From contig JAMCUL010000012.1 in the NCBI GenBank assembly GCA_023381355.1, forward strand, positions 21,389-85,388: 64,000 nt of DNA. The letters run 5' to 3'. A program made the translations under genes and the position numbers. Shown in pieces: positions 1 through 64,000 of the stretch (the stretch's first letter is position 1; each line of letters begins with the position of its first letter). The stretch comes from Thermoplasmatota archaeon. GTDB taxonomy: Archaea; Thermoplasmatota; Thermoplasmata; Thermoplasmatales; Thermoplasmataceae. The notes under the pieces were generated by a model. That model made no database searches and was not told where the DNA came from. It saw nothing but the letters and a program-made list of their open reading frames with translations.

Positions 1-258
1 TTTCCAACAAGGGTATCTGTTAAGAATGGGAAGGTTGTCATTGAGAATTTCCTTGGGGAAAGAAGCCAGAGGGAAGCACTCATTGTCGGAAGCACAAAGG
101 TATCCATAAAAGGAGACAGGATAACGCTTACAGGTATAGACAAGAGGGAACTGGGGGAAACATCATCCAATATAGAGAGGTCAACCAAGATAAGGGGATT
201 CGACCTCAGGATATTCCAGGATGGTATATTCCCAATAGAAACGGAGGAGAGTGAATAA
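1..258 (+). CDS. rpl6: Ribosomal protein L6, C-terminal part (5' truncated by window)
   Basis: Frame 1 reads [77 protein letters not shown], stop TAA 256-258; upstream of L32e as expected in the archaeal spc operon. Confidence 0.9.
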
Positions 259-665
259 TGAATAGTATTAAGCCCACTCTTGACAGAAAGGCAAAGAGAT
301 TACTGAAGATCAAGAACAGGCAGGCAAGGAAGAGAGTGGAGTTCAGGAGGCAGGAATGGTTCAGGTACAAGAAGTTTGGCGAGGAGTGGAGAAAGCCAAG
401 GGGAAAGCACTCCAAGCTCAGGGAACATCTTGACTGGAGGCCACCTGTGGTTGATGCTGGATACAGGGGTCCAGCGGCTGTAAGAGGATTGCATCCATCA
501 GGTTTCAGGGAGGTGCTGGTGCACAATCTCAGGGAACTGGAATCCATTGACAACACCACTGAGGCATGCAGAATCGCATCTTCTGTAGGCAGCAGGAAGA
601 GGAGCGAGATAGAATCAAGGGCAGAGGAGCTCGGAATAAGGGTTCTCAACAGGAGCGTGCAGTAA
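258..665 (+). CDS. rpl32e: Ribosomal protein L32e
   Basis: ORF with L32e-like sequence and operon position. Confidence 0.93.
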
Positions 666-1121
666 ATGAGGCTAGATACAGCAAGACGAATTGCATCGGA
701 TGAGTTCAAGGCTGGCGAATCAAGGGTATGGATAGATACAAACAGTATAAGTCTCATACAGGAAGCCGCAACGAGGCAGGATGTCAGGGAACTTATCCAG
801 AAGCACGTAATTCAGCTTAAGCAGAAGAAGGGAAATTCAAACGCCAGATTCAAGAAGAGACTGAAGCAGCTTGCAAAGGAGAGAAGGAGGGGCCCCGGAT
901 CAGTCAGGGGAACCAGAAATGCAAGATTCCCGAAGAAGAGGAGATGGATAAAGACCATCAGGGCCCTCAGGGACGAGCTGAGGACATTGAAATCCGAGGG
1001 AAAAATTGATGCAAAGGCATACAGGAAGTATTACAGGATAATCAAGGGCGGTACAATCAGGTCAAGGGCCCAGTTAAGGTCCCAGCTGAAGATTGCAGGA
1101 GTACTGGGTGAGGAGAAATGA
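666..1121 (+). CDS. rpl19e: Ribosomal protein L19e
   Basis: ORF; RRGPGSVRGTRNARFPKKRRWIKTIRALR motif typical of L19e. Confidence 0.95.
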   Translation: MRLDTARRIASDEFKAGESRVWIDTNSISLIQEAATRQDVRELIQKHVIQLKQKKGNSNARFKKRLKQLAKERRRGPGSVRGTRNARFPKKRRWIKTIRALRDELRTLKSEGKIDAKAYRKYYRIIKGGTIRSRAQLRSQLKIAGVLGEEK

Positions 1122-1603
1122 AGACACCAACAGTTCTTAAAAGGAAAAAATCAGGAGTGACTGACTACAGGAAGAGGCTTGCCCTTCTTAGATCAGAGTC
1201 ACCACGGCTTGTGGTAAGGCCATCAAGAAAGGGAATAGTAAGCCAGCTGGTCGAATATGAACCGGTAGGGGACAGGGTAATGGCAACAGTAACTGATGTA
1301 AATCTCAAAAAGGAAATAAATACATCCGGAAACAATACCCAGGTAGCCTATCTCTCAGGATATATGCTTGGTCTCAAGGCAGCCACCATGGGGGTGGAAT
1401 ACGCGATACTGGACCCTGGAAGATACAACATAACGAAGGGAGGAAGGATAGCTGCCGTACTCAAGGGGTTCAAGGATGCAGGGATTGACGTGCCCAGTTC
1501 TGACGATATATTTCCCGGAGATGACAGAATTCAGGGAAAGCACCTGAAGAAACCTCTGGACATTGAGGAAATGAAGAAGAAGATACAGGAGAAGGTGAAG
1601 TAG
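1118..1603 (+). CDS. rpl18: Ribosomal protein L18
   Basis: ORF; L18 family sequence (TDYRKRLALLRSESPRLVVRPS); operon position. Confidence 0.95.
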   Translation: MKTPTVLKRKKSGVTDYRKRLALLRSESPRLVVRPSRKGIVSQLVEYEPVGDRVMATVTDVNLKKEINTSGNNTQVAYLSGYMLGLKAATMGVEYAILDPGRYNITKGGRIAAVLKGFKDAGIDVPSSDDIFPGDDRIQGKHLKKPLDIEEMKKKIQEKVK

Positions 1604-1604
1604 G

Positions 1605-2267
1605 ATGGAAGATGAAAAGTGGATACCAAGAACAGAACTGGGAAAGATGGTAGCTTCCGGGCAGATCAAGTCCATGTCCGAGGCACTTGCAACAAAGCTG
1701 CCTCTCAGGGAGTACCAGATCGTCGATTTATTGATGCCTGACCTGAAGGATGAAATCATATACATAGAAAGGGCACAGAGAATGACCGATTCAGGAAGGA
1801 GAATGAACTATTCAATAACCGCAGTTGTTGGCAACGAGGATGGATTTGTGGGACTCGGAAGGGGCAAGGCCAAGGAGGCTGCACCCGCAATAAGAAAGGC
1901 AATAAACAACGCGAAATTGAATCTCATAGAAATCAGGAGGGGCTGTGGATCCTGGGAATGTGGTTGTGGCAGGGCACACACCTTACCGTTCACCGTAAAC
2001 GGGCATGTCGGATCTGTATCTGTAAGGCTTAAGCCCTCTCCACAGGGAGTCGGAAGGGCTACAGGTGATGTGGCCAAGACGATTCTCAGGATGGCTGGCA
2101 TTGAGGATGCATGGGGATTTGCAAAGGGTCATACCAAGACTACCGTTAATTATGCAGAGGCAACATTTGCCGCGCTCAAGCAAACCATAGAGTTGAGGAT
2201 CAACCCGGCAATTCAGCTGAGTACACCAATATATACAGGGAGTGTTTCAAATGCTGGCAGTCATTAG
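1605..2267 (+). CDS. rps5: Ribosomal protein S5
   Basis: ORF; VGNEDGFVGLGRGKAKEA and GCGSWECGC..HTLPFTVNGHVGSVSVRL. Confidence 0.96.
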   Translation: MEDEKWIPRTELGKMVASGQIKSMSEALATKLPLREYQIVDLLMPDLKDEIIYIERAQRMTDSGRRMNYSITAVVGNEDGFVGLGRGKAKEAAPAIRKAINNAKLNLIEIRRGCGSWECGCGRAHTLPFTVNGHVGSVSVRLKPSPQGVGRATGDVAKTILRMAGIEDAWGFAKGHTKTTVNYAEATFAALKQTIELRINPAIQLSTPIYTGSVSNAGSH

Positions 2268-2748
2268 AATTAGAGGAAGAACCGGAATGAAGCCACAGGC
2301 CGACAAGACAGTGGGCCTGCTGAGGCTTCACAGGATAAACCACATGGTGATAATACCCGAATCTGAAACAACAAAAGGCATGCTTCAGATCGCAAAGGAT
2401 TATGTAACATGGGGAGAAATTGACAAGGACACTCTGGTTGAAGTCCTTAAGGCAAGGGCACTCCTTTCCGGCAGGAAGAAGCTGACAGAGGAATACATAA
2501 AGGAGAATCTTTCGATGGGAGGATTCGATGAGCTTGCTGACGCACTTCTTTCCGGAAAGATCAAATATGGGGATATTCCCAATATTGTCCCGCTGTTCAG
2601 GATGCACCCGCCAGCTGGAGGACTGGAATACATAAGGAAGTCTGTTGGTGAGGGCGGCACTTCGGGATACAGGGGAAGCGAAATAAATAAGTTGATAAGG
2701 AAAATGCTTGTTCCAGGGGTGAAAATAGATGGTACGAACAAAAACTAA
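2251..2748 (+). CDS. rpl30: Ribosomal protein L30
   Basis: MLAVIRIRGRTGMKPQADKTVGLLRLHRINHMVI; ATG at 2251 preferred over GTG at 2242. Confidence 0.93.
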   Translation: MLAVIRIRGRTGMKPQADKTVGLLRLHRINHMVIIPESETTKGMLQIAKDYVTWGEIDKDTLVEVLKARALLSGRKKLTEEYIKENLSMGGFDELADALLSGKIKYGDIPNIVPLFRMHPPAGGLEYIRKSVGEGGTSGYRGSEINKLIRKMLVPGVKIDGTNKN

Positions 2749-3172
2749 GAAGCAGAGAGGAGGCCACTACGGCAGGGGGATGAAAGCCGGTAGGGGAAAG
2801 GGAAAGAGAGGAGGATCCGGAATGTCAGGACTTGGGAAGCACAGGGCAGTCTGGATGCTGAAATATGACAGGGAGCACTTTGGAACACATGGATTCAAGA
2901 GCCATAAGATGAGCAACATTGAAATTCCAATTACCCTCAGGGAGCTCACTGAATCAATAGAAACTTTTCGAAACAAGGGATACGTCACTGAATCAGAGGG
3001 TACCACAGTAATAGACCTTAAGTCTGCAGGATATACAAAGTTGCTTTCATCTGGAGAATTCAGGGTTAAATCAAGGATAATTGTGCCCAAGGCGACCGAA
3101 AGATGCATAAATAAGCTTAGCACTCTAGGGATATCGGTAGAATCAGATGACGAAGGAAATTCCGAGGAATAA
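2729..3172 (+). CDS. rpl15: Ribosomal protein L15
   Basis: Gly/Lys-rich N-terminus MVRTKTKKQRGGHYGRGMKAGRGKGKRGGSG; operon position. Confidence 0.93.
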   Translation: MVRTKTKKQRGGHYGRGMKAGRGKGKRGGSGMSGLGKHRAVWMLKYDREHFGTHGFKSHKMSNIEIPITLRELTESIETFRNKGYVTESEGTTVIDLKSAGYTKLLSSGEFRVKSRIIVPKATERCINKLSTLGISVESDDEGNSEE

Positions 3173-4916
3173 GGCAACAGCAGTCCCTGTGATAATCGTC
3201 TATATTATGACGATTGCAGGGTTCTGGTACTTCAGCAAGCTGCCTGCATTACAGATGGCCATAGCGGCACTCATAATTTCGCCGCTTTTTGGCATAACAT
3301 ACCTTGTTGTGAGTTATGCTGGCCCGAAGAAGTCGAAGCTGTATGGACTTGAAAACCTGACAGCGAAGCTTCCGGCTGTGAAGAAGGCGAAGGGTCACGT
3401 TCAGTTCAAGTACAAGTTGATGTGGACATTTGTTGTAGTCGTTCTCTATTTTGCCCTTACGAACATCTATATCTACGGATTGAACACAACAAATTCAATT
3501 GATGTCTTTGCATCATTCAGGGCTATTTTTGCGGGGGCAGAAGGATCACTCATGGATCTTGGAATAGGTCCTATCGTTACTGCAAGTATAGTTATGCAGC
3601 TTTTTGCAGGGGCAAAGATCTTCAATGTAGATCTGACAAACTCTGAGGACAAGGCAATATACCAGGGTGTCCAGAAACTCATGGTTATCCTGATGATATT
3701 TGTCGAGGCAATCCCTCAGGCATTTGGATACCTGGTTCCTGATGCAGGTCTTGTATCTGGCCTGAATGGCCTTGTTCCAGGTTATGGAAACTTCCTCGCG
3801 AGTTCAATAATTGTAATCCAGCTGTTCTTCGGATCCTATCTCGTTTTCCTTATGGATGAGCTTGTTTCAAAGTATGGAATTGGCTCTGGTATCTCACTCT
3901 TCATTGCAGCCGGGGTCTCACAGCAGCTTTTTACGGGCGCATTCAACTGGGCACCTCAAAATCTAACTGTACCTCTTTCACTTTCAAACCCTCCAGCAGG
4001 AACAATTCCCGATATATTCTATACAATAATAAACGGAGGGGCATCATACCTCCAATCTGCCTCCGGCATCCCGAGACTTCTTTTCGGTGAGCCCAATCCT
4101 ATCATAGCACTACTTGGAACGCTTCTCATATTCTTCATAGTTGCATACTTCCAGAGCAGTAAGGTTGAGTTACCGATAGCGCACGAAAGGGTCAGGGGTG
4201 CAAGGGGCAGGTATCCCCTGCAGTTATTCTATGCGTCAAACATACCGGTTATCCTTGCGACTGCACTTCTTGCGAACGTCTCAATGTGGACACTTCTATT
4301 CTGGAGTAGTCCGGCGTTGAGCAGGATCCCGATTCTGGGGCATAACCCATATCTTGGATCATATCTTACACCAGCGGTAGCTAAAACACTCAATGTATCA
4401 TCTACTACACCGACCGGGGGGCTTGCATTCTATCTTTACACGCCAAATGGGCTGGCTAATTGGCTCTTCCCGATATTCCAGCCCCAGATATACGGTACCA
4501 CGGTGCTGTTCGGGCATACTCCACTGGAGGAGGTACTCCACGTGGTCATATTCCTCGGTTTCCTGACAGGGGCCAGCATATTATTCGCCAAGTTCTGGAT
4601 TGAGACCACAAACATGGGACCGAACGCAGTAGCAAAGCAGATCATATCTTCCGGAATGCAGATACCCGGTTTCAGGCGTGATCCTAAAATCCTGGAAAGG
4701 GTACTGAAGAAGTATATTCCTGTGATAACCATATTCAGTGGTGCAGCCGTTGGTCTTCTTGCAGCAGCAGCCGACCTGATAGGTACAGTGGGGAATACGT
4801 CAGGCACGGGCCTGCTTCTGGCTGTGGGTATAGTGATCCAGTTCTACGAGGCTGTTGGAAGGGAGCAGATAATGGAGATGCACCCGCTCATCCGGCAGTT
4901 CTTTGTGGAGGGATGA
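3147..4916 (+). CDS. secY: Preprotein translocase subunit SecY
   Basis: 589 aa, multiple TM segments; GSGISLFIAAGV, ARGRYPLQLFYASNIPVI. Confidence 0.96.
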   Translation: MTKEIPRNKATAVPVIIVYIMTIAGFWYFSKLPALQMAIAALIISPLFGITYLVVSYAGPKKSKLYGLENLTAKLPAVKKAKGHVQFKYKLMWTFVVVVLYFALTNIYIYGLNTTNSIDVFASFRAIFAGAEGSLMDLGIGPIVTASIVMQLFAGAKIFNVDLTNSEDKAIYQGVQKLMVILMIFVEAIPQAFGYLVPDAGLVSGLNGLVPGYGNFLASSIIVIQLFFGSYLVFLMDELVSKYGIGSGISLFIAAGVSQQLFTGAFNWAPQNLTVPLSLSNPPAGTIPDIFYTIINGGASYLQSASGIPRLLFGEPNPIIALLGTLLIFFIVAYFQSSKVELPIAHERVRGARGRYPLQLFYASNIPVILATALLANVSMWTLLFWSSPALSRIPILGHNPYLGSYLTPAVAKTLNVSSTTPTGGLAFYLYTPNGLANWLFPIFQPQIYGTTVLFGHTPLEEVLHVVIFLGFLTGASILFAKFWIETTNMGPNAVAKQIISSGMQIPGFRRDPKILERVLKKYIPVITIFSGAAVGLLAAAADLIGTVGNTSGTGLLLAVGIVIQFYEAVGREQIMEMHPLIRQFFVEG

Positions 4917-4919
4917 AGG

Positions 4920-5468
4920 TTGAGAGTGGTGATAGCCGGTGTTGCAGGAGTTGGGAAATCAACTGTACTGAAGCACCTGGCAAAAAATACCAGCTACGAT
5001 ATTATAAACTATGGAACTCTCATGTTTGAGATGGCGAAGGATATAAAACTGGTAGAATCCAGGGATGAGATAAGGAAACTTAATGTGGAAACCCAGATCA
5101 ATTTACAGAAGAAGGCTGCCTCAACAATAGGCCAGATGAATGATGTCGTGATCGACACCCATATGGCCATAAGAGGAAATCAGGGATTCCTGCCTGGTCT
5201 TCCAGAATGGGTAATAAGGGAACTCAAGGTATCAGCATTCTTCCTGCTCGAGGCAAGTCCTGAGGAGATCAAGAAGAGACGTGACAATGATGCTTCAAGA
5301 ACACGTGACAACGAAACAGTTGATGATATAAGGCTCCACCAGGAGGTCAACCGCATGTATGCAGTATCTTATTCTGTTTACACAGGGGCGACAGTCAGTT
5401 TTATAAATAATGGTGAGGGAAAGCCGGAAAGTGCGTCTGAGGAGATTGTGAGGAGGCTTGCGAGATGA
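4920..5468 (+). CDS. adkA: Archaeal adenylate kinase (AdkA type)
   Basis: P-loop GVAGVGKSTVLKHL; TTG start; between secY and DUF106. Confidence 0.88.
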   Translation: MRVVIAGVAGVGKSTVLKHLAKNTSYDIINYGTLMFEMAKDIKLVESRDEIRKLNVETQINLQKKAASTIGQMNDVVIDTHMAIRGNQGFLPGLPEWVIRELKVSAFFLLEASPEEIKKRRDNDASRTRDNETVDDIRLHQEVNRMYAVSYSVYTGATVSFINNGEGKPESASEEIVRRLAR

Positions 5469-6154
5469 CTGAGCAGGACAGGAAGCTTGAGCAGATGCAG
5501 CGGCAGAAGGAAATGACAAAATCACTCTACAAGTTTCAGGGTTTATATTTCCTGGTATTCATTTTCAGTATAGTCGTCATATACATATTGCCAGTGAGGG
5601 ACGCCATAGGCAGTGCATTCCAGTTCGTGCTTGGGCCACTCATAGGTTTTGGCTATAAATATCCAGTACTGACCATAACACTTTCAGGTATCATAACCGG
5701 TCTTGTAAGCGGTATACCGAGATATTTCTTTACGGACTGGGTTAAAATAGGAAAGGCGCAGACAAGACAGAGGGCATTCAGCCAGGCAATGTCGAAAGCT
5801 TACAGGGACAATGACAGGGATAAGGTGAACAAATTGAACAAGATGAGGCAGGATATGATGCTTGAACAACAGGCAACCCAGATGGCGAGCACAACGCCTC
5901 TCATATTTCTCTCAATGTTCACGCTTCTTATCTTCGTCTGGCTCTACTATTTCCTATCAAACCTTAAATTCCCTTATGTGTCCTTCCCATGGGCATCCAA
6001 TACAAACCTCAATGCGGTACTCGGATTCTTCCCAAGCTGGATCATAATATCGTTCATGTCAAACATGGTTGTGGGATACTTCATAACAATGGTCATTAAA
6101 TACGTGGATTTCTCCTACAAAATCAGAAAGGAGGAGGCCGAATACCCTGCATGA
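5465..6154 (+). CDS. DUF106 / YidC-like (Ylp1, EMC3/TMCO1) membrane protein
   Basis: TM helices with charged coiled segment; secY-adk-DUF106-cmk order. Confidence 0.8.
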   Translation: MTEQDRKLEQMQRQKEMTKSLYKFQGLYFLVFIFSIVVIYILPVRDAIGSAFQFVLGPLIGFGYKYPVLTITLSGIITGLVSGIPRYFFTDWVKIGKAQTRQRAFSQAMSKAYRDNDRDKVNKLNKMRQDMMLEQQATQMASTTPLIFLSMFTLLIFVWLYYFLSNLKFPYVSFPWASNTNLNAVLGFFPSWIIISFMSNMVVGYFITMVIKYVDFSYKIRKEEAEYPA

Positions 6155-6678
6155 GAATAACTGTTAGCGGCCATATTGGAAGTGGCAAGTCTACAGTTTC
6201 AAATTTCCTTGGACAGCTTACCGGTTTCAAGGTATATTCAGGAGGCTTTTTTTTCAGGAAGCTTGCAGAAGATCGGGGAATGACCATAGAGGAATTCAAT
6301 AAGTTTGCTGAGAACGACGATACCATGGACTTCATTCTAAACAGGGAAATAGAGGTCTTCCTGAGGGATAATGATAATATAATCGTGGAGTCAAGGCTCA
6401 GCGGCTGGATTGCTCACTCGTCTGGAATAGATGCATTCAAGGTATTTCTTGACGCACCCCTTGATGAGAGAATCCGGCGGGTAGGAATCCGGGAAACATC
6501 TCCTGATATCAGAAACAGGGTTATATCAAGGGAAGAGTCGGAGGATCTCCGTTTCAGGAACTACTTCAATTTTGATATGGATGATAAAAGCATATATGAT
6601 GCAGTAATAGATACCACAGAAGGTGGAGCAGATTATGTTGCAAAAAAAATCTACAGTATCATCTTTCCCCATGGGTGA
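6151..6678 (+). CDS. cmk: Cytidylate kinase
   Basis: MRITVSGHIGSGKSTVSNFLGQLTGFKVYSGG. Confidence 0.92.
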   Translation: MRITVSGHIGSGKSTVSNFLGQLTGFKVYSGGFFFRKLAEDRGMTIEEFNKFAENDDTMDFILNREIEVFLRDNDNIIVESRLSGWIAHSSGIDAFKVFLDAPLDERIRRVGIRETSPDIRNRVISREESEDLRFRNYFNFDMDDKSIYDAVIDTTEGGADYVAKKIYSIIFPHG

Positions 6679-7720
6679 GGAAGGCTGTTTCCTGTGCATA
6701 GACAAACCAAAGGGACCTACGAGCCATCAGGTGGATCACTGGGTCAGGGAAATAACCGGAGTTGAGAAGGTTGGCCACGTGGGAACCCTTGATCCACAGG
6801 CGACAGGGCTGCTCGTGATGGCCATGGGGAAGGCTGTCAGGCTGGTTGAGATAGCCCATGAGCAACCGAAGGAATACATTGCCTCAATGAAGCTCCACAG
6901 CCAGGTTGACGAGAAGAGCATAAGGGATGTCTTCAATATTTTCACCGGAACAATCTATCAGCTCCCTCCACTTAAGAGCGCCGTGGTAAGAAGGATTCGT
7001 CCTAAGAAGATCTATGAACTTGAAATTATGGAGATCGATGACAGGGATATTCTTTTCAGGGTAAAGTGCGAATCAGGAACATATGTGAGGACACTCTGCC
7101 TTGACATCGGCTATATACTTGGAACAAGGGCTAACATGACAGATCTCAGAAGGACCAGCACCCTTCCTTTTACAGAGAAGGACTGCATTACCCTCCAGCA
7201 GCTGAGTGATTACATGATTCTTGCGCAAAAGGGGAACGACAAGCTTCTGAGGGCAGCCATATATTCTCCCTCTTTCCTCTTCTCCCCATATCCAAAGGTG
7301 GTTGTGAAGGATTCAGCAGTTGGAACAATCTCACACGGTTCGGATCTCTATCCGGGCGGGCTCAAGGCTATAATAGGAAACCCACTGGAAGGTGACAGGG
7401 TTGGTGTTTTCTCGGAAGGGGGAAAGCTTGTTGGCACTGGAAAGATGCTAATTTCATATAACCAGATCATGGAGACCAAGATTGTGGATTTTGACAGGGT
7501 ACTTGTAGATCCAGGACCGGCAAAGCACATGAAAACTGAGCCAGAGAAGGTAAAGCCTGAAGTCCGGACATATGGTGACAGGGGCAGCAGGCCGAGGAAG
7601 AATGATGCATACAGCAGGCAACCTGACAGAAATCATCATGGATCGTCGCATGAGAAGCGCAACTTCAGTGGAAATGAGCGTGCAAGAAGGCCAGAACAGA
7701 GGGAAAGAAGGAGGCGCTGA
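6671..7720 (+). CDS. cbf5: tRNA/rRNA pseudouridine synthase Cbf5/TruB with PUA domain and basic C-terminal tail
   Basis: DKPKGPTSHQVDHWVREI, VGHVGTLDPQATGLLVM; PUA segment YPKVVVKDSAVGTISHGSDLYPGGL. Confidence 0.95.
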   Translation: MGEEGCFLCIDKPKGPTSHQVDHWVREITGVEKVGHVGTLDPQATGLLVMAMGKAVRLVEIAHEQPKEYIASMKLHSQVDEKSIRDVFNIFTGTIYQLPPLKSAVVRRIRPKKIYELEIMEIDDRDILFRVKCESGTYVRTLCLDIGYILGTRANMTDLRRTSTLPFTEKDCITLQQLSDYMILAQKGNDKLLRAAIYSPSFLFSPYPKVVVKDSAVGTISHGSDLYPGGLKAIIGNPLEGDRVGVFSEGGKLVGTGKMLISYNQIMETKIVDFDRVLVDPGPAKHMKTEPEKVKPEVRTYGDRGSRPRKNDAYSRQPDRNHHGSSHEKRNFSGNERARRPEQRERRRR

Positions 7721-7724
7721 CCTG

Positions 7725-8516
7725 ATGCATGAATACAGGAAATGGTATGGAAAGAATGTGAATGGCGAGTTTGCCTGGTATGCTGGCCTTGAGGATGATC
7801 CTCAGGCGGTTTTTGAAAAACTATCTGGGGGCATGGATGTACAGACCGTAAGGGAGAAACCTGGAAGCATGCCTGACCTGAGGGAGGCAATGATCGGGTA
7901 TGGAAAGACCTGCCTCAAAAACTCCCTGGGGGAAGACTGGAAACTTGTGAAACTGATTAACGTGTACTTCTCAATGGACGAACTAATCAATACGCTTTAT
8001 GAAAAGTCCCTTTCCCTTTCGCTTATTACCGGGGAGCATAACGGGAAGGAGCAGTTTTTCCGTGATCTTGCTGGCAGCGGGAATGAGGGAATGAAGACGA
8101 TCGGGAACCTCGGTAATGAGATGATCCTGCGCAGGGAGGAACTGTGGGGTGACATCCAGAGGAAGATGGAGGCAATACTCCCCGGTTCATGCCGGCTCGC
8201 GGGCACATTAACTGTGGCAGAGCTCCTTGCCCATTTTGGGAACATGGAGAGGCTTGCAATGAGCCGATCATCATCAATACAGATGGCCGGAGCTGAAAAA
8301 TCACTTTTTATAAGCAAGATGAAGGGCGTGAAAAATCCAAAATATGGACTCATATATAAGTGCCCTGTTGTTTCATCTGCTCCTGCACCGAAGAGGGGAA
8401 AGGTCGCAAGGAAACTCGCAGGAAAACTTACAATCTGCATCAGGGCAGATTTTTCAGGGAATCCCATTCAGGAAGACCAGATAGATAGAATGAAGGAGAA
8501 GGTAACTCAGGCCTGA
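7725..8516 (+). CDS. Divergent, short Nop5/Nop56-58 family protein (C/D box sRNP scaffold-like)
   Basis: C-terminal Nop-domain-like segment LAHFGNMERLAMSRSSSIQMAGAEKSLFISKMKGVKNPKYGLIYKCPVVSSAPAPKRGKVARKLAGKLTICIRADF. Confidence 0.75.
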   Translation: MHEYRKWYGKNVNGEFAWYAGLEDDPQAVFEKLSGGMDVQTVREKPGSMPDLREAMIGYGKTCLKNSLGEDWKLVKLINVYFSMDELINTLYEKSLSLSLITGEHNGKEQFFRDLAGSGNEGMKTIGNLGNEMILRREELWGDIQRKMEAILPGSCRLAGTLTVAELLAHFGNMERLAMSRSSSIQMAGAEKSLFISKMKGVKNPKYGLIYKCPVVSSAPAPKRGKVARKLAGKLTICIRADFSGNPIQEDQIDRMKEKVTQA

Positions 8517-9949
8517 TCAAGTGTTGCCTGCCTTACCTCAAGCTCGCCTTCAACTTTTATGGGATATCTTGCAGTAAGGCATCCCAGGCATAGCTCACGT
8601 TCGGTCATCCCTATGCCTTTCATGAGTCCATTCATTGAAAGATATGCAACGGAATCAGCCCCTATGATCTGCGCCACCTCCTCCATTGACTTATTCAATG
8701 CAATGAACTGATCCCTCGTCTTCATGTCTATTCCAAAGTAGCATGGAGAGATTATGGGGGGAGCGCCTATCCTGACATGAACTTCAGTGGCACCCGCATT
8801 CCTTAGAATCCCAACTATACGTTTCATTGTAGTACCGCGAACGATACTGTCATCCACAAGGACAATCCTCTTGCCTTCAACAACACTCTTAATCGGGTTC
8901 AGTTTTATCTTGATTGCCGTATCCCTGTTGTTTTCGCCGGGCATTATGAAAGTTCTCTCCGAATACCTGTTCTTGAATAATCCCTCACTGTACTCAATGC
9001 CCGACTGCAGTGCATATCCAAGGGCCTGTGTTCTCCCAGAATCCGGAACAGGGATGACAATGTCGGCCGTGACGGGGAATTCCTTTGCAAGTTCCATCCC
9101 CATCTTCAGTCTTGCATCATATACCTCCTGCTTGTCAATAATGCTGTCCGGTCTTGCGAAGTAAACCCATTCAAACATGCAGTGGGAAAGCCTTGGAGAT
9201 GGGTTCTTTATGAGGCTCGTGTAGGTTCCGTCCATAAACTCTATGACCTCACCTGGATCCACATCCCTTATTATCGTGCCACCAAGTACATCAATCGCGG
9301 AGCTTTCTGAGGCAACAATATAATCATTCCCCACTTTACCAAGTATGAGTGGCCTGAATCCCATCGGGTCCCTGAGGGCATACATTTTCCCCTGTACGAG
9401 GAGGATGGCAGAATAAGATCCCTTGAGGATATCCATTGAACTCCTGAGACCTGCCCTCGTTCCCTTCAGTTTCATCTCCCTTGCAATAATGTTGAGCATT
9501 ACTTCCGTATCCGTTTTTGTGAGAAATGGAACTCCCTTCTCCTTCAATTCCTCGCGTAACGCATTGTGGTTAACAATTTCGCCATTATGTGCAAGCGCCA
9601 TGTCACCATTCGAGGTCGATATCAAAAATGGGCCCGCTCCTGTAAGGTTTTTCTGTCCCGCAGTGGAATATCTGTTATGACCTATTCCTGTATTTCCCTG
9701 AGGAACCTGACCACTCTCAATATACGGCCTGAAACCCTCAAAAACATAACCATCCACCTTGAGTAAATTCACCCTTCTTCCATCAAAAATTGCAACTCCA
9801 GAGGCCTCCTGGCCACGGTGTTGAAGCGTTCTCAGTGAAACGTAGAGCTTATCAAAAGCTCCACTTGTGCCATAGTAACCAACTACGGCACAGTTCTCAC
9901 TTGGTTTTAGCCCAGTTATAGGATCGAAGTTTTGGGGCTGGGAAGCCAC
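8507..9949 (-). CDS. purF: Amidophosphoribosyltransferase (PurF); GTG start proposed at 9949
   Basis: CAVVGYYGTSGAFDKLYVSLRTLQHRGQEASGVA; PRTase motif VLVDDSIVRGTT. Confidence 0.95.
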   Translation of the reverse strand: MASQPQNFDPITGLKPSENCAVVGYYGTSGAFDKLYVSLRTLQHRGQEASGVAIFDGRRVNLLKVDGYVFEGFRPYIESGQVPQGNTGIGHNRYSTAGQKNLTGAGPFLISTSNGDMALAHNGEIVNHNALREELKEKGVPFLTKTDTEVMLNIIAREMKLKGTRAGLRSSMDILKGSYSAILLVQGKMYALRDPMGFRPLILGKVGNDYIVASESSAIDVLGGTIIRDVDPGEVIEFMDGTYTSLIKNPSPRLSHCMFEWVYFARPDSIIDKQEVYDARLKMGMELAKEFPVTADIVIPVPDSGRTQALGYALQSGIEYSEGLFKNRYSERTFIMPGENNRDTAIKIKLNPIKSVVEGKRIVLVDDSIVRGTTMKRIVGILRNAGATEVHVRIGAPPIISPCYFGIDMKTRDQFIALNKSMEEVAQIIGADSVAYLSMNGLMKGIGMTERELCLGCLTARYPIKVEGELEVRQATLDQA

Positions 9950-10061
9950 AGTGAGCGCACCTCTTTTCTCTTACGTGGTAAGAGTGATGTCCACATCTTC
10001 TGCATCTGATGTGAACCTTCTTGTTGTTCATCTTTCCCATTACTGCTGTTCCATTACTCAT
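9897..10061 (-). CDS. rpl37e: Ribosomal protein L37e (54 aa, not in the supplied ORF track)
   Basis: Reverse strand reads MSNGTAVMGKMNNKKVHIRCRRCGHHSYHVREKRCAHCGFPAPKLRSYNWAKTK*; two CxxC zinc-ribbon pairs. Confidence 0.93.
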   Translation of the reverse strand: MSNGTAVMGKMNNKKVHIRCRRCGHHSYHVREKRCAHCGFPAPKLRSYNWAKTK

Positions 10062-10312
10062 TGGTCATCACCTTTTGATGGGGACACATATATCACGTTG
10101 TCCCCTCTTACAAGTATCCTGTTATGGAAACTCTTGGCCTCACCGTTTATTATCTCGCTGGCGTTTCTCAGAACGAGATTCATGTATACGTCATTACCTT
10201 CTAGGATACCTGAATATCCTCTGTTTCCCTTGACGTCAACAAGAACGTTCTTTTCTGCTGAGTTTCTTAAAACGTCCAGCGGTTTATTTCCTGTATCTGG
10301 ATTTTTTGGCAT
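10058..10312 (-). CDS. Sm-like (LSm/SmAP) protein
   Basis: MPKNPDTGNKPLDVLRNSAEKNVLVDVKGNRGYSGILEGNDVYMNLVLRNASE...ILVRGDNVIYVSP, Sm1 and Sm2 motifs; conserved LSm-L37e adjacency. Confidence 0.93.
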   Translation of the reverse strand: MPKNPDTGNKPLDVLRNSAEKNVLVDVKGNRGYSGILEGNDVYMNLVLRNASEIINGEAKSFHNRILVRGDNVIYVSPSKGDDQ

Positions 10313-11232
10313 ACTGATTATAGGCTTATAGAACTGGCATATAAAAAAATATCTAAAGAAATACGAATTCAGGATAATGTTGAAATGCAGGGCCAAAAAC
10401 ATTTAGTCCGGCAGGGTCGAAGGAATGCACTTCAGTCAGGGTGTTGATGCAAATTTCTCTATTTTTTGCAATTATATACTGGAAAACATCCTTTGTTATA
10501 AGCGGGAAAATTCATTTTTAGCCGATCTACATTCGGAGTCACCAGATAAATAAGGGCTGTTCCTTGCTGTTAATCCTGGCAATCATTCATACCTTCATGA
10601 CTCAGGTATTTGCTGAAACATCAATCTTTTCAAGTTATATTTGCCTCAATTTCGGTAACAGAATGCATGACGCAAGTGGGCAATTACATAAACGCTCAGC
10701 CCGGGCATATGGGATAAATCACTTCAAAAAGCATCATTCCAGAAGATTCATATTGAGGAAGATACAGTAGGAGGGGAAGAAATTAAATATCGCTTTTAAT
10801 GTGCCGCATGAAATATGGGTTGAATGAGAAATGGATTACTGTTAGTCCCATCTGCCTTAATTATGTATTATCTTAAAGTGGTTTCAAGGGAAATCCAGAA
10901 TGAAGCCATATCCTCGGCCGGTCAAATTTGGGTCCATGGCAGTAAGCCACCTGGCAGAATCACAGTAATTATAAGGCTAAACGATATCAAAGTTACCAAA
11001 AAAAGACATGAAAAAATCACACAATGAGATGTCAATTACACTGATATTTTCATCTCAGATTGAATGAATTTCACTAATAGAGGGATTTAGATTCTCGAGT
11101 TGGAGAGCATAAATGAAGGTGCAGGCAACCCAGAAGGAAAAATGATTCATTTCTGAATAAATACTTATATGGATAATGAATACTGGTAAAATCAACACTC
11201 AAGTTTGATATTTAAGGGTGAATGTAGTGAAA

Positions 11233-11511
11233 ATGCCAAAGAATATGAAGATGTACTGCAAATACTGCAAGGAGCACACAAACCACGAGGTAGAGAGGGT
11301 AAGAAAGAGGAAGGCGAGTGAACTCAGGGCAGGTCAGAGGAGATTCAGGAGAGTAACCTCAGGTTTCGGAGGTTTTCCAAGACCCAGATTCGAGGGAAGG
11401 GAAAAGCCAACCAAGAGAGTCAGCATCAGGTACAGGTGCCTGAAGTGCAAGAGGGCTACGACAAGTCCAACCCAGAGGGCAAAGAAATTCGAGATTGTTG
11501 AGGTGAGATAA
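11233..11511 (+). CDS. rpl44e: Ribosomal protein L44e
   Basis: MPKNMKMYCKYCKEHTNHEVERVRKRKASELRAGQRRF, C-terminal CLKC. Confidence 0.94.
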   Translation: MPKNMKMYCKYCKEHTNHEVERVRKRKASELRAGQRRFRRVTSGFGGFPRPRFEGREKPTKRVSIRYRCLKCKRATTSPTQRAKKFEIVEVR

Positions 11512-11708
11512 TGGCAGAGAAGGAAATGAAGAAACTCAAGGGAAAGCAAAACAGGTTCATCAAGATAAAGTGTCCTGAGTGTGGAAATGAGCAGATTACA
11601 TTCACAAGGGCCTCAAGCAACGTGACTTGTCATATTTGCGGGGCTGAAATAGTTAAACCAACCGGTGGCCTGATTAAAACATCAGGTGAGATTGTAGAAG
11701 AATACTGA
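11511..11708 (+). CDS. rps27e: Ribosomal protein S27e
   Basis: FIKIKCPECGNEQITFTRASSNVTCHICGAEIVKPTGG zinc ribbon. Confidence 0.94.
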   Translation: MAEKEMKKLKGKQNRFIKIKCPECGNEQITFTRASSNVTCHICGAEIVKPTGGLIKTSGEIVEEY

Positions 11709-12484
11709 TGAATATGGAAACTGAGATACCTGAGGAAGGTGACCTTGTTGTCGTCACCATTTTGAAGGTCGACAAATTTAGTGCAGACGTAAGGCTGGAT
11801 GAATATCCCGGGGTGAATGGGTATATTCACATATCAGAGGTTGCCAGCGGATGGGTCAAGTTCATTCGTGATCATCTGAGAGAGGGCCAGAAGACTGTTT
11901 GCAAGGTTCTTCAGGTTGATCCTAAGAGGCGGGTTGTTGAATTATCGCTGAAGAGGGTAAATGAGCACCAGAAGAGAGACAAGATTTCTCAATGGAAAAA
12001 TGACCAGAAAGCCGATAAGCTTATGGAGATAGTTGCCCAGAATTTGAAGAAGAAGACGGAGCAGTGCATGGAGGAATTTGGCAACGATCTCATTCAGAAA
12101 TATGGCTCTCTATACGAAGCATTCGAGGAGGCATCAAGTGAGGGAGACGAATTCATGAAAGGTACGAGAGCAAAGTGGAGAACCGCTTTCATAAAGGTTG
12201 CAGAACAGAATGTTGCCTCTCCTTTTGTGAAGATTGGAGGAAAGATGGAAATGTATTCCCTTGCATCTGATGGCATAGATAAAGTCAAGGCATGCCTTGC
12301 GGCTGGCCAGAGAGAAGGGGTTCAGATCCAGTATGCAGGTGCTCCCAGATATCTCATAAAAGTAAAAAGCCGTGAATTCAAGGAAGCAGAAGATATCCTA
12401 AAAAATTCTATCCAGAATATGCAGGAAAGTTCCAAGAAGCTGGGTGTATCTTTTGAGTTTGAAAGGGAAAGTAAGGAAAAATGA
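11708..12484 (+). CDS. eif2a: Translation initiation factor aIF2 alpha
   Basis: S1 domain YPGVNGYIHISEVASGWVKFIRDHLREGQKTVCKVLQVD. Confidence 0.95.
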   Translation: MNMETEIPEEGDLVVVTILKVDKFSADVRLDEYPGVNGYIHISEVASGWVKFIRDHLREGQKTVCKVLQVDPKRRVVELSLKRVNEHQKRDKISQWKNDQKADKLMEIVAQNLKKKTEQCMEEFGNDLIQKYGSLYEAFEEASSEGDEFMKGTRAKWRTAFIKVAEQNVASPFVKIGGKMEMYSLASDGIDKVKACLAAGQREGVQIQYAGAPRYLIKVKSREFKEAEDILKNSIQNMQESSKKLGVSFEFERESKEK

Positions 12485-12639
12485 AGGGAGTTATCAGGAA
12501 ATGTCCGGTCTGTGGATTATACACACTGAAGGATGAATGTCCTAAATGCCAGAAAAGCACTGTTGTGGCAGGCCCACCTAAGTATTCTACTTCTGACAGG
12601 TTCCAGAAATACAGGCTAGAAGAACTGGAGAAGATTTAA
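12481..12639 (+). CDS. nop10: H/ACA RNP protein Nop10 (52 aa, not in ORF track)
   Basis: MKGVIRKCPVCGLYTLKDECPKCQKSTVVAGPPKYSTSDRFQKYRLEELEKI*; downstream of aIF2 alpha as in other archaea. Confidence 0.93.
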   Translation: MKGVIRKCPVCGLYTLKDECPKCQKSTVVAGPPKYSTSDRFQKYRLEELEKI

Positions 12640-12640
12640 A

Positions 12641-13402
12641 ATGGATAGAATAGTAATTAAAAAAATAGAAGAAAATATAACGTTCGAAAGTCCACCGGTA
12701 TTGGTATGTGGGCTTCCCGGAATAGGAAACGTGGCAAGGCTTGCCGTGGACTACATTGTAGAGAAACTGAAGATGTCCAAGATATATGATATCTACTCCA
12801 CACATCTTCCCGCACAGGTTTTCGTTAATTCAAACGGAACAGCATTTCTTCCAAAGAACAGCGTATATATGAAGAACATCTCCAAGAAGAAGAGCATGAT
12901 CATCTTTACCGGAGACTTCCAGGGAAATACGCCAGAAGGCCAGTATGAAATTGGAGAAACAATCCTCAACATCGCCAGGGAAAACGGCGTCAAGACCGTT
13001 TACACACTTGGAGGATATGGGATAGGTAAGCTTGTAGAGAATCCAAGGATCCTTGGTGCGGTTACAAACCTGAAGATCAGGAAGAAGCTTGAATCCGCAG
13101 GCGTCATATTCTCAGAGAATGAGCCAGGTGGTGGAATCATAGGGTCTGCTGGTGTAATTATGGGACTTGCCGGCGAGTTCTATGGCATGGATGCTGCCTG
13201 CATAATGGGTGAGACCTCAGGATATTTTACGGATCCCAAGGCCGCTCTTGCGATTATCCGGACTCTTTCAACCCTGGTTGGTTTCAGGATCAATCTCAAG
13301 GAGATGGAAGAAAGGAGCAAGAATATCGAGCAGCTAACGGAGAAGATGCAGGGTGAGATGCAGGAACGCAGCCAGAAGGATGATCTCGGATATTTCGTCT
13401 AG
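12641..13402 (+). CDS. PAC2 family / proteasome-assembly-chaperone-like protein
   Basis: PPVLVCGLPGIGNVARLAVDYIVEKL; conserved downstream of nop10. Confidence 0.85.
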   Translation: MDRIVIKKIEENITFESPPVLVCGLPGIGNVARLAVDYIVEKLKMSKIYDIYSTHLPAQVFVNSNGTAFLPKNSVYMKNISKKKSMIIFTGDFQGNTPEGQYEIGETILNIARENGVKTVYTLGGYGIGKLVENPRILGAVTNLKIRKKLESAGVIFSENEPGGGIIGSAGVIMGLAGEFYGMDAACIMGETSGYFTDPKAALAIIRTLSTLVGFRINLKEMEERSKNIEQLTEKMQGEMQERSQKDDLGYFV

Positions 13403-13764
13403 ACGTATAATATCGTGATAATCCAAATAAAATCAATTTCAGTTCATCCTGTAATATTTGATTATGAATTTGCGGGGGAAGGGATGAATTTTATCCGAAA
13501 TGGGAATCAATGTTATCTCTGAATGATATTGCGGAAACTATCCCATTTGTAAACATATAATTGTTCCCAATCTTCTTGGCCACTACATTTTTTAAATCCT
13601 CCTTTACCAGTATTCCCCTTGTCCATTCCTCCATATATTACAAAATCGGTCATAGCGACATATTGACATTGCCTCCAAGAATGCATTAGAAATATATTGT
13701 GTGAATAACTGTTCCCCAAAAAAAACAAGTGAATAGGGGTTATAAAATCTAAATCACGGTTCCT

Positions 13765-16137
13765 CTATATATGGTAATGCTTGAAGACGACCCCTTTAAA
13801 CCTGTCAAGGAGTATCATCCAGACAAGGGATATTACGAGCACCGCAATTATGTATATTAGAGGCACAGGTGTAACGAGTATGCCCTGCGAGGTGATTATT
13901 GTGATCACTATGATATCCAGGATTGATGCTGTAAGGAGGTATTTTGAGGGCCGTGACTTCCAGAATGCCCTCCTTTCCCTTACCATATATACAGTAAACT
14001 GACCTGAAAACACCAGCATGGCGAATATGTATGTTTGTATTTCAGGATGAGTCAGGCCGAACCTGAATCCTGTCCAGAGCACAAAGAAGCTTTCAACGAC
14101 TATAAGAAGTGCCAGCGAAACAGAGGATCCCACAAGCGACCTCACATTCCACTGCTCCGGACTCTTTGAGAAGCCCACATTATCTGTGGATATTGACATT
14201 GTGACAAAATCGTTGGCAAATAGGAGAAGGATGATGTCAAAAGGAGTCGTTACAAAGAATCCAACTATGAAGAATGAAATTGTAAGGAATATTGCCACCT
14301 GAACGGTCTTTATTATCTTGTTCAGGGTGTATGTGAGCATCCTCTGAAATATCTTCCTTCCATCCTCAACAGCAGAAACAATATCCTCAAGCCCCTCATG
14401 TGTAAGCACGATGCTTGCCGAAGCTTTTGCAACGTCCGTTGCATTAGAAACGGCAATTCCAACCTCCGCCTGCTTGAGTGCAGGAGCGTCATTAACACCG
14501 TCTCCGGTCATTCCAGTTATGTGTTTTTCATTCTGGAGTTCCTTCACAATATTGTACTTGTCTTCAGGATATACCTCTGCAACCACGTCACAGTCATCGA
14601 TCTTCTCCTTGCCACTTCTTATATCGCCGATTGCACAGCTGCTCTGTCCAATACCGACTTCCCTCCCTATCTCGCTTCCAATTGCTGATGAATCTCCTGT
14701 TATCATTCTGGGTCGAATGCCCATAGCCTTGAGTTGTGCTATGAATCTTGAAGAATCCTTTCTTGGCGGGTCATAAAGCGGGATAAGCCCAAGGAAAGTC
14801 CTCTCCTTCTCCCCAATCTTTGCAACACCAAGAGTCCTGAACCCTTTCTCCGCAAAATTCTTCACCCTGTCAAGTATCTCCCCCTTGTTTTCAACTTCGC
14901 ACAGTCCTACAATTATCTGGGGTGCGCCCTTCATAACAAGAAATTCTCCATTATCTGTCTCAATCTTTGCCTCGGTCCTCTTGATTGCAGGATCAAATGG
15001 AACAAATTCCTTCCTCGTAACATTTGGAATGCTGTATCCCTGCCTCTTCGTGTAATCTATGACCGCCATATCAATTGCATCCATTGTGGATATGTCGGAT
15101 GCAATCATTGCATAGTACATGAGTTCATTCTCGGTTGAATTATAAACAACGGGGTCGCTTACGGAGAGCCTGTTTTCGGTGATTGTTCCGGTCTTATCAA
15201 GACAGAGGGTGTCCATGGAGGCTGCATCCTCAACCGCCGTCAGTTTTGTAACAAGAACGCCCTTCCTTGACAGATCAAGGGCCCCGATTGCCATTGCCAT
15301 TGTAAATGTGGCAGGGAGTGCAACCGGGACAGACGCAATAAGTACAACAAGCGAGAATGGTATGACATCCGTGAGGCTAACATGTATGTATAATGAATAT
15401 GACAGGAGAATTGCAATCAGTACAAAATCCATGACAACGAGATATTTTACAATGTCAAGGATCAGGGCTTCAAGATGTGACTTAGCTCCTGCAAGATTCA
15501 CAAGCTGTGCTGTCTTTCCAAAGATAGTTGAAGACCCTGTTGCAATAACGACACCTGTTGATTCACCACGTTTAAGGACTGAACTTGAATAAAGTATACT
15601 TCCCTTTGTCTTTTTCACGGGAAGTGATTCCCCTGTAAGCATGGACTGGTCAGCCTGGGACTCGCCATCTATGACCTTAAGGTCCCCGGGTATTATGTCT
15701 CCCATCCTCACATGAACAATGTCTCCCGGCACAATTTTAGATGCGTCCATATTCTTCCATGTTCCATCCCTCAGGACTCTTGCAGTCACGCTTACCTTTT
15801 TCTTCAGGACGTCAATGGCATCCTGCGCCTTAAGTTCCTGGACATAGCTTACAATTGCATTGAATACAAGGAGGAACAGGATAACATACATGTCCAGGTA
15901 TTTCCCAAACATGTAAGTCAGAATAACAGTAAGCTCGAGCATCCAGGGAACAGGAGCCCAGAATTTCAGGGCGAATTTCAATACTGGATTTACCTTCTTT
16001 TCGGTTATGGCATTGAGTCCATACTTCCGGAGACGTTCAGCTGCTTCTGCCTCACTGATACCATTAGTGCTGGAATTAAGTCGCCTCAGGGCATGCTCAA
16101 CCGGTTCATTCTCTCGGCCACTTTCCATATTGACCAT
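13765..16137 (-). CDS. P-type (P3A, plasma-membrane type) H+-transporting ATPase
   Basis: DKTGTITEN phosphorylation motif, MLTGESLPV, TGDGVNDAPALKQAEVGIAV; start MVNMESG preferred. Confidence 0.93.
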   Translation of the reverse strand: MVNMESGRENEPVEHALRRLNSSTNGISEAEAAERLRKYGLNAITEKKVNPVLKFALKFWAPVPWMLELTVILTYMFGKYLDMYVILFLLVFNAIVSYVQELKAQDAIDVLKKKVSVTARVLRDGTWKNMDASKIVPGDIVHVRMGDIIPGDLKVIDGESQADQSMLTGESLPVKKTKGSILYSSSVLKRGESTGVVIATGSSTIFGKTAQLVNLAGAKSHLEALILDIVKYLVVMDFVLIAILLSYSLYIHVSLTDVIPFSLVVLIASVPVALPATFTMAMAIGALDLSRKGVLVTKLTAVEDAASMDTLCLDKTGTITENRLSVSDPVVYNSTENELMYYAMIASDISTMDAIDMAVIDYTKRQGYSIPNVTRKEFVPFDPAIKRTEAKIETDNGEFLVMKGAPQIIVGLCEVENKGEILDRVKNFAEKGFRTLGVAKIGEKERTFLGLIPLYDPPRKDSSRFIAQLKAMGIRPRMITGDSSAIGSEIGREVGIGQSSCAIGDIRSGKEKIDDCDVVAEVYPEDKYNIVKELQNEKHITGMTGDGVNDAPALKQAEVGIAVSNATDVAKASASIVLTHEGLEDIVSAVEDGRKIFQRMLTYTLNKIIKTVQVAIFLTISFFIVGFFVTTPFDIILLLFANDFVTMSISTDNVGFSKSPEQWNVRSLVGSSVSLALLIVVESFFVLWTGFRFGLTHPEIQTYIFAMLVFSGQFTVYMVRERRAFWKSRPSKYLLTASILDIIVITIITSQGILVTPVPLIYIIAVLVISLVWMILLDRFKGVVFKHYHI

Positions 16138-16273
16138 AAATACTTGATAGCATAAAAAAGGTAAGTGGATATCTGTGTCATGATTTCCCGCAGCATCAGT
16201 GAGCAGGTACATAGAGGGAGTTTTTTCAAGGATAAACTTTTATTGCAGCATTAAAATACGTTGAAGATCTGGA

Positions 16274-16738
16274 ATGAAATGGGTTACAAGAGAAAAGGCA
16301 AAGGTGGATAGAATCGCATGTCCCTGGCTGATCCATAGATTCGTGGATTCAGACGCGGAGTTTATATTTGTACCGGGGAAAATGGTGATGGAAGTTGCGA
16401 AGAATGAATCTGCCATCCCATTTGATATTGAAGGTGCAGAACTGATGCACTACATGGATAATGGTGAGGAGCGTGTAACCTTTGACGCAATCATAAGGAA
16501 GTACAGTCTGAAGGATGATGCGCTGCTTGAACTGGCCAGGATAGTAAGAGGTGCGGATGCCAGCATTCCTGATGCTCCCGTTGAATCTGCAGGCCTTGAG
16601 GCCGCAGCGCTTGGTTTCAGGAAAATCAGCAGAGATGACCATGAAAACATGAAGTTGCAATTTCCACTGTATGACGCACTTTATCAGTATGTCAGAAACA
16701 GGCTTGAACAGGGGACACATCTTGAGCATTCAAGATGA
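16274..16738 (+). CDS. ChrB C-terminal-domain (chromate resistance-like) protein
   Basis: MKWVTREKAKVDRIACPWLIHRFVDSDAEFIFVP...ELMHYMDNGEERVTFDAI. Confidence 0.8.
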   Translation: MKWVTREKAKVDRIACPWLIHRFVDSDAEFIFVPGKMVMEVAKNESAIPFDIEGAELMHYMDNGEERVTFDAIIRKYSLKDDALLELARIVRGADASIPDAPVESAGLEAAALGFRKISRDDHENMKLQFPLYDALYQYVRNRLEQGTHLEHSR

Positions 16739-16975
16739 TCAATCTTCAAATCGAAATTACTGGTGATGGCATATCTTCTGAGGTATATTCATTCATGTAA
16801 ACAAGGGGTGAATTGTATTTATGCCTGCATATTGTTTCCGGGAGGAGATGCTTACGGTTTTCGCATCACGATTGAACATTCGCATGCATGATCTGCCAGT
16901 GATATGGATGCCCCGAATCACTGAAATAGCATAAAGGTACTGGAAAACACTTTAAAGTCGAATACATGTTGGATT

Positions 16976-18820
16976 ATGGCAGTCAAGCCTAAAAAAGATG
17001 AATACAAACAGGTCTCTGTCTCGGAATTCTTCGAGAAAAACCGGCATATTCTCGGTTTTGATTCAGCCCAGAAATCCCTCTTCATGATAGTGAAGGAAGC
17101 AGTTGACAATTCCCTGGATGCCTGCGAGGAGCGGGGAATACTGCCTGAAATTTCAGTGAGGATCGAGAGAAAGCCAAACGACATATTCAGGATCACTGTT
17201 GAGGATAATGGACCTGGAATTGAGAGGACGATAGTTCCCAGGGTATTCGGGCAGCTGCTATATGGATCAAGATTCCACGTGCTCAGGCAGACAAGGGGAC
17301 AGCAGGGCCTGGGAATCACTGCATCGATACTTTACGGCCAGAGCACATCCGGTGAGCCGTGTGAGATAATAACCAAGAGGGCGCAGGATGAGGTTGCCTT
17401 CCATTTCATCCTCGGCATAGATGTCAGGACCAACACAGCAGATCTCAAGGTCGAGGAACCGGTAATATGGGACAGGGAATCCGGAACTTCAATAGCAATC
17501 ACTGCAAAGGGAAGGTATGTAACTGGAAAGCAGTCCATCATGGAATACCTGAAGGAGGTTGCGGTTGTCAATCCAAACGCAAGAATTCATTTTACTGATC
17601 CTGACGGGAAGAGCCTTGTTTTCGAGAGGTCCATAGAAGAGCCAGCAAAGCCGTCAAAGGCAACAAAGCCGCATCCATACGGAATAGAGCTTGGGGAGCT
17701 TTTATCACTTTCACAGATAACAGAGAGCACAACGTTATTGAAGATGCTTTCTTCAGAATTTTCCAGGCTGAGTGATAATTCAGCCTCTGAAATTCTTGCC
17801 AAGGCAGGCATAGATCCTGAAATGAATCCAAGAGACCTGGCAAAGGACGGGGCAAACGCAATAATGGAAGCAATTGCAAATACGAAGCTCATGCCACCAA
17901 CTGCTGAATCACTTTCACCCATCTCGGAGCAGTTCATAAGGCTTGGAATGCTTTCTGTTTATGGGGAGGAAAGGCCCTCATTCTTCGGCAAACCCGTCTC
18001 TGGAAAGGTAAGGATATATAAGGGAAATCCTTTTTCAGTGGAGGTAGGAATGGTTTATGGTGGTGATCTCCCGTCAGAACAGCCTGTAAGGATCGTGAGA
18101 TACGCAAACAAGGTTCCGCTGCTGTTCCAGCCCGGGTCGTGTGCCATCACACAGGCAGTCTCTGACATAGACTGGCGACAGCTAGGCTTTGATCAGAAGC
18201 AGGGAAAAGGCGTCCCGTACGGGCCTGCAATCATCCTCGTTCATGTACACGGGCCAAGGATCCCATACATATCAGAATCCAAGGAGGCTATTGCCCCAAT
18301 TGAGGAAATAATGGACGAGATCAGGAATGTGATAAGGATTGAGGTCAGGCAGCTCAGAAAATTCAACAGCAGGGCTGAAAGGAACAAGAAGATAGGGGAG
18401 AAGTTCAACCTAGTCAGCGTGGTTGTTCCCGAGATAGCTAAGAAGAGTGCTGAAATTCTTTCAATGGAGATTCCTGATTGCAAGATGGTCATAAGCAGGA
18501 TAGCCAACGTTGTCTTTGTCAGGGAAGACATAGCAGGGGAGAATGGAAGGAAGACTTCAAGGACATCTGTGGTGAATTACACAATGGAGAACATATCAAT
18601 GAACCTGAAGATTGTATATCCTTTTGGAGAAAAGGATCTTGAGATAAGGGATCTCCCTCCATCTGAATCATTTACTTACGACCAGGATCTGGATAAAATT
18701 GCAGGCGGATATTCGGGTGCTGAGTTTTACTTTACGGGAATCAATCCTGTATATGTGCAGGGAGCTGAGGAATTGCCAGCAGATTGGGGACTGAAGGGGG
18801 TTGAGACAGTTGAGGAATAG
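16976..18820 (+). CDS. top6B: DNA topoisomerase VI subunit B
   Basis: GHKL motifs EAVDNSLDACEERG, VEDNGPGIE, RGQQGLGITAS. Confidence 0.96.
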   Translation: MAVKPKKDEYKQVSVSEFFEKNRHILGFDSAQKSLFMIVKEAVDNSLDACEERGILPEISVRIERKPNDIFRITVEDNGPGIERTIVPRVFGQLLYGSRFHVLRQTRGQQGLGITASILYGQSTSGEPCEIITKRAQDEVAFHFILGIDVRTNTADLKVEEPVIWDRESGTSIAITAKGRYVTGKQSIMEYLKEVAVVNPNARIHFTDPDGKSLVFERSIEEPAKPSKATKPHPYGIELGELLSLSQITESTTLLKMLSSEFSRLSDNSASEILAKAGIDPEMNPRDLAKDGANAIMEAIANTKLMPPTAESLSPISEQFIRLGMLSVYGEERPSFFGKPVSGKVRIYKGNPFSVEVGMVYGGDLPSEQPVRIVRYANKVPLLFQPGSCAITQAVSDIDWRQLGFDQKQGKGVPYGPAIILVHVHGPRIPYISESKEAIAPIEEIMDEIRNVIRIEVRQLRKFNSRAERNKKIGEKFNLVSVVVPEIAKKSAEILSMEIPDCKMVISRIANVVFVREDIAGENGRKTSRTSVVNYTMENISMNLKIVYPFGEKDLEIRDLPPSESFTYDQDLDKIAGGYSGAEFYFTGINPVYVQGAEELPADWGLKGVETVEE

Positions 18821-19892
18821 TGAGAATACAGAGGATTCTCTTAAGGAATTTGTAAGACTTATATATGAGGCAATAAGAAGCGGAGAGATACCTGAGGTGA
18901 GGCTGAAATCAAGGACAAGGGAGAATATAGTTCTCGACAGTCTTCTTGGCGTATGGAAATATGGTGACCAGGAGGTTGTGAGATCTGCAAGAAAGATGGA
19001 CGGGGCACAGTTCATGGCAAAGTCCCTCTACACGATTCAGTTCATACTTGAGATGTTGAAGGATTCTAAATCATCAACTCTGAGGGAGATGTATTATATA
19101 TCTGAGGGCTGGAAGGATTATAAATTTTCAGCACAGGACGAATCGAATCTCCTGGTTGAGGACATGGAAGTCATCACAGAACTGCTCAGGGAGGATTTTC
19201 ATCTCAGGCCAGAAGAGAATGGGGCAAGCATAATCGGGAACATAACCATTGAGGAAAAGAACAGGAAGAACGAATTCAAGAGGATAAATTGCAGGGATGA
19301 TGTCGGTGATGCAGGTTATACAATACCATATAATGTGGAATCTGAAAAGCTCCGGCTGATTTCACACGATGCCGACATGATAGTTGCACTGGAAACGGGA
19401 GGTATGTTTGACAGGCTTGTTGAGAACAAGTTCGACGAGGATTTCCGGGCAGTTCTCGTACATCTGAAAGGCCAGCCTGCGAGAAGCACGAGAAGGCTCC
19501 TGAAAAGGATGAATGAGGAGATGGGACTCCCGGTCTACATCTTCACGGATGGTGATCCATGGTCTTTCAGGATATACGCCTCGATTGCCTACGGTGCTAT
19601 CAAGACTGCTCACATCTCCCACTGGCTTGCGGTTCCCACTGCGGAATTTGTGGGAATAACTGCAAGTGACATACTGACCTATGACCTTCCAACAGACAAG
19701 CTGAATGACAAGGATGTAGGTGCCCTCAATGCAGAACTCCAGGATCCAAGGTTCAATACGGAATTCTGGAAATCGGAGATAGAAACAATGCTAAAGATAA
19801 ATCAGAAGGCTGAGCAGCAGGCACTTGCTAAATACGGTCTTAACTTTGTAACCGAAACATACCTTCCCGAGAAGTTGAACCTTAAATCATAG
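18801..19892 (+). CDS. top6A: DNA topoisomerase VI subunit A (Spo11-like)
   Basis: REMYYISEGWKD catalytic Tyr region; Toprim VYIFTDGDPWSFRIYASIAYG. Confidence 0.96.
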   Translation: MRQLRNSENTEDSLKEFVRLIYEAIRSGEIPEVRLKSRTRENIVLDSLLGVWKYGDQEVVRSARKMDGAQFMAKSLYTIQFILEMLKDSKSSTLREMYYISEGWKDYKFSAQDESNLLVEDMEVITELLREDFHLRPEENGASIIGNITIEEKNRKNEFKRINCRDDVGDAGYTIPYNVESEKLRLISHDADMIVALETGGMFDRLVENKFDEDFRAVLVHLKGQPARSTRRLLKRMNEEMGLPVYIFTDGDPWSFRIYASIAYGAIKTAHISHWLAVPTAEFVGITASDILTYDLPTDKLNDKDVGALNAELQDPRFNTEFWKSEIETMLKINQKAEQQALAKYGLNFVTETYLPEKLNLKS

Positions 19893-19901
19893 GTGGTCGT
19901 G

Positions 19902-20708
19902 ATGGATACTACAATGAAACTGAAAATAATCCAGTGGAAGTCAACTGGAGATGTAAGCAGAAACCTTGAATTCATTCTCGACAGGATCGGCAAGACGGGG
20001 AAGGATTCACTTGTAATATTCCCTGAATACTCGATGATATACCCTGATTATAAAGACACACAGTCATTCATCGAAAAGTCTCAGGGAATTGGGGATTTTT
20101 TCATACATTCCATACAGGATTCTGCAAGGAAGAACTCTGTGGAGGTCATGATAAACTTTGCAGAGAAAAGCTATGGAAAACCATTCAACACTTCACTGCA
20201 CATTAACAGCAGCGGAATGATCTCTGCAAGGTATTCAAAGACACACCTGTTCGATTCATACGGTTTCCAGGAGTCTTCCCTGTACCGGAGAGGGATGAAT
20301 ATTCCCGATCCTTTCCAGGTATCCGGACGATTCCTTGCAGGTGTTGAAATATGCTACGACATAAGATTTCCGGAGATAAGCAGGATGTATTCGTTGAAAG
20401 GTGCTTCTATCCTCATTGTCCAGGCAGGTTTTTACAGGGGGGAGATGAAATATGACACATGGATGACCATGCTCCGTGCAAGGGCCATGGAAAACGGGAT
20501 GTTCGTCCTTGCTGCAAACCAGTGTGGACCGGACTTCCTTGGCCATTCAACAGTTATAGATCCATACGGAAGGATTCTGGCAGAGGTGAGCGAGGAACCC
20601 ATGGATCTCGAGGCGTCAGTTGATCTCTCCATTGTGGAAAAGTACAGGGAAGATGTGCCGGTGCTTAATCACAGAAGAAAGGATCTATATGAGGTTGGCG
20701 GCCTCTAG
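19902..20708 (+). CDS. Carbon-nitrogen hydrolase (nitrilase superfamily)
   Basis: IFPEYSMIYPD (E), KTHLFDSYGFQES (K), GVEICYDIRFPE (C). Confidence 0.9.
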   Translation: MDTTMKLKIIQWKSTGDVSRNLEFILDRIGKTGKDSLVIFPEYSMIYPDYKDTQSFIEKSQGIGDFFIHSIQDSARKNSVEVMINFAEKSYGKPFNTSLHINSSGMISARYSKTHLFDSYGFQESSLYRRGMNIPDPFQVSGRFLAGVEICYDIRFPEISRMYSLKGASILIVQAGFYRGEMKYDTWMTMLRARAMENGMFVLAANQCGPDFLGHSTVIDPYGRILAEVSEEPMDLEASVDLSIVEKYREDVPVLNHRRKDLYEVGGL

Positions 20709-21442
20709 GCGATCTGATCCAGTATGTTCCGGAGCGCTGCAACATCCATAACGCGGAACTCTGCAACTGTTTCACCACTGCCTACATGTATGGTTATGCA
20801 CTCACTGCACTTCACGAAGGCACTTTCATCAGTCTTCTCGTCTCCTGCAATCAAGCATGGAAGGTCATTCCTGAACTTCCTGATTGCATCACCCTTGTTT
20901 ACGCCAGGAATCTTCAGTTCAAGGACGCTTTTTCCCCTGTAAAGTTCCATGCCTGTCTCATATGCTATTTCTGCAATCCTTGCTGATGGTCCATCACGCC
21001 TATCTGGAGGAACAAGGCCAAGATGGAACAGTATCCCTGACGATTTATCATAAACCCTGAGCCCATCGTATTGTGTTTCAAGATGCATGTCAATGACCTT
21101 CCTCATCCTTTCCCTGTATGAATAGAAATCCCTGACCAGAGGCATCTCCTTTCCGTGAATATAGGCCACAGCACCGTGCATCCCGATAAGGTTTATATCC
21201 AGGCTGATGAATTTTCTCAGTTCGTCAACCTGCCTCCCGGATACAATAAAGAGGTCATATTTAGCTGAAATCTTCATGAGTATGCTTCTTAATCTTTCAT
21301 CTGCATAACAATTTTCAGGATTGATGACTATAGGGACAAGGGTCCCATCATAATCCAGAAAAATCTGTGATCCGGCGATAAGAGTCTCCCTGATCCTCAA
21401 TACTATTTCTTCACTGTTTCCAGAACTTTCTTCATCCACCAT
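20705..21442 (-). CDS. otsB: Trehalose-6-phosphate phosphatase
   Basis: HAD motif IFLDYDGTLVPIV; adjacent to otsA. Confidence 0.92.
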   Translation of the reverse strand: MVDEESSGNSEEIVLRIRETLIAGSQIFLDYDGTLVPIVINPENCYADERLRSILMKISAKYDLFIVSGRQVDELRKFISLDINLIGMHGAVAYIHGKEMPLVRDFYSYRERMRKVIDMHLETQYDGLRVYDKSSGILFHLGLVPPDRRDGPSARIAEIAYETGMELYRGKSVLELKIPGVNKGDAIRKFRNDLPCLIAGDEKTDESAFVKCSECITIHVGSGETVAEFRVMDVAALRNILDQIA

Positions 21443-22725
21443 GTACCATCGTGCCTTCTGGCAAATTCCTTCATTGTCCTTAGCCTTAATTCTATTTCGT
21501 CTTTCTTCATCTCCATGGCCTGCTTAATCTTCTCTGCAACATCATCACCTGAGTTCGGATTTGTGAGTATTGCACCATTGAGGTATCTTGAAATGCCTGC
21601 GAATTCAGATATGATGAGGATGCCATTCTCTGAACTGCTCACATATTCCTCTGCGACAAGATTGAGACCGTCTATAAGCGGGGTGATCAGGGCAATATCT
21701 GCCCATCTGTAATAATTGCTCAGCTGGGCAGACGTGATCTTCCTGTACATATATATTATGGGTGTCCAGTGAATATTCCCGTACATTCCATTGATTCTTC
21801 CAATATTCATTTCCAGTTCATCCTTGAGATCGTCATAATCACGAACCCCGGATCTGCTTGGTGTAACGAGCATCAGGAACACAAATTTCTCCTTGAGCTC
21901 GGGGAATCTCTTCATAAGCGTCTCAATCGAATTAACCCTCTGGACAAGTCCCTTCGTATAATCAAGACGATCTATTGAGAAGATCACCTTTTCCTGATGG
22001 AATGGCTTCTTCTTCATCCTGTGTGAACTCTCTGAGAAAAACCTGTAATTTATTCCAAGTGGAATCGAGTGTATTTTCCTTTCCAGTTCTTTCTCTTTTC
22101 CAATGACCCGGTAGTAAGAATCCCTGAAGTTCTTTCCATATGTTTCTGTATGGAAAGTTATGGAATCTGCCCTTGAAATACTTTTCACTATGTCATTCCT
22201 CTCCGGGAGTATGGAATAGAACCCACTTGAGACCCACGGAATATGCCAGGTGAAGATCAATCTATTCCTGAAACCCTGATCCCTCAGAAATCCGGGAACA
22301 AGTGAAAGCTGGTAATCATGTATCCAAACAATATCATCAGGCTTTGAGACCCTCATAATATGCTCAGAAAATTTCCTGTTTACCTGCCTGTAGTAGTGAT
22401 AAGCCCTGGAATCGTGGTATATCTTTTCCCTGAAGTAGTGGAAAAGAGGCCATAATGTACTGTTGCTGTAATCGTCATAATACCCTTTTTTTTCCTTCTG
22501 ATCAAGAATTATCCTGTGAATCCTGTATTTTCCATTGTCCTCATTGAGGTACTGTGAATCCAGTGAGCCGTCTCCCCAGCAGATCCAGTCCCCTCCATTT
22601 TTCTCAAGAACATTTTTCAATCCTGTGGCAACTCCACCGACGTTATCCCTCCTTACGAAGCCGTTCCTGCCTCTGTCATAGGAATATGGACCACGGCTGG
22701 TTACCATTATTATGCCCATGAGCAT
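21403..22725 (-). CDS. otsA: Trehalose-6-phosphate synthase (GT20)
   Basis: GGVATGL, WIHDYQLSLVPGFLR, SIDRLDYTKGLVQR. Confidence 0.93.
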   Translation of the reverse strand: MLMGIIMVTSRGPYSYDRGRNGFVRRDNVGGVATGLKNVLEKNGGDWICWGDGSLDSQYLNEDNGKYRIHRIILDQKEKKGYYDDYSNSTLWPLFHYFREKIYHDSRAYHYYRQVNRKFSEHIMRVSKPDDIVWIHDYQLSLVPGFLRDQGFRNRLIFTWHIPWVSSGFYSILPERNDIVKSISRADSITFHTETYGKNFRDSYYRVIGKEKELERKIHSIPLGINYRFFSESSHRMKKKPFHQEKVIFSIDRLDYTKGLVQRVNSIETLMKRFPELKEKFVFLMLVTPSRSGVRDYDDLKDELEMNIGRINGMYGNIHWTPIIYMYRKITSAQLSNYYRWADIALITPLIDGLNLVAEEYVSSSENGILIISEFAGISRYLNGAILTNPNSGDDVAEKIKQAMEMKKDEIELRLRTMKEFARRHDGTWWMKKVLETVKK

Positions 22726-23116
22726 GCATGGGATGGCGGATATATAACAGTTCCATGAATCTGGAATATCTGAGGAAATTATCAGGCACTTATGATATGT
22801 CCAAGCTCATTGAACATTCCAGGCCTGAAGGTTTCCTGTTAGGGAGGCATCATGTCAATCCACGTCTCCTCACGAATTCCACATCACGTTACTCTCCTGC
22901 ATAGTTGCATGCATTCCCCGGTTGATATGTATCATTCATTTTTTCCCGGCGCATTCCACAAAAACCAGTGCATATAAAGGTCCCGGAATATATTGATTGA
23001 TAGCCCACACCTTATTAAAATTCATGAATGCGTAAAAAATCCAATCAAATTCGCAATATATGGCATAATTCACAGGCTCTTAAATGAGAATTCCATAAAA
23101 AATATTTAAATATTTA

Positions 23117-23344
23117 ATGAAGCTTACAATGTTAATGAATAGCATATTGAAATTCATACTTCTCGTGCTGCCATACGCATTCATGGTGCTTGGTTTCGGG
23201 ATTTATGACAGAGCTACACCATATCTGGGTGGGATGCCGTTCTTTTACTGGTATCAGATCCTGTGGATATTTCTCGCTGCCATTCTAACCTCCACTGTAT
23301 ATTTTATTGAGAGCAGGGAGAGTAAAGGGAAGGTGAGTGCATGA
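23117..23344 (+). CDS. DUF3311 small membrane protein
   Basis: Two-TM 75 aa protein immediately upstream of an SSS transporter. Confidence 0.7.
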   Translation: MKLTMLMNSILKFILLVLPYAFMVLGFGIYDRATPYLGGMPFFYWYQILWIFLAAILTSTVYFIESRESKGKVSA

Positions 23345-24873
23345 CTGTGAACCCTTTCAACGATCTTGACTATGCATTGTTCTTTGCGATCGTGCTTGTC
23401 GCCCTCTTTGTTGGTTTCATAGCATATCTATGGAGAAAGCCAAAGACGATGGAGGATATCCAGGAATGGGGTCTTGGAGGAAGGAGATTCGGAACAGTTG
23501 TGGTTTGGTTCCTTCTGGGCGGAGATCTTTACACAGCCTATACCCTGATTGCAGTCCCCGGCCTGGCATCATCATCAGGAGCGCTTGCAATGTTCGCGAT
23601 TACTTACGGCATCATGATCTATCCTATTGTATACGCAACCATGCCAAGACTATACAATGTATCAAAAAAGAGAGGATATATCACATCATCGGATTATGTG
23701 AAGGACAGGTTTGATTCCAGGCTTCTCGCAATGCTTATCGGACTTACTGGTGTTGCTGCTGAGCTTCCCTATATAGCCCTGCAGATTGTCTCGATCTCGT
23801 ATGTCCTGAGGGCAATGTTCCTTCCTGCGACAGTCACACTGATATTTGCTTTCGCGCTTGTGGCCATATTCACTTTCGTGAGTGGTCTCAGGGGACCAGC
23901 CCTTACTGCAATACTCAAGGATGCAATAATATGGGTAGCAGTAATTGCAATAGTGATTTATATCCCGTACAAGCTCGGCGGATTCCAGCCAATATTTGCA
24001 GATGCCTCGAAGTATTTTGCCGCATCAGGGTCATCATCATCAACACCACTGTTTGAATCCCCAACCCTTGGACTGGGATATACAACACTGGCACTGGGTT
24101 CTGCCCTTGCACTGTTCCTGTATCCTCATGGCGTGACGGGAACACTTGGTTCCAAGGATACGAAAACAATCAAGAGGAATGCATCACTCCTGCCTCTCTA
24201 CAATATCCTGCTCCTCATGGTTGCAGTACTGGGAATAGCAGCAGTTGTTGTCCACAACGGTGTGTTTTCACCCAGTACTTCATCATTTGCCATCCCATAC
24301 CTGATCAGGGATGAATTTCCAACCCTGTTCACATCATTCGCATACGCGGCCATAGTGGTTGGAAGTGTTGTTCCGGCATCGATCATGGCAATTGCTTCAG
24401 CGAACCTCCTTACAAGAAACGTATACCTGGAATACATAAACCCCAATGCATCTTCAAAGACACAGTCATGGCTTTCAAGAATCCTTGTCCTTGTGGTTAT
24501 AGCCGCATCCCTTGCTTTCTCGCTTATCAAGGTTGCAAGCGGGGATATCGTATTTCTCCAGACTCTTGGAGGCGCAATAGTTCTCCAGACACTGCCTGCG
24601 ATATATATTTCTCTCTATACAAGAAAAATGAGCAAATATACTGTGGGGCTTGGGTGGCTGGCTGGTATTAGCGCTGTGATTTACGGGCAGTATATCATAA
24701 ACTTCTCAGGAAAAGCATTCATGACGGGGGCATACGACTTCATTTATGTCGGTATTTTCGGTCTGCTTGTGAACCTTCTGGTGATACTCATAATACACGG
24801 AATCTCACTGGGACTTGGAAAGGTGAAGGATGAAGGATTGATCGACAACCAGGAATTTGTCATTGATCAGTAA
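23341..24873 (+). CDS. Sodium:solute symporter (SSS) family permease
   Basis: Many TM segments; EWGLGGRRFGTVVVWFLLGGDLYTAYT. Confidence 0.9.
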   Translation: MTVNPFNDLDYALFFAIVLVALFVGFIAYLWRKPKTMEDIQEWGLGGRRFGTVVVWFLLGGDLYTAYTLIAVPGLASSSGALAMFAITYGIMIYPIVYATMPRLYNVSKKRGYITSSDYVKDRFDSRLLAMLIGLTGVAAELPYIALQIVSISYVLRAMFLPATVTLIFAFALVAIFTFVSGLRGPALTAILKDAIIWVAVIAIVIYIPYKLGGFQPIFADASKYFAASGSSSSTPLFESPTLGLGYTTLALGSALALFLYPHGVTGTLGSKDTKTIKRNASLLPLYNILLLMVAVLGIAAVVVHNGVFSPSTSSFAIPYLIRDEFPTLFTSFAYAAIVVGSVVPASIMAIASANLLTRNVYLEYINPNASSKTQSWLSRILVLVVIAASLAFSLIKVASGDIVFLQTLGGAIVLQTLPAIYISLYTRKMSKYTVGLGWLAGISAVIYGQYIINFSGKAFMTGAYDFIYVGIFGLLVNLLVILIIHGISLGLGKVKDEGLIDNQEFVIDQ

Positions 24874-25613
24874 ATATACCAAAATTTTTTTTTAATTCAT
24901 GAAACTTTTTTCTCTTTTAATTTTACTGTGCAAGGCGATATTTAGTTCATACGTCCGTGGTAGAGGAACACCGAAATACCTGGACTTCCAGGAGCAACTG
25001 GTTTAACTTCATTCTCCATAAATTTATGCGCATGTTATATTTCGGTTCCGGGCAATTACACATCTCATCAGCACTTAGGTGAATCAGTGAATAAGCATGT
25101 ATAACGTAATGCTTGGATTGCTGGAAATTGAAACGAGATTCACGAATGTCTTTCCTCTCAGTACATCCGTGCAACACATACACTCCTCAAGTTTGGGCAT
25201 TTTCTAGTGAATAAGATGCATCCAAGAATCTTAAAAATTTAAAAACCCTAAGAAAGTCAAACACTCCTATCCATGGATATTTACACTTGGGGGCAATGAT
25301 TATCAATTTTACCACCATTACTAATAAATTTCTCTTCACTCATGGACCAATAATGAAGCAACAAATCAGAAATTAATGATGGTAAGAGTTCTGGAATTCA
25401 GGGAAGAACTAATCCATTGCCTCGTTGTGGCGTAATGAATATTAACGACTGCTATGAAAGGGAGGAAAAATATTGAATAAACAAGTGGTGCCTGGACATT
25501 ATACGCCAAAAAAATGAAGAGTTCAGTGATTAAGGGAAATGCGTCAAATCCATCGCACTTCAATTTACTCTGGCATCCAAACCATGGTCAAAAATTCTAT
25601 TTTTCCCTGAGAA

Positions 25614-26639
25614 TCACCTCATGAAGAGATCTGAATCAATCATTTTTTTAAGATGATTCAGATTCTGTGGAGAAAATACCCCGTACTCGGTTATGAAGCC
25701 TGTCACATACCTGGCTGGAGTCACATCAAATGCAGGATTCCTCGCTTTGCTTGTTTCCGGGCCTATCGATTTACCGTTAACGACAAGCACCTCCTCCTGT
25801 TCCCTTTCCTCAATGGGAATCTCATCACCTGATTTAAGGCTAAAATCGAATGTGGTACCAGGCGCAGCGACATAAAATGGAATCTTGTTCTCCTTTGCAA
25901 GGACTGCTTTTTCATAGGTTCCTATCTTGTTGGCAAAGTCGCCATTAGCGCAAATTCTGTCGGCTCCAACAATTGCCATGTTTACTTCTCCTTTCTTCAT
26001 GAAATATCCGGCCGCATTGTCTGCTATAATTGCATGATCTATGCCTTCCTGGCCGAGCTCCCATGCAGTAAGTTTCGCACCCTGGAGTCTGGGCCTTGTT
26101 TCATCCACAAAAACGAATATATTCTTTCCGGCTTCCTTTGCAACTCTCATCGGCGCAAGTGCAGTCCCCCAGTCAACCACAGCAAGTGCCCCCGCATTGC
26201 AGTGTGTGAGTATTTTAGAATCATTCTGTATGAATTCATTTCCATATTCTCCTATCTTCTTACATCTACCACTTACCTCAAGGGAATATCTTTCAGCTGC
26301 ATTCAAATCAAAATTATTCTTCTTCATGTAGTCAATTGCCTTGAAAAGATCAAACGCTGTTGGCCTTGTTGATCCAATTTTTTCAATTGCTTTATCCATG
26401 TCCTCACCATTCTTCTTTGCCATGGCAAGGCCAAAGGCCGCAGTAACTCCAATAGCAGGTGCACCTCTTACCACCATGTGCTTTATGGCATATGCAATGT
26501 CGTCGGAATTCTTTGCATCAAATATTTCGATCTTCTCCGGCAGCTTTCTCTGTTCAATCATTCTCACCATATTATTTTCAAACCAGACTGCCCTGAGTTT
26601 TCTTTCATTTCCATCAACTAACATCTTCATTGGGATCAT
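25614..26639 (-). CDS. mtnA: S-methyl-5-thioribose-1-phosphate isomerase / aIF2B-like sugar-phosphate isomerase
   Basis: VVRGAPAIGVTAAFG, ILTHCNAGALA, DETRPRLQGAKLTAWEL, VGADRICANGDFANKIGTY. Confidence 0.9.
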   Translation of the reverse strand: MIPMKMLVDGNERKLRAVWFENNMVRMIEQRKLPEKIEIFDAKNSDDIAYAIKHMVVRGAPAIGVTAAFGLAMAKKNGEDMDKAIEKIGSTRPTAFDLFKAIDYMKKNNFDLNAAERYSLEVSGRCKKIGEYGNEFIQNDSKILTHCNAGALAVVDWGTALAPMRVAKEAGKNIFVFVDETRPRLQGAKLTAWELGQEGIDHAIIADNAAGYFMKKGEVNMAIVGADRICANGDFANKIGTYEKAVLAKENKIPFYVAAPGTTFDFSLKSGDEIPIEEREQEEVLVVNGKSIGPETSKARNPAFDVTPARYVTGFITEYGVFSPQNLNHLKKMIDSDLFMR

Positions 26640-26946
26640 CCTTAAATTTCTTTAACGTATTAAACAATATTCTAATCTGGAAATGAATTATCTGATCTCT
26701 GGTGGCATCATCTTCAGGTGAACAGGGGGCAGGTTGAGGGTTGGAGAGAAGCCCATTTGCGTGATATTAGAAAAATCAGTTCCATTGTTTTGCGATTCAG
26801 GAACTGGGGAATCATAACATGCTTATCAGCAAATCTAATTCCGGTATGGTCATTCATCCCATAAGGATGTAATGATGTTTAACCGGGAGGGAAATCCGGG
26901 GAGTAAGACGTTAGAAATTGAATAACTGGCAACTTTTAAAAGAATG

Positions 26947-26954
26947 TTTATATT
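26947..26954 (+). promoter_or_regulatory. Probable TATA box for tRNA-Lys / rpo operon
   Basis: tttatatt about 34-41 nt upstream of the mature tRNA 5' end. Confidence 0.4.
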
Positions 26955-26987
26955 TCAAAAAGATATTCACTACGCCGGCAAAAAATA

Positions 26988-27061
26988 GGGCCCATAGCTC
27001 AGCTAGGTAGAGCATCTGGCTTTTAACCAGAGGGTCAGGGGTTCGAATCCCCTTGGGCCCG
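26988..27061 (+). tRNA. tRNA-Lys (anticodon TTT)
   Basis: Cloverleaf gggccca-tagctcagctaggtagagca-tctggcttttaaccaga-gggtc-aggggttcgaatcccct-tgggccc-g; loop CTTTTAA. Confidence 0.97.
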
Positions 27062-27076
27062 TAAGGGTGATAAAAA

Positions 27077-27352
27077 ATGAGTAAATTCAACGTGTTGCAC
27101 CACGACTTAGTACCAGAGCATGATCTAGTTGAGGAAAGGGATGAGGGGCAGGTTCTTAAAAAATTAAATACACAGAAAGATTTTTTACCCAAAATAAGCA
27201 TTAAGGATCCAGCTATAGAAGCTCTATCGGAGATTTATGGAGAGATTAGACCGGGAAGAATTATCAGAATCACGAGGAAGGTATCAAGAGACGATAAGAC
27301 TGTTGGTATCACGGAGTATTATCGGGTTGTTAGTAACGAGGTTATGAGATGA
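27077..27352 (+). CDS. rpoH: RNA polymerase subunit H (Rpo5)
   Basis: NVLHHDLVPEHDLVEE; KISIKDPAIEAL..RPGRIIRITRKS-like C-terminus; upstream of rpoB. Confidence 0.93.
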   Translation: MSKFNVLHHDLVPEHDLVEERDEGQVLKKLNTQKDFLPKISIKDPAIEALSEIYGEIRPGRIIRITRKVSRDDKTVGITEYYRVVSNEVMR

Positions 27353-30300
27353 AGGAAATTATTGAATCGTATTTTAAGAATGAGAGCATTGTTGGTGATC
27401 AGATTGAGTCCATGAATACCTTTGTGGCGTCAATAGACAATCCAGATAGCGTTATGCAGAGGATTGTGGACGAGACAAAAATTTCTGACGATGATGAACC
27501 TGGCGTGATTGTTCTTGACTCAACGAAAACTGGTGGAAGGGACATAAGAATCTATTTTGGAAGACCAAAGGAAAAAGGCAAATATTATGGACAGCCAACA
27601 GTATGGATAGATACTCCCGAGATCAAGGAAGCGTCGGGAGCCACAAACCAGATAACTCCGCAGGAGGCCAGGATCAGGGATCTGAACTATACTGCTCCAA
27701 TCAATTTAAGATTGAAGGTAGTTGAAGATGGAGTGGAATCCACTCCTGAGACAATCAAGATTGGAGAAATGCCAGTGATGGTGAGAACAAAGGCATGCAC
27801 TCTGTACGGGTCAAATCTTGACAGGTATATTGAGAAGAATAACGGGCCAATAAACGGGACAAGAAAGGAAAAACTCCAGTATGTAGGTGAGGATCCAAAC
27901 GATTCAGGCGGTTATTTCATAATCAGTGGGAGTGAAAGAGTTATTGTTTCCCTTGAAGATCTTGCACCGAACAAGATCCTGGTTGAATACGAGGAGAAGT
28001 ATGAGACGAGGACTGAGGTTGCAAAGGTATTCTCTCAGGCTGGCGGATACAGGGCTATGACATCTCTAGAGAAGTCAAGGGATGGGGATATAAATGTCAA
28101 TATCCCTACAATATCAGGTGCCATCCCCATAGTAATACTCATGAAAGCCCTGGGAATGGAGAAGGATAAGGACATCCATGATGCAATCCATTCAACGGAT
28201 GAAATGGACCCCATTATATTCTACAACATAGAGGCATCAAGAGACGCAAAATACCTTGCACCAAACGGTGTTGTGAACCAGGAAGATGCCATAAACTACC
28301 TTGAGAAGAGATTCGCAGCCGGACAGGCAAAAGATTTCAGGGAAAAGAAGATTTCGCAGATAGTTGATAAATTACTTCTGCCGCATCTTGGCGATTCCAA
28401 GGAAGACAGGATCAAGAAGGCACTGTATCTTGGAAGGATGGCCAGGGCCCTTCTCGAGCTGAACCTAGGGATAAGGAAAGTGGATGACAAGGATCATCTT
28501 GCAAACAAGAGGGTCAAGCTGGCAGGCGATCTTATGGATGAGCTGTTCAGGAACGCATTCCAGTCAGTTATCAAGGATCTGAAATACCAGCTTGAGAAGA
28601 CGTATAACAGGAAGAAGGGACTGAGAATAAAACCTGCTGTGAGACAGGACCTGTTGACGCAGAAGATCATACATGCAATGTCGACCGGCAACTGGATTGG
28701 TGGAAGAACCGGAGTATCCCAGCTTCTTGACAGGGTTTCCAACGTGAGCACCATATCTCATCTGAGAAGAATAATTTCTCCACTGACAAGGTCCCAGCCT
28801 CACTTCGAGGCAAGGGATCTCCACCCAACACAGTGGGGCAGGATATGCCCGAATGAGACGCCAGAAGGACAGAACTGTGGTCTTGTCAAGAATGAGGCAC
28901 TGATGATTAACGTTTCAAAGGGTATAGACACAATTGATGTACTTGAATTCCTGAATGAAAGAGGAATGAGGGAACCGTCAAGAGAGGAAGAGGACATGGG
29001 CAGGGTTTATCTCAACGGTGATTTCGTCGGTTACCACGCCGATCCAAATAGTCTAACCCAGGAAGTGAGAAAGGCAAGGAGGAAGGGTGAAATTTCAGAT
29101 GAGGTTAATATCCGTTTTGATTCATCAAACAGGGAAGTCGTAATAAACTGTGACAGGGGAAGGATCAGGAGGCCACTTCTCGTGGTTGAAAATGGGAAGG
29201 TGGCAGTTACAAGAGACATACTTGAAAGATTGAGGCTTGGTGAACTGCAGGTAAGAGACCTTACGAGGATAGGGGTGCTTGAATGGATAGATGCAGAGGA
29301 GGAAGAGGATCTTTACGTTGCACTTTATGCATATGATTTCCCTGAAAGATGCCCTTCATGTGGCACACTTCTTTTCAGGTCCATTGTTGACTGGGTGAAC
29401 GAGGGTGAAGATGATATCAAGCTAATGTGCCAGAGATGCGGGAACGTTTTCAAGGGTGAGTCCCGCATCACAATGGAACATACACATCTGGAGATAGATC
29501 CTTCGATGATCCTTGGGGTAACCGCATCAATGATCCCATACCCAGAACATAACTCATCGCCAAGGATAACAATGGCATCGGCAATGACAAAGCAGTCCAT
29601 TGGACTCTCAGCAACAAACTTCAGGGTCAGGACAGATACAAGAGGGCACTTTATGCATTATCCGCAGGTTCCGCTCGTCAAGACACAGGTCATGGATTAT
29701 GTGAAATATGAGAAGCGGCCTGCAGGCCAGAATTTTGTTGTAGCAATTGTCTCATACCAGGGATACAACATCCAGGATGCCATAGTTTTCAACAGGGCAG
29801 CAGTGGAAAGAGGCCTTGGCAGGAGCAACTTCTTCAGGACATATAAGGCTGAGGAGAGGAGATATCCTGGAGGAGACGAGGATAAGTTCGGAATACCGCC
29901 TCATGATGTCATGGGAGCGAGGATGGAGAATTTCTACAGGGAGCTTGATCAGGATGGCATAATAAATCCAGAGGCGTATGTGCAGGGATCAGATGTCCTT
30001 GTCGGGAAGACATCACCTCCAAGGTTTTCTGGAGAGGACAGTGACAGGCTTGGCCCGCAGAGAAGAAGGGAATCTTCAGTTACAATGCGTCCCAACGAAA
30101 GTGGATATGTCGACAACGTCATACTAACTGTCTCCGAGAGCAACAGCAAGATTGTGAAGATAAGGGTAAGAAGTGACAGGAGGCCAGAACTTGGAGATAA
30201 ATTTGCATCAAGGCATGGACAGAAGGGTGTTATTGGTGCCCTTGTCCCCCAGGAGGACATGCCATTCGCTGAATCTGGCACAATCCCTGATATCCTCATA

Positions 30301-30932
30301 AACCCCCACGCGATTCCATCAAGAATGACGATCGGGCACATCCTTGAGATGATCGGGGGAAAAGTTTCGTCCATGAGGGGAAGCCAGGTTGATGGAACAA
30401 TATTCAAGGGCGAACCTGAAAATTCACTCAGGGAAGAACTCTTAAAATACGGTTTCAGGTATGATTGTACTGAAACAATGTATGATGGAATTACTGGAAA
30501 GAAGCTTGAGGCTGAAATATTCACCGGAGTCATATATTACCAGAAACTGCACCACATGGTTGCAGGGAAATTCCACGCCAGGTCAAGAGGGCCGGTTCAG
30601 ATCCTTACAAGGCAGCCCACTGAAGGAAGATCAAGGCAGGGAGGCTTGAGGTTTGGTGAAATGGAGAGGGATACCCTCATAGCTCACGGGGCGGCCATGG
30701 TCATTAAGGACAGGCTCCTTGATCAGAGCGACGGGACAATACTCTATGTCTGTGGGAACCAGTCATGCGGTCACATCGCAATTCTGGACAGACGGAAAGG
30801 CACATTGAGATGCCCTGTATGTGGAAACACTGGAAATATACATCCAATCGAGACGAGTTATGCATTCAAGCTTATGAGGGATGAACTGATGTCAATGGGT
30901 GTTATGATGAGACTTATTCTTGGTGATCTTAA

Positions 30933-30936
<4 letters not shown>
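27349..30936 (+). CDS. rpoB: RNA polymerase subunit B, unsplit B''+B' (Rpo2)
   Basis: 1195 aa; GRICPNETPEGQNCGLVKN, GDKFASRHGQKGVIGAL, GLRFGEMERDTLIAHGAA. Confidence 0.97.
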
Positions 30937-36067
<5,131 letters not shown>

Positions 36068-36069
36068 TT

Positions 36070-36507
36070 TTGGGTTCCAAGGGAGTTACAATTGACAACA
36101 GGATCATGGAACTGCGTGCACTATTCGACAGGGTTGCAAGAGTTGAGGTGAAGGAATGCATGGAAAATGATGACATGGTTCTCTTCATCGTGCCCGAAAG
36201 GAAGATGGCCGAGATGTTCAAGAGGAATCAGAATGTGGTTGCAAATCTCAAGGAGAAGATAAACAAGCACATACTGATCGCAGAATATTCAAGGGACATG
36301 ATTTCTTTCGTGAAAAACCTGTATTTCAGGTATGGGGTAAAGGAGATCTACATCAAGTGGGATCAGGGCCAGATTGACATACAGGTATCCGTGGATCCAA
36401 ACGAAGTGGGAAAGGCAATAGGAAAAGAGGGGAGAAACGTCAAGCTTATGAAAGATGCAATTTCAAGGTTTACAGAGATCAAGTCTCTTTCAATAAAGCA
36501 GCCATAG
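36070..36507 (+). CDS. nusA: Archaeal NusA-like transcription factor (KH)
   Basis: Follows rpoA2; VSVDPNEVGKAIGKEGRNVKLMKDAI KH motif; TTG start. Confidence 0.9.
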   Translation: MGSKGVTIDNRIMELRALFDRVARVEVKECMENDDMVLFIVPERKMAEMFKRNQNVVANLKEKINKHILIAEYSRDMISFVKNLYFRYGVKEIYIKWDQGQIDIQVSVDPNEVGKAIGKEGRNVKLMKDAISRFTEIKSLSIKQP

Positions 36508-36568
36508 ACCATTTTTCAGGGGAAAGGATATAAGCCTATACCCCATATATGATAGAGAGTTGAAATAA

Positions 36569-36910
36569 ATGGACAGTAATAAATTTAATAAATCTTCAGC
36601 AAATCCTGACGATCAGATTACAAAGGTCATAATGCCCAATAAGCGGAAGGGGGAGATGTTCGGAATAGTTGAGAAATTATCGGGAGGATCTCACCTGACT
36701 GTTATGTGCGAGGATGGATTCACAAGAGCCTCCAGGATTCCGGGGAAGATGAAGAAGAGGATGTGGATCAGGGAAAAGGATCTTGTTATCGTGAAGCCGT
36801 GGCAGTTCCAGAATGAAAAGGCAGATATTGTATACCGGTACACCCAGACGCAGGCTAATTATTTGAGCAGGAATTCAGTCCTTCCTGAAATCATAAATAT
36901 ATTCAAGTAA
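36569..36910 (+). CDS. eif1A: Translation initiation factor aIF1A
   Basis: OB-fold GEMFGIVEKLSGGSHLTVMCEDGFTRASRIPGKMKKRMWIREKDLVIVKPW. Confidence 0.94.
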   Translation: MDSNKFNKSSANPDDQITKVIMPNKRKGEMFGIVEKLSGGSHLTVMCEDGFTRASRIPGKMKKRMWIREKDLVIVKPWQFQNEKADIVYRYTQTQANYLSRNSVLPEIINIFK

Positions 36911-36911
36911 G

Positions 36912-37676
36912 ATGGAAGATACATCAGCATTAAGGAAACTGCTTGATCGTGATGAGTTCAAGTTCAGTGAAAATCTCGACAGGAAGACAGAGGGGCTGGT
37001 ATTTGATAAGAGGACCATAGATGCCATATTCCAGGTTTTCAAGGAGTTTTCCATCAGGAGCCTGGATTTCCCGATCTCATCCGGCAAGGAGGCCCTGGTT
37101 TTCAAGGTTATAGGGAATAAGGGCCCCCTGGTAATGAAGATATTCAAGATGTCCACTCTGAAATTCTCCAATATCCAGAAATATATTGACGGGGATCCAA
37201 GATTCAAGAATTACCGGAAGACGAGGGGAAATATTGTATACTTATGGACCAGAAAGGAATTCTCAAATCTATCACTGTGCGAGGACAACGGGATCAGGAC
37301 TCCAAGGCCATACGGCTTCAAGGAAAACATTTTGCTTATGAGTTATGTAGGCACAAAAGTCTCTCCCGCCCCAAAACTTAAGGACGTCACCGAATTGAAG
37401 AGGGAGAAATACCTGACTGATGCAATGCTGCAGTACAGATCCATGGTTGAAAAGGCACACATAGTTCACGCAGATTTCAGTGAATACAATATACTCTGCC
37501 ACATGGGAAGAAGTTATGTGATTGATTTAGGACAGGCGGTATCAAATGAACATCCAATGGCAGCAGAATTCCTTAAAAGGGATATTGACAATATGAGGAA
37601 CTACTGCGAGAGAAACAGGATAGAATTTCGGGAGGACTGGGTTCCTGAGCTAAGGAGGAATGATGAGGATGAGTGA
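36912..37676 (+). CDS. rio1: RIO1-type serine kinase
   Basis: ISSGKEALVFKV, HADFSEYNILCHMGRSYVIDLGQAV. Confidence 0.93.
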   Translation: MEDTSALRKLLDRDEFKFSENLDRKTEGLVFDKRTIDAIFQVFKEFSIRSLDFPISSGKEALVFKVIGNKGPLVMKIFKMSTLKFSNIQKYIDGDPRFKNYRKTRGNIVYLWTRKEFSNLSLCEDNGIRTPRPYGFKENILLMSYVGTKVSPAPKLKDVTELKREKYLTDAMLQYRSMVEKAHIVHADFSEYNILCHMGRSYVIDLGQAVSNEHPMAAEFLKRDIDNMRNYCERNRIEFREDWVPELRRNDEDE

Positions 37677-38226
37677 TAAATACAGCATTTCAGTGAGAAT
37701 CCCTAAGGAGCGTATAGGTGTTCTCATAGGAAAGGACGGCGCGGTGAAGAAATCTATCGAGGAAGCAGGTGAATGCATCCTTGAAATTGATTCACAGGAG
37801 GGAGACGTTCTTATAATCCAGAACGGGGACCCTGTAAATGTAAACATAACGGGAGAAGTTGTCAGGGCGATTGGAAGGGGGTTCAACCCGGACAGGGCTT
37901 ATAACCTTTTCAACGACGGCTTCCAGCTTGTGGTGCTTCCACTGAGGGATGTGGCAAAGAAAGGTTCCAACAGGATCAGTGAGATAAAGGGAAGAATCAT
38001 AGGAAGGGAAGGAAAAACAAGGCAGATCATAGAGGACATAACAGACACCATGATTTCAGTATACGGCGACACGGTTTCACTCATAGGAGATTATATCTCC
38101 ATGAAATACGCCCTGCAGGCTGTGGAGATGCTTATTGAGGGAAGGAAGCAGAGAACAGTCTACTCATTCCTTGAAACAAGGGTAAAGGACCTGAAGATGG
38201 AAAGGTTGAATGAGTCATTCAGGTAA
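37669..38226 (+). CDS. KH-domain RNA-processing protein (Dim2/Pno1-like)
   Basis: Two KH segments (RIPKERIGVLIGKDGAVKKSIEE; IKGRIIGREGKTRQIIEDI), downstream of rio1. Confidence 0.9.
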   Translation: MSDKYSISVRIPKERIGVLIGKDGAVKKSIEEAGECILEIDSQEGDVLIIQNGDPVNVNITGEVVRAIGRGFNPDRAYNLFNDGFQLVVLPLRDVAKKGSNRISEIKGRIIGREGKTRQIIEDITDTMISVYGDTVSLIGDYISMKYALQAVEMLIEGRKQRTVYSFLETRVKDLKMERLNESFR

Positions 38227-38292
38227 CGCCTCAACTGTGACCTTTTGATCCTCATAATAAGTGTTATATTGCTTTATCAAATATCCAGACAC

Positions 38293-38367
38293 AGCGGGGT
38301 GGGGTAGCTAGGAAATCCCGACGGGCTCATAACCCGTAGATCGATGGTTCAAATCCATTCCCCGCTA
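38293..38367 (+). tRNA. tRNA-Met (CAT), probably initiator
   Basis: agcgggg...ccccgct-a acceptor; anticodon arm acggg-ctcataa-cccgt with three consecutive G:C pairs; closely resembles archaeal initiator tRNA. Confidence 0.93.
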
Positions 38368-39053
38368 TACTCGTATATCTTTTGAATTAATTCCCTGAAA
38401 TTCCCATTGCCACGAAAGGGGATGTTTCCATATCCAAGATCATTCAGCTTTTTCTCTGTGGTTCTGCCTAATGGAAAGCACCTCCTTCCGGTATAAATAC
38501 CATGAGTCTGGGAATGGAATGTCTCCACCTCTGATGGTGACGTGAAGACAAATCCAATAGCATCCGGGCCAGAGGCATGCATTTCTATCTCTACGGAAGA
38601 ATCAATCTCCACATACTCATACAGCACAAGATTCAGGCAGATGACCCCACACTCATACGCCCTCCTCTCGAAAATATCTGTATGGCTGAAATTCCTTGGA
38701 ACTATTACTCTATCGCCACTTTTCATGCAGCTGCATATTGAATCTGCAAGTCCATCTGAATCATGATCCGGAGGCGTGATGGAATCCACTCCATTCTCAA
38801 GGAGCAGATCCCTGGTTCTTTCTCCAATGGAGAAGACCTTCACGTTCCTGATGCATTCAGGTCCATACTCTTCCATGAATGCCCTTACGCCATCAGTGCT
38901 CATGAAGGCAATTCCCTGAAAAGATTCCTTACGCGGATCAAAGTCTCCCTTTCTCCTGACAGTCTTTGCCAGGGGTATATTTACAATCCTGATGGGATAT
39001 TCCTCACTCTTAAATTTGTTCTCAGGCCTGAAGCTGATTATGTACCTCAGGCG
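38349..39053 (-). CDS. hemD: Uroporphyrinogen-III synthase (start uncertain, upstream of the listed ORF start)
   Basis: Frame extends 5' of the ORF ATG at 38903 (RYIISFRPENKFKSEEYPIRIVNIPLAKTVRRKGDFDPRKESFQGIAFMSTDGVRAF) toward the hemC stop; ...AIGFVFTSPSEVETF. Confidence 0.8.
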   Translation of the reverse strand, partial: RLRYIISFRPENKFKSEEYPIRIVNIPLAKTVRRKGDFDPRKESFQGIAFMSTDGVRAFMEEYGPECIRNVKVFSIGERTRDLLLENGVDSITPPDHDSDGLADSICSCMKSGDRVIVPRNFSHTDIFERRAYECGVICLNLVLYEYVEIDSSVEIEMHASGPDAIGFVFTSPSEVETFHSQTHGIYTGRRCFPLGRTTEKKLNDLGYGNIPFRGNGNFRELIQKIYEYSGEWI

Positions 39054-39892
39054 ATCATCTCCCGGACCCTGTGTGCAATGGCCCTTGCATCAGCGAGATC
39101 AAGTATTTTCCTTATTATCTTAACCTCAGTTTCACCTGAGGTTATGTCAATGTACAGTATTTTTTCAATGGGATGGTAAAATATCCCGTTCGGTGTTGAA
39201 CATCCGAAATCCAGAATGCTGGATACCTCCCTTTCAAAATCAAATCTCCTCCTGGCAACAGGATCCTCGCAGCTCTTTATCCCCTCATTATCTGCCGCTG
39301 TTCCTCTGGATACCACAGCTATGATTCCCTGATTGGCAGCAGGCACATTCATGGCCTCATCCAGGACAGTGAATCTTCTTCCGGGAAAGAGCCTTCTGAT
39401 ACCGGCCTCTGAGAGTACGATACCGTCATACTCGCCATTCTCCAGTTTTCCGATCCTTGTATCAATATTTCCCCTTATATTGTGGAATTCCCACTCAGGA
39501 TGAATCCTTGAAAGTTGCTTCTCTCTCCTCGGTGACGAGGTTCCGATCCTCATCTTCCTGTTTATGTTCTCATCATCCCTCAGGAGGAGTGCATCATGGT
39601 AGCTTTCCCATTCAAACACTGCGGTTACCTGGAGATCATCATCCAAATCACCGGGCATGTCCTTTGCACTGTGGACTGCACAGTCCAACCTGCCTTCCAG
39701 GACCATCTCATTCAGCCTCCTCACGAAAAGCCCGGTTCCCCCTATTTCCTTCAGGGACTTTTCCTGCGTCTCATCTCCGTGGCTTGTTACCCTTTCTATT
39801 TTGCTGTCCCTTTTTCCAAGTCTTTCGACGAACATTTCCGCCTGAAGGACAGCAAGCTTACTGGATCTTGTTCCCACTAACATTAAGATCAT
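39047..39892 (-). CDS. hemC: Porphobilinogen deaminase
   Basis: LVGTRSSKLAVLQAE, HSAKDMPGDL, GTSSPRREKQL. Confidence 0.94.
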   Translation of the reverse strand: MILMLVGTRSSKLAVLQAEMFVERLGKRDSKIERVTSHGDETQEKSLKEIGGTGLFVRRLNEMVLEGRLDCAVHSAKDMPGDLDDDLQVTAVFEWESYHDALLLRDDENINRKMRIGTSSPRREKQLSRIHPEWEFHNIRGNIDTRIGKLENGEYDGIVLSEAGIRRLFPGRRFTVLDEAMNVPAANQGIIAVVSRGTAADNEGIKSCEDPVARRRFDFEREVSSILDFGCSTPNGIFYHPIEKILYIDITSGETEVKIIRKILDLADARAIAHRVREMIA

Positions 39893-41138
39893 ACTCCAGT
39901 GCATAGGCCATCTTGAAGGCGGCCATCTCTACCTCTTCCGGCGTGTGTGCCATTCCTATGAACGAAGTCTCGAACTGCCCGGGTGACAGGTAAATGCCAT
40001 TCCTGAGAAGGTTCTTGAAGAATTCTGTAAACATGGGAATACTGCATTTCTTTGCACTTTCATAATCTGAAACTTCGTGGCTGCTGAAGAAAACAGTGAA
40101 CATGTTGTATACCCTGTTTACCCTCACCCCAAGATCTTTGTATGGCTCAAGTTTATCCTCAATCCATCTCGCAAGCTCAATTGTAGGATTATAGTCGCTC
40201 TTCTTCAGGAAATGCAGGGTCGCAATTCCTGAGGCCATGGTATAGGGGTTTGCCGAAAATGTTCCTGACTGGTAAACATTTCCGGATGGGGAAATATTCT
40301 TCATAATCTCCTCCGAACCACCAAATAATCCAACCGGCATTCCTCCTCCTATGATTTTTCCCATTGTGGTTATATCCGGCCTCACTCCAATAAGATCCTG
40401 GTATGCCCCATAGTGGAACCTGAATCCAGTGATCACCTCATCGAATATGAGGAGTGAGCCGTACCTGGTGGTAATTTCTCTCAGGAATTTCAGGAAATCC
40501 TTTTCCGGTGGTATAACACCCATGTTCCCAAGGACAGGCTCGGTTATCACAGCTGCAATATCGTTTCCATGCCTCCTGAATATATCCTCTATATTTTCGA
40601 CGTTGTTGAATTTCCCAACCAGAACTGTTTTGCCTACCTCTTCCGGAATACCCCTGCTTGATGGTATGCCGAATGTCATTGCCCCACTACCCGCTTCAAC
40701 GAGAACGTAATCATGGGAACCGTGGAATCCACCTGCCATCTTGAGGATGAGTTTCCTTCCTGTGTACCCCCTGGCAAGTCTTATTGCGTGCATTGTTGAT
40801 TCAGTGCCGGAGTTCACAAATCTCATCATTTCGATGGATGGCACGGCATTCCTTATGAGTTCTCCCATGACTATCTCATTTTCTGTTGGGACTCCTTCAG
40901 GAAGTGGATTTCCCAGATATTCCATGATTTCCTCAAGAATCTCCGTATTTCCATAGCCCGCAAAATTTGCGCCGAATCCCATGGAGAAGTCGAGGTATTC
41001 ATTGCCATCAACATCAAATATTCGACTTCCGGAAGCCCTTGAAAAATAAACCGGATAGGGTTCATAAAACCTTACAGGAGAATTTACCCCCTTTGGAAAT
41101 ATTTTTAATGCCCTCTGAAAAAGTTCTCTGGAGTCCAT
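39858..41138 (-). CDS. hemL: Glutamate-1-semialdehyde 2,1-aminomutase
   Basis: FPKGVNSPVRFYEPYPVYFSRASGSRIFDVDGNEYLDFSMGFG; LIFDEVITGFR; QSGTFSANPYTMASGIATL. Confidence 0.95.
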   Translation of the reverse strand: MDSRELFQRALKIFPKGVNSPVRFYEPYPVYFSRASGSRIFDVDGNEYLDFSMGFGANFAGYGNTEILEEIMEYLGNPLPEGVPTENEIVMGELIRNAVPSIEMMRFVNSGTESTMHAIRLARGYTGRKLILKMAGGFHGSHDYVLVEAGSGAMTFGIPSSRGIPEEVGKTVLVGKFNNVENIEDIFRRHGNDIAAVITEPVLGNMGVIPPEKDFLKFLREITTRYGSLLIFDEVITGFRFHYGAYQDLIGVRPDITTMGKIIGGGMPVGLFGGSEEIMKNISPSGNVYQSGTFSANPYTMASGIATLHFLKKSDYNPTIELARWIEDKLEPYKDLGVRVNRVYNMFTVFFSSHEVSDYESAKKCSIPMFTEFFKNLLRNGIYLSPGQFETSFIGMAHTPEEVEMAAFKMAYALEYDLNVSGNKIQ

Positions 41139-41408
41139 GCTGAGGTATGGCACATCGTAATTTATCCTTTTCACACAATCTGAATATAATTGACAAAAAC
41201 ACACCGGATTCATTGAGGATTATCCCAATTCTCCGTGTATGGGGAGTTATAGCCTTCAATGGTAGACAACCCCCAGCAGTGAAATTGCAGATCTCCCTTG
41301 ATCCCCACTGCATTAAATGCCAGCAGGGATAGAATTTTCAGAAAAAAGTATGAATTTGTTTGCGATTGCCTTTCATTGAGATCAACCGGTTTGAAAGTAC
41401 AGGCAGCA

Positions 41409-42380
41409 ATGGCAGAAGAAATCCTGAAGGAGATACGCAGGAAGAACTGCCTGAGCAGGAGGCTTAGGCCGTTCAGTGACTCTGGTTATGTTTACTTTCC
41501 ACTTGACCGTGAGATTCCACATCTCAGGGAGATGCAGGGAGAATTCGAGTTCGAGGAGAGAAATAATGAAGGCATCAGGGACATACTCGAAATGATTCTT
41601 GGCGGAAGAGGTAGAAGGATAGGGTGGCAGCGAATTGGGGATGCACTTATATTCAATGCTGGATCAGGCATTTCCGAGAAGGTCTGCGAGGCGATATGTA
41701 GTGAGATTGAAATCGGGCAGATATATGAGATTCAGGGAAAGATTGGTGGTGAGTCAAGAAAGCCTGAAATCAGGCTAATATACGGCAATGCACACGAAAC
41801 ATCATACAGGGAAAACGGTGTTAATTTTATCCTGAATCCCATGTCGGTAATGCTCAGCAAGGGCAACATTGTAGAGAGGGGAATTCCCTATCCTGAACTG
41901 AAAAATCCACGCAGGGTCCTGGACATGTTCAGTGGAATAGGATATTTTTCATTGCCGCTTGGGAGGAAATTTACCCTGGAGACCATGACATGTGTGGATA
42001 TCAATAATGATGCACTGGGCTACCTGAAAAAATCCTACGAGGCATCAGGGTTCAAATTTGAACTCATATTAGAAAACAGGGATTGCAGGGACATTTCAAC
42101 CGGGGGGAAATTCGACACCATAATAATGGGGAATTTCAAGAGCCTGAATTACCTCCCACATGCATTGAGTCATGCAGCTGATCAGTGCAGCATAATACTT
42201 CATCATCTTGAGCCTTCTGATTCCATATCCCGGGCGGATTATGAGATAATGAGAAAATGCTCACATCTTGGATACTCTGCAGGCGTAATCGATTCTCACA
42301 TGGTGAAATCATATTCCCCTCACATGTGGCATATTTCAACTCTCATCAATGTAAGAAGGAAGGCGTTTGATAAAATTTAA
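41409..42380 (+). CDS. Trm5/TYW2-family class I SAM methyl/aminocarboxypropyl-transferase
   Basis: VLDMFSGIGYFSLPLGRK SAM-binding motif; YRENGVNFILNP; NYLPHALSHA; start uncertain. Confidence 0.8.
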   Translation: MAEEILKEIRRKNCLSRRLRPFSDSGYVYFPLDREIPHLREMQGEFEFEERNNEGIRDILEMILGGRGRRIGWQRIGDALIFNAGSGISEKVCEAICSEIEIGQIYEIQGKIGGESRKPEIRLIYGNAHETSYRENGVNFILNPMSVMLSKGNIVERGIPYPELKNPRRVLDMFSGIGYFSLPLGRKFTLETMTCVDINNDALGYLKKSYEASGFKFELILENRDCRDISTGGKFDTIIMGNFKSLNYLPHALSHAADQCSIILHHLEPSDSISRADYEIMRKCSHLGYSAGVIDSHMVKSYSPHMWHISTLINVRRKAFDKI

Positions 42381-42407
42381 AACATAGTGTGGCATATTCT
42401 ATTGAAA

Positions 42408-42728
42408 ATGGATAATAGGAGAAGTAATTACAAGGGGAAGAAGCCGTTCAGATCAAAGGAGGACAAGAGGCAACCAGTTCCAAAGAAAGTGAAGAAGCTT
42501 GACATGCGAAAAAGTGAGGAGTTCAATTTCATGCTATCCCGGGCGATTGAGGATCTCCCGGACAGTATCCGGGGTTCCATAGCCGGTGGGATTTATGCTG
42601 CCGCTTCCCGGCAGGGACTCAATGAGGCAAAGACATTTCTTGCAAAGAAGGGAGAGGAAGGATTAATAGACGAAAAAATGCAGAAACAGATCTGGAATCT
42701 CCTGAATGATTATTCCACATACAGGTAA
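42408..42728 (+). CDS. Uncharacterised protein with basic N-terminus
   Basis: ORF in tight tandem between a tRNA-modification gene and DUF357. Confidence 0.65.
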   Translation: MDNRRSNYKGKKPFRSKEDKRQPVPKKVKKLDMRKSEEFNFMLSRAIEDLPDSIRGSIAGGIYAAASRQGLNEAKTFLAKKGEEGLIDEKMQKQIWNLLNDYSTYR

Positions 42729-42732
42729 AATC

Positions 42733-43023
42733 ATGGAAAGTTCTCTCGAGGCGAGAGTGGAGAAATATATTGAACTGGAAAAGCGTGCACTCGACCAGGT
42801 TGCGATTGCAGTTCCAGAAAATTCTGTCCTTTACATATATGCAAGGGATTCCCTGATGATGATAAAGGCATATTTTGAGGATGCCCAGTATTTCAGGCAG
42901 AAAGGAGACCTGATAAATGCACTCTCTGCGCTGAATTATTCATATGGCTGGATAGATTCAGGTGTGAGGCTTGGCATATTCAAGACAGATAACGACTATG
43001 CGAAATTTACTTTTTTCAGGTAG
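42733..43023 (+). CDS. DUF357 family protein
   Basis: SVLYIYARDSLMMIKAYFEDAQYFRQKGDLINALSALNYSYGWIDSGVRLGIF. Confidence 0.88.
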   Translation: MESSLEARVEKYIELEKRALDQVAIAVPENSVLYIYARDSLMMIKAYFEDAQYFRQKGDLINALSALNYSYGWIDSGVRLGIFKTDNDYAKFTFFR

Positions 43024-43195
43024 GGACTCTGGAATTTACTGACTCTTTCTTTGTAAATATGCAACATCTGCTGCAATCCTCAATTCAGGAATAGTGCCAC
43101 GCAACTGATGAACCGGGAAATGAAAATATAAAAGATCGGAATTCGGAAGAAAATATTTTTATCTTTGATTTGTTTAATATCATTGGGTCTTTGAA

Positions 43196-43336
43196 ATGGT
43201 AAAGAAAAAGAACCTTGATGACCTTGAAGAACTGGAAGCGTCGGACATAGATGAAATGGACAGGCTCGTGTACGGGGATGACAGAAAAAGAAAGAGCTCA
43301 GGGAAAAACCCTGGTTCTATCTCTAGGAAACAGTGA
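43196..43336 (+). CDS. Small acidic/basic hypothetical protein (46 aa)
   Basis: [48 protein letters not shown]-rich promoter-like region upstream; not in ORF track. Confidence 0.45.
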   Translation: MVKKKNLDDLEELEASDIDEMDRLVYGDDRKRKSSGKNPGSISRKQ

Positions 43337-44581
43337 TGCTTCCCTGACGTTGGGCAGGTTCAGGATAACCTGTGTGAGTCGTTCAAGACCAAGCCCCCAT
43401 CCTGCGTGAGGGGGCATCCCATATCTGAAAGTTTTCAGGTAAAATTCAAAATTCGAGCTATCCAGGCCCTTTTCCTCTATCTTATTTTTCAATATCTGGG
43501 GATTATGAACCCTCTGTGCGCCTGAGGTGAGTTCTATCTCTCTGAATTGCAGATCAAAAGATTTTGTAAAATCAGATCTGTCTTCAAGAACTGACGTATA
43601 GAACGGCCTCACTTCCTTTGGCCAGTGAGTGATGAAATAGAATCCTTCAAATCGTGATCCTATTATCTTCAGTTGTTCATTGTTCAGATCCTCTCCCTTC
43701 CCGACTTTTATGCCATGTCCAGAAAGAATTGAAACGCATTCCTCATATGTTATCCTCGGGAATGGTGTCTCCGGGGGCTTCTTTACAATGGAAAAGTTCT
43801 CTGCATCCGGGACTGTTTTAAGAAAATTTGAAATTCCCATGGTTATTGCATTCTCAAGCATATGCATCGCATCATTATGATCGGCGAATGCCATCTCAAT
43901 ATCGATTGAAGTAAATTCGTTAAGATGCCTTGGAGTGTTATGCTCCTCAGCCCTGAAAGCGGGGCCAACCTCAAAAACTCTCTCCACGCCAGAGGCAATA
44001 AGCATTTCCTTGTACAGCTGTGGGCTCTGATTTAGAAAGGCATCCTTCTCAAAATACCTGACCCTGAACAGGTCTGCCCCTCCTTCAGTTGCAGCAGATA
44101 CAATCTTGGGTGTCTGCACCTCGGTAAATCCCTGTGACATCAGGAATGTCCTGATCCCCCAAAGAATTGCTGACTTTGCCCTGAATATTCTTGAATGTTC
44201 TGTCTTTCTCAGATCCATGAACCTGTTGTTAAAGCGGGTATCAAAATCAACCTCTACCTCATCCACTATTCCCAGGGGAAGTGGTGATTCTGCCATGTTC
44301 AGAATGGAGATTGATTCAGCAATGAATTCCCTTCCTATCTTGCTCTGCACCTTTTCCGGGACTGTTCCGCTTACACTTATGACCGATTCCCTGCTTATAT
44401 CGCCAAGCATTGAGAATGGCCCTGAATCCTTCTTCACGGTGACCTGGACAAGCCCTGTCTGATCCCTCAAAACTATAAAACCAACATTCTTCAGAATTCT
44501 TATATCCTGCGCCCACCCATTGAGAACCAGCTTTTCGCCGGGAACTCTGTCATCAAGATCAGCGACAAAAAATTTCTTCAT
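43298..44581 (-). CDS. aspS: Aspartyl-tRNA synthetase (archaeal type)
   Basis: [78 protein letters not shown]. Confidence 0.95.
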
Positions 44582-44850
44582 GCCTAAGGGTATTTTGTCT
44601 CTTTAAAAAGATTTTCCATCTTAGGATGAAATTTTTGCCCTTATTGATGCGGCTATTCCTGAATTAACGCACATGTAGACCATATCAGAACTCGAACTTT
44701 GAATTCAATGGTCAGGTCCGAACGTTGAAGTAGAAAGCCTGAAGCCTTAACATGGAATGATGCAATGACTGTCATTCCATGACAGCCAAATCACATGAGG
44801 AATGGAGGGAAAGCTTAAAATAATGATTTCAATTTCATCTGGGTCGTCAT

Positions 44851-45099
44851 ATGAAGATCAGGGAAAAGGGTGACATTCCTTATTATTTGAGATGGCTGAA
44901 GGAAAGGAGAAATGCATACCGGGTTAATGCTGGCATCGGTTTAGCGTTCTTCCTGGTCACTGCGATCTTTGTGATCTCCCGTGATTTGAAGTCTCCTGCT
45001 GCCGCCCTATTTGGCTATCTTGCGATTATTCTGCTCGGCATCACCATCGCAGATTCAATACTTGTTGAGATGAAATATCACAAGGCAATCAACAGATGA
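44851..45099 (+). CDS. Small two-TM hypothetical membrane protein
   Basis: 82 aa ORF with two hydrophobic segments. Confidence 0.6.
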   Translation: MKIREKGDIPYYLRWLKERRNAYRVNAGIGLAFFLVTAIFVISRDLKSPAAALFGYLAIILLGITIADSILVEMKYHKAINR

Positions 45100-45444
45100 A
45101 GCCTAAATTTAGGAAAAGGCAGGGCAGCAAGATCCTGCTTCAGCATTCTTCATCTGCAGCATCTTGAACGTTTATTCTCATGGTTAAAACGATGTTAAGT
45201 GATATTACCTCGCAACACCTGCATGAATCAAAACATATTTGGTGTAACATCCGCGATCCTGCCCTAAGTCTGGAAGCATCTTTTCGACCAAGGGGAAAAA
45301 GCCACTCAGTGATCTTCACGAAATCCTGGATGTTCCATAGGAGTTCATGAACGATAAACAGTTTATCACGTTTTTTACTGAAATTATGGGAAATAACAAT
45401 GCCTGCTCGGATATGTTAAATAATGGTGTTCCATATTTGAATCT

Positions 45445-46791
45445 ATGGGAAAAGCAAAACTGGTGATTGGAATAATTACCTTATTCATAGCTATAATTTT
45501 CCTTAGCACTTCACTGATGATAGGCCAGAGTAACAATCCTCATGACGTTTATTATTATACATCTGCATCATCAAGCAAGCAGCTTGTAGTGATCCAGTTA
45601 AATGAGGAGATCGATCCCGGATCTGCCGCCATGATAACCGGTGCCCTTTCCGGTCTCAACCACAATAATACTGCAGCAGTCGTGATCTGCATGAATACTC
45701 CGGGCGGGCTTCTCACCAGCATGATCCAGATAGTTTCTGCCATAAACAGTACAGAGGCAGCCCACGTGCCCGTGTATACGTATATCCTCCCTGAATCGCT
45801 CGGTGCATCTGCAGGTTCATACATTGCCATGGCAACTGACCAGATATGGATGGGTCCAGGATCGGAAATCGGGCCATCCACGCCAATTGTGGAAGGGGGA
45901 AGTGCGCTGCAGGAGAATCATACTCTGAACGGGATGGCAGGCCTGATGATGGCCCTTGCGGAGGCACATGGGCGTAATGTAACAGCAGCTGCTGAAATGG
46001 TATACAAGGATCAGGTTTTCAGTTATGAGCAGGCTTACCAGATAGGCCTGATAAATGGGATCTCGTCTAATTTTACCACATTTCTATCTACAAATAACCT
46101 TTCAATGTATAACAGGTCTATAATCACAGAATCGATATTTGATCAGCTCATGAGCTTCTTCAGCAACGCAACGGTTGATGGCCTGTTCATTTCTCTGGGC
46201 TCCCTTGCTATCCTTCTCGATCTTTATCATGGAACAATTCTTCTTACTGCCGTTGGTATAATCATGATTGTACTTGGCCTTCTTGGTGCCCAGCTGATTG
46301 ATGCATCCCTTGTTGGCATAGTAATGCTCATACTTGGCTCTGTACTTGTTCTGCTTGAATTCAAGACGGCACATGGAATAGCATTGATGTCAGGGATTGC
46401 TGTTGATATATTCGGAACTTTCCTCCTTGTATCTCCCAACTATGACATAACATCCCAGCCCTATTCCGGATCATATTCACCATCTCCAGTGTCTGGAGAT
46501 TTCATAATAACAGGGATTGCAGTATTTGTGATTGGAGGCTTCATTGCCTACTATCTTCATAAAATAATCGGTTCACAGGCAAGAAAACCTGTGACGGGAT
46601 GGGAATCCCTGGTGAATGCCACAGGCGTTGCCGATACTGACATTGATCCAGACGGATGGGTTTCCATAGATGGCGTGAAATGGAAAGCTGTTTCCAGGGA
46701 CGGCAAAAGAATAGATAAGGGTAAAACAATTACCGTGATTGGAATGAAAAATCTTACCTTGACTGTTGCAGAAAAGGGTGATGGTGATTGA
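45445..46791 (+). CDS. NfeD / ClpP-class membrane-bound serine protease
   Basis: NTPGGLLTSMIQIVSAIN; SLGASAGSYIAMATDQIWMGPGSEIGPSTPI; C-terminal NfeD-like OB fold. Confidence 0.9.
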   Translation: MGKAKLVIGIITLFIAIIFLSTSLMIGQSNNPHDVYYYTSASSSKQLVVIQLNEEIDPGSAAMITGALSGLNHNNTAAVVICMNTPGGLLTSMIQIVSAINSTEAAHVPVYTYILPESLGASAGSYIAMATDQIWMGPGSEIGPSTPIVEGGSALQENHTLNGMAGLMMALAEAHGRNVTAAAEMVYKDQVFSYEQAYQIGLINGISSNFTTFLSTNNLSMYNRSIITESIFDQLMSFFSNATVDGLFISLGSLAILLDLYHGTILLTAVGIIMIVLGLLGAQLIDASLVGIVMLILGSVLVLLEFKTAHGIALMSGIAVDIFGTFLLVSPNYDITSQPYSGSYSPSPVSGDFIITGIAVFVIGGFIAYYLHKIIGSQARKPVTGWESLVNATGVADTDIDPDGWVSIDGVKWKAVSRDGKRIDKGKTITVIGMKNLTLTVAEKGDGD

Positions 46792-47798
46792 TACTTGGCT
46801 TTGATGTTGGGGGTTCCAAAATATCAATGTTCCTCTCTGACAGAAACGGGAATATCCTCAGGAGAAGCAGGGTACGGACTCCCGATTTCAAGAGGCCTGA
46901 AGATCTTATTGAACAGCTGGTTACCATGTCAAGGGATGCCGAACATGCAGCTGCGTCCGATATTGAGACTGTCTCTGTTGTTTTTGCCGGAGCTGTTGAC
47001 GGGAAACGTGGAATAATAAGGTCTTCTCCAAACCTGTTTGGTGGAATTGAAATTCCGCTATCTGACATACTGGAAGACATACTTAAAAAGACCGTATATA
47101 TTGAAAATGATGCCACTGCGACAGCCATATCAGAAAAGATTTTTGGAAATGGGAAAGCGTTTTCCAATTTCATATACCTGACCCTGAGCACAGGTATTGG
47201 CGGTGGTATCTTCATGAATAACCGTGTATACAGGGGATCGCTCGGAATGGCAGGGGAATTCGGCCACATGGTTGTGGATCCGCAGGGGCCGGTCTGTGGA
47301 TGTGGCAGGAAGGGCTGTTTCGAGGCTGTCGCAGGTGGGAAGGCTGCCCTGAAGATTATGGACAGGATCAAGGCATATGAAAGGTCAGAATGCCTGAGGC
47401 AAACGCCAAGGGAAAATGTAGAGGCAAAGCAGATCTTTGAATGCGCCGAGAAAGGGGATCCCCCGTGCCTTGAAGTTGTGGGTGAACTCACAAAAAATAT
47501 GGAAGAGGGAGTTGCGAGCCTGATTAATATATTCGATCCCGAGGCTGTAATGGTTGGAGGAGGCCTTTCAAACTCAAAGAAGCTGGTATACGAATCCATT
47601 GAAAAAAATTCTCCCTCACTTCTGGCAACCATGAAGAGGGATGTAAAATTCTTCAGAACCTCACAGGTAACTGTGGAATTATCTCCCATGGCAGTGGTAC
47701 TGTATGAGGAGGAGATTCCCGGATTCAACATTGAAAGGATCATAAAGGAAATGAAGGAAAGGATCACGGTCGCAAGGGAAAAAAGGGATGGCTTCTGA
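46788..47798 (+). CDS. ROK family sugar kinase
   Basis: GFDVGGSKISMFL; GIGGGIFMNNRVYRGSLGMAGEFGHMVVDPQGPVCGCGRKGCFE. Confidence 0.93.
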   Translation: MILGFDVGGSKISMFLSDRNGNILRRSRVRTPDFKRPEDLIEQLVTMSRDAEHAAASDIETVSVVFAGAVDGKRGIIRSSPNLFGGIEIPLSDILEDILKKTVYIENDATATAISEKIFGNGKAFSNFIYLTLSTGIGGGIFMNNRVYRGSLGMAGEFGHMVVDPQGPVCGCGRKGCFEAVAGGKAALKIMDRIKAYERSECLRQTPRENVEAKQIFECAEKGDPPCLEVVGELTKNMEEGVASLINIFDPEAVMVGGGLSNSKKLVYESIEKNSPSLLATMKRDVKFFRTSQVTVELSPMAVVLYEEEIPGFNIERIIKEMKERITVAREKRDGF

Positions 47799-47930
47799 TT
47801 CTGTTCTCCTTATCCTGAAACGTTAATAAAGCCTGATTTCAACACTTTACATCGGTAAATCCCAGGTCTCCCAGTGCAATTCTGCAAAATTTGAATTTAT
47901 GGGAGTCAAAACTCCTCACCAATAAATACC

Positions 47931-48245
47931 GTGAAGCAATATGTGACCATGATAGTTGCAGATGTGACTTATTATCCAATTGGGGAAGGGACCTCTGCCT
48001 CCAGATATGTGAAGGCTGCCCTTGAGGTTTTCAGCAGGTCAGGAATAAAATTTTACCCTAACGGCATGGCCACGGTGATTGAGGGAAACACAGTCAAGGA
48101 GATCCTTGATGTGATAGAGAAGGGAGAGAAAGCAATAATAGAAATGGGCATTCCACGAATCGAGACCATAATAAAGATAGACCATAGGCTGGATAAAGAT
48201 AACTCGGTATCACACAAGGTATCCTCTATCAATCAGGAGCACTGA
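47931..48245 (+). CDS. Thiamine-binding / MTH1187 (DUF77) family protein
   Basis: MIVADVTYYPIGEGTSASRYVKAALEVF..IKFYPNGMATVIEG. Confidence 0.85.
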   Translation: MKQYVTMIVADVTYYPIGEGTSASRYVKAALEVFSRSGIKFYPNGMATVIEGNTVKEILDVIEKGEKAIIEMGIPRIETIIKIDHRLDKDNSVSHKVSSINQEH

Positions 48246-48371
48246 AGGCGGATTATCCGTTCGGGATATTATCACCTGTAAAATCGAGTTAAAAAGAGTT
48301 AGTCTATATACGCTTAAACAATATGGAGTCAGACAGAAAAAGGATCTGTTAACCAAGAGAGAAGTGCGCAA

Positions 48372-49595
48372 ATGAGTAAATTCGAAGATATGAACTTAAA
48401 AAGTGAGTTGCTTGATTCCTTAAAGAGAATGAATTTTATTGAGACTACTGATATTCAGGAAATGACTATTCCTGTTGTGCTTCAGGGAAATTCCGTTCTC
48501 GTGAAGTCAAAGACTGGAAGTGGAAAAACTGGTGCCTACCTGATTCCACTGATCAACATGACAGAAAAAAAGAAGAAGGTGCAGAATCTGATTCTTCTTC
48601 CAACCAGAGAACTTGCGATTCAGGTTTTTGACGTTTTCAGGAAAATGTCAGCTAAAAGCGGGTTAAAGGGCGCCCTTGTTTATGGAGGGGCATCCATAAA
48701 CAGGCAGGCAGAGGATCTCAGGATGAAGCCTGAGTTTGTCGTGGGAACGCCTGGAAGAATCAAGGATATGGTGGGAAGAGGCTTCCTCAACCTGTCTGGT
48801 GTGAAAAACGTTGTTCTTGACGAAGCCGACCAGATGCTTGACATGGGTTTCTACGATGATGTTTCCGAAATAATCACAATGACTGATGATGAAAGAAAGA
48901 TGTTACTTTTTTCAGCTACAATGACACCTGATGTCAAGAATCTTGCATCCAAATTCATGGAAGGTGCAGAGACAATTAATGCCTCTGAGGATGAGGTTCC
49001 TCTTGATATCAAGCACGATTATGTTGTATCGGAACACCGTGAAAAAGTGGATTTCCTTGTAAGATACATTGAGGATTACAACCCGGAAAAGGCAATAATC
49101 TTCTCAAACACAAAGTCAGGGGCATCTTTTGTGAGCGACAGACTCAGGAAGATGGGATACAGATCTGTGCAGATACACGGAGATCTGACGCAGAGGCAGA
49201 GAGAGGATTCCATACGCAAATTCAGGGGTGGGGAGCGTTTTCTTGTTGCTACAGACGTGGCTGCAAGGGGAATGGATATACCATCAATCACACACATAAT
49301 AAATTACGATCTGCCTAGGGAGGACAAGACCTATATCCACAGGGTTGGGAGAACAGCCAGATTCGGCAAGGCTGGAACTGCAATGAGTATAATCCTGCCA
49401 GATGAGAAGTACATCCTCAACCGGATCAGGAAGACAGCAGGAGTCAATATAGAAAAACTTCCCATGGAGGGCCAGGCACAGGAAAGAAGAAGTGAGGAAA
49501 GGGGTAATCCAAGAAGAAGGGAAAGGCCCTATGCAAGAAGGCCTGAGTACACCTCCAGGAACAGGAAGGGAAAGACAGGATACAGAAGAAGCTAA
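48372..49595 (+). CDS. DEAD-box RNA helicase with basic C-terminal tail
   Basis: SKTGSGKTGAYLIPL, PTRELAIQV, VLDEADQML, FSATMT, HRVGRTARFGKAG. Confidence 0.95.
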   Translation: MSKFEDMNLKSELLDSLKRMNFIETTDIQEMTIPVVLQGNSVLVKSKTGSGKTGAYLIPLINMTEKKKKVQNLILLPTRELAIQVFDVFRKMSAKSGLKGALVYGGASINRQAEDLRMKPEFVVGTPGRIKDMVGRGFLNLSGVKNVVLDEADQMLDMGFYDDVSEIITMTDDERKMLLFSATMTPDVKNLASKFMEGAETINASEDEVPLDIKHDYVVSEHREKVDFLVRYIEDYNPEKAIIFSNTKSGASFVSDRLRKMGYRSVQIHGDLTQRQREDSIRKFRGGERFLVATDVAARGMDIPSITHIINYDLPREDKTYIHRVGRTARFGKAGTAMSIILPDEKYILNRIRKTAGVNIEKLPMEGQAQERRSEERGNPRRRERPYARRPEYTSRNRKGKTGYRRS

Positions 49596-49672
49596 ATATC
49601 CACGTCTTTCAACACTCTTCGCAGGATATTTAAAAAAGACATATTTTATTAGTTTTCCAAATATTCCGTGTT

Positions 49673-51016
49673 ATGGACAGAGTTGTAAAAAGTATAATCG
49701 ATCTATCCCGGAAAACAGGAAAGAATGGAGTCAGCCACGAAGACAGTGAAGAACTGAAGAAGAGGATTGCAGACATCACTGTAACTTCCTATGGGGCGTT
49801 TTATTCTGATCCCGTAAAGATTGCAATCAGGTCACTCCTGCCGTCTGCAGGAAGGAAGAATGCAACTGTATTTTTTACATCAAACTCTGCCTCCGTCGAG
49901 AATGCTGCATTCATAAACGGAACAATGACAAGATACCTTGACTATAATGATACATACCTCTCAAAAGAGGCACTTCACCCCTCTGATAACATACCACCGA
50001 TGATCGCAATGGCCGAGGGTGGATCATTCACGGGGAAGGATATCATTGAAGCATCTGCGGTGGCATATGAAACAGTTTGCGGCCTGTCTGATGCGGTGTC
50101 CATAAGAGACAGGGGGTGGGATCATGTGACATATGTGAGCATATCTTCCGCAGCAGGAATGGCCCACATGCTTGATCTCGACGACGAAAAATTCTCTCAT
50201 GCCCTGAACCTTTCAATAAACAACAACATAAGCATGAGGCAGACGAGGGCAGGAGAGCTGAGCATGTGGAAGGGGGCAACAGCAGCAAACGCATGCAGGA
50301 ACAGTGTATTTGGAACAGTTCTGGCAGAATCCGGTTTTACCGGTCCATCCCCAATCTTCGAGGGTGAGATGGGCTTCTTCAGGCAGGTATCAGGTCCAAT
50401 GGAACCTGATTTTTCCACCGGAAGAATAAGAAAGACAATGATCAAGAACTACCCGGTCGAATATCACGCGATGAGTGCTGCTGAAGTCGCATCAAACCTC
50501 AGGAAGGAAATTAAGGGAAAAATAGAAAGCATTGAGGTTGAAACATTCACAGTGGCAAGCACGATAATCATCAAGGATCCAGAAAAACTTAGGCCAAGAA
50601 CTAGGGAAACGGCTGATCACAGCATGCCGTACATAATTGCGTACACACTCACATATGGCGATCCAGTTCCATCATCATATGACCAGAAATACCTAACGGA
50701 TAGTGAGATACTTGAAAAGATAGACATGATGAGATTCAGGGTTACAGAGAAGTTTGACAGCATGTATCCTGAATATCTCCCGGTGAAGATAACCGTGAAG
50801 ACAGATCAGGGAAAATTCCAGGAGGAACTGGATGCACCGAAGGGGCACAACAAGAAGCCGTACACCTGGGATGATGTGCTCGCAAAGGCCAAAAGGGTCA
50901 TGGGAGAGGATTCTGCAACAGAGGTGGTTTCACTGGTGAGGTCATTTGAAAAGCGATCTCCTGAAGAACTTCTGGAGGTGATGAGGAATGTCCAGGCTGA
51001 GAGACGTAATCAATGA
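49673..51016 (+). CDS. prpD: MmgE/PrpD family protein, probable 2-methylcitrate dehydratase
   Basis: MmgE/PrpD sequence (NGTMTRYLDYNDTYL..HPSDNIPPMIAMAE) plus operon with prpB and prpC. Confidence 0.88.
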   Translation: MDRVVKSIIDLSRKTGKNGVSHEDSEELKKRIADITVTSYGAFYSDPVKIAIRSLLPSAGRKNATVFFTSNSASVENAAFINGTMTRYLDYNDTYLSKEALHPSDNIPPMIAMAEGGSFTGKDIIEASAVAYETVCGLSDAVSIRDRGWDHVTYVSISSAAGMAHMLDLDDEKFSHALNLSINNNISMRQTRAGELSMWKGATAANACRNSVFGTVLAESGFTGPSPIFEGEMGFFRQVSGPMEPDFSTGRIRKTMIKNYPVEYHAMSAAEVASNLRKEIKGKIESIEVETFTVASTIIIKDPEKLRPRTRETADHSMPYIIAYTLTYGDPVPSSYDQKYLTDSEILEKIDMMRFRVTEKFDSMYPEYLPVKITVKTDQGKFQEELDAPKGHNKKPYTWDDVLAKAKRVMGEDSATEVVSLVRSFEKRSPEELLEVMRNVQAERRNQ

Positions 51017-51884
51017 TGGGCCAGCTGGACTCAGGAAACAGCTGGATGAGGGAATCGTCGTTGCACCGGGTGTTTATTCAGGTGTTTCTGCAATTATTGC
51101 CGAGCAGTCAGGGTTCAGGGCAGGGTACCTTTCCGGGTCAGGGGTTGCAGGAATGATGGGCCTGCCTGATCTGGGCATGACAACTCTCACCGAGGTTGCC
51201 GACGAATCCAGGAAGATTACCCGGATCACTCGAATGCCACTCATAGTCGATTGTGATACTGGATTTGGAGAAACCATAAATGTGACCAGGACTGTAAGAA
51301 TGATGGAGGAAGCAGGTGTTTCTGCAATACACATCGAGGATCAGGTTCTTCCAAAAAAGTGCGGGCATCTCAATGGGAAGCAGGTTATTCCCATTGAGGA
51401 TATGGAGAGTAAGATAAATGCAGCAGTACAGGCAAGAAAGAACCCAGATTTCCTGATAATTGCAAGAACTGACAGCAGGTCTGTGAATGGACTTGACGAG
51501 GCGATCGAGAGATCGAGACTGTATCTCGAGGCTGGAGCAGACTGCATATTTACAGAAGCACTTGAAAGTGAGGAAGAATTCAGGGAGATGAGAAAAAAAG
51601 TTCCAGGTTTGCTGCTGGCAAATATGACAGAATTTGGAAAGACGCCGCTCCTTTCAGTGAAGCAGCTGGATGAAATTGGCTATAACATGGTTATATTCCC
51701 GCTGACTTCATTCAGGGGAATCCTGAAAAAAACGGAAGAAATATACAGAATGCTTCTTGAGAATGGGACACAGAGGGACTTTATAAATGAGATAATGAGC
51801 AGAAAACGGTTTTATGAAATCATTGGATACAGTGAATACGAGGCCGAGGATTTCGACCTTTCAAAGAGGAGGACAGTTTTATGA
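50988..51884 (+). CDS. prpB: 2-methylisocitrate lyase-like (PEP mutase/ICL superfamily)
   Basis: IVDCDTGFGETINVTRTVRMMEEAGVSAIHIEDQVLPKKCGHLNGKQVIP. Confidence 0.9.
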   Translation: MSRLRDVINDGPAGLRKQLDEGIVVAPGVYSGVSAIIAEQSGFRAGYLSGSGVAGMMGLPDLGMTTLTEVADESRKITRITRMPLIVDCDTGFGETINVTRTVRMMEEAGVSAIHIEDQVLPKKCGHLNGKQVIPIEDMESKINAAVQARKNPDFLIIARTDSRSVNGLDEAIERSRLYLEAGADCIFTEALESEEEFREMRKKVPGLLLANMTEFGKTPLLSVKQLDEIGYNMVIFPLTSFRGILKKTEEIYRMLLENGTQRDFINEIMSRKRFYEIIGYSEYEAEDFDLSKRRTVL

Positions 51885-52948
51885 CAGATGAAATAAAGGT
51901 TCCGAAAGGACTTGCGAACGTTGTTGTTGACAGAACGTCCATTGCTACCACAGGTGCATCAGGCAACCTTCTTTACAGGGGTTACAGGGCAGTGGACCTT
52001 GCAGACAGGAAGAGCTTTGAGGAAGTTGCATACCTCATAGTATATGGAAATTTGCCGTCAGGTGATGAACTTGTGGCATTCAGGGCAAGACTCAATGAAA
52101 ACATGAAACTCGATGAAAGAACCATAAAAGTCATGGATATCCTGAAGGAGAAGGATATCATGAGGAATTTAAGGAGCATTGTTTCCCTGATTCCGTACAG
52201 GAATGGAGATATTAATGAAACATTCATTCAGATGGAGGCTAAACTCCCACTTATAAGCGCATATTCTGCTCACGCTGCATATGGGAAACCAATGAAGAAT
52301 ATGGAGGGAGAGTTTTTTGCAGAGAAGTTCTTTTCCATGATCGCTGATCCACATAAGAAGAAGTACTGGAAATCCCTGGAAAAACTCATGATTCTCTATA
52401 TGGAACACGAGTTCAATGCTTCCACATTCGCATTGCGGGTTGCAGCATCAACCCTTACTGATCCTGTCTCTGCTGTTACTGCTGCCCTTGCAACTCTTAA
52501 GGGTCCACTTCATGGTGGAGCCAATTCAGAGGTTCTCTCATATCTTTCAGGAATCAGGGATGAAAAGGATGCGGCTAAGTTTGTAGAGGACAAATTGTCA
52601 AAAAAGGAGAAAATAATGGGATTCGGGCATCGTGTATACAAGAAGAAGGATCCACGGGCACAGTACGTCAAGGAGGAACTCAGGAGAATTGCCCCTGACG
52701 ATCCAAAATTCAGGGCGGCTGAATACGTCGAAAACTACATGTTCGAGAAGAAGGGAATCCCGGCAAATGTAGATCTTTTCGCTGCGGTGTTGATGGATTT
52801 CCTGGGAATAGACGAGGTATTCAACCTTCCCGTGTTCGCATGCTCAAGGATATTTGGCTGGAATGCCCATTACAGCGAGCAGGTGTCAGATAACAAGCTG
52901 ATAAGGCCGGCTGCCGAATACTCAGGTCCTGAGGAGAGGGACCTCTAG
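51881..52948 (+). CDS. prpC: Citrate / 2-methylcitrate synthase
   Basis: LLYRGYRAVDLA; LKGPLHGGANSEVL; IMGFGHRVYKKKDPRA. Confidence 0.92.
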   Translation: MTDEIKVPKGLANVVVDRTSIATTGASGNLLYRGYRAVDLADRKSFEEVAYLIVYGNLPSGDELVAFRARLNENMKLDERTIKVMDILKEKDIMRNLRSIVSLIPYRNGDINETFIQMEAKLPLISAYSAHAAYGKPMKNMEGEFFAEKFFSMIADPHKKKYWKSLEKLMILYMEHEFNASTFALRVAASTLTDPVSAVTAALATLKGPLHGGANSEVLSYLSGIRDEKDAAKFVEDKLSKKEKIMGFGHRVYKKKDPRAQYVKEELRRIAPDDPKFRAAEYVENYMFEKKGIPANVDLFAAVLMDFLGIDEVFNLPVFACSRIFGWNAHYSEQVSDNKLIRPAAEYSGPEERDL

Positions 52949-53307
52949 ATAACCTCTATTTTTATCTCTTCTCCGTTCCTGTTATACGCCCTGTAATCAT
53001 CAATATTGTATGGAAATCCAAGAATCAGGTGAACCGCACCACTGTTTGAGAACATATGAAGATCAGCCTCGGAAGGCCTCATATTCCCAGAAGGATGCGA
53101 GTGGACAGATCCAACTATTGAAAAATCTATTGGCTTATTTCCCATCCACATTATTGTATGGCTGTCCCCATTGATTGTTCCAGGAAGTATAGCTATTTCA
53201 TAGATCACATTATGCTCTGCCTTGAGGAGGGCACCAAACTCCTTTGGATATATGTCCTTGGAGGCCTCCAACACCATCTTCAGCAATCTTCTTCTAATTG
53301 ACCACAT
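52945..53307 (-). CDS. JAMM/MPN+ metalloprotease domain protein
   Basis: KEFGALL ... HSHPSGNMRPSEADLHMF (E, HxHP, SxxD motif intact). Confidence 0.9.
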   Translation of the reverse strand: MWSIRRRLLKMVLEASKDIYPKEFGALLKAEHNVIYEIAILPGTINGDSHTIMWMGNKPIDFSIVGSVHSHPSGNMRPSEADLHMFSNSGAVHLILGFPYNIDDYRAYNRNGEEIKIEVI

Positions 53308-54115
53308 CTTTTAACAGTTTCTCCCTTAATTTTGCGTAAAAATCCCTTCTTACAGTGATGAACCTGTAGGGCCGGTTACTTCTTGTAATGGTTACCCTGT
53401 CACTGGAGGTGAAGGGAATTTCTCTCTGTCCATCCAGTATTATTATACAGTCCTGATCCTGCCCGCTCACTATGATTTCAAGGACTGATGATGATGGCAC
53501 CACCATAGGCCTTATTCGTAGGGTTACAGGGGCAATATATGATATTACCATCGCCTCGGTTGCAGGCATCACTATTGGGCCACCCGCGCTGAGTGAATAG
53601 GATGTTGAACCAATAGGAGTTGCAACAATGATTCCATCCCCCCTCGTCCTTTCCACAAATATCCCGTCAAGATAAAGCTTGAAATTCCTTACCTTTGCAA
53701 CCCTGTTACTGTGCAGGGTTGCCTCATTCATGGCATACCCGACAACCTTGCCATTGACTCTTACCTCGAGTTTCATGAATTCTACGAAACGGTGTTCACC
53801 TCTCACAATCCTGTATATTGTCTCCTCTACCTTTCCTACCTCCACCTCACTCAGGAATCCAAGGGAACCCATGTTGATTCCAAGTATGGCTCCCTTTGCC
53901 TTCTGTGCTGCGAGGAGAACAGTACCATCACCACCTATTGTAAATAGTATATCTGCATTTATCTCATCAAGTGGCCTGTATTCTTTTCCATTGAAGTCGT
54001 TCTTGAGTTCATTTTCATAAATCCTCTCCCATTCTGGGGGGATTATTGCATCGATCCTTTCCACTATTTTTGAGCATCTGGGGCAGTTTCGCCTTACAAT
54101 ATAGGCAACTCTCAT
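53294..54115 (-). CDS. nadK: NAD kinase
   Basis: TIGGDGTVLLAA; GSLGFLSEV; GSTSYSLSAGGPIV. Confidence 0.95.
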   Translation of the reverse strand: MRVAYIVRRNCPRCSKIVERIDAIIPPEWERIYENELKNDFNGKEYRPLDEINADILFTIGGDGTVLLAAQKAKGAILGINMGSLGFLSEVEVGKVEETIYRIVRGEHRFVEFMKLEVRVNGKVVGYAMNEATLHSNRVAKVRNFKLYLDGIFVERTRGDGIIVATPIGSTSYSLSAGGPIVMPATEAMVISYIAPVTLRIRPMVVPSSSVLEIIVSGQDQDCIIILDGQREIPFTSSDRVTITRSNRPYRFITVRRDFYAKLREKLLKDVVN

Positions 54116-54885
54116 GTGTCATCATCCCGAATCATGCCCTCATAGGCAGCTGAAAGCGCAATCATATTCCTCCTCTCCCTCACATCAAGTCCCATGTTGA
54201 GCGGCTTGAGATGCTGGTCAAGAACAAACCCACCTGTCTCCTTGACGAGCATAACACCTGCAGCTATATCCACATTCCTCAATTCCTTCTCTTTCCCTAT
54301 ATATGCAACGTAATCTATCGAATTATTTGCCACAAAACCCATTTCCAGGGAAGCGCATCCCAGGATTCTCCTTCTGATGATACCCTCGCGCAGGAAGTCA
54401 GGCACATTATCTCCCCTCAGTGAGTATATAACGCTTGCTCCTGTCCTCTCAGAAGTTTTCCTGAGTTTCGTCTGGTTCCGGTATGCCCCTTTTCCTTTCT
54501 CTGCGTAGAAATAATTTCCCGTAGCGAGGTTTATTACGATAGCCTCCTCGAGGGAATTGAAGTCATCCTTCATCACCGCAATGGACATTGAGTATGCAGG
54601 TATCTGGTTTTCTGCGTTATATGTTCCATCAAGCGGATCTATGACAAGATTCTTCTCAAAGTGCCTGTCCATGAAACCAACTTCCTCGCTGACTATATTG
54701 AATGGCATGTCCAGATCATACACTCTCTTTATTATTGCATCCTCGCATAATCTGTCAAGCCTGGAAGTAAGCGTCCCATCCGCTCCCATTCCTGTATATC
54801 CTGTCCTTTCCTCCTTCAGAGTGAGTGCGTCTATCTTTTCGATCAACTCGTTGCCTGTTTCAATGAAGTTTTTAAGAAAGGACAT
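54112..54885 (-). CDS. Inositol monophosphatase / FBPase family
   Basis: VSEEVGFM; LVIDPLDGTYNAENQIP. Confidence 0.93.
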   Translation of the reverse strand: MSFLKNFIETGNELIEKIDALTLKEERTGYTGMGADGTLTSRLDRLCEDAIIKRVYDLDMPFNIVSEEVGFMDRHFEKNLVIDPLDGTYNAENQIPAYSMSIAVMKDDFNSLEEAIVINLATGNYFYAEKGKGAYRNQTKLRKTSERTGASVIYSLRGDNVPDFLREGIIRRRILGCASLEMGFVANNSIDYVAYIGKEKELRNVDIAAGVMLVKETGGFVLDQHLKPLNMGLDVRERRNMIALSAAYEGMIRDDDT

Positions 54886-54915
54886 AAATCACAGAGTTGT
54901 TTATAGTTTAAAAAT

Positions 54916-55782
54916 TTAGTCAGGAGTTACTATGCTTTCATAAAGATCTTCAAGCCTCTCAGGCAGTCTCTTTAAAGCATACTGCAGCACATCCTTGGCA
55001 GAAAGTGAGCCATCAGTCTCAAAATGGAATATGAACCTGTTCTGATCCTCCCTCGTTATTACAGGTCTCTTATCAACAACGGCCCTTCTCACAGCAGTGT
55101 TTATGAACGTCATCACTTCCCTTGTTGGAAAATCATCTGTTACAGTTACCACGTCATTTGTCTGTGAAATTACTGAATCCGGGTACTTTTCACTGATGCC
55201 TTTCCATTCAGGGTTATCGTCTTTTGAAATGTCGTACTCCCTGTGATACTTGTATGCTACAGCAGATGTTGCCTGCCATTTTATGTGAGTGGATGCCTTT
55301 CCCATGTAAGCTTCAGCAGTCACAAGAAGAGCCTGCTTTGGACCAAGCTTCACTATGGGTATGTTCATGTCCGTGGGAACAAGTTCTGTATTTCCCGTGA
55401 ACGGAAGAAGGTCGGCACTGGTAACGAGACCCGGTCCGGTCCTGTTTATGTTATAGGACACAGTGCACAGGCTGCATCCCTTTCCACCACATGTGCATTC
55501 ATCCCTGAAATTCATTTTTAAATCAGACTTGATCGGTATCAACCCGATCCTGTGCGCAACCATTTCATCAAATAGCGGTAATGATGAATCAAAAACATTT
55601 CCATCGTTGCTCCTGATCTGTCCATGCCTGAATACTACTCTGTCAATGGCCAGTTTGGGCACATCGTTTATAAGCGTCCTTCTCAGGGCGTTTGCAGCTC
55701 CTGTCGAGATATTTCTGATTTCAAATCTTATGAATCTGTCCTTCAGTTCAAGTATCTTTATCTCAGGTTCTCCGCTCATCAA
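54916..55782 (-). CDS. rpoD: RNA polymerase subunit D (Rpo3) with Cys-rich ferredoxin-like insert
   Basis: [41 protein letters not shown]. Confidence 0.95.
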
Positions 55783-56162
55783 ACTCTCCTTCCCCTCTTT
55801 CCACCTTTCTTCTTTGTTCCATCGTGTGGAATTGGGGTAACTTCCTCAATTCTTACAATCTTGAACCCAGCCCTGGAAAGAGCCCTGATTGCAGATTGAG
55901 CACCAGGACCCGGAATCTTTGAACGGTTCCCTCCGGGTGCCCTCACTTTTATTATCAGATCTGTGATCTCTTTTTCTTTAAGTTTTTCTGATATCAGATC
56001 AGCTGCTTTCATTGCCGCATACGGACTCGATTCATCCCTGTCATTCTTGACTACCATTCCACCTGACGCCTTGGCAAGCGTTTCAGCACCGGTCTGATCC
56101 GTCACAACTATGATCGTATTATTCTGTGAAGAATAAATGTGCGCGATTCCTGTTTTATTCAT
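55779..56162 (-). CDS. rps11: Ribosomal protein S11
   Basis: [67 protein letters not shown]. Confidence 0.96.
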
Positions 56163-56751
56163 TCTTTGTCCCCTCCTTTTCTTCGGCAGCCTCTGCCGGT
56201 TCCGGTTCTTCTCCCTCTGATATTCCTGCAAGCAACCTCCTCACAGGGTGGGTATCGTCTGTAAACGGAGAATTCTGCACGTAAGATATTGAATCTTCTT
56301 CCAGTCCTTCCACAATTAGACCTGGAACTGTGACTCTCCTTCCATTGAGGATAACATGGCCGTGTGTTATCATCTGTCTCGCCTGCTTTGGTGTAACGGC
56401 AAGATTCTTTCTGTATACAAGAGTTTGCAGCCTTCTTTCCAGTATATTCTCAATGTTGAGAGAAAGGATATCATCGAGGGAAGAATTTTCAGATGTAATC
56501 CTGTATCTGTTAAGTCTTGCGAGCAATAGGTTCAACTGCTTTAGCGCAACCTGATCATTTGATCTGATCTTAGCCTGCAGATTTCTTGCCTGAGATCTTA
56601 CAGAATCAAGCATTGCCTGGCTTCTCCACAATTCCTTCTTATTTTTAAGACCATACTTTACGACCAGAGCCCTTTCTTCATCTATCCTCTCCTTTTCCCA
56701 AGGATGCCTGGGAGTTGAATATCTTTTCTTTGGAAACTTTGGATCACCCAT
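56155..56751 (-). CDS. rps4: Ribosomal protein S4
   Basis: [54 protein letters not shown]. Confidence 0.96.
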
Positions 56752-56756
56752 TTATA

Positions 56757-57221
56757 TCACTCCTTCTTTCTCTGGACACCAACAGACAGGCCCTTCCTTC
56801 CGTTGCTCCTGGTTCTCTGTCCTCTTACCTTATGCTTTGTCTCGTGTCTGATTCCCTTATATGATCTCATTTTCTTCAGCACGTTAATATTGTCCTGAAT
56901 CTGTATCTCGAGATCATTGCTTACGAGATTCGTGTCCTTTCCAGTAAGCGGGTCCTTTCTATTGTTCAGCATCCATGGGGGAAGGTCTTCATACTCCTGG
57001 GCTTCAACATACTCTCTGATCTCCTGAATCTGGTCTTCACTCAGTTCTCCGAGTTGTTTCTGCTTATCTATTTGAAGTTTCTTCACTATGGTCTCAGAAA
57101 ATCTGATACCAATCCCCTTGAGGTCCGACAGGGCCAGGACGACATTCCTTTCACCGTTCAAGTCTTTGTTAGCTATTCTAACTATATATTGGAAATCTTC
57201 CTTTTTTTCTTGTTCAGGCAT
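56757..57221 (-). CDS. rps13: Ribosomal protein S13
   Basis: YIVRIANKDLNGERNVVLALSDLKGIG; MRSYKGIRHETKHKVRGQRTRSNGRKG. Confidence 0.95.
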   Translation of the reverse strand: MPEQEKKEDFQYIVRIANKDLNGERNVVLALSDLKGIGIRFSETIVKKLQIDKQKQLGELSEDQIQEIREYVEAQEYEDLPPWMLNNRKDPLTGKDTNLVSNDLEIQIQDNINVLKKMRSYKGIRHETKHKVRGQRTRSNGRKGLSVGVQRKKE

Positions 57222-57430
57222 TTATTCACCAGTCCTTTGATACTTGTGTATCAATCTATGAGGTTCTGGCTTATTCTTAAAATATATTTATCCTTTTTGC
57301 ACAAGTTTGCCTTAAAATGGGTTTTTTGCATGACGATTCCAAACCTGAACTGTCTTGGTGTCAGGGACTTTAAAGAATATCCGCATCCTCATTAATGGTA
57401 ATTTAATTGACTCACATTTTTTAACCAGAG

Positions 57431-57438
57431 TTATAAAT
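57431..57438 (+). promoter_or_regulatory. TATA-box-like element
   Basis: ttataaat about 28 nt before the ATG at 57466. Confidence 0.4.
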
Positions 57439-57465
57439 TTATACTTTAGTCTAATCTTCCCAAAC

Positions 57466-58353
57466 ATGTTCGAGAGGATGAGAGCAGGATGGCGTCTGGC
57501 CAGATCTGTTAGAAAGAGTGTTTCAAAGGACAGGGGAGCTTACTTTTATCCCATTCTTTCAGGTGTTGTAGGGGTGGTAATAATGACTGCCACATTTATT
57601 GCACTATACCTGGAGGTCCCATTCAATTTTTCAAATGGAAATTATGTAATATATATAGCTGGCTTCTTAATCGCCTATGTGGTTGTATCATTCCTTTCCA
57701 TTGTATTTCTCATAGGGATGCTCATAGGGTATAGATCCGTTCTGGATGGGAATCCAGTCAGCATGAGGAAGTCACTTTCTAAGGCATGGGAATATAAGAA
57801 GCAGGCACTGGAATGGGCAATATTCTATTTTATTGTGACAATGATCATAAGGATGATCGAGAGAAGGTTCAGGGGAATCGCCACAGTTCTAATCGCAGCT
57901 GTTGCGTCTTATGCAATAGCCATCGCTACATTTTTTGCCATCCCTGTAATCCTGAAGAACAGAACCGGCCCAGTGGAAACAATAAAGGAGAGCACTTCAT
58001 TCATCGCAAGGAATTTTGGAAGGACGTTCGGTGGAATAATTTACGTTGATCTTTATACGCTCGTCTTCACACTTGGAGGGATCATCATCTTGATTCTTGA
58101 TTTCATGTTCCTTTTCCATGTATTTTCTTTAATTCTTGTGCTATCAGTGGCATCAGCAGGTATAATCCTGGTTGTGGCGGGTTTCATCTTGAATTTCACA
58201 TATACTAACATATTCAAATATGTGCTATACGACTACATGAATGGAGGAAAACTACCACCTGAGATCAGTGAGGAGGATGTTAAAAAGAGCATTAGGAGAA
58301 AGAGGAGAAGGAAATACTCAAATATGGAGTCCCAGGACTTCCCTTCAAATTAG
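57466..58353 (+). CDS. Multi-TM membrane protein (DUF6159-like)
   Basis: 296 aa, about six hydrophobic segments; IKESTSFIARNFGRTFGG. Confidence 0.7.
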   Translation: MFERMRAGWRLARSVRKSVSKDRGAYFYPILSGVVGVVIMTATFIALYLEVPFNFSNGNYVIYIAGFLIAYVVVSFLSIVFLIGMLIGYRSVLDGNPVSMRKSLSKAWEYKKQALEWAIFYFIVTMIIRMIERRFRGIATVLIAAVASYAIAIATFFAIPVILKNRTGPVETIKESTSFIARNFGRTFGGIIYVDLYTLVFTLGGIIILILDFMFLFHVFSLILVLSVASAGIILVVAGFILNFTYTNIFKYVLYDYMNGGKLPPEISEEDVKKSIRRKRRRKYSNMESQDFPSN

Positions 58354-58439
58354 TCATCCACCTCTCTTGATATGAGGCGTTTCAAAACTGGTGAAGGGAT
58401 TTTGACTTCATGATTCCCTGCAAATCACATCATTCATCA

Positions 58440-59120
58440 TCTTGAGATCATGATTGATATCAACAAGCATTCACTGATGCACCGCATATACAGTGGAAAC
58501 ATATCAAACAGTATGATCATGGAGAACATGGCCAAGGACCTCTGGGTCAATGGGTACACTCCAATAGTCATGACAAAGGGATTTCAGTTCATGCAAGAAT
58601 CAGTAAATTAATTCAACTGTGGGTTCAGTATCATATGCCGATTGTGCAAGACCATGTGACATAAAAAAGATAACGAATACAGTCGAAAGGAATGAAATAT
58701 ACGCGAAGGTTCACATAGCGAGGCACAAGGAAACTGAGGTGTACTGTAAAAACATTAAATACATGAATGGTAAATGATCACAGTGTTCAACCCATCCGTG
58801 GAGGCATTGAAGAAGGCACATTGCTATGAGTATTCATCTGATGAAAGGTGCCCCGGACCGCAGGCATGTAAGGGTGTGGCTGAAATCACATACTGAATAC
58901 CACATAAAGATGTATTACCCTGCATATACAGTACTGGCACATCTTGTTTATATCCTGATAGAGATTGACATCTCAGGCAGTGATGCACTCAGTATACTGA
59001 GATCAGGATACTGGGTATACCTGGAGGACAGGAAGAGTGACTTCAATTGAGGAAATAAGATTGCAGAAATAGCATTGCAGAAGAGGATAATGGGTGTAAT
59101 GATCAAAGACACCTAAAAAT
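58440..59120 (+). pseudogene. Degenerate DDE transposase (IS4/IS1634-like)
   Basis: Frame-broken pieces MIDINKHSLMHRIYSGNISNSMIMENMAKDLWVNGYTPIVMTKGFQF* and ...SDALSILRSGYWVYLEDRKSDFN* separated by stops and frame changes. Confidence 0.55.
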
Positions 59121-59203
59121 ATGGGTAATTATTATGGAGGCCTGTATAAAGCCAATAACTCAATTTATTTCAACTCTTTAACATATGATAATTGACCTGC
59201 AGT

Positions 59204-60181
59204 TCACTTATCTTTGATCACCATAACTTTCGAATAACCAAGCAGAATAAGAATTACACAGATTATTATTGCTGCCATATCACTTGGAATAGTTCTGTTG
59301 AAACTTCCACCAATCAACATTATAATAAGGATAATTGAGCTAAATCCCCAAAGCGATTTCCTATTCAAGTTTGATATGGTGTCAAACTTGTTGAAATATC
59401 GGAAGAGATATACCAGTAGAAGAAGCAGTGCTAGAGTTTCCGGGACCAGGATAATAGGAATGCGGTTTCCGAAAGTGAATGGAAGAATCATCCCGGCAGC
59501 AAATAGTATCAACACACCATTGCCTAATTGGTCACTCAATCTTTCCAATCTTCTGAATCTTGAGGATAGAGAATTTTTCCATGCTGCAAGTATCAGTATA
59601 AGAAGCAGCAAAACGATAAGAATAACTGGAAGAATTCCAGGTACTCTTCCAGCTGAAATGGACGCAACCATCAGGAAGTAATAAATCACTATGGTTACGG
59701 GTATCATTACCATATAGTCCCTTCGTGAGAGAATTGGATTCTTTAATCTTTGAGGCCATACAACATTGAGGATGAACAGAGTGGTTATGACTGTGATCAC
59801 TGCATGAAGCATCATCACATATATGGTCCAAGTAAGATTAAAGCCAAAAGCGGTGAGCCACAATTTATGTGTACTGGTCTCCTCCATTGTAAATATAGAT
59901 ATTCCTTCTTCAAGAGTTCCATAAAAAAGTCCTAAAATGTAAATTGTACCCAGTTTTAGAGTGTATCTCACAGAGATGTCTGCAATCATTGTCACCTGAA
60001 ACCCATAAAATGCGAGACCGATAAGGAAAGATACAGGATATTGCAATATTCCCTCGACACTTGTGGAACCGGTCAATATTTCGGCTCCAAAGAAACTTAG
60101 ACCTGCGATTAGCAGAACGGTGGCAGATGAAGAATAATGTGTCGGCTGTTTACTCATGGACATACTATCTGTATCGCTCAA
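59204..60181 (-). CDS. Hypothetical polytopic membrane protein
   Basis: 325 aa, roughly nine hydrophobic segments; no family recognised. Confidence 0.65.
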   Translation of the reverse strand: MSDTDSMSMSKQPTHYSSSATVLLIAGLSFFGAEILTGSTSVEGILQYPVSFLIGLAFYGFQVTMIADISVRYTLKLGTIYILGLFYGTLEEGISIFTMEETSTHKLWLTAFGFNLTWTIYVMMLHAVITVITTLFILNVVWPQRLKNPILSRRDYMVMIPVTIVIYYFLMVASISAGRVPGILPVILIVLLLLILILAAWKNSLSSRFRRLERLSDQLGNGVLILFAAGMILPFTFGNRIPIILVPETLALLLLLVYLFRYFNKFDTISNLNRKSLWGFSSIILIIMLIGGSFNRTIPSDMAAIIICVILILLGYSKVMVIKDK

Positions 60182-60550
60182 TTTCTTTCCAGAGTAGGAG
60201 TTAACATATATATATATTTCATAAATTGTTAATTGTAAGATTTTAAAAACTCAACATAGTGTAAATTGATGTTGGGATCACTACATCCCATGATGCCATA
60301 TGTTCGGGTTCGAATACACGTGTTTTTATTGGTTATTTCCTTCCTATGTATATTGCTGCTGTAAACGCTCATCGAAAAGTATCCAAAAAAGGCCATTGAT
60401 TATTTACCACCTCATGCGTTTTCAGTATGGAGATGGCAAATGCGTATTCATGGGAGGATTGGCACATGATTAGATCAATGAGGGAGCACATCATTAATGA
60501 TACCTTATTGTTGCGAACTTTTTATCTCTCATTTAGTTTTCTAAATTATT

Positions 60551-63367
60551 CTAATTCAGCAATCTTATCATACTAGCAACTTGTTTTTCATTTTGCTGGA
60601 TAGGTATAAAACTCACAGACTTCCCTACAAGATCTTGGATATCATTCTGGTTGATATATTCTGAAAACGAGTTTGGAAAGAATATAAATCCTTTTCCACT
60701 TGCTTCAATCACTCCAAATTTTCTTTCTTGCTTATAATATTTAATTAGACCTAACAACTCAAGGTCATTTTTAATCGTTTCATCAACTTCTAAGAGTTCT
60801 TTCTCCAAATTCTTGAACTTGTTCAAAAATTTTGAATTCGTTTGACAATAAGTATATCCTCTTCTTATAAGACCTTTAATGCTGCTTTTAGAAATTTGTC
60901 CAGCTTTTCCATAGAAAGCAACACTATAGTAAGTTGCTTCACACATTGTTTTTTCACTAGGCTGTAATGTAATATTACCAATAATCAATGGCTTCATTGC
61001 CATTTCAAAATATTCATTTCCCTCTTTTAAATTACCTGATTTGGAATAAGCTATTCCTAAATCAATTAGTATGGCAGCACGAAGTTTCGATAATTTTAAA
61101 TCACTAGGAGAAAGTTGCATGCCATCTAGAACGGTTTCTAAACCTCTATTTAGATTTTGGATTTCTCCTGTTACGTCTTTTCTATCTCGACATGCCTGAC
61201 TCTTTCTTCTAAAATTCTCTCCTAAAAATTGAAGAGTCATTACTTTATGGCGAATGTTTGGATATTTCTGTTCGGTCAATGCTTGTCTGAATTCAATTTC
61301 TGCTTTGTCGTACTCTCCGGTAATTGAGTAAACTCTTCCTAATTCATTATAAATTGGAAGATACTGAGGGTTTAACTCTTTAGCTTTCTGAAGAATCATT
61401 ACTGCTTCTTCGTGTCTCCTGGCAATGCTTAGCATCTTTCCGTATGAAAAGAAGACAAGAAAATTTTCCTGATCAAATTCGATAGCTTGTTTCATTTTGT
61501 CCAATGCCTGATGATGGAAACCCCTATAAAATTCGAATTTAGCGTATTCAGTAAGTGCATATGCAAAATGTGGAGATGCCTTAATAGCCTCTTTAAAGTA
61601 ATTCTCTGCTTCTTTAAATTCACCTTTAAGCTGGTAATTTTTTGCAGATTTTACGTTCAAGAACGCAATCCTGTCGCTCTCTGTTTTCACTCCAAATGAA
61701 ATGAGCGATTGCGCGTACCCACTTTTTGCTAATTCCTCTCCCTTGATTTGATCAATGAGGTGGTACTTATTATTTTGTAGTTGCATTAGTATCTTTTCTT
61801 CACTTTGAAGCTTTGTCTCCACGAATCCCATCGTTAAGTCAAGCATATAATAAACAGTTTCTGGTGAACCAGAATCTTCTACCACCTCGGATATTATTAG
61901 AGAACTCAAGTTAAGTTCCTTAATCGCATCATTAAGTTCATCGTCATCCAGCTTAGATATATTTGCAAGAATAGCCATTTTCATAGGTTTATTTTCGTAC
62001 ACAATCATACTGTACAAAACAATTTTTGAAGTGCTGGATAATAGCAAAAAGACATCGTTAAAGACAAAACTTGCAATGTCACTTGAACCTTCAAGAATTA
62101 CAGAAAATGCCTTATCAATATCTTTTCCCATGCACACCTGCCCTATAGACCACTTAATAAGCAAAGGATAGTTCTTAACTTTCCTACATAACTGCCTTAT
62201 AAAGTCTTCATTCATAGATACCAGATCAGGTTTATTTTTCTCTTTTGATATTGTCTTGAAAAGTTTTATTGCGTCTTTATCATTCATATTATTCAACTGG
62301 TAGCGACGCTCTATCTCTCCGAGTCCTTTTCTACTTGTCACAAGAACTTGACTTGGTCTTGGAATGTTTTTAATAAATTCTATTATAGCTTGATTTTTAT
62401 AGACTGTCTCTAAATTATCAACTACCAGAAGGACTCTATTTTTTTTAAATGCGTTGTAAATGAAGTTTCTATACGCATTAAAATCTACTTTGGCAGTATC
62501 TAAGGCTTCCTCCTGCTTTGCGTCTATGATACGAGAGATCTCTTTAGCGAATTGCATCTCACTTCTAATTCCAGTTTCCAATGGTAAAATTCCGGAATCA
62601 GTAAGCTTACTTTCTTTTGCACTAAACCACATAATTGCGGTGAACGGATTATCTGCAGCTAAAATAGTCTCGTGTGCAAGTTTTAGAGCAATTGCAGTTT
62701 TTCCCACTCCACCAGCACCTATTATTGTCAATATTCTATCTTCGTTTGAATAGATGAGCTTTTTAATATCTCTAATTTCCTTTTCTCTCCCGACAAATCC
62801 CCCATCTATATCGAAGTCCTCAAAGGGTAGGTTATTTGGGACGCTATATTCTTCATAGAAAGTTTGTGGTATATCTCCGGCGGATTTGTATTTCTCTAAC
62901 TCTATATACGTTACTATTTCTTTTGAGGCTGGTCCCTGAGAAACTATTAATATTTTTTCAATCAAACTTTGTAAATTTTCATAAGTGAAAGAAAGTTTTG
63001 CATGAGCTATTTTTCTTCTTAAAATATTAAGATCGTTCATAGTTAAATCAAATTTTTCTTTTTCTATATTTTGTCCAATAAACTCTTTAGAGTAGGAAAA
63101 AAAACTCCCATTTAATACTATGTTCTTTAAGTGAATAAGCGTAAGTTCGTCAAAATATTCTTCTATACTAACGTCATCCCTTAGTTCGGAAATCCGATCC
63201 AAATCTTCAGGTCCAAACATAGACTTAGGCACATGTTCTTTCCAAGATTTGCCGAAATTCAAAAGGAAGACTTCGTTAGCTAAAAAGAGACGAAACTCTT
63301 GTTCAAAGTTATTTATTAGGATATCGTACCCCCATTTCCTGTATAATTTAGTTTGATTATAAGTCAA
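60551..63367 (-). CDS. Predicted HEPN/Swt1-like - STAND NTPase (NB-ARC-like) - TPR - cold-shock-like-domain protein
   Basis: N-terminal helical domain with LRRKIAH (R-x4-H); Walker A GAGGVGKT; Walker B RVLLVVDNLE; TSR sensor; TPR-like repeats; C-terminal FGVIEASGKGFIFFPNSF...DLVGKSVSFIPI. Confidence 0.82.
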   Translation of the reverse strand: MTYNQTKLYRKWGYDILINNFEQEFRLFLANEVFLLNFGKSWKEHVPKSMFGPEDLDRISELRDDVSIEEYFDELTLIHLKNIVLNGSFFSYSKEFIGQNIEKEKFDLTMNDLNILRRKIAHAKLSFTYENLQSLIEKILIVSQGPASKEIVTYIELEKYKSAGDIPQTFYEEYSVPNNLPFEDFDIDGGFVGREKEIRDIKKLIYSNEDRILTIIGAGGVGKTAIALKLAHETILAADNPFTAIMWFSAKESKLTDSGILPLETGIRSEMQFAKEISRIIDAKQEEALDTAKVDFNAYRNFIYNAFKKNRVLLVVDNLETVYKNQAIIEFIKNIPRPSQVLVTSRKGLGEIERRYQLNNMNDKDAIKLFKTISKEKNKPDLVSMNEDFIRQLCRKVKNYPLLIKWSIGQVCMGKDIDKAFSVILEGSSDIASFVFNDVFLLLSSTSKIVLYSMIVYENKPMKMAILANISKLDDDELNDAIKELNLSSLIISEVVEDSGSPETVYYMLDLTMGFVETKLQSEEKILMQLQNNKYHLIDQIKGEELAKSGYAQSLISFGVKTESDRIAFLNVKSAKNYQLKGEFKEAENYFKEAIKASPHFAYALTEYAKFEFYRGFHHQALDKMKQAIEFDQENFLVFFSYGKMLSIARRHEEAVMILQKAKELNPQYLPIYNELGRVYSITGEYDKAEIEFRQALTEQKYPNIRHKVMTLQFLGENFRRKSQACRDRKDVTGEIQNLNRGLETVLDGMQLSPSDLKLSKLRAAILIDLGIAYSKSGNLKEGNEYFEMAMKPLIIGNITLQPSEKTMCEATYYSVAFYGKAGQISKSSIKGLIRRGYTYCQTNSKFLNKFKNLEKELLEVDETIKNDLELLGLIKYYKQERKFGVIEASGKGFIFFPNSFSEYINQNDIQDLVGKSVSFIPIQQNEKQVASMIRLLN

Positions 63368-63635
63368 TAAAATCCACCTAATTATTTAAGTATGAACTGA
63401 AATTAATATAAGAGTTTTTCTAATAACCCTCAAGGAAACGCCATAACATTTATTCATGGAACTCGCATGTTAAAGCGTGAGTGACCTGCTTGATCATGCA
63501 TTGAAGGAGAAATACATTTCAATGAAGATAAATGATCCCTTAACATTTGTAAAGAATGCGATAGATTATTCAACAAGGACACGAGATGCTATTCTTATAT
63601 GTAGGCAAAAGTAGAATATCAAAAAGCACATATTG

Positions 63636-63880
63636 TTAGGGATATGAAGGAAGGACAAGAAGATCAAAGGATAGTTTATTCACGAAGAAGAACAACAAGA
63701 CACTCTTCCAATACAAGATATATACAATTGTTAATGACAACATTCCTGTCCCAGTTACTGCCCTTGATCTCATTGCGATCATCTTCCTCTCCGTCAGTGC
63801 ATCGATCCGATCGATGAATTCTGTGCCCTTTTTGAGCATTGTGTATATGATCTCTATGAGTATGCGGGCTATTGTGTAAA
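63636..63880 (-). pseudogene. C-terminal remnant of an IS110-family-like transposase
   Basis: Reverse strand reads YTIARILIEIIYTMLKKGTEFIDRIDALTERKMIAMRSRA, like the IS110 C-terminal end (ARxLxxxIyxMLkkgxxf); no 5' part present. Confidence 0.45.
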
Positions 63881-63952
63881 CGCCGGTTCATAATTGTGCA
63901 TTTTCGCCGGAATAAAAGTGACCCCTATCGCCGGTTTAATTTTGACCCCTGT
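63881..63952. repeat. Three tandem 24-bp units beginning cgccgg (IS21-type terminal repeats)
   Basis: cgccggttcataattgtgcatttt / cgccggaataaaagtgacccctat / cgccggtttaattttgacccctgt at exact 24-bp spacing. Confidence 0.75.
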
Positions 63953-64000
63953 CCATGCCATGACAGTGGTCTGAGTTGTACGGTCTGGAGGTGTGGAGAA
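63881..64000 (+). mobile_element. End of an IS21-like insertion sequence, continuing beyond the window
   Basis: Terminal multiple repeats followed by a possible IstA start (TTG 63976: LYGLEVWR...). Confidence 0.5.

Follow-up and report, generated by a model that had tools for sequence, protein, structure and literature searches.

The window, by which we mean the whole 64,000-nucleotide stretch that was analyzed, carries toward its right-hand end a single gene whose product combines a HEPN domain, a STAND NTPase, tetratricopeptide repeats (TPRs), and a cold-shock domain (Table 1). Translation begins at a TTG codon at position 63367. The start and stop of the 938-aa open reading frame are those given in a preliminary description of this DNA, and the motifs quoted there, namely LRRKIAH (with R117 and H122), GAGGVGKT (217-224), RVLLVVDNLE (311-320), and VLVTSRKG, are all found in it. 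The gene is AT-rich, as had been claimed, with a GC content of 33.7% versus 43.9% for the window, a value equally low in only 3 of 612 sliding windows. Scans for promoters and terminators gave results at about chance level.

Table 1. Features of the gene and its flank (window coordinates)
Feature	Position	Strand	Basis
Single gene for the HEPN(Swt1-type)-STAND(NB-ARC)-TPR-cold-shock protein	60551..63367	-	938-aa ORF and 13 homologs
HEPN domain, residues 1 to ~160	62888..63367	-	HEPN_Swt1 match in L066 and L062; R117/H122 invariance; AlphaFold2
NB-ARC STAND NTPase, residues ~189-456	62000..62803	-	Pfam NB-ARC
Recognizable TPRs, residues ~563-699	61270..61680	-	Pfam TPR_2 and TPR_12; TPR matches in PDB search
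C-terminal cold-shock (OB-fold) domain, residues 862-938	60554..60784	-	Pfam CSD; AlphaFold2 and Foldseek
Shine-Dalgarno-like TTAGGTGG, directly 5' of the TTG start	63368..63385	-	Sequence
End of IS21-family element	63875..64000	+	Repeat also present directly beside istA genes or remnants elsewhere in the genome

The gene adjoins a ribosomal protein operon, and an archaeal-type ribosomal protein/RpoD block lies at 54-57 kb of the window, which places the stretch in an archaeal genome. In two sister species, the DUF6159/ribosomal block continues into other genes and the segment with the gene is absent at that site. Also missing from the corresponding site in both species is the gene's immediate neighbor, an AT-rich, multi-pass membrane protein (59204-60181, minus strand) that has no Pfam match. 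On the opposite side, the contig (85,388 nt long) ends inside the IS21 end at window position 64000, leaving only the near flank visible. The IS21-end repeat was matched elsewhere in the genome at C1, C7, C14, and C20, and repeats at 63755-64000 recur where contigs C9 and C13 end and at several sites beside istA. Breaks in the assembly fall at IS21 copies, and many of these copies are degraded.

The N-terminal HEPN domain with an R-x4-H motif had been proposed from the sequence of this one protein. Searched alone, the HEPN region of the window protein matched no Pfam family, and a Pfam search of the whole protein returned neither a HEPN nor a cold-shock domain at threshold. Homologs supplied the assignment: HEPN_Swt1 was matched above the gathering threshold in L066 (5.8e-7) and at 0.0013 in L062. 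Furthermore, R117, I120, and H122 show no variation across the 14 aligned family members and are among just 13 invariant columns in the N-terminal 184 residues. Together, the Swt1 match and the invariance of R117 and H122 support the proposal. This family-wide conservation, which extends across homologs from both archaea and bacteria, rules out chance as the source of the motifs, R117/H122 included. The AlphaFold2 model of the domain is all-helical (pLDDT 88), with R117-x4-H122 closing a long helix at residues 103-122. A Foldseek search of this model against the PDB gave no significant match, and the first-ranked entry was the HEPN protein AbiF (E = 0.51, TM = 0.39, probability = 0.60; not significant).

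The motif reads R[RK][KN]IAH in the archaeal clade, RCKI[AS]H in the other clade, and RNxVMH in four distant relatives, where R-x4-H is thus kept in the canonical form RNxxxH. Because the residue following R117 is R, C, or K in place of the usual polar N or D, the catalytic competence of the HEPN domain is not certain. When HEPN profiles were compared, the archaeal and bacterial groups matched each other at 1E-24 and the bacterial group matched the distant relatives at 2.4E-07, while the comparison of archaeal with distant relatives was not significant.

Pfam NB-ARC matched the window protein at 1.4e-10 (residues 195-416), and ten residues of this module (G217, G219, G220, G222, K223, D317, N318, T344, S345, and R346) are invariant (n = 14), with Walker A and Walker B conserved in every family member, in agreement with the STAND NTPase claimed earlier. 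The TPR-like repeats were likewise recovered, with matches to TPR_2 (3.4e-13) and TPR_12 (4.9e-12) located after the NTPase, at about residues 577-698; helical repeats of a more divergent kind probably continue to about residue 850. For the claimed cold-shock/OB domain at the C terminus, structure modeling gave support. Although the isolated tail matched Pfam CSD below threshold (0.0025, and 0.00034 for the tail of L066), its AlphaFold2 model shows a barrel of five strands plus a short helix (mean pLDDT 83.7; the first ~20 modeled residues are weak and the barrel is mostly above 90). The best PDB match in Foldseek was CspA (1mjc; E = 7.2e-5, probability = 1.00, TM = 0.82 on the target); Bacillus Csp and YB-1 domains with RNA came next. 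Archaeal and bacterial tails are homologous at the profile level (hhalign E = 4.7e-11), and among distant relatives Pfam CSD was matched in L076 (4.3e-5) and in a Planococcus plasmid protein (1.1e-4). None of the PADLOC and NCBIfam models fits the protein beyond partial matches, one of which is to AfsR in NCBIfam. Membership in the Avs (AVAST) group was rejected, as no PADLOC Avs model matched and there were just weak partial matches to TPR and AAA.

To characterize the distribution of the family, we scanned GTDB with a three-member alignment, a pattern-based search that is not a census. It recovered 13 relatives at 27-58% identity. Archaeal relatives belong to Thermoplasmatota (n = 2), Methanobacteriota (n = 2), Bathyarchaeota, and Woesearchaeota, and bacterial ones to Bacillota, Bacteroidota (n = 4), Melainabacteria, and one unassigned metagenome-assembled genome. 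Homologs are rare and patchy, scattered over four phyla of archaea and three or more of bacteria, and the nearest sits in a genome of the Thermoplasmata. Relatives are about 927-944 aa long and share an identical layout, except for L070, an 845-aa open reading frame that ends before the tail. Because unrelated TPR proteins dominated a genome search with the full-length query, the search was repeated with residues 1-540. Full-length copies were present in 2 of 117 genomes of the order, the remaining matches there being TPR-only; one more strong match was found among 394 genomes drawn from the phylum (query residues 1-540). In the class of L074, 3 of 396 genomes had matches, two of them distant.

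The family has spread horizontally. Archaeal members group in a single well-supported clade of the tree with the exception of the Thermoplasmatota copy L068, which is nested within the bacterial clade, and this placement among bacteria indicates horizontal transfer. Plasmid-borne relatives lie farther out. The NB-ARC proteins WP_341963577.1 (Planococcus; L086) and WP_042119872.1 (Rhizobium etli; L087) likewise have a HEPN-like N terminus (motifs RNRVMH and RNSVMH, respectively), NB-ARC, TPRs, and a cold-shock-like tail, which in the Rhizobium protein was assigned from the alignment only. Their identity is about 25%, and they form a separate clade on long branches. Small Acinetobacter plasmids (NZ_CP007713.1 and related, 8-30 kb) encode an "ATP-binding protein" related over residues 112-492 (27%), which is possibly another HEPN-STAND protein.

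A distant viral relative was recovered by an alignment-based scan of viral contigs; a scan of viral contigs with the single protein gave no match, and no homolog was found in the annotated phage genomes that were searched. The viral contig (IMGVR_UViG_2788499875_000003 from IMG/VR) encodes an 856-aa protein (2479-5049, plus strand) assigned to PHROG 24039, of unknown function. Over the NTPase and the early TPRs, this protein shows 28% identity (E = 3e-36). It has AIPVRNATMHGRPL at the position of the HEPN motif and a tail that resembles the cold-shock segment by eye only, and Pfam confirmed neither the HEPN end nor the cold-shock end. The gene has a P22-like portal gene on one side and the gene for the major head protein on the other, a placement that suits a cargo gene for superinfection exclusion on this single contig.

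Comparison of 12 homolog neighborhoods revealed no conserved partner gene or operon neighbor, and the association with defense islands is partial. Recognized defense genes occurred in four of the neighborhoods (a raw count), and the other eight held only housekeeping or unannotated genes. L065, from the same genus as the window, lies in an island (3770-20428) with a HATPase, a DndC-like PAPS reductase (7.5e-48), SIR2, HerA, and an N6/N4 methylase, and has an IS21 element downstream. L068 neighbors a KAP NTPase (PDC-S49; 3.4e-146) and a trypsin-Sel1 protein, L071 neighbors AbiEi/AbiEii, and L067 neighbors AbiEii and a methylase/MspI remnant. In this remnant, just upstream of the homolog, a 153-aa open reading frame (L067:9272-9733) begins as a C5 cytosine methylase and finishes as an MspI-type restriction enzyme; it is apparently a scar left by deletion in a restriction-modification operon.

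We consider it likely that the protein is a one-component, NLR-like conflict switch, directed against viruses or mobile elements, that releases a HEPN RNase. At rest, NB-ARC with bound ADP would keep the N-terminal Swt1-type HEPN domains apart. The TPR superhelix, probably in concert with the cold-shock domain, would then detect an infection cue; the cue could be a viral protein on the TPRs, foreign or exposed single-stranded RNA or DNA on the cold-shock domain, or both. Nucleotide exchange would lead to oligomerization, so that HEPN domains meet as a dimeric RNase site built on R117 and H122, and cutting of tRNA, mRNA, or rRNA would shut the cell down in an abortive infection. Here we infer all four of the trigger, the oligomerization, the RNA target, and the antiviral outcome. 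A narrower version, which we regard as less probable, is that the cold-shock domain itself serves as the pattern-recognition element for viral single-stranded RNA or DNA and switches on the HEPN RNase via STAND. If true, the protein would parallel, in prokaryotes, the innate receptors that sense nucleic acids, and would be exchanged among archaea, bacteria, and phages.

Despite the defense neighbors at four loci, the protein could instead serve the host in regulation or stress response as an AfsR/MalT-like STAND protein, using its HEPN and cold-shock domains to bind host RNA and control expression without killing the cell. Cold-shock domains commonly act as RNA chaperones, NB-ARC-TPR combinations occur in regulators too (as in the partial match to AfsR), and several copies (L062, L063, L064, L066, L069, and L074) stand alone beside housekeeping genes. 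Against it, the family lacks conserved neighbors or an operon partner, is very patchy and transferred between domains, and keeps its predicted catalytic residues invariant, and the segment is missing from sister species. We regard this explanation as improbable. Similarly unlikely, in our judgment, is a selfish or toxin-type module whose main effect is to stabilize its carrier element or island, or to exclude rival elements and phages, and not to protect the host as such. IS21 sequences adjoin both the window copy and L065, AbiE-type toxin-antitoxin genes are found beside homologs, one relative lies within a block of phage morphogenesis genes, and others are on plasmids. Against this stands the absence of a conserved antitoxin partner gene, although a STAND switch could make such a partner unnecessary.

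This compact and constant single-gene family, common to archaea and bacteria and with a relative in a virus, is a tractable system for testing whether NLR-like proteins of prokaryotes sense nucleic acid directly, by means of an OB-fold tail, in addition to phage proteins. The architecture was predicted computationally in 2013. In the searchable literature, including few subscription papers, we found no experimental test of a HEPN-STAND-TPR-cold-shock system, whether for antiviral activity or for RNA sensing.

Among characterized systems, Avs and bNACHT NLR-like proteins work alike in that an N-terminal effector, a STAND switch, and C-terminal sensor repeats are combined (e.g., PMC9122126), but they carry effectors other than that of the HEPN-STAND-TPR-cold-shock protein. 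AbiF/Abi2 and Tha have the logic of a HEPN RNase in common with it, and AbiF was its top, albeit weak, fold match. For the HEPN protein Tha, a phage tail protein is described as the trigger (PMC11087260), and the parts of the literature consulted on AbiF/Abi2 and Tha report no STAND-TPR-cold-shock module. HEPN systems count among recently validated defenses (PMC13092281).

The closest counterparts are those of Anantharaman et al. (2013; PMC3710099), who grouped the Abi2 and Swt1 families together and listed Swt1-like HEPN domains with a STAND ATPase, TPRs, and S1 as "mostly active" (Npun_F6454, MED222_16016, and Desac_1927). Although the domain reading and the defense inference of the preliminary description were supported by the conservation, the structure models, the mobile and defense context, and the phage-borne relative, its candidate "undescribed" system was rejected, as this layout was described computationally in that study. 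Nor is the tail the least familiar part, as had been suggested: cold-shock-type OB-fold RNA-binding domains on HEPN-STAND proteins are noted in the same paper, making the nucleic-acid-binding C terminus the part already published, and a role in conflict is its reading of the Swt1-HEPN-STAND-TPR-S1 architecture. All four elements of the Swt1-HEPN-STAND-TPR-S1/CSD layout are present in the window protein, the HEPN domain by way of homologs. The 2013 proteins, a Bacillus cereus example among them, are like it in domain set, predicted active HEPN, and proposed conflict role, a likeness drawn from layout. They differ in that those named are bacterial, while the window protein belongs to a well-supported archaeal branch, and in carrying RNxxxH where that branch has R[RK][KN]IAH. 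Because the architecture was already published, the window protein represents a new subclade, mainly archaeal, within a known kind of predicted conflict protein.
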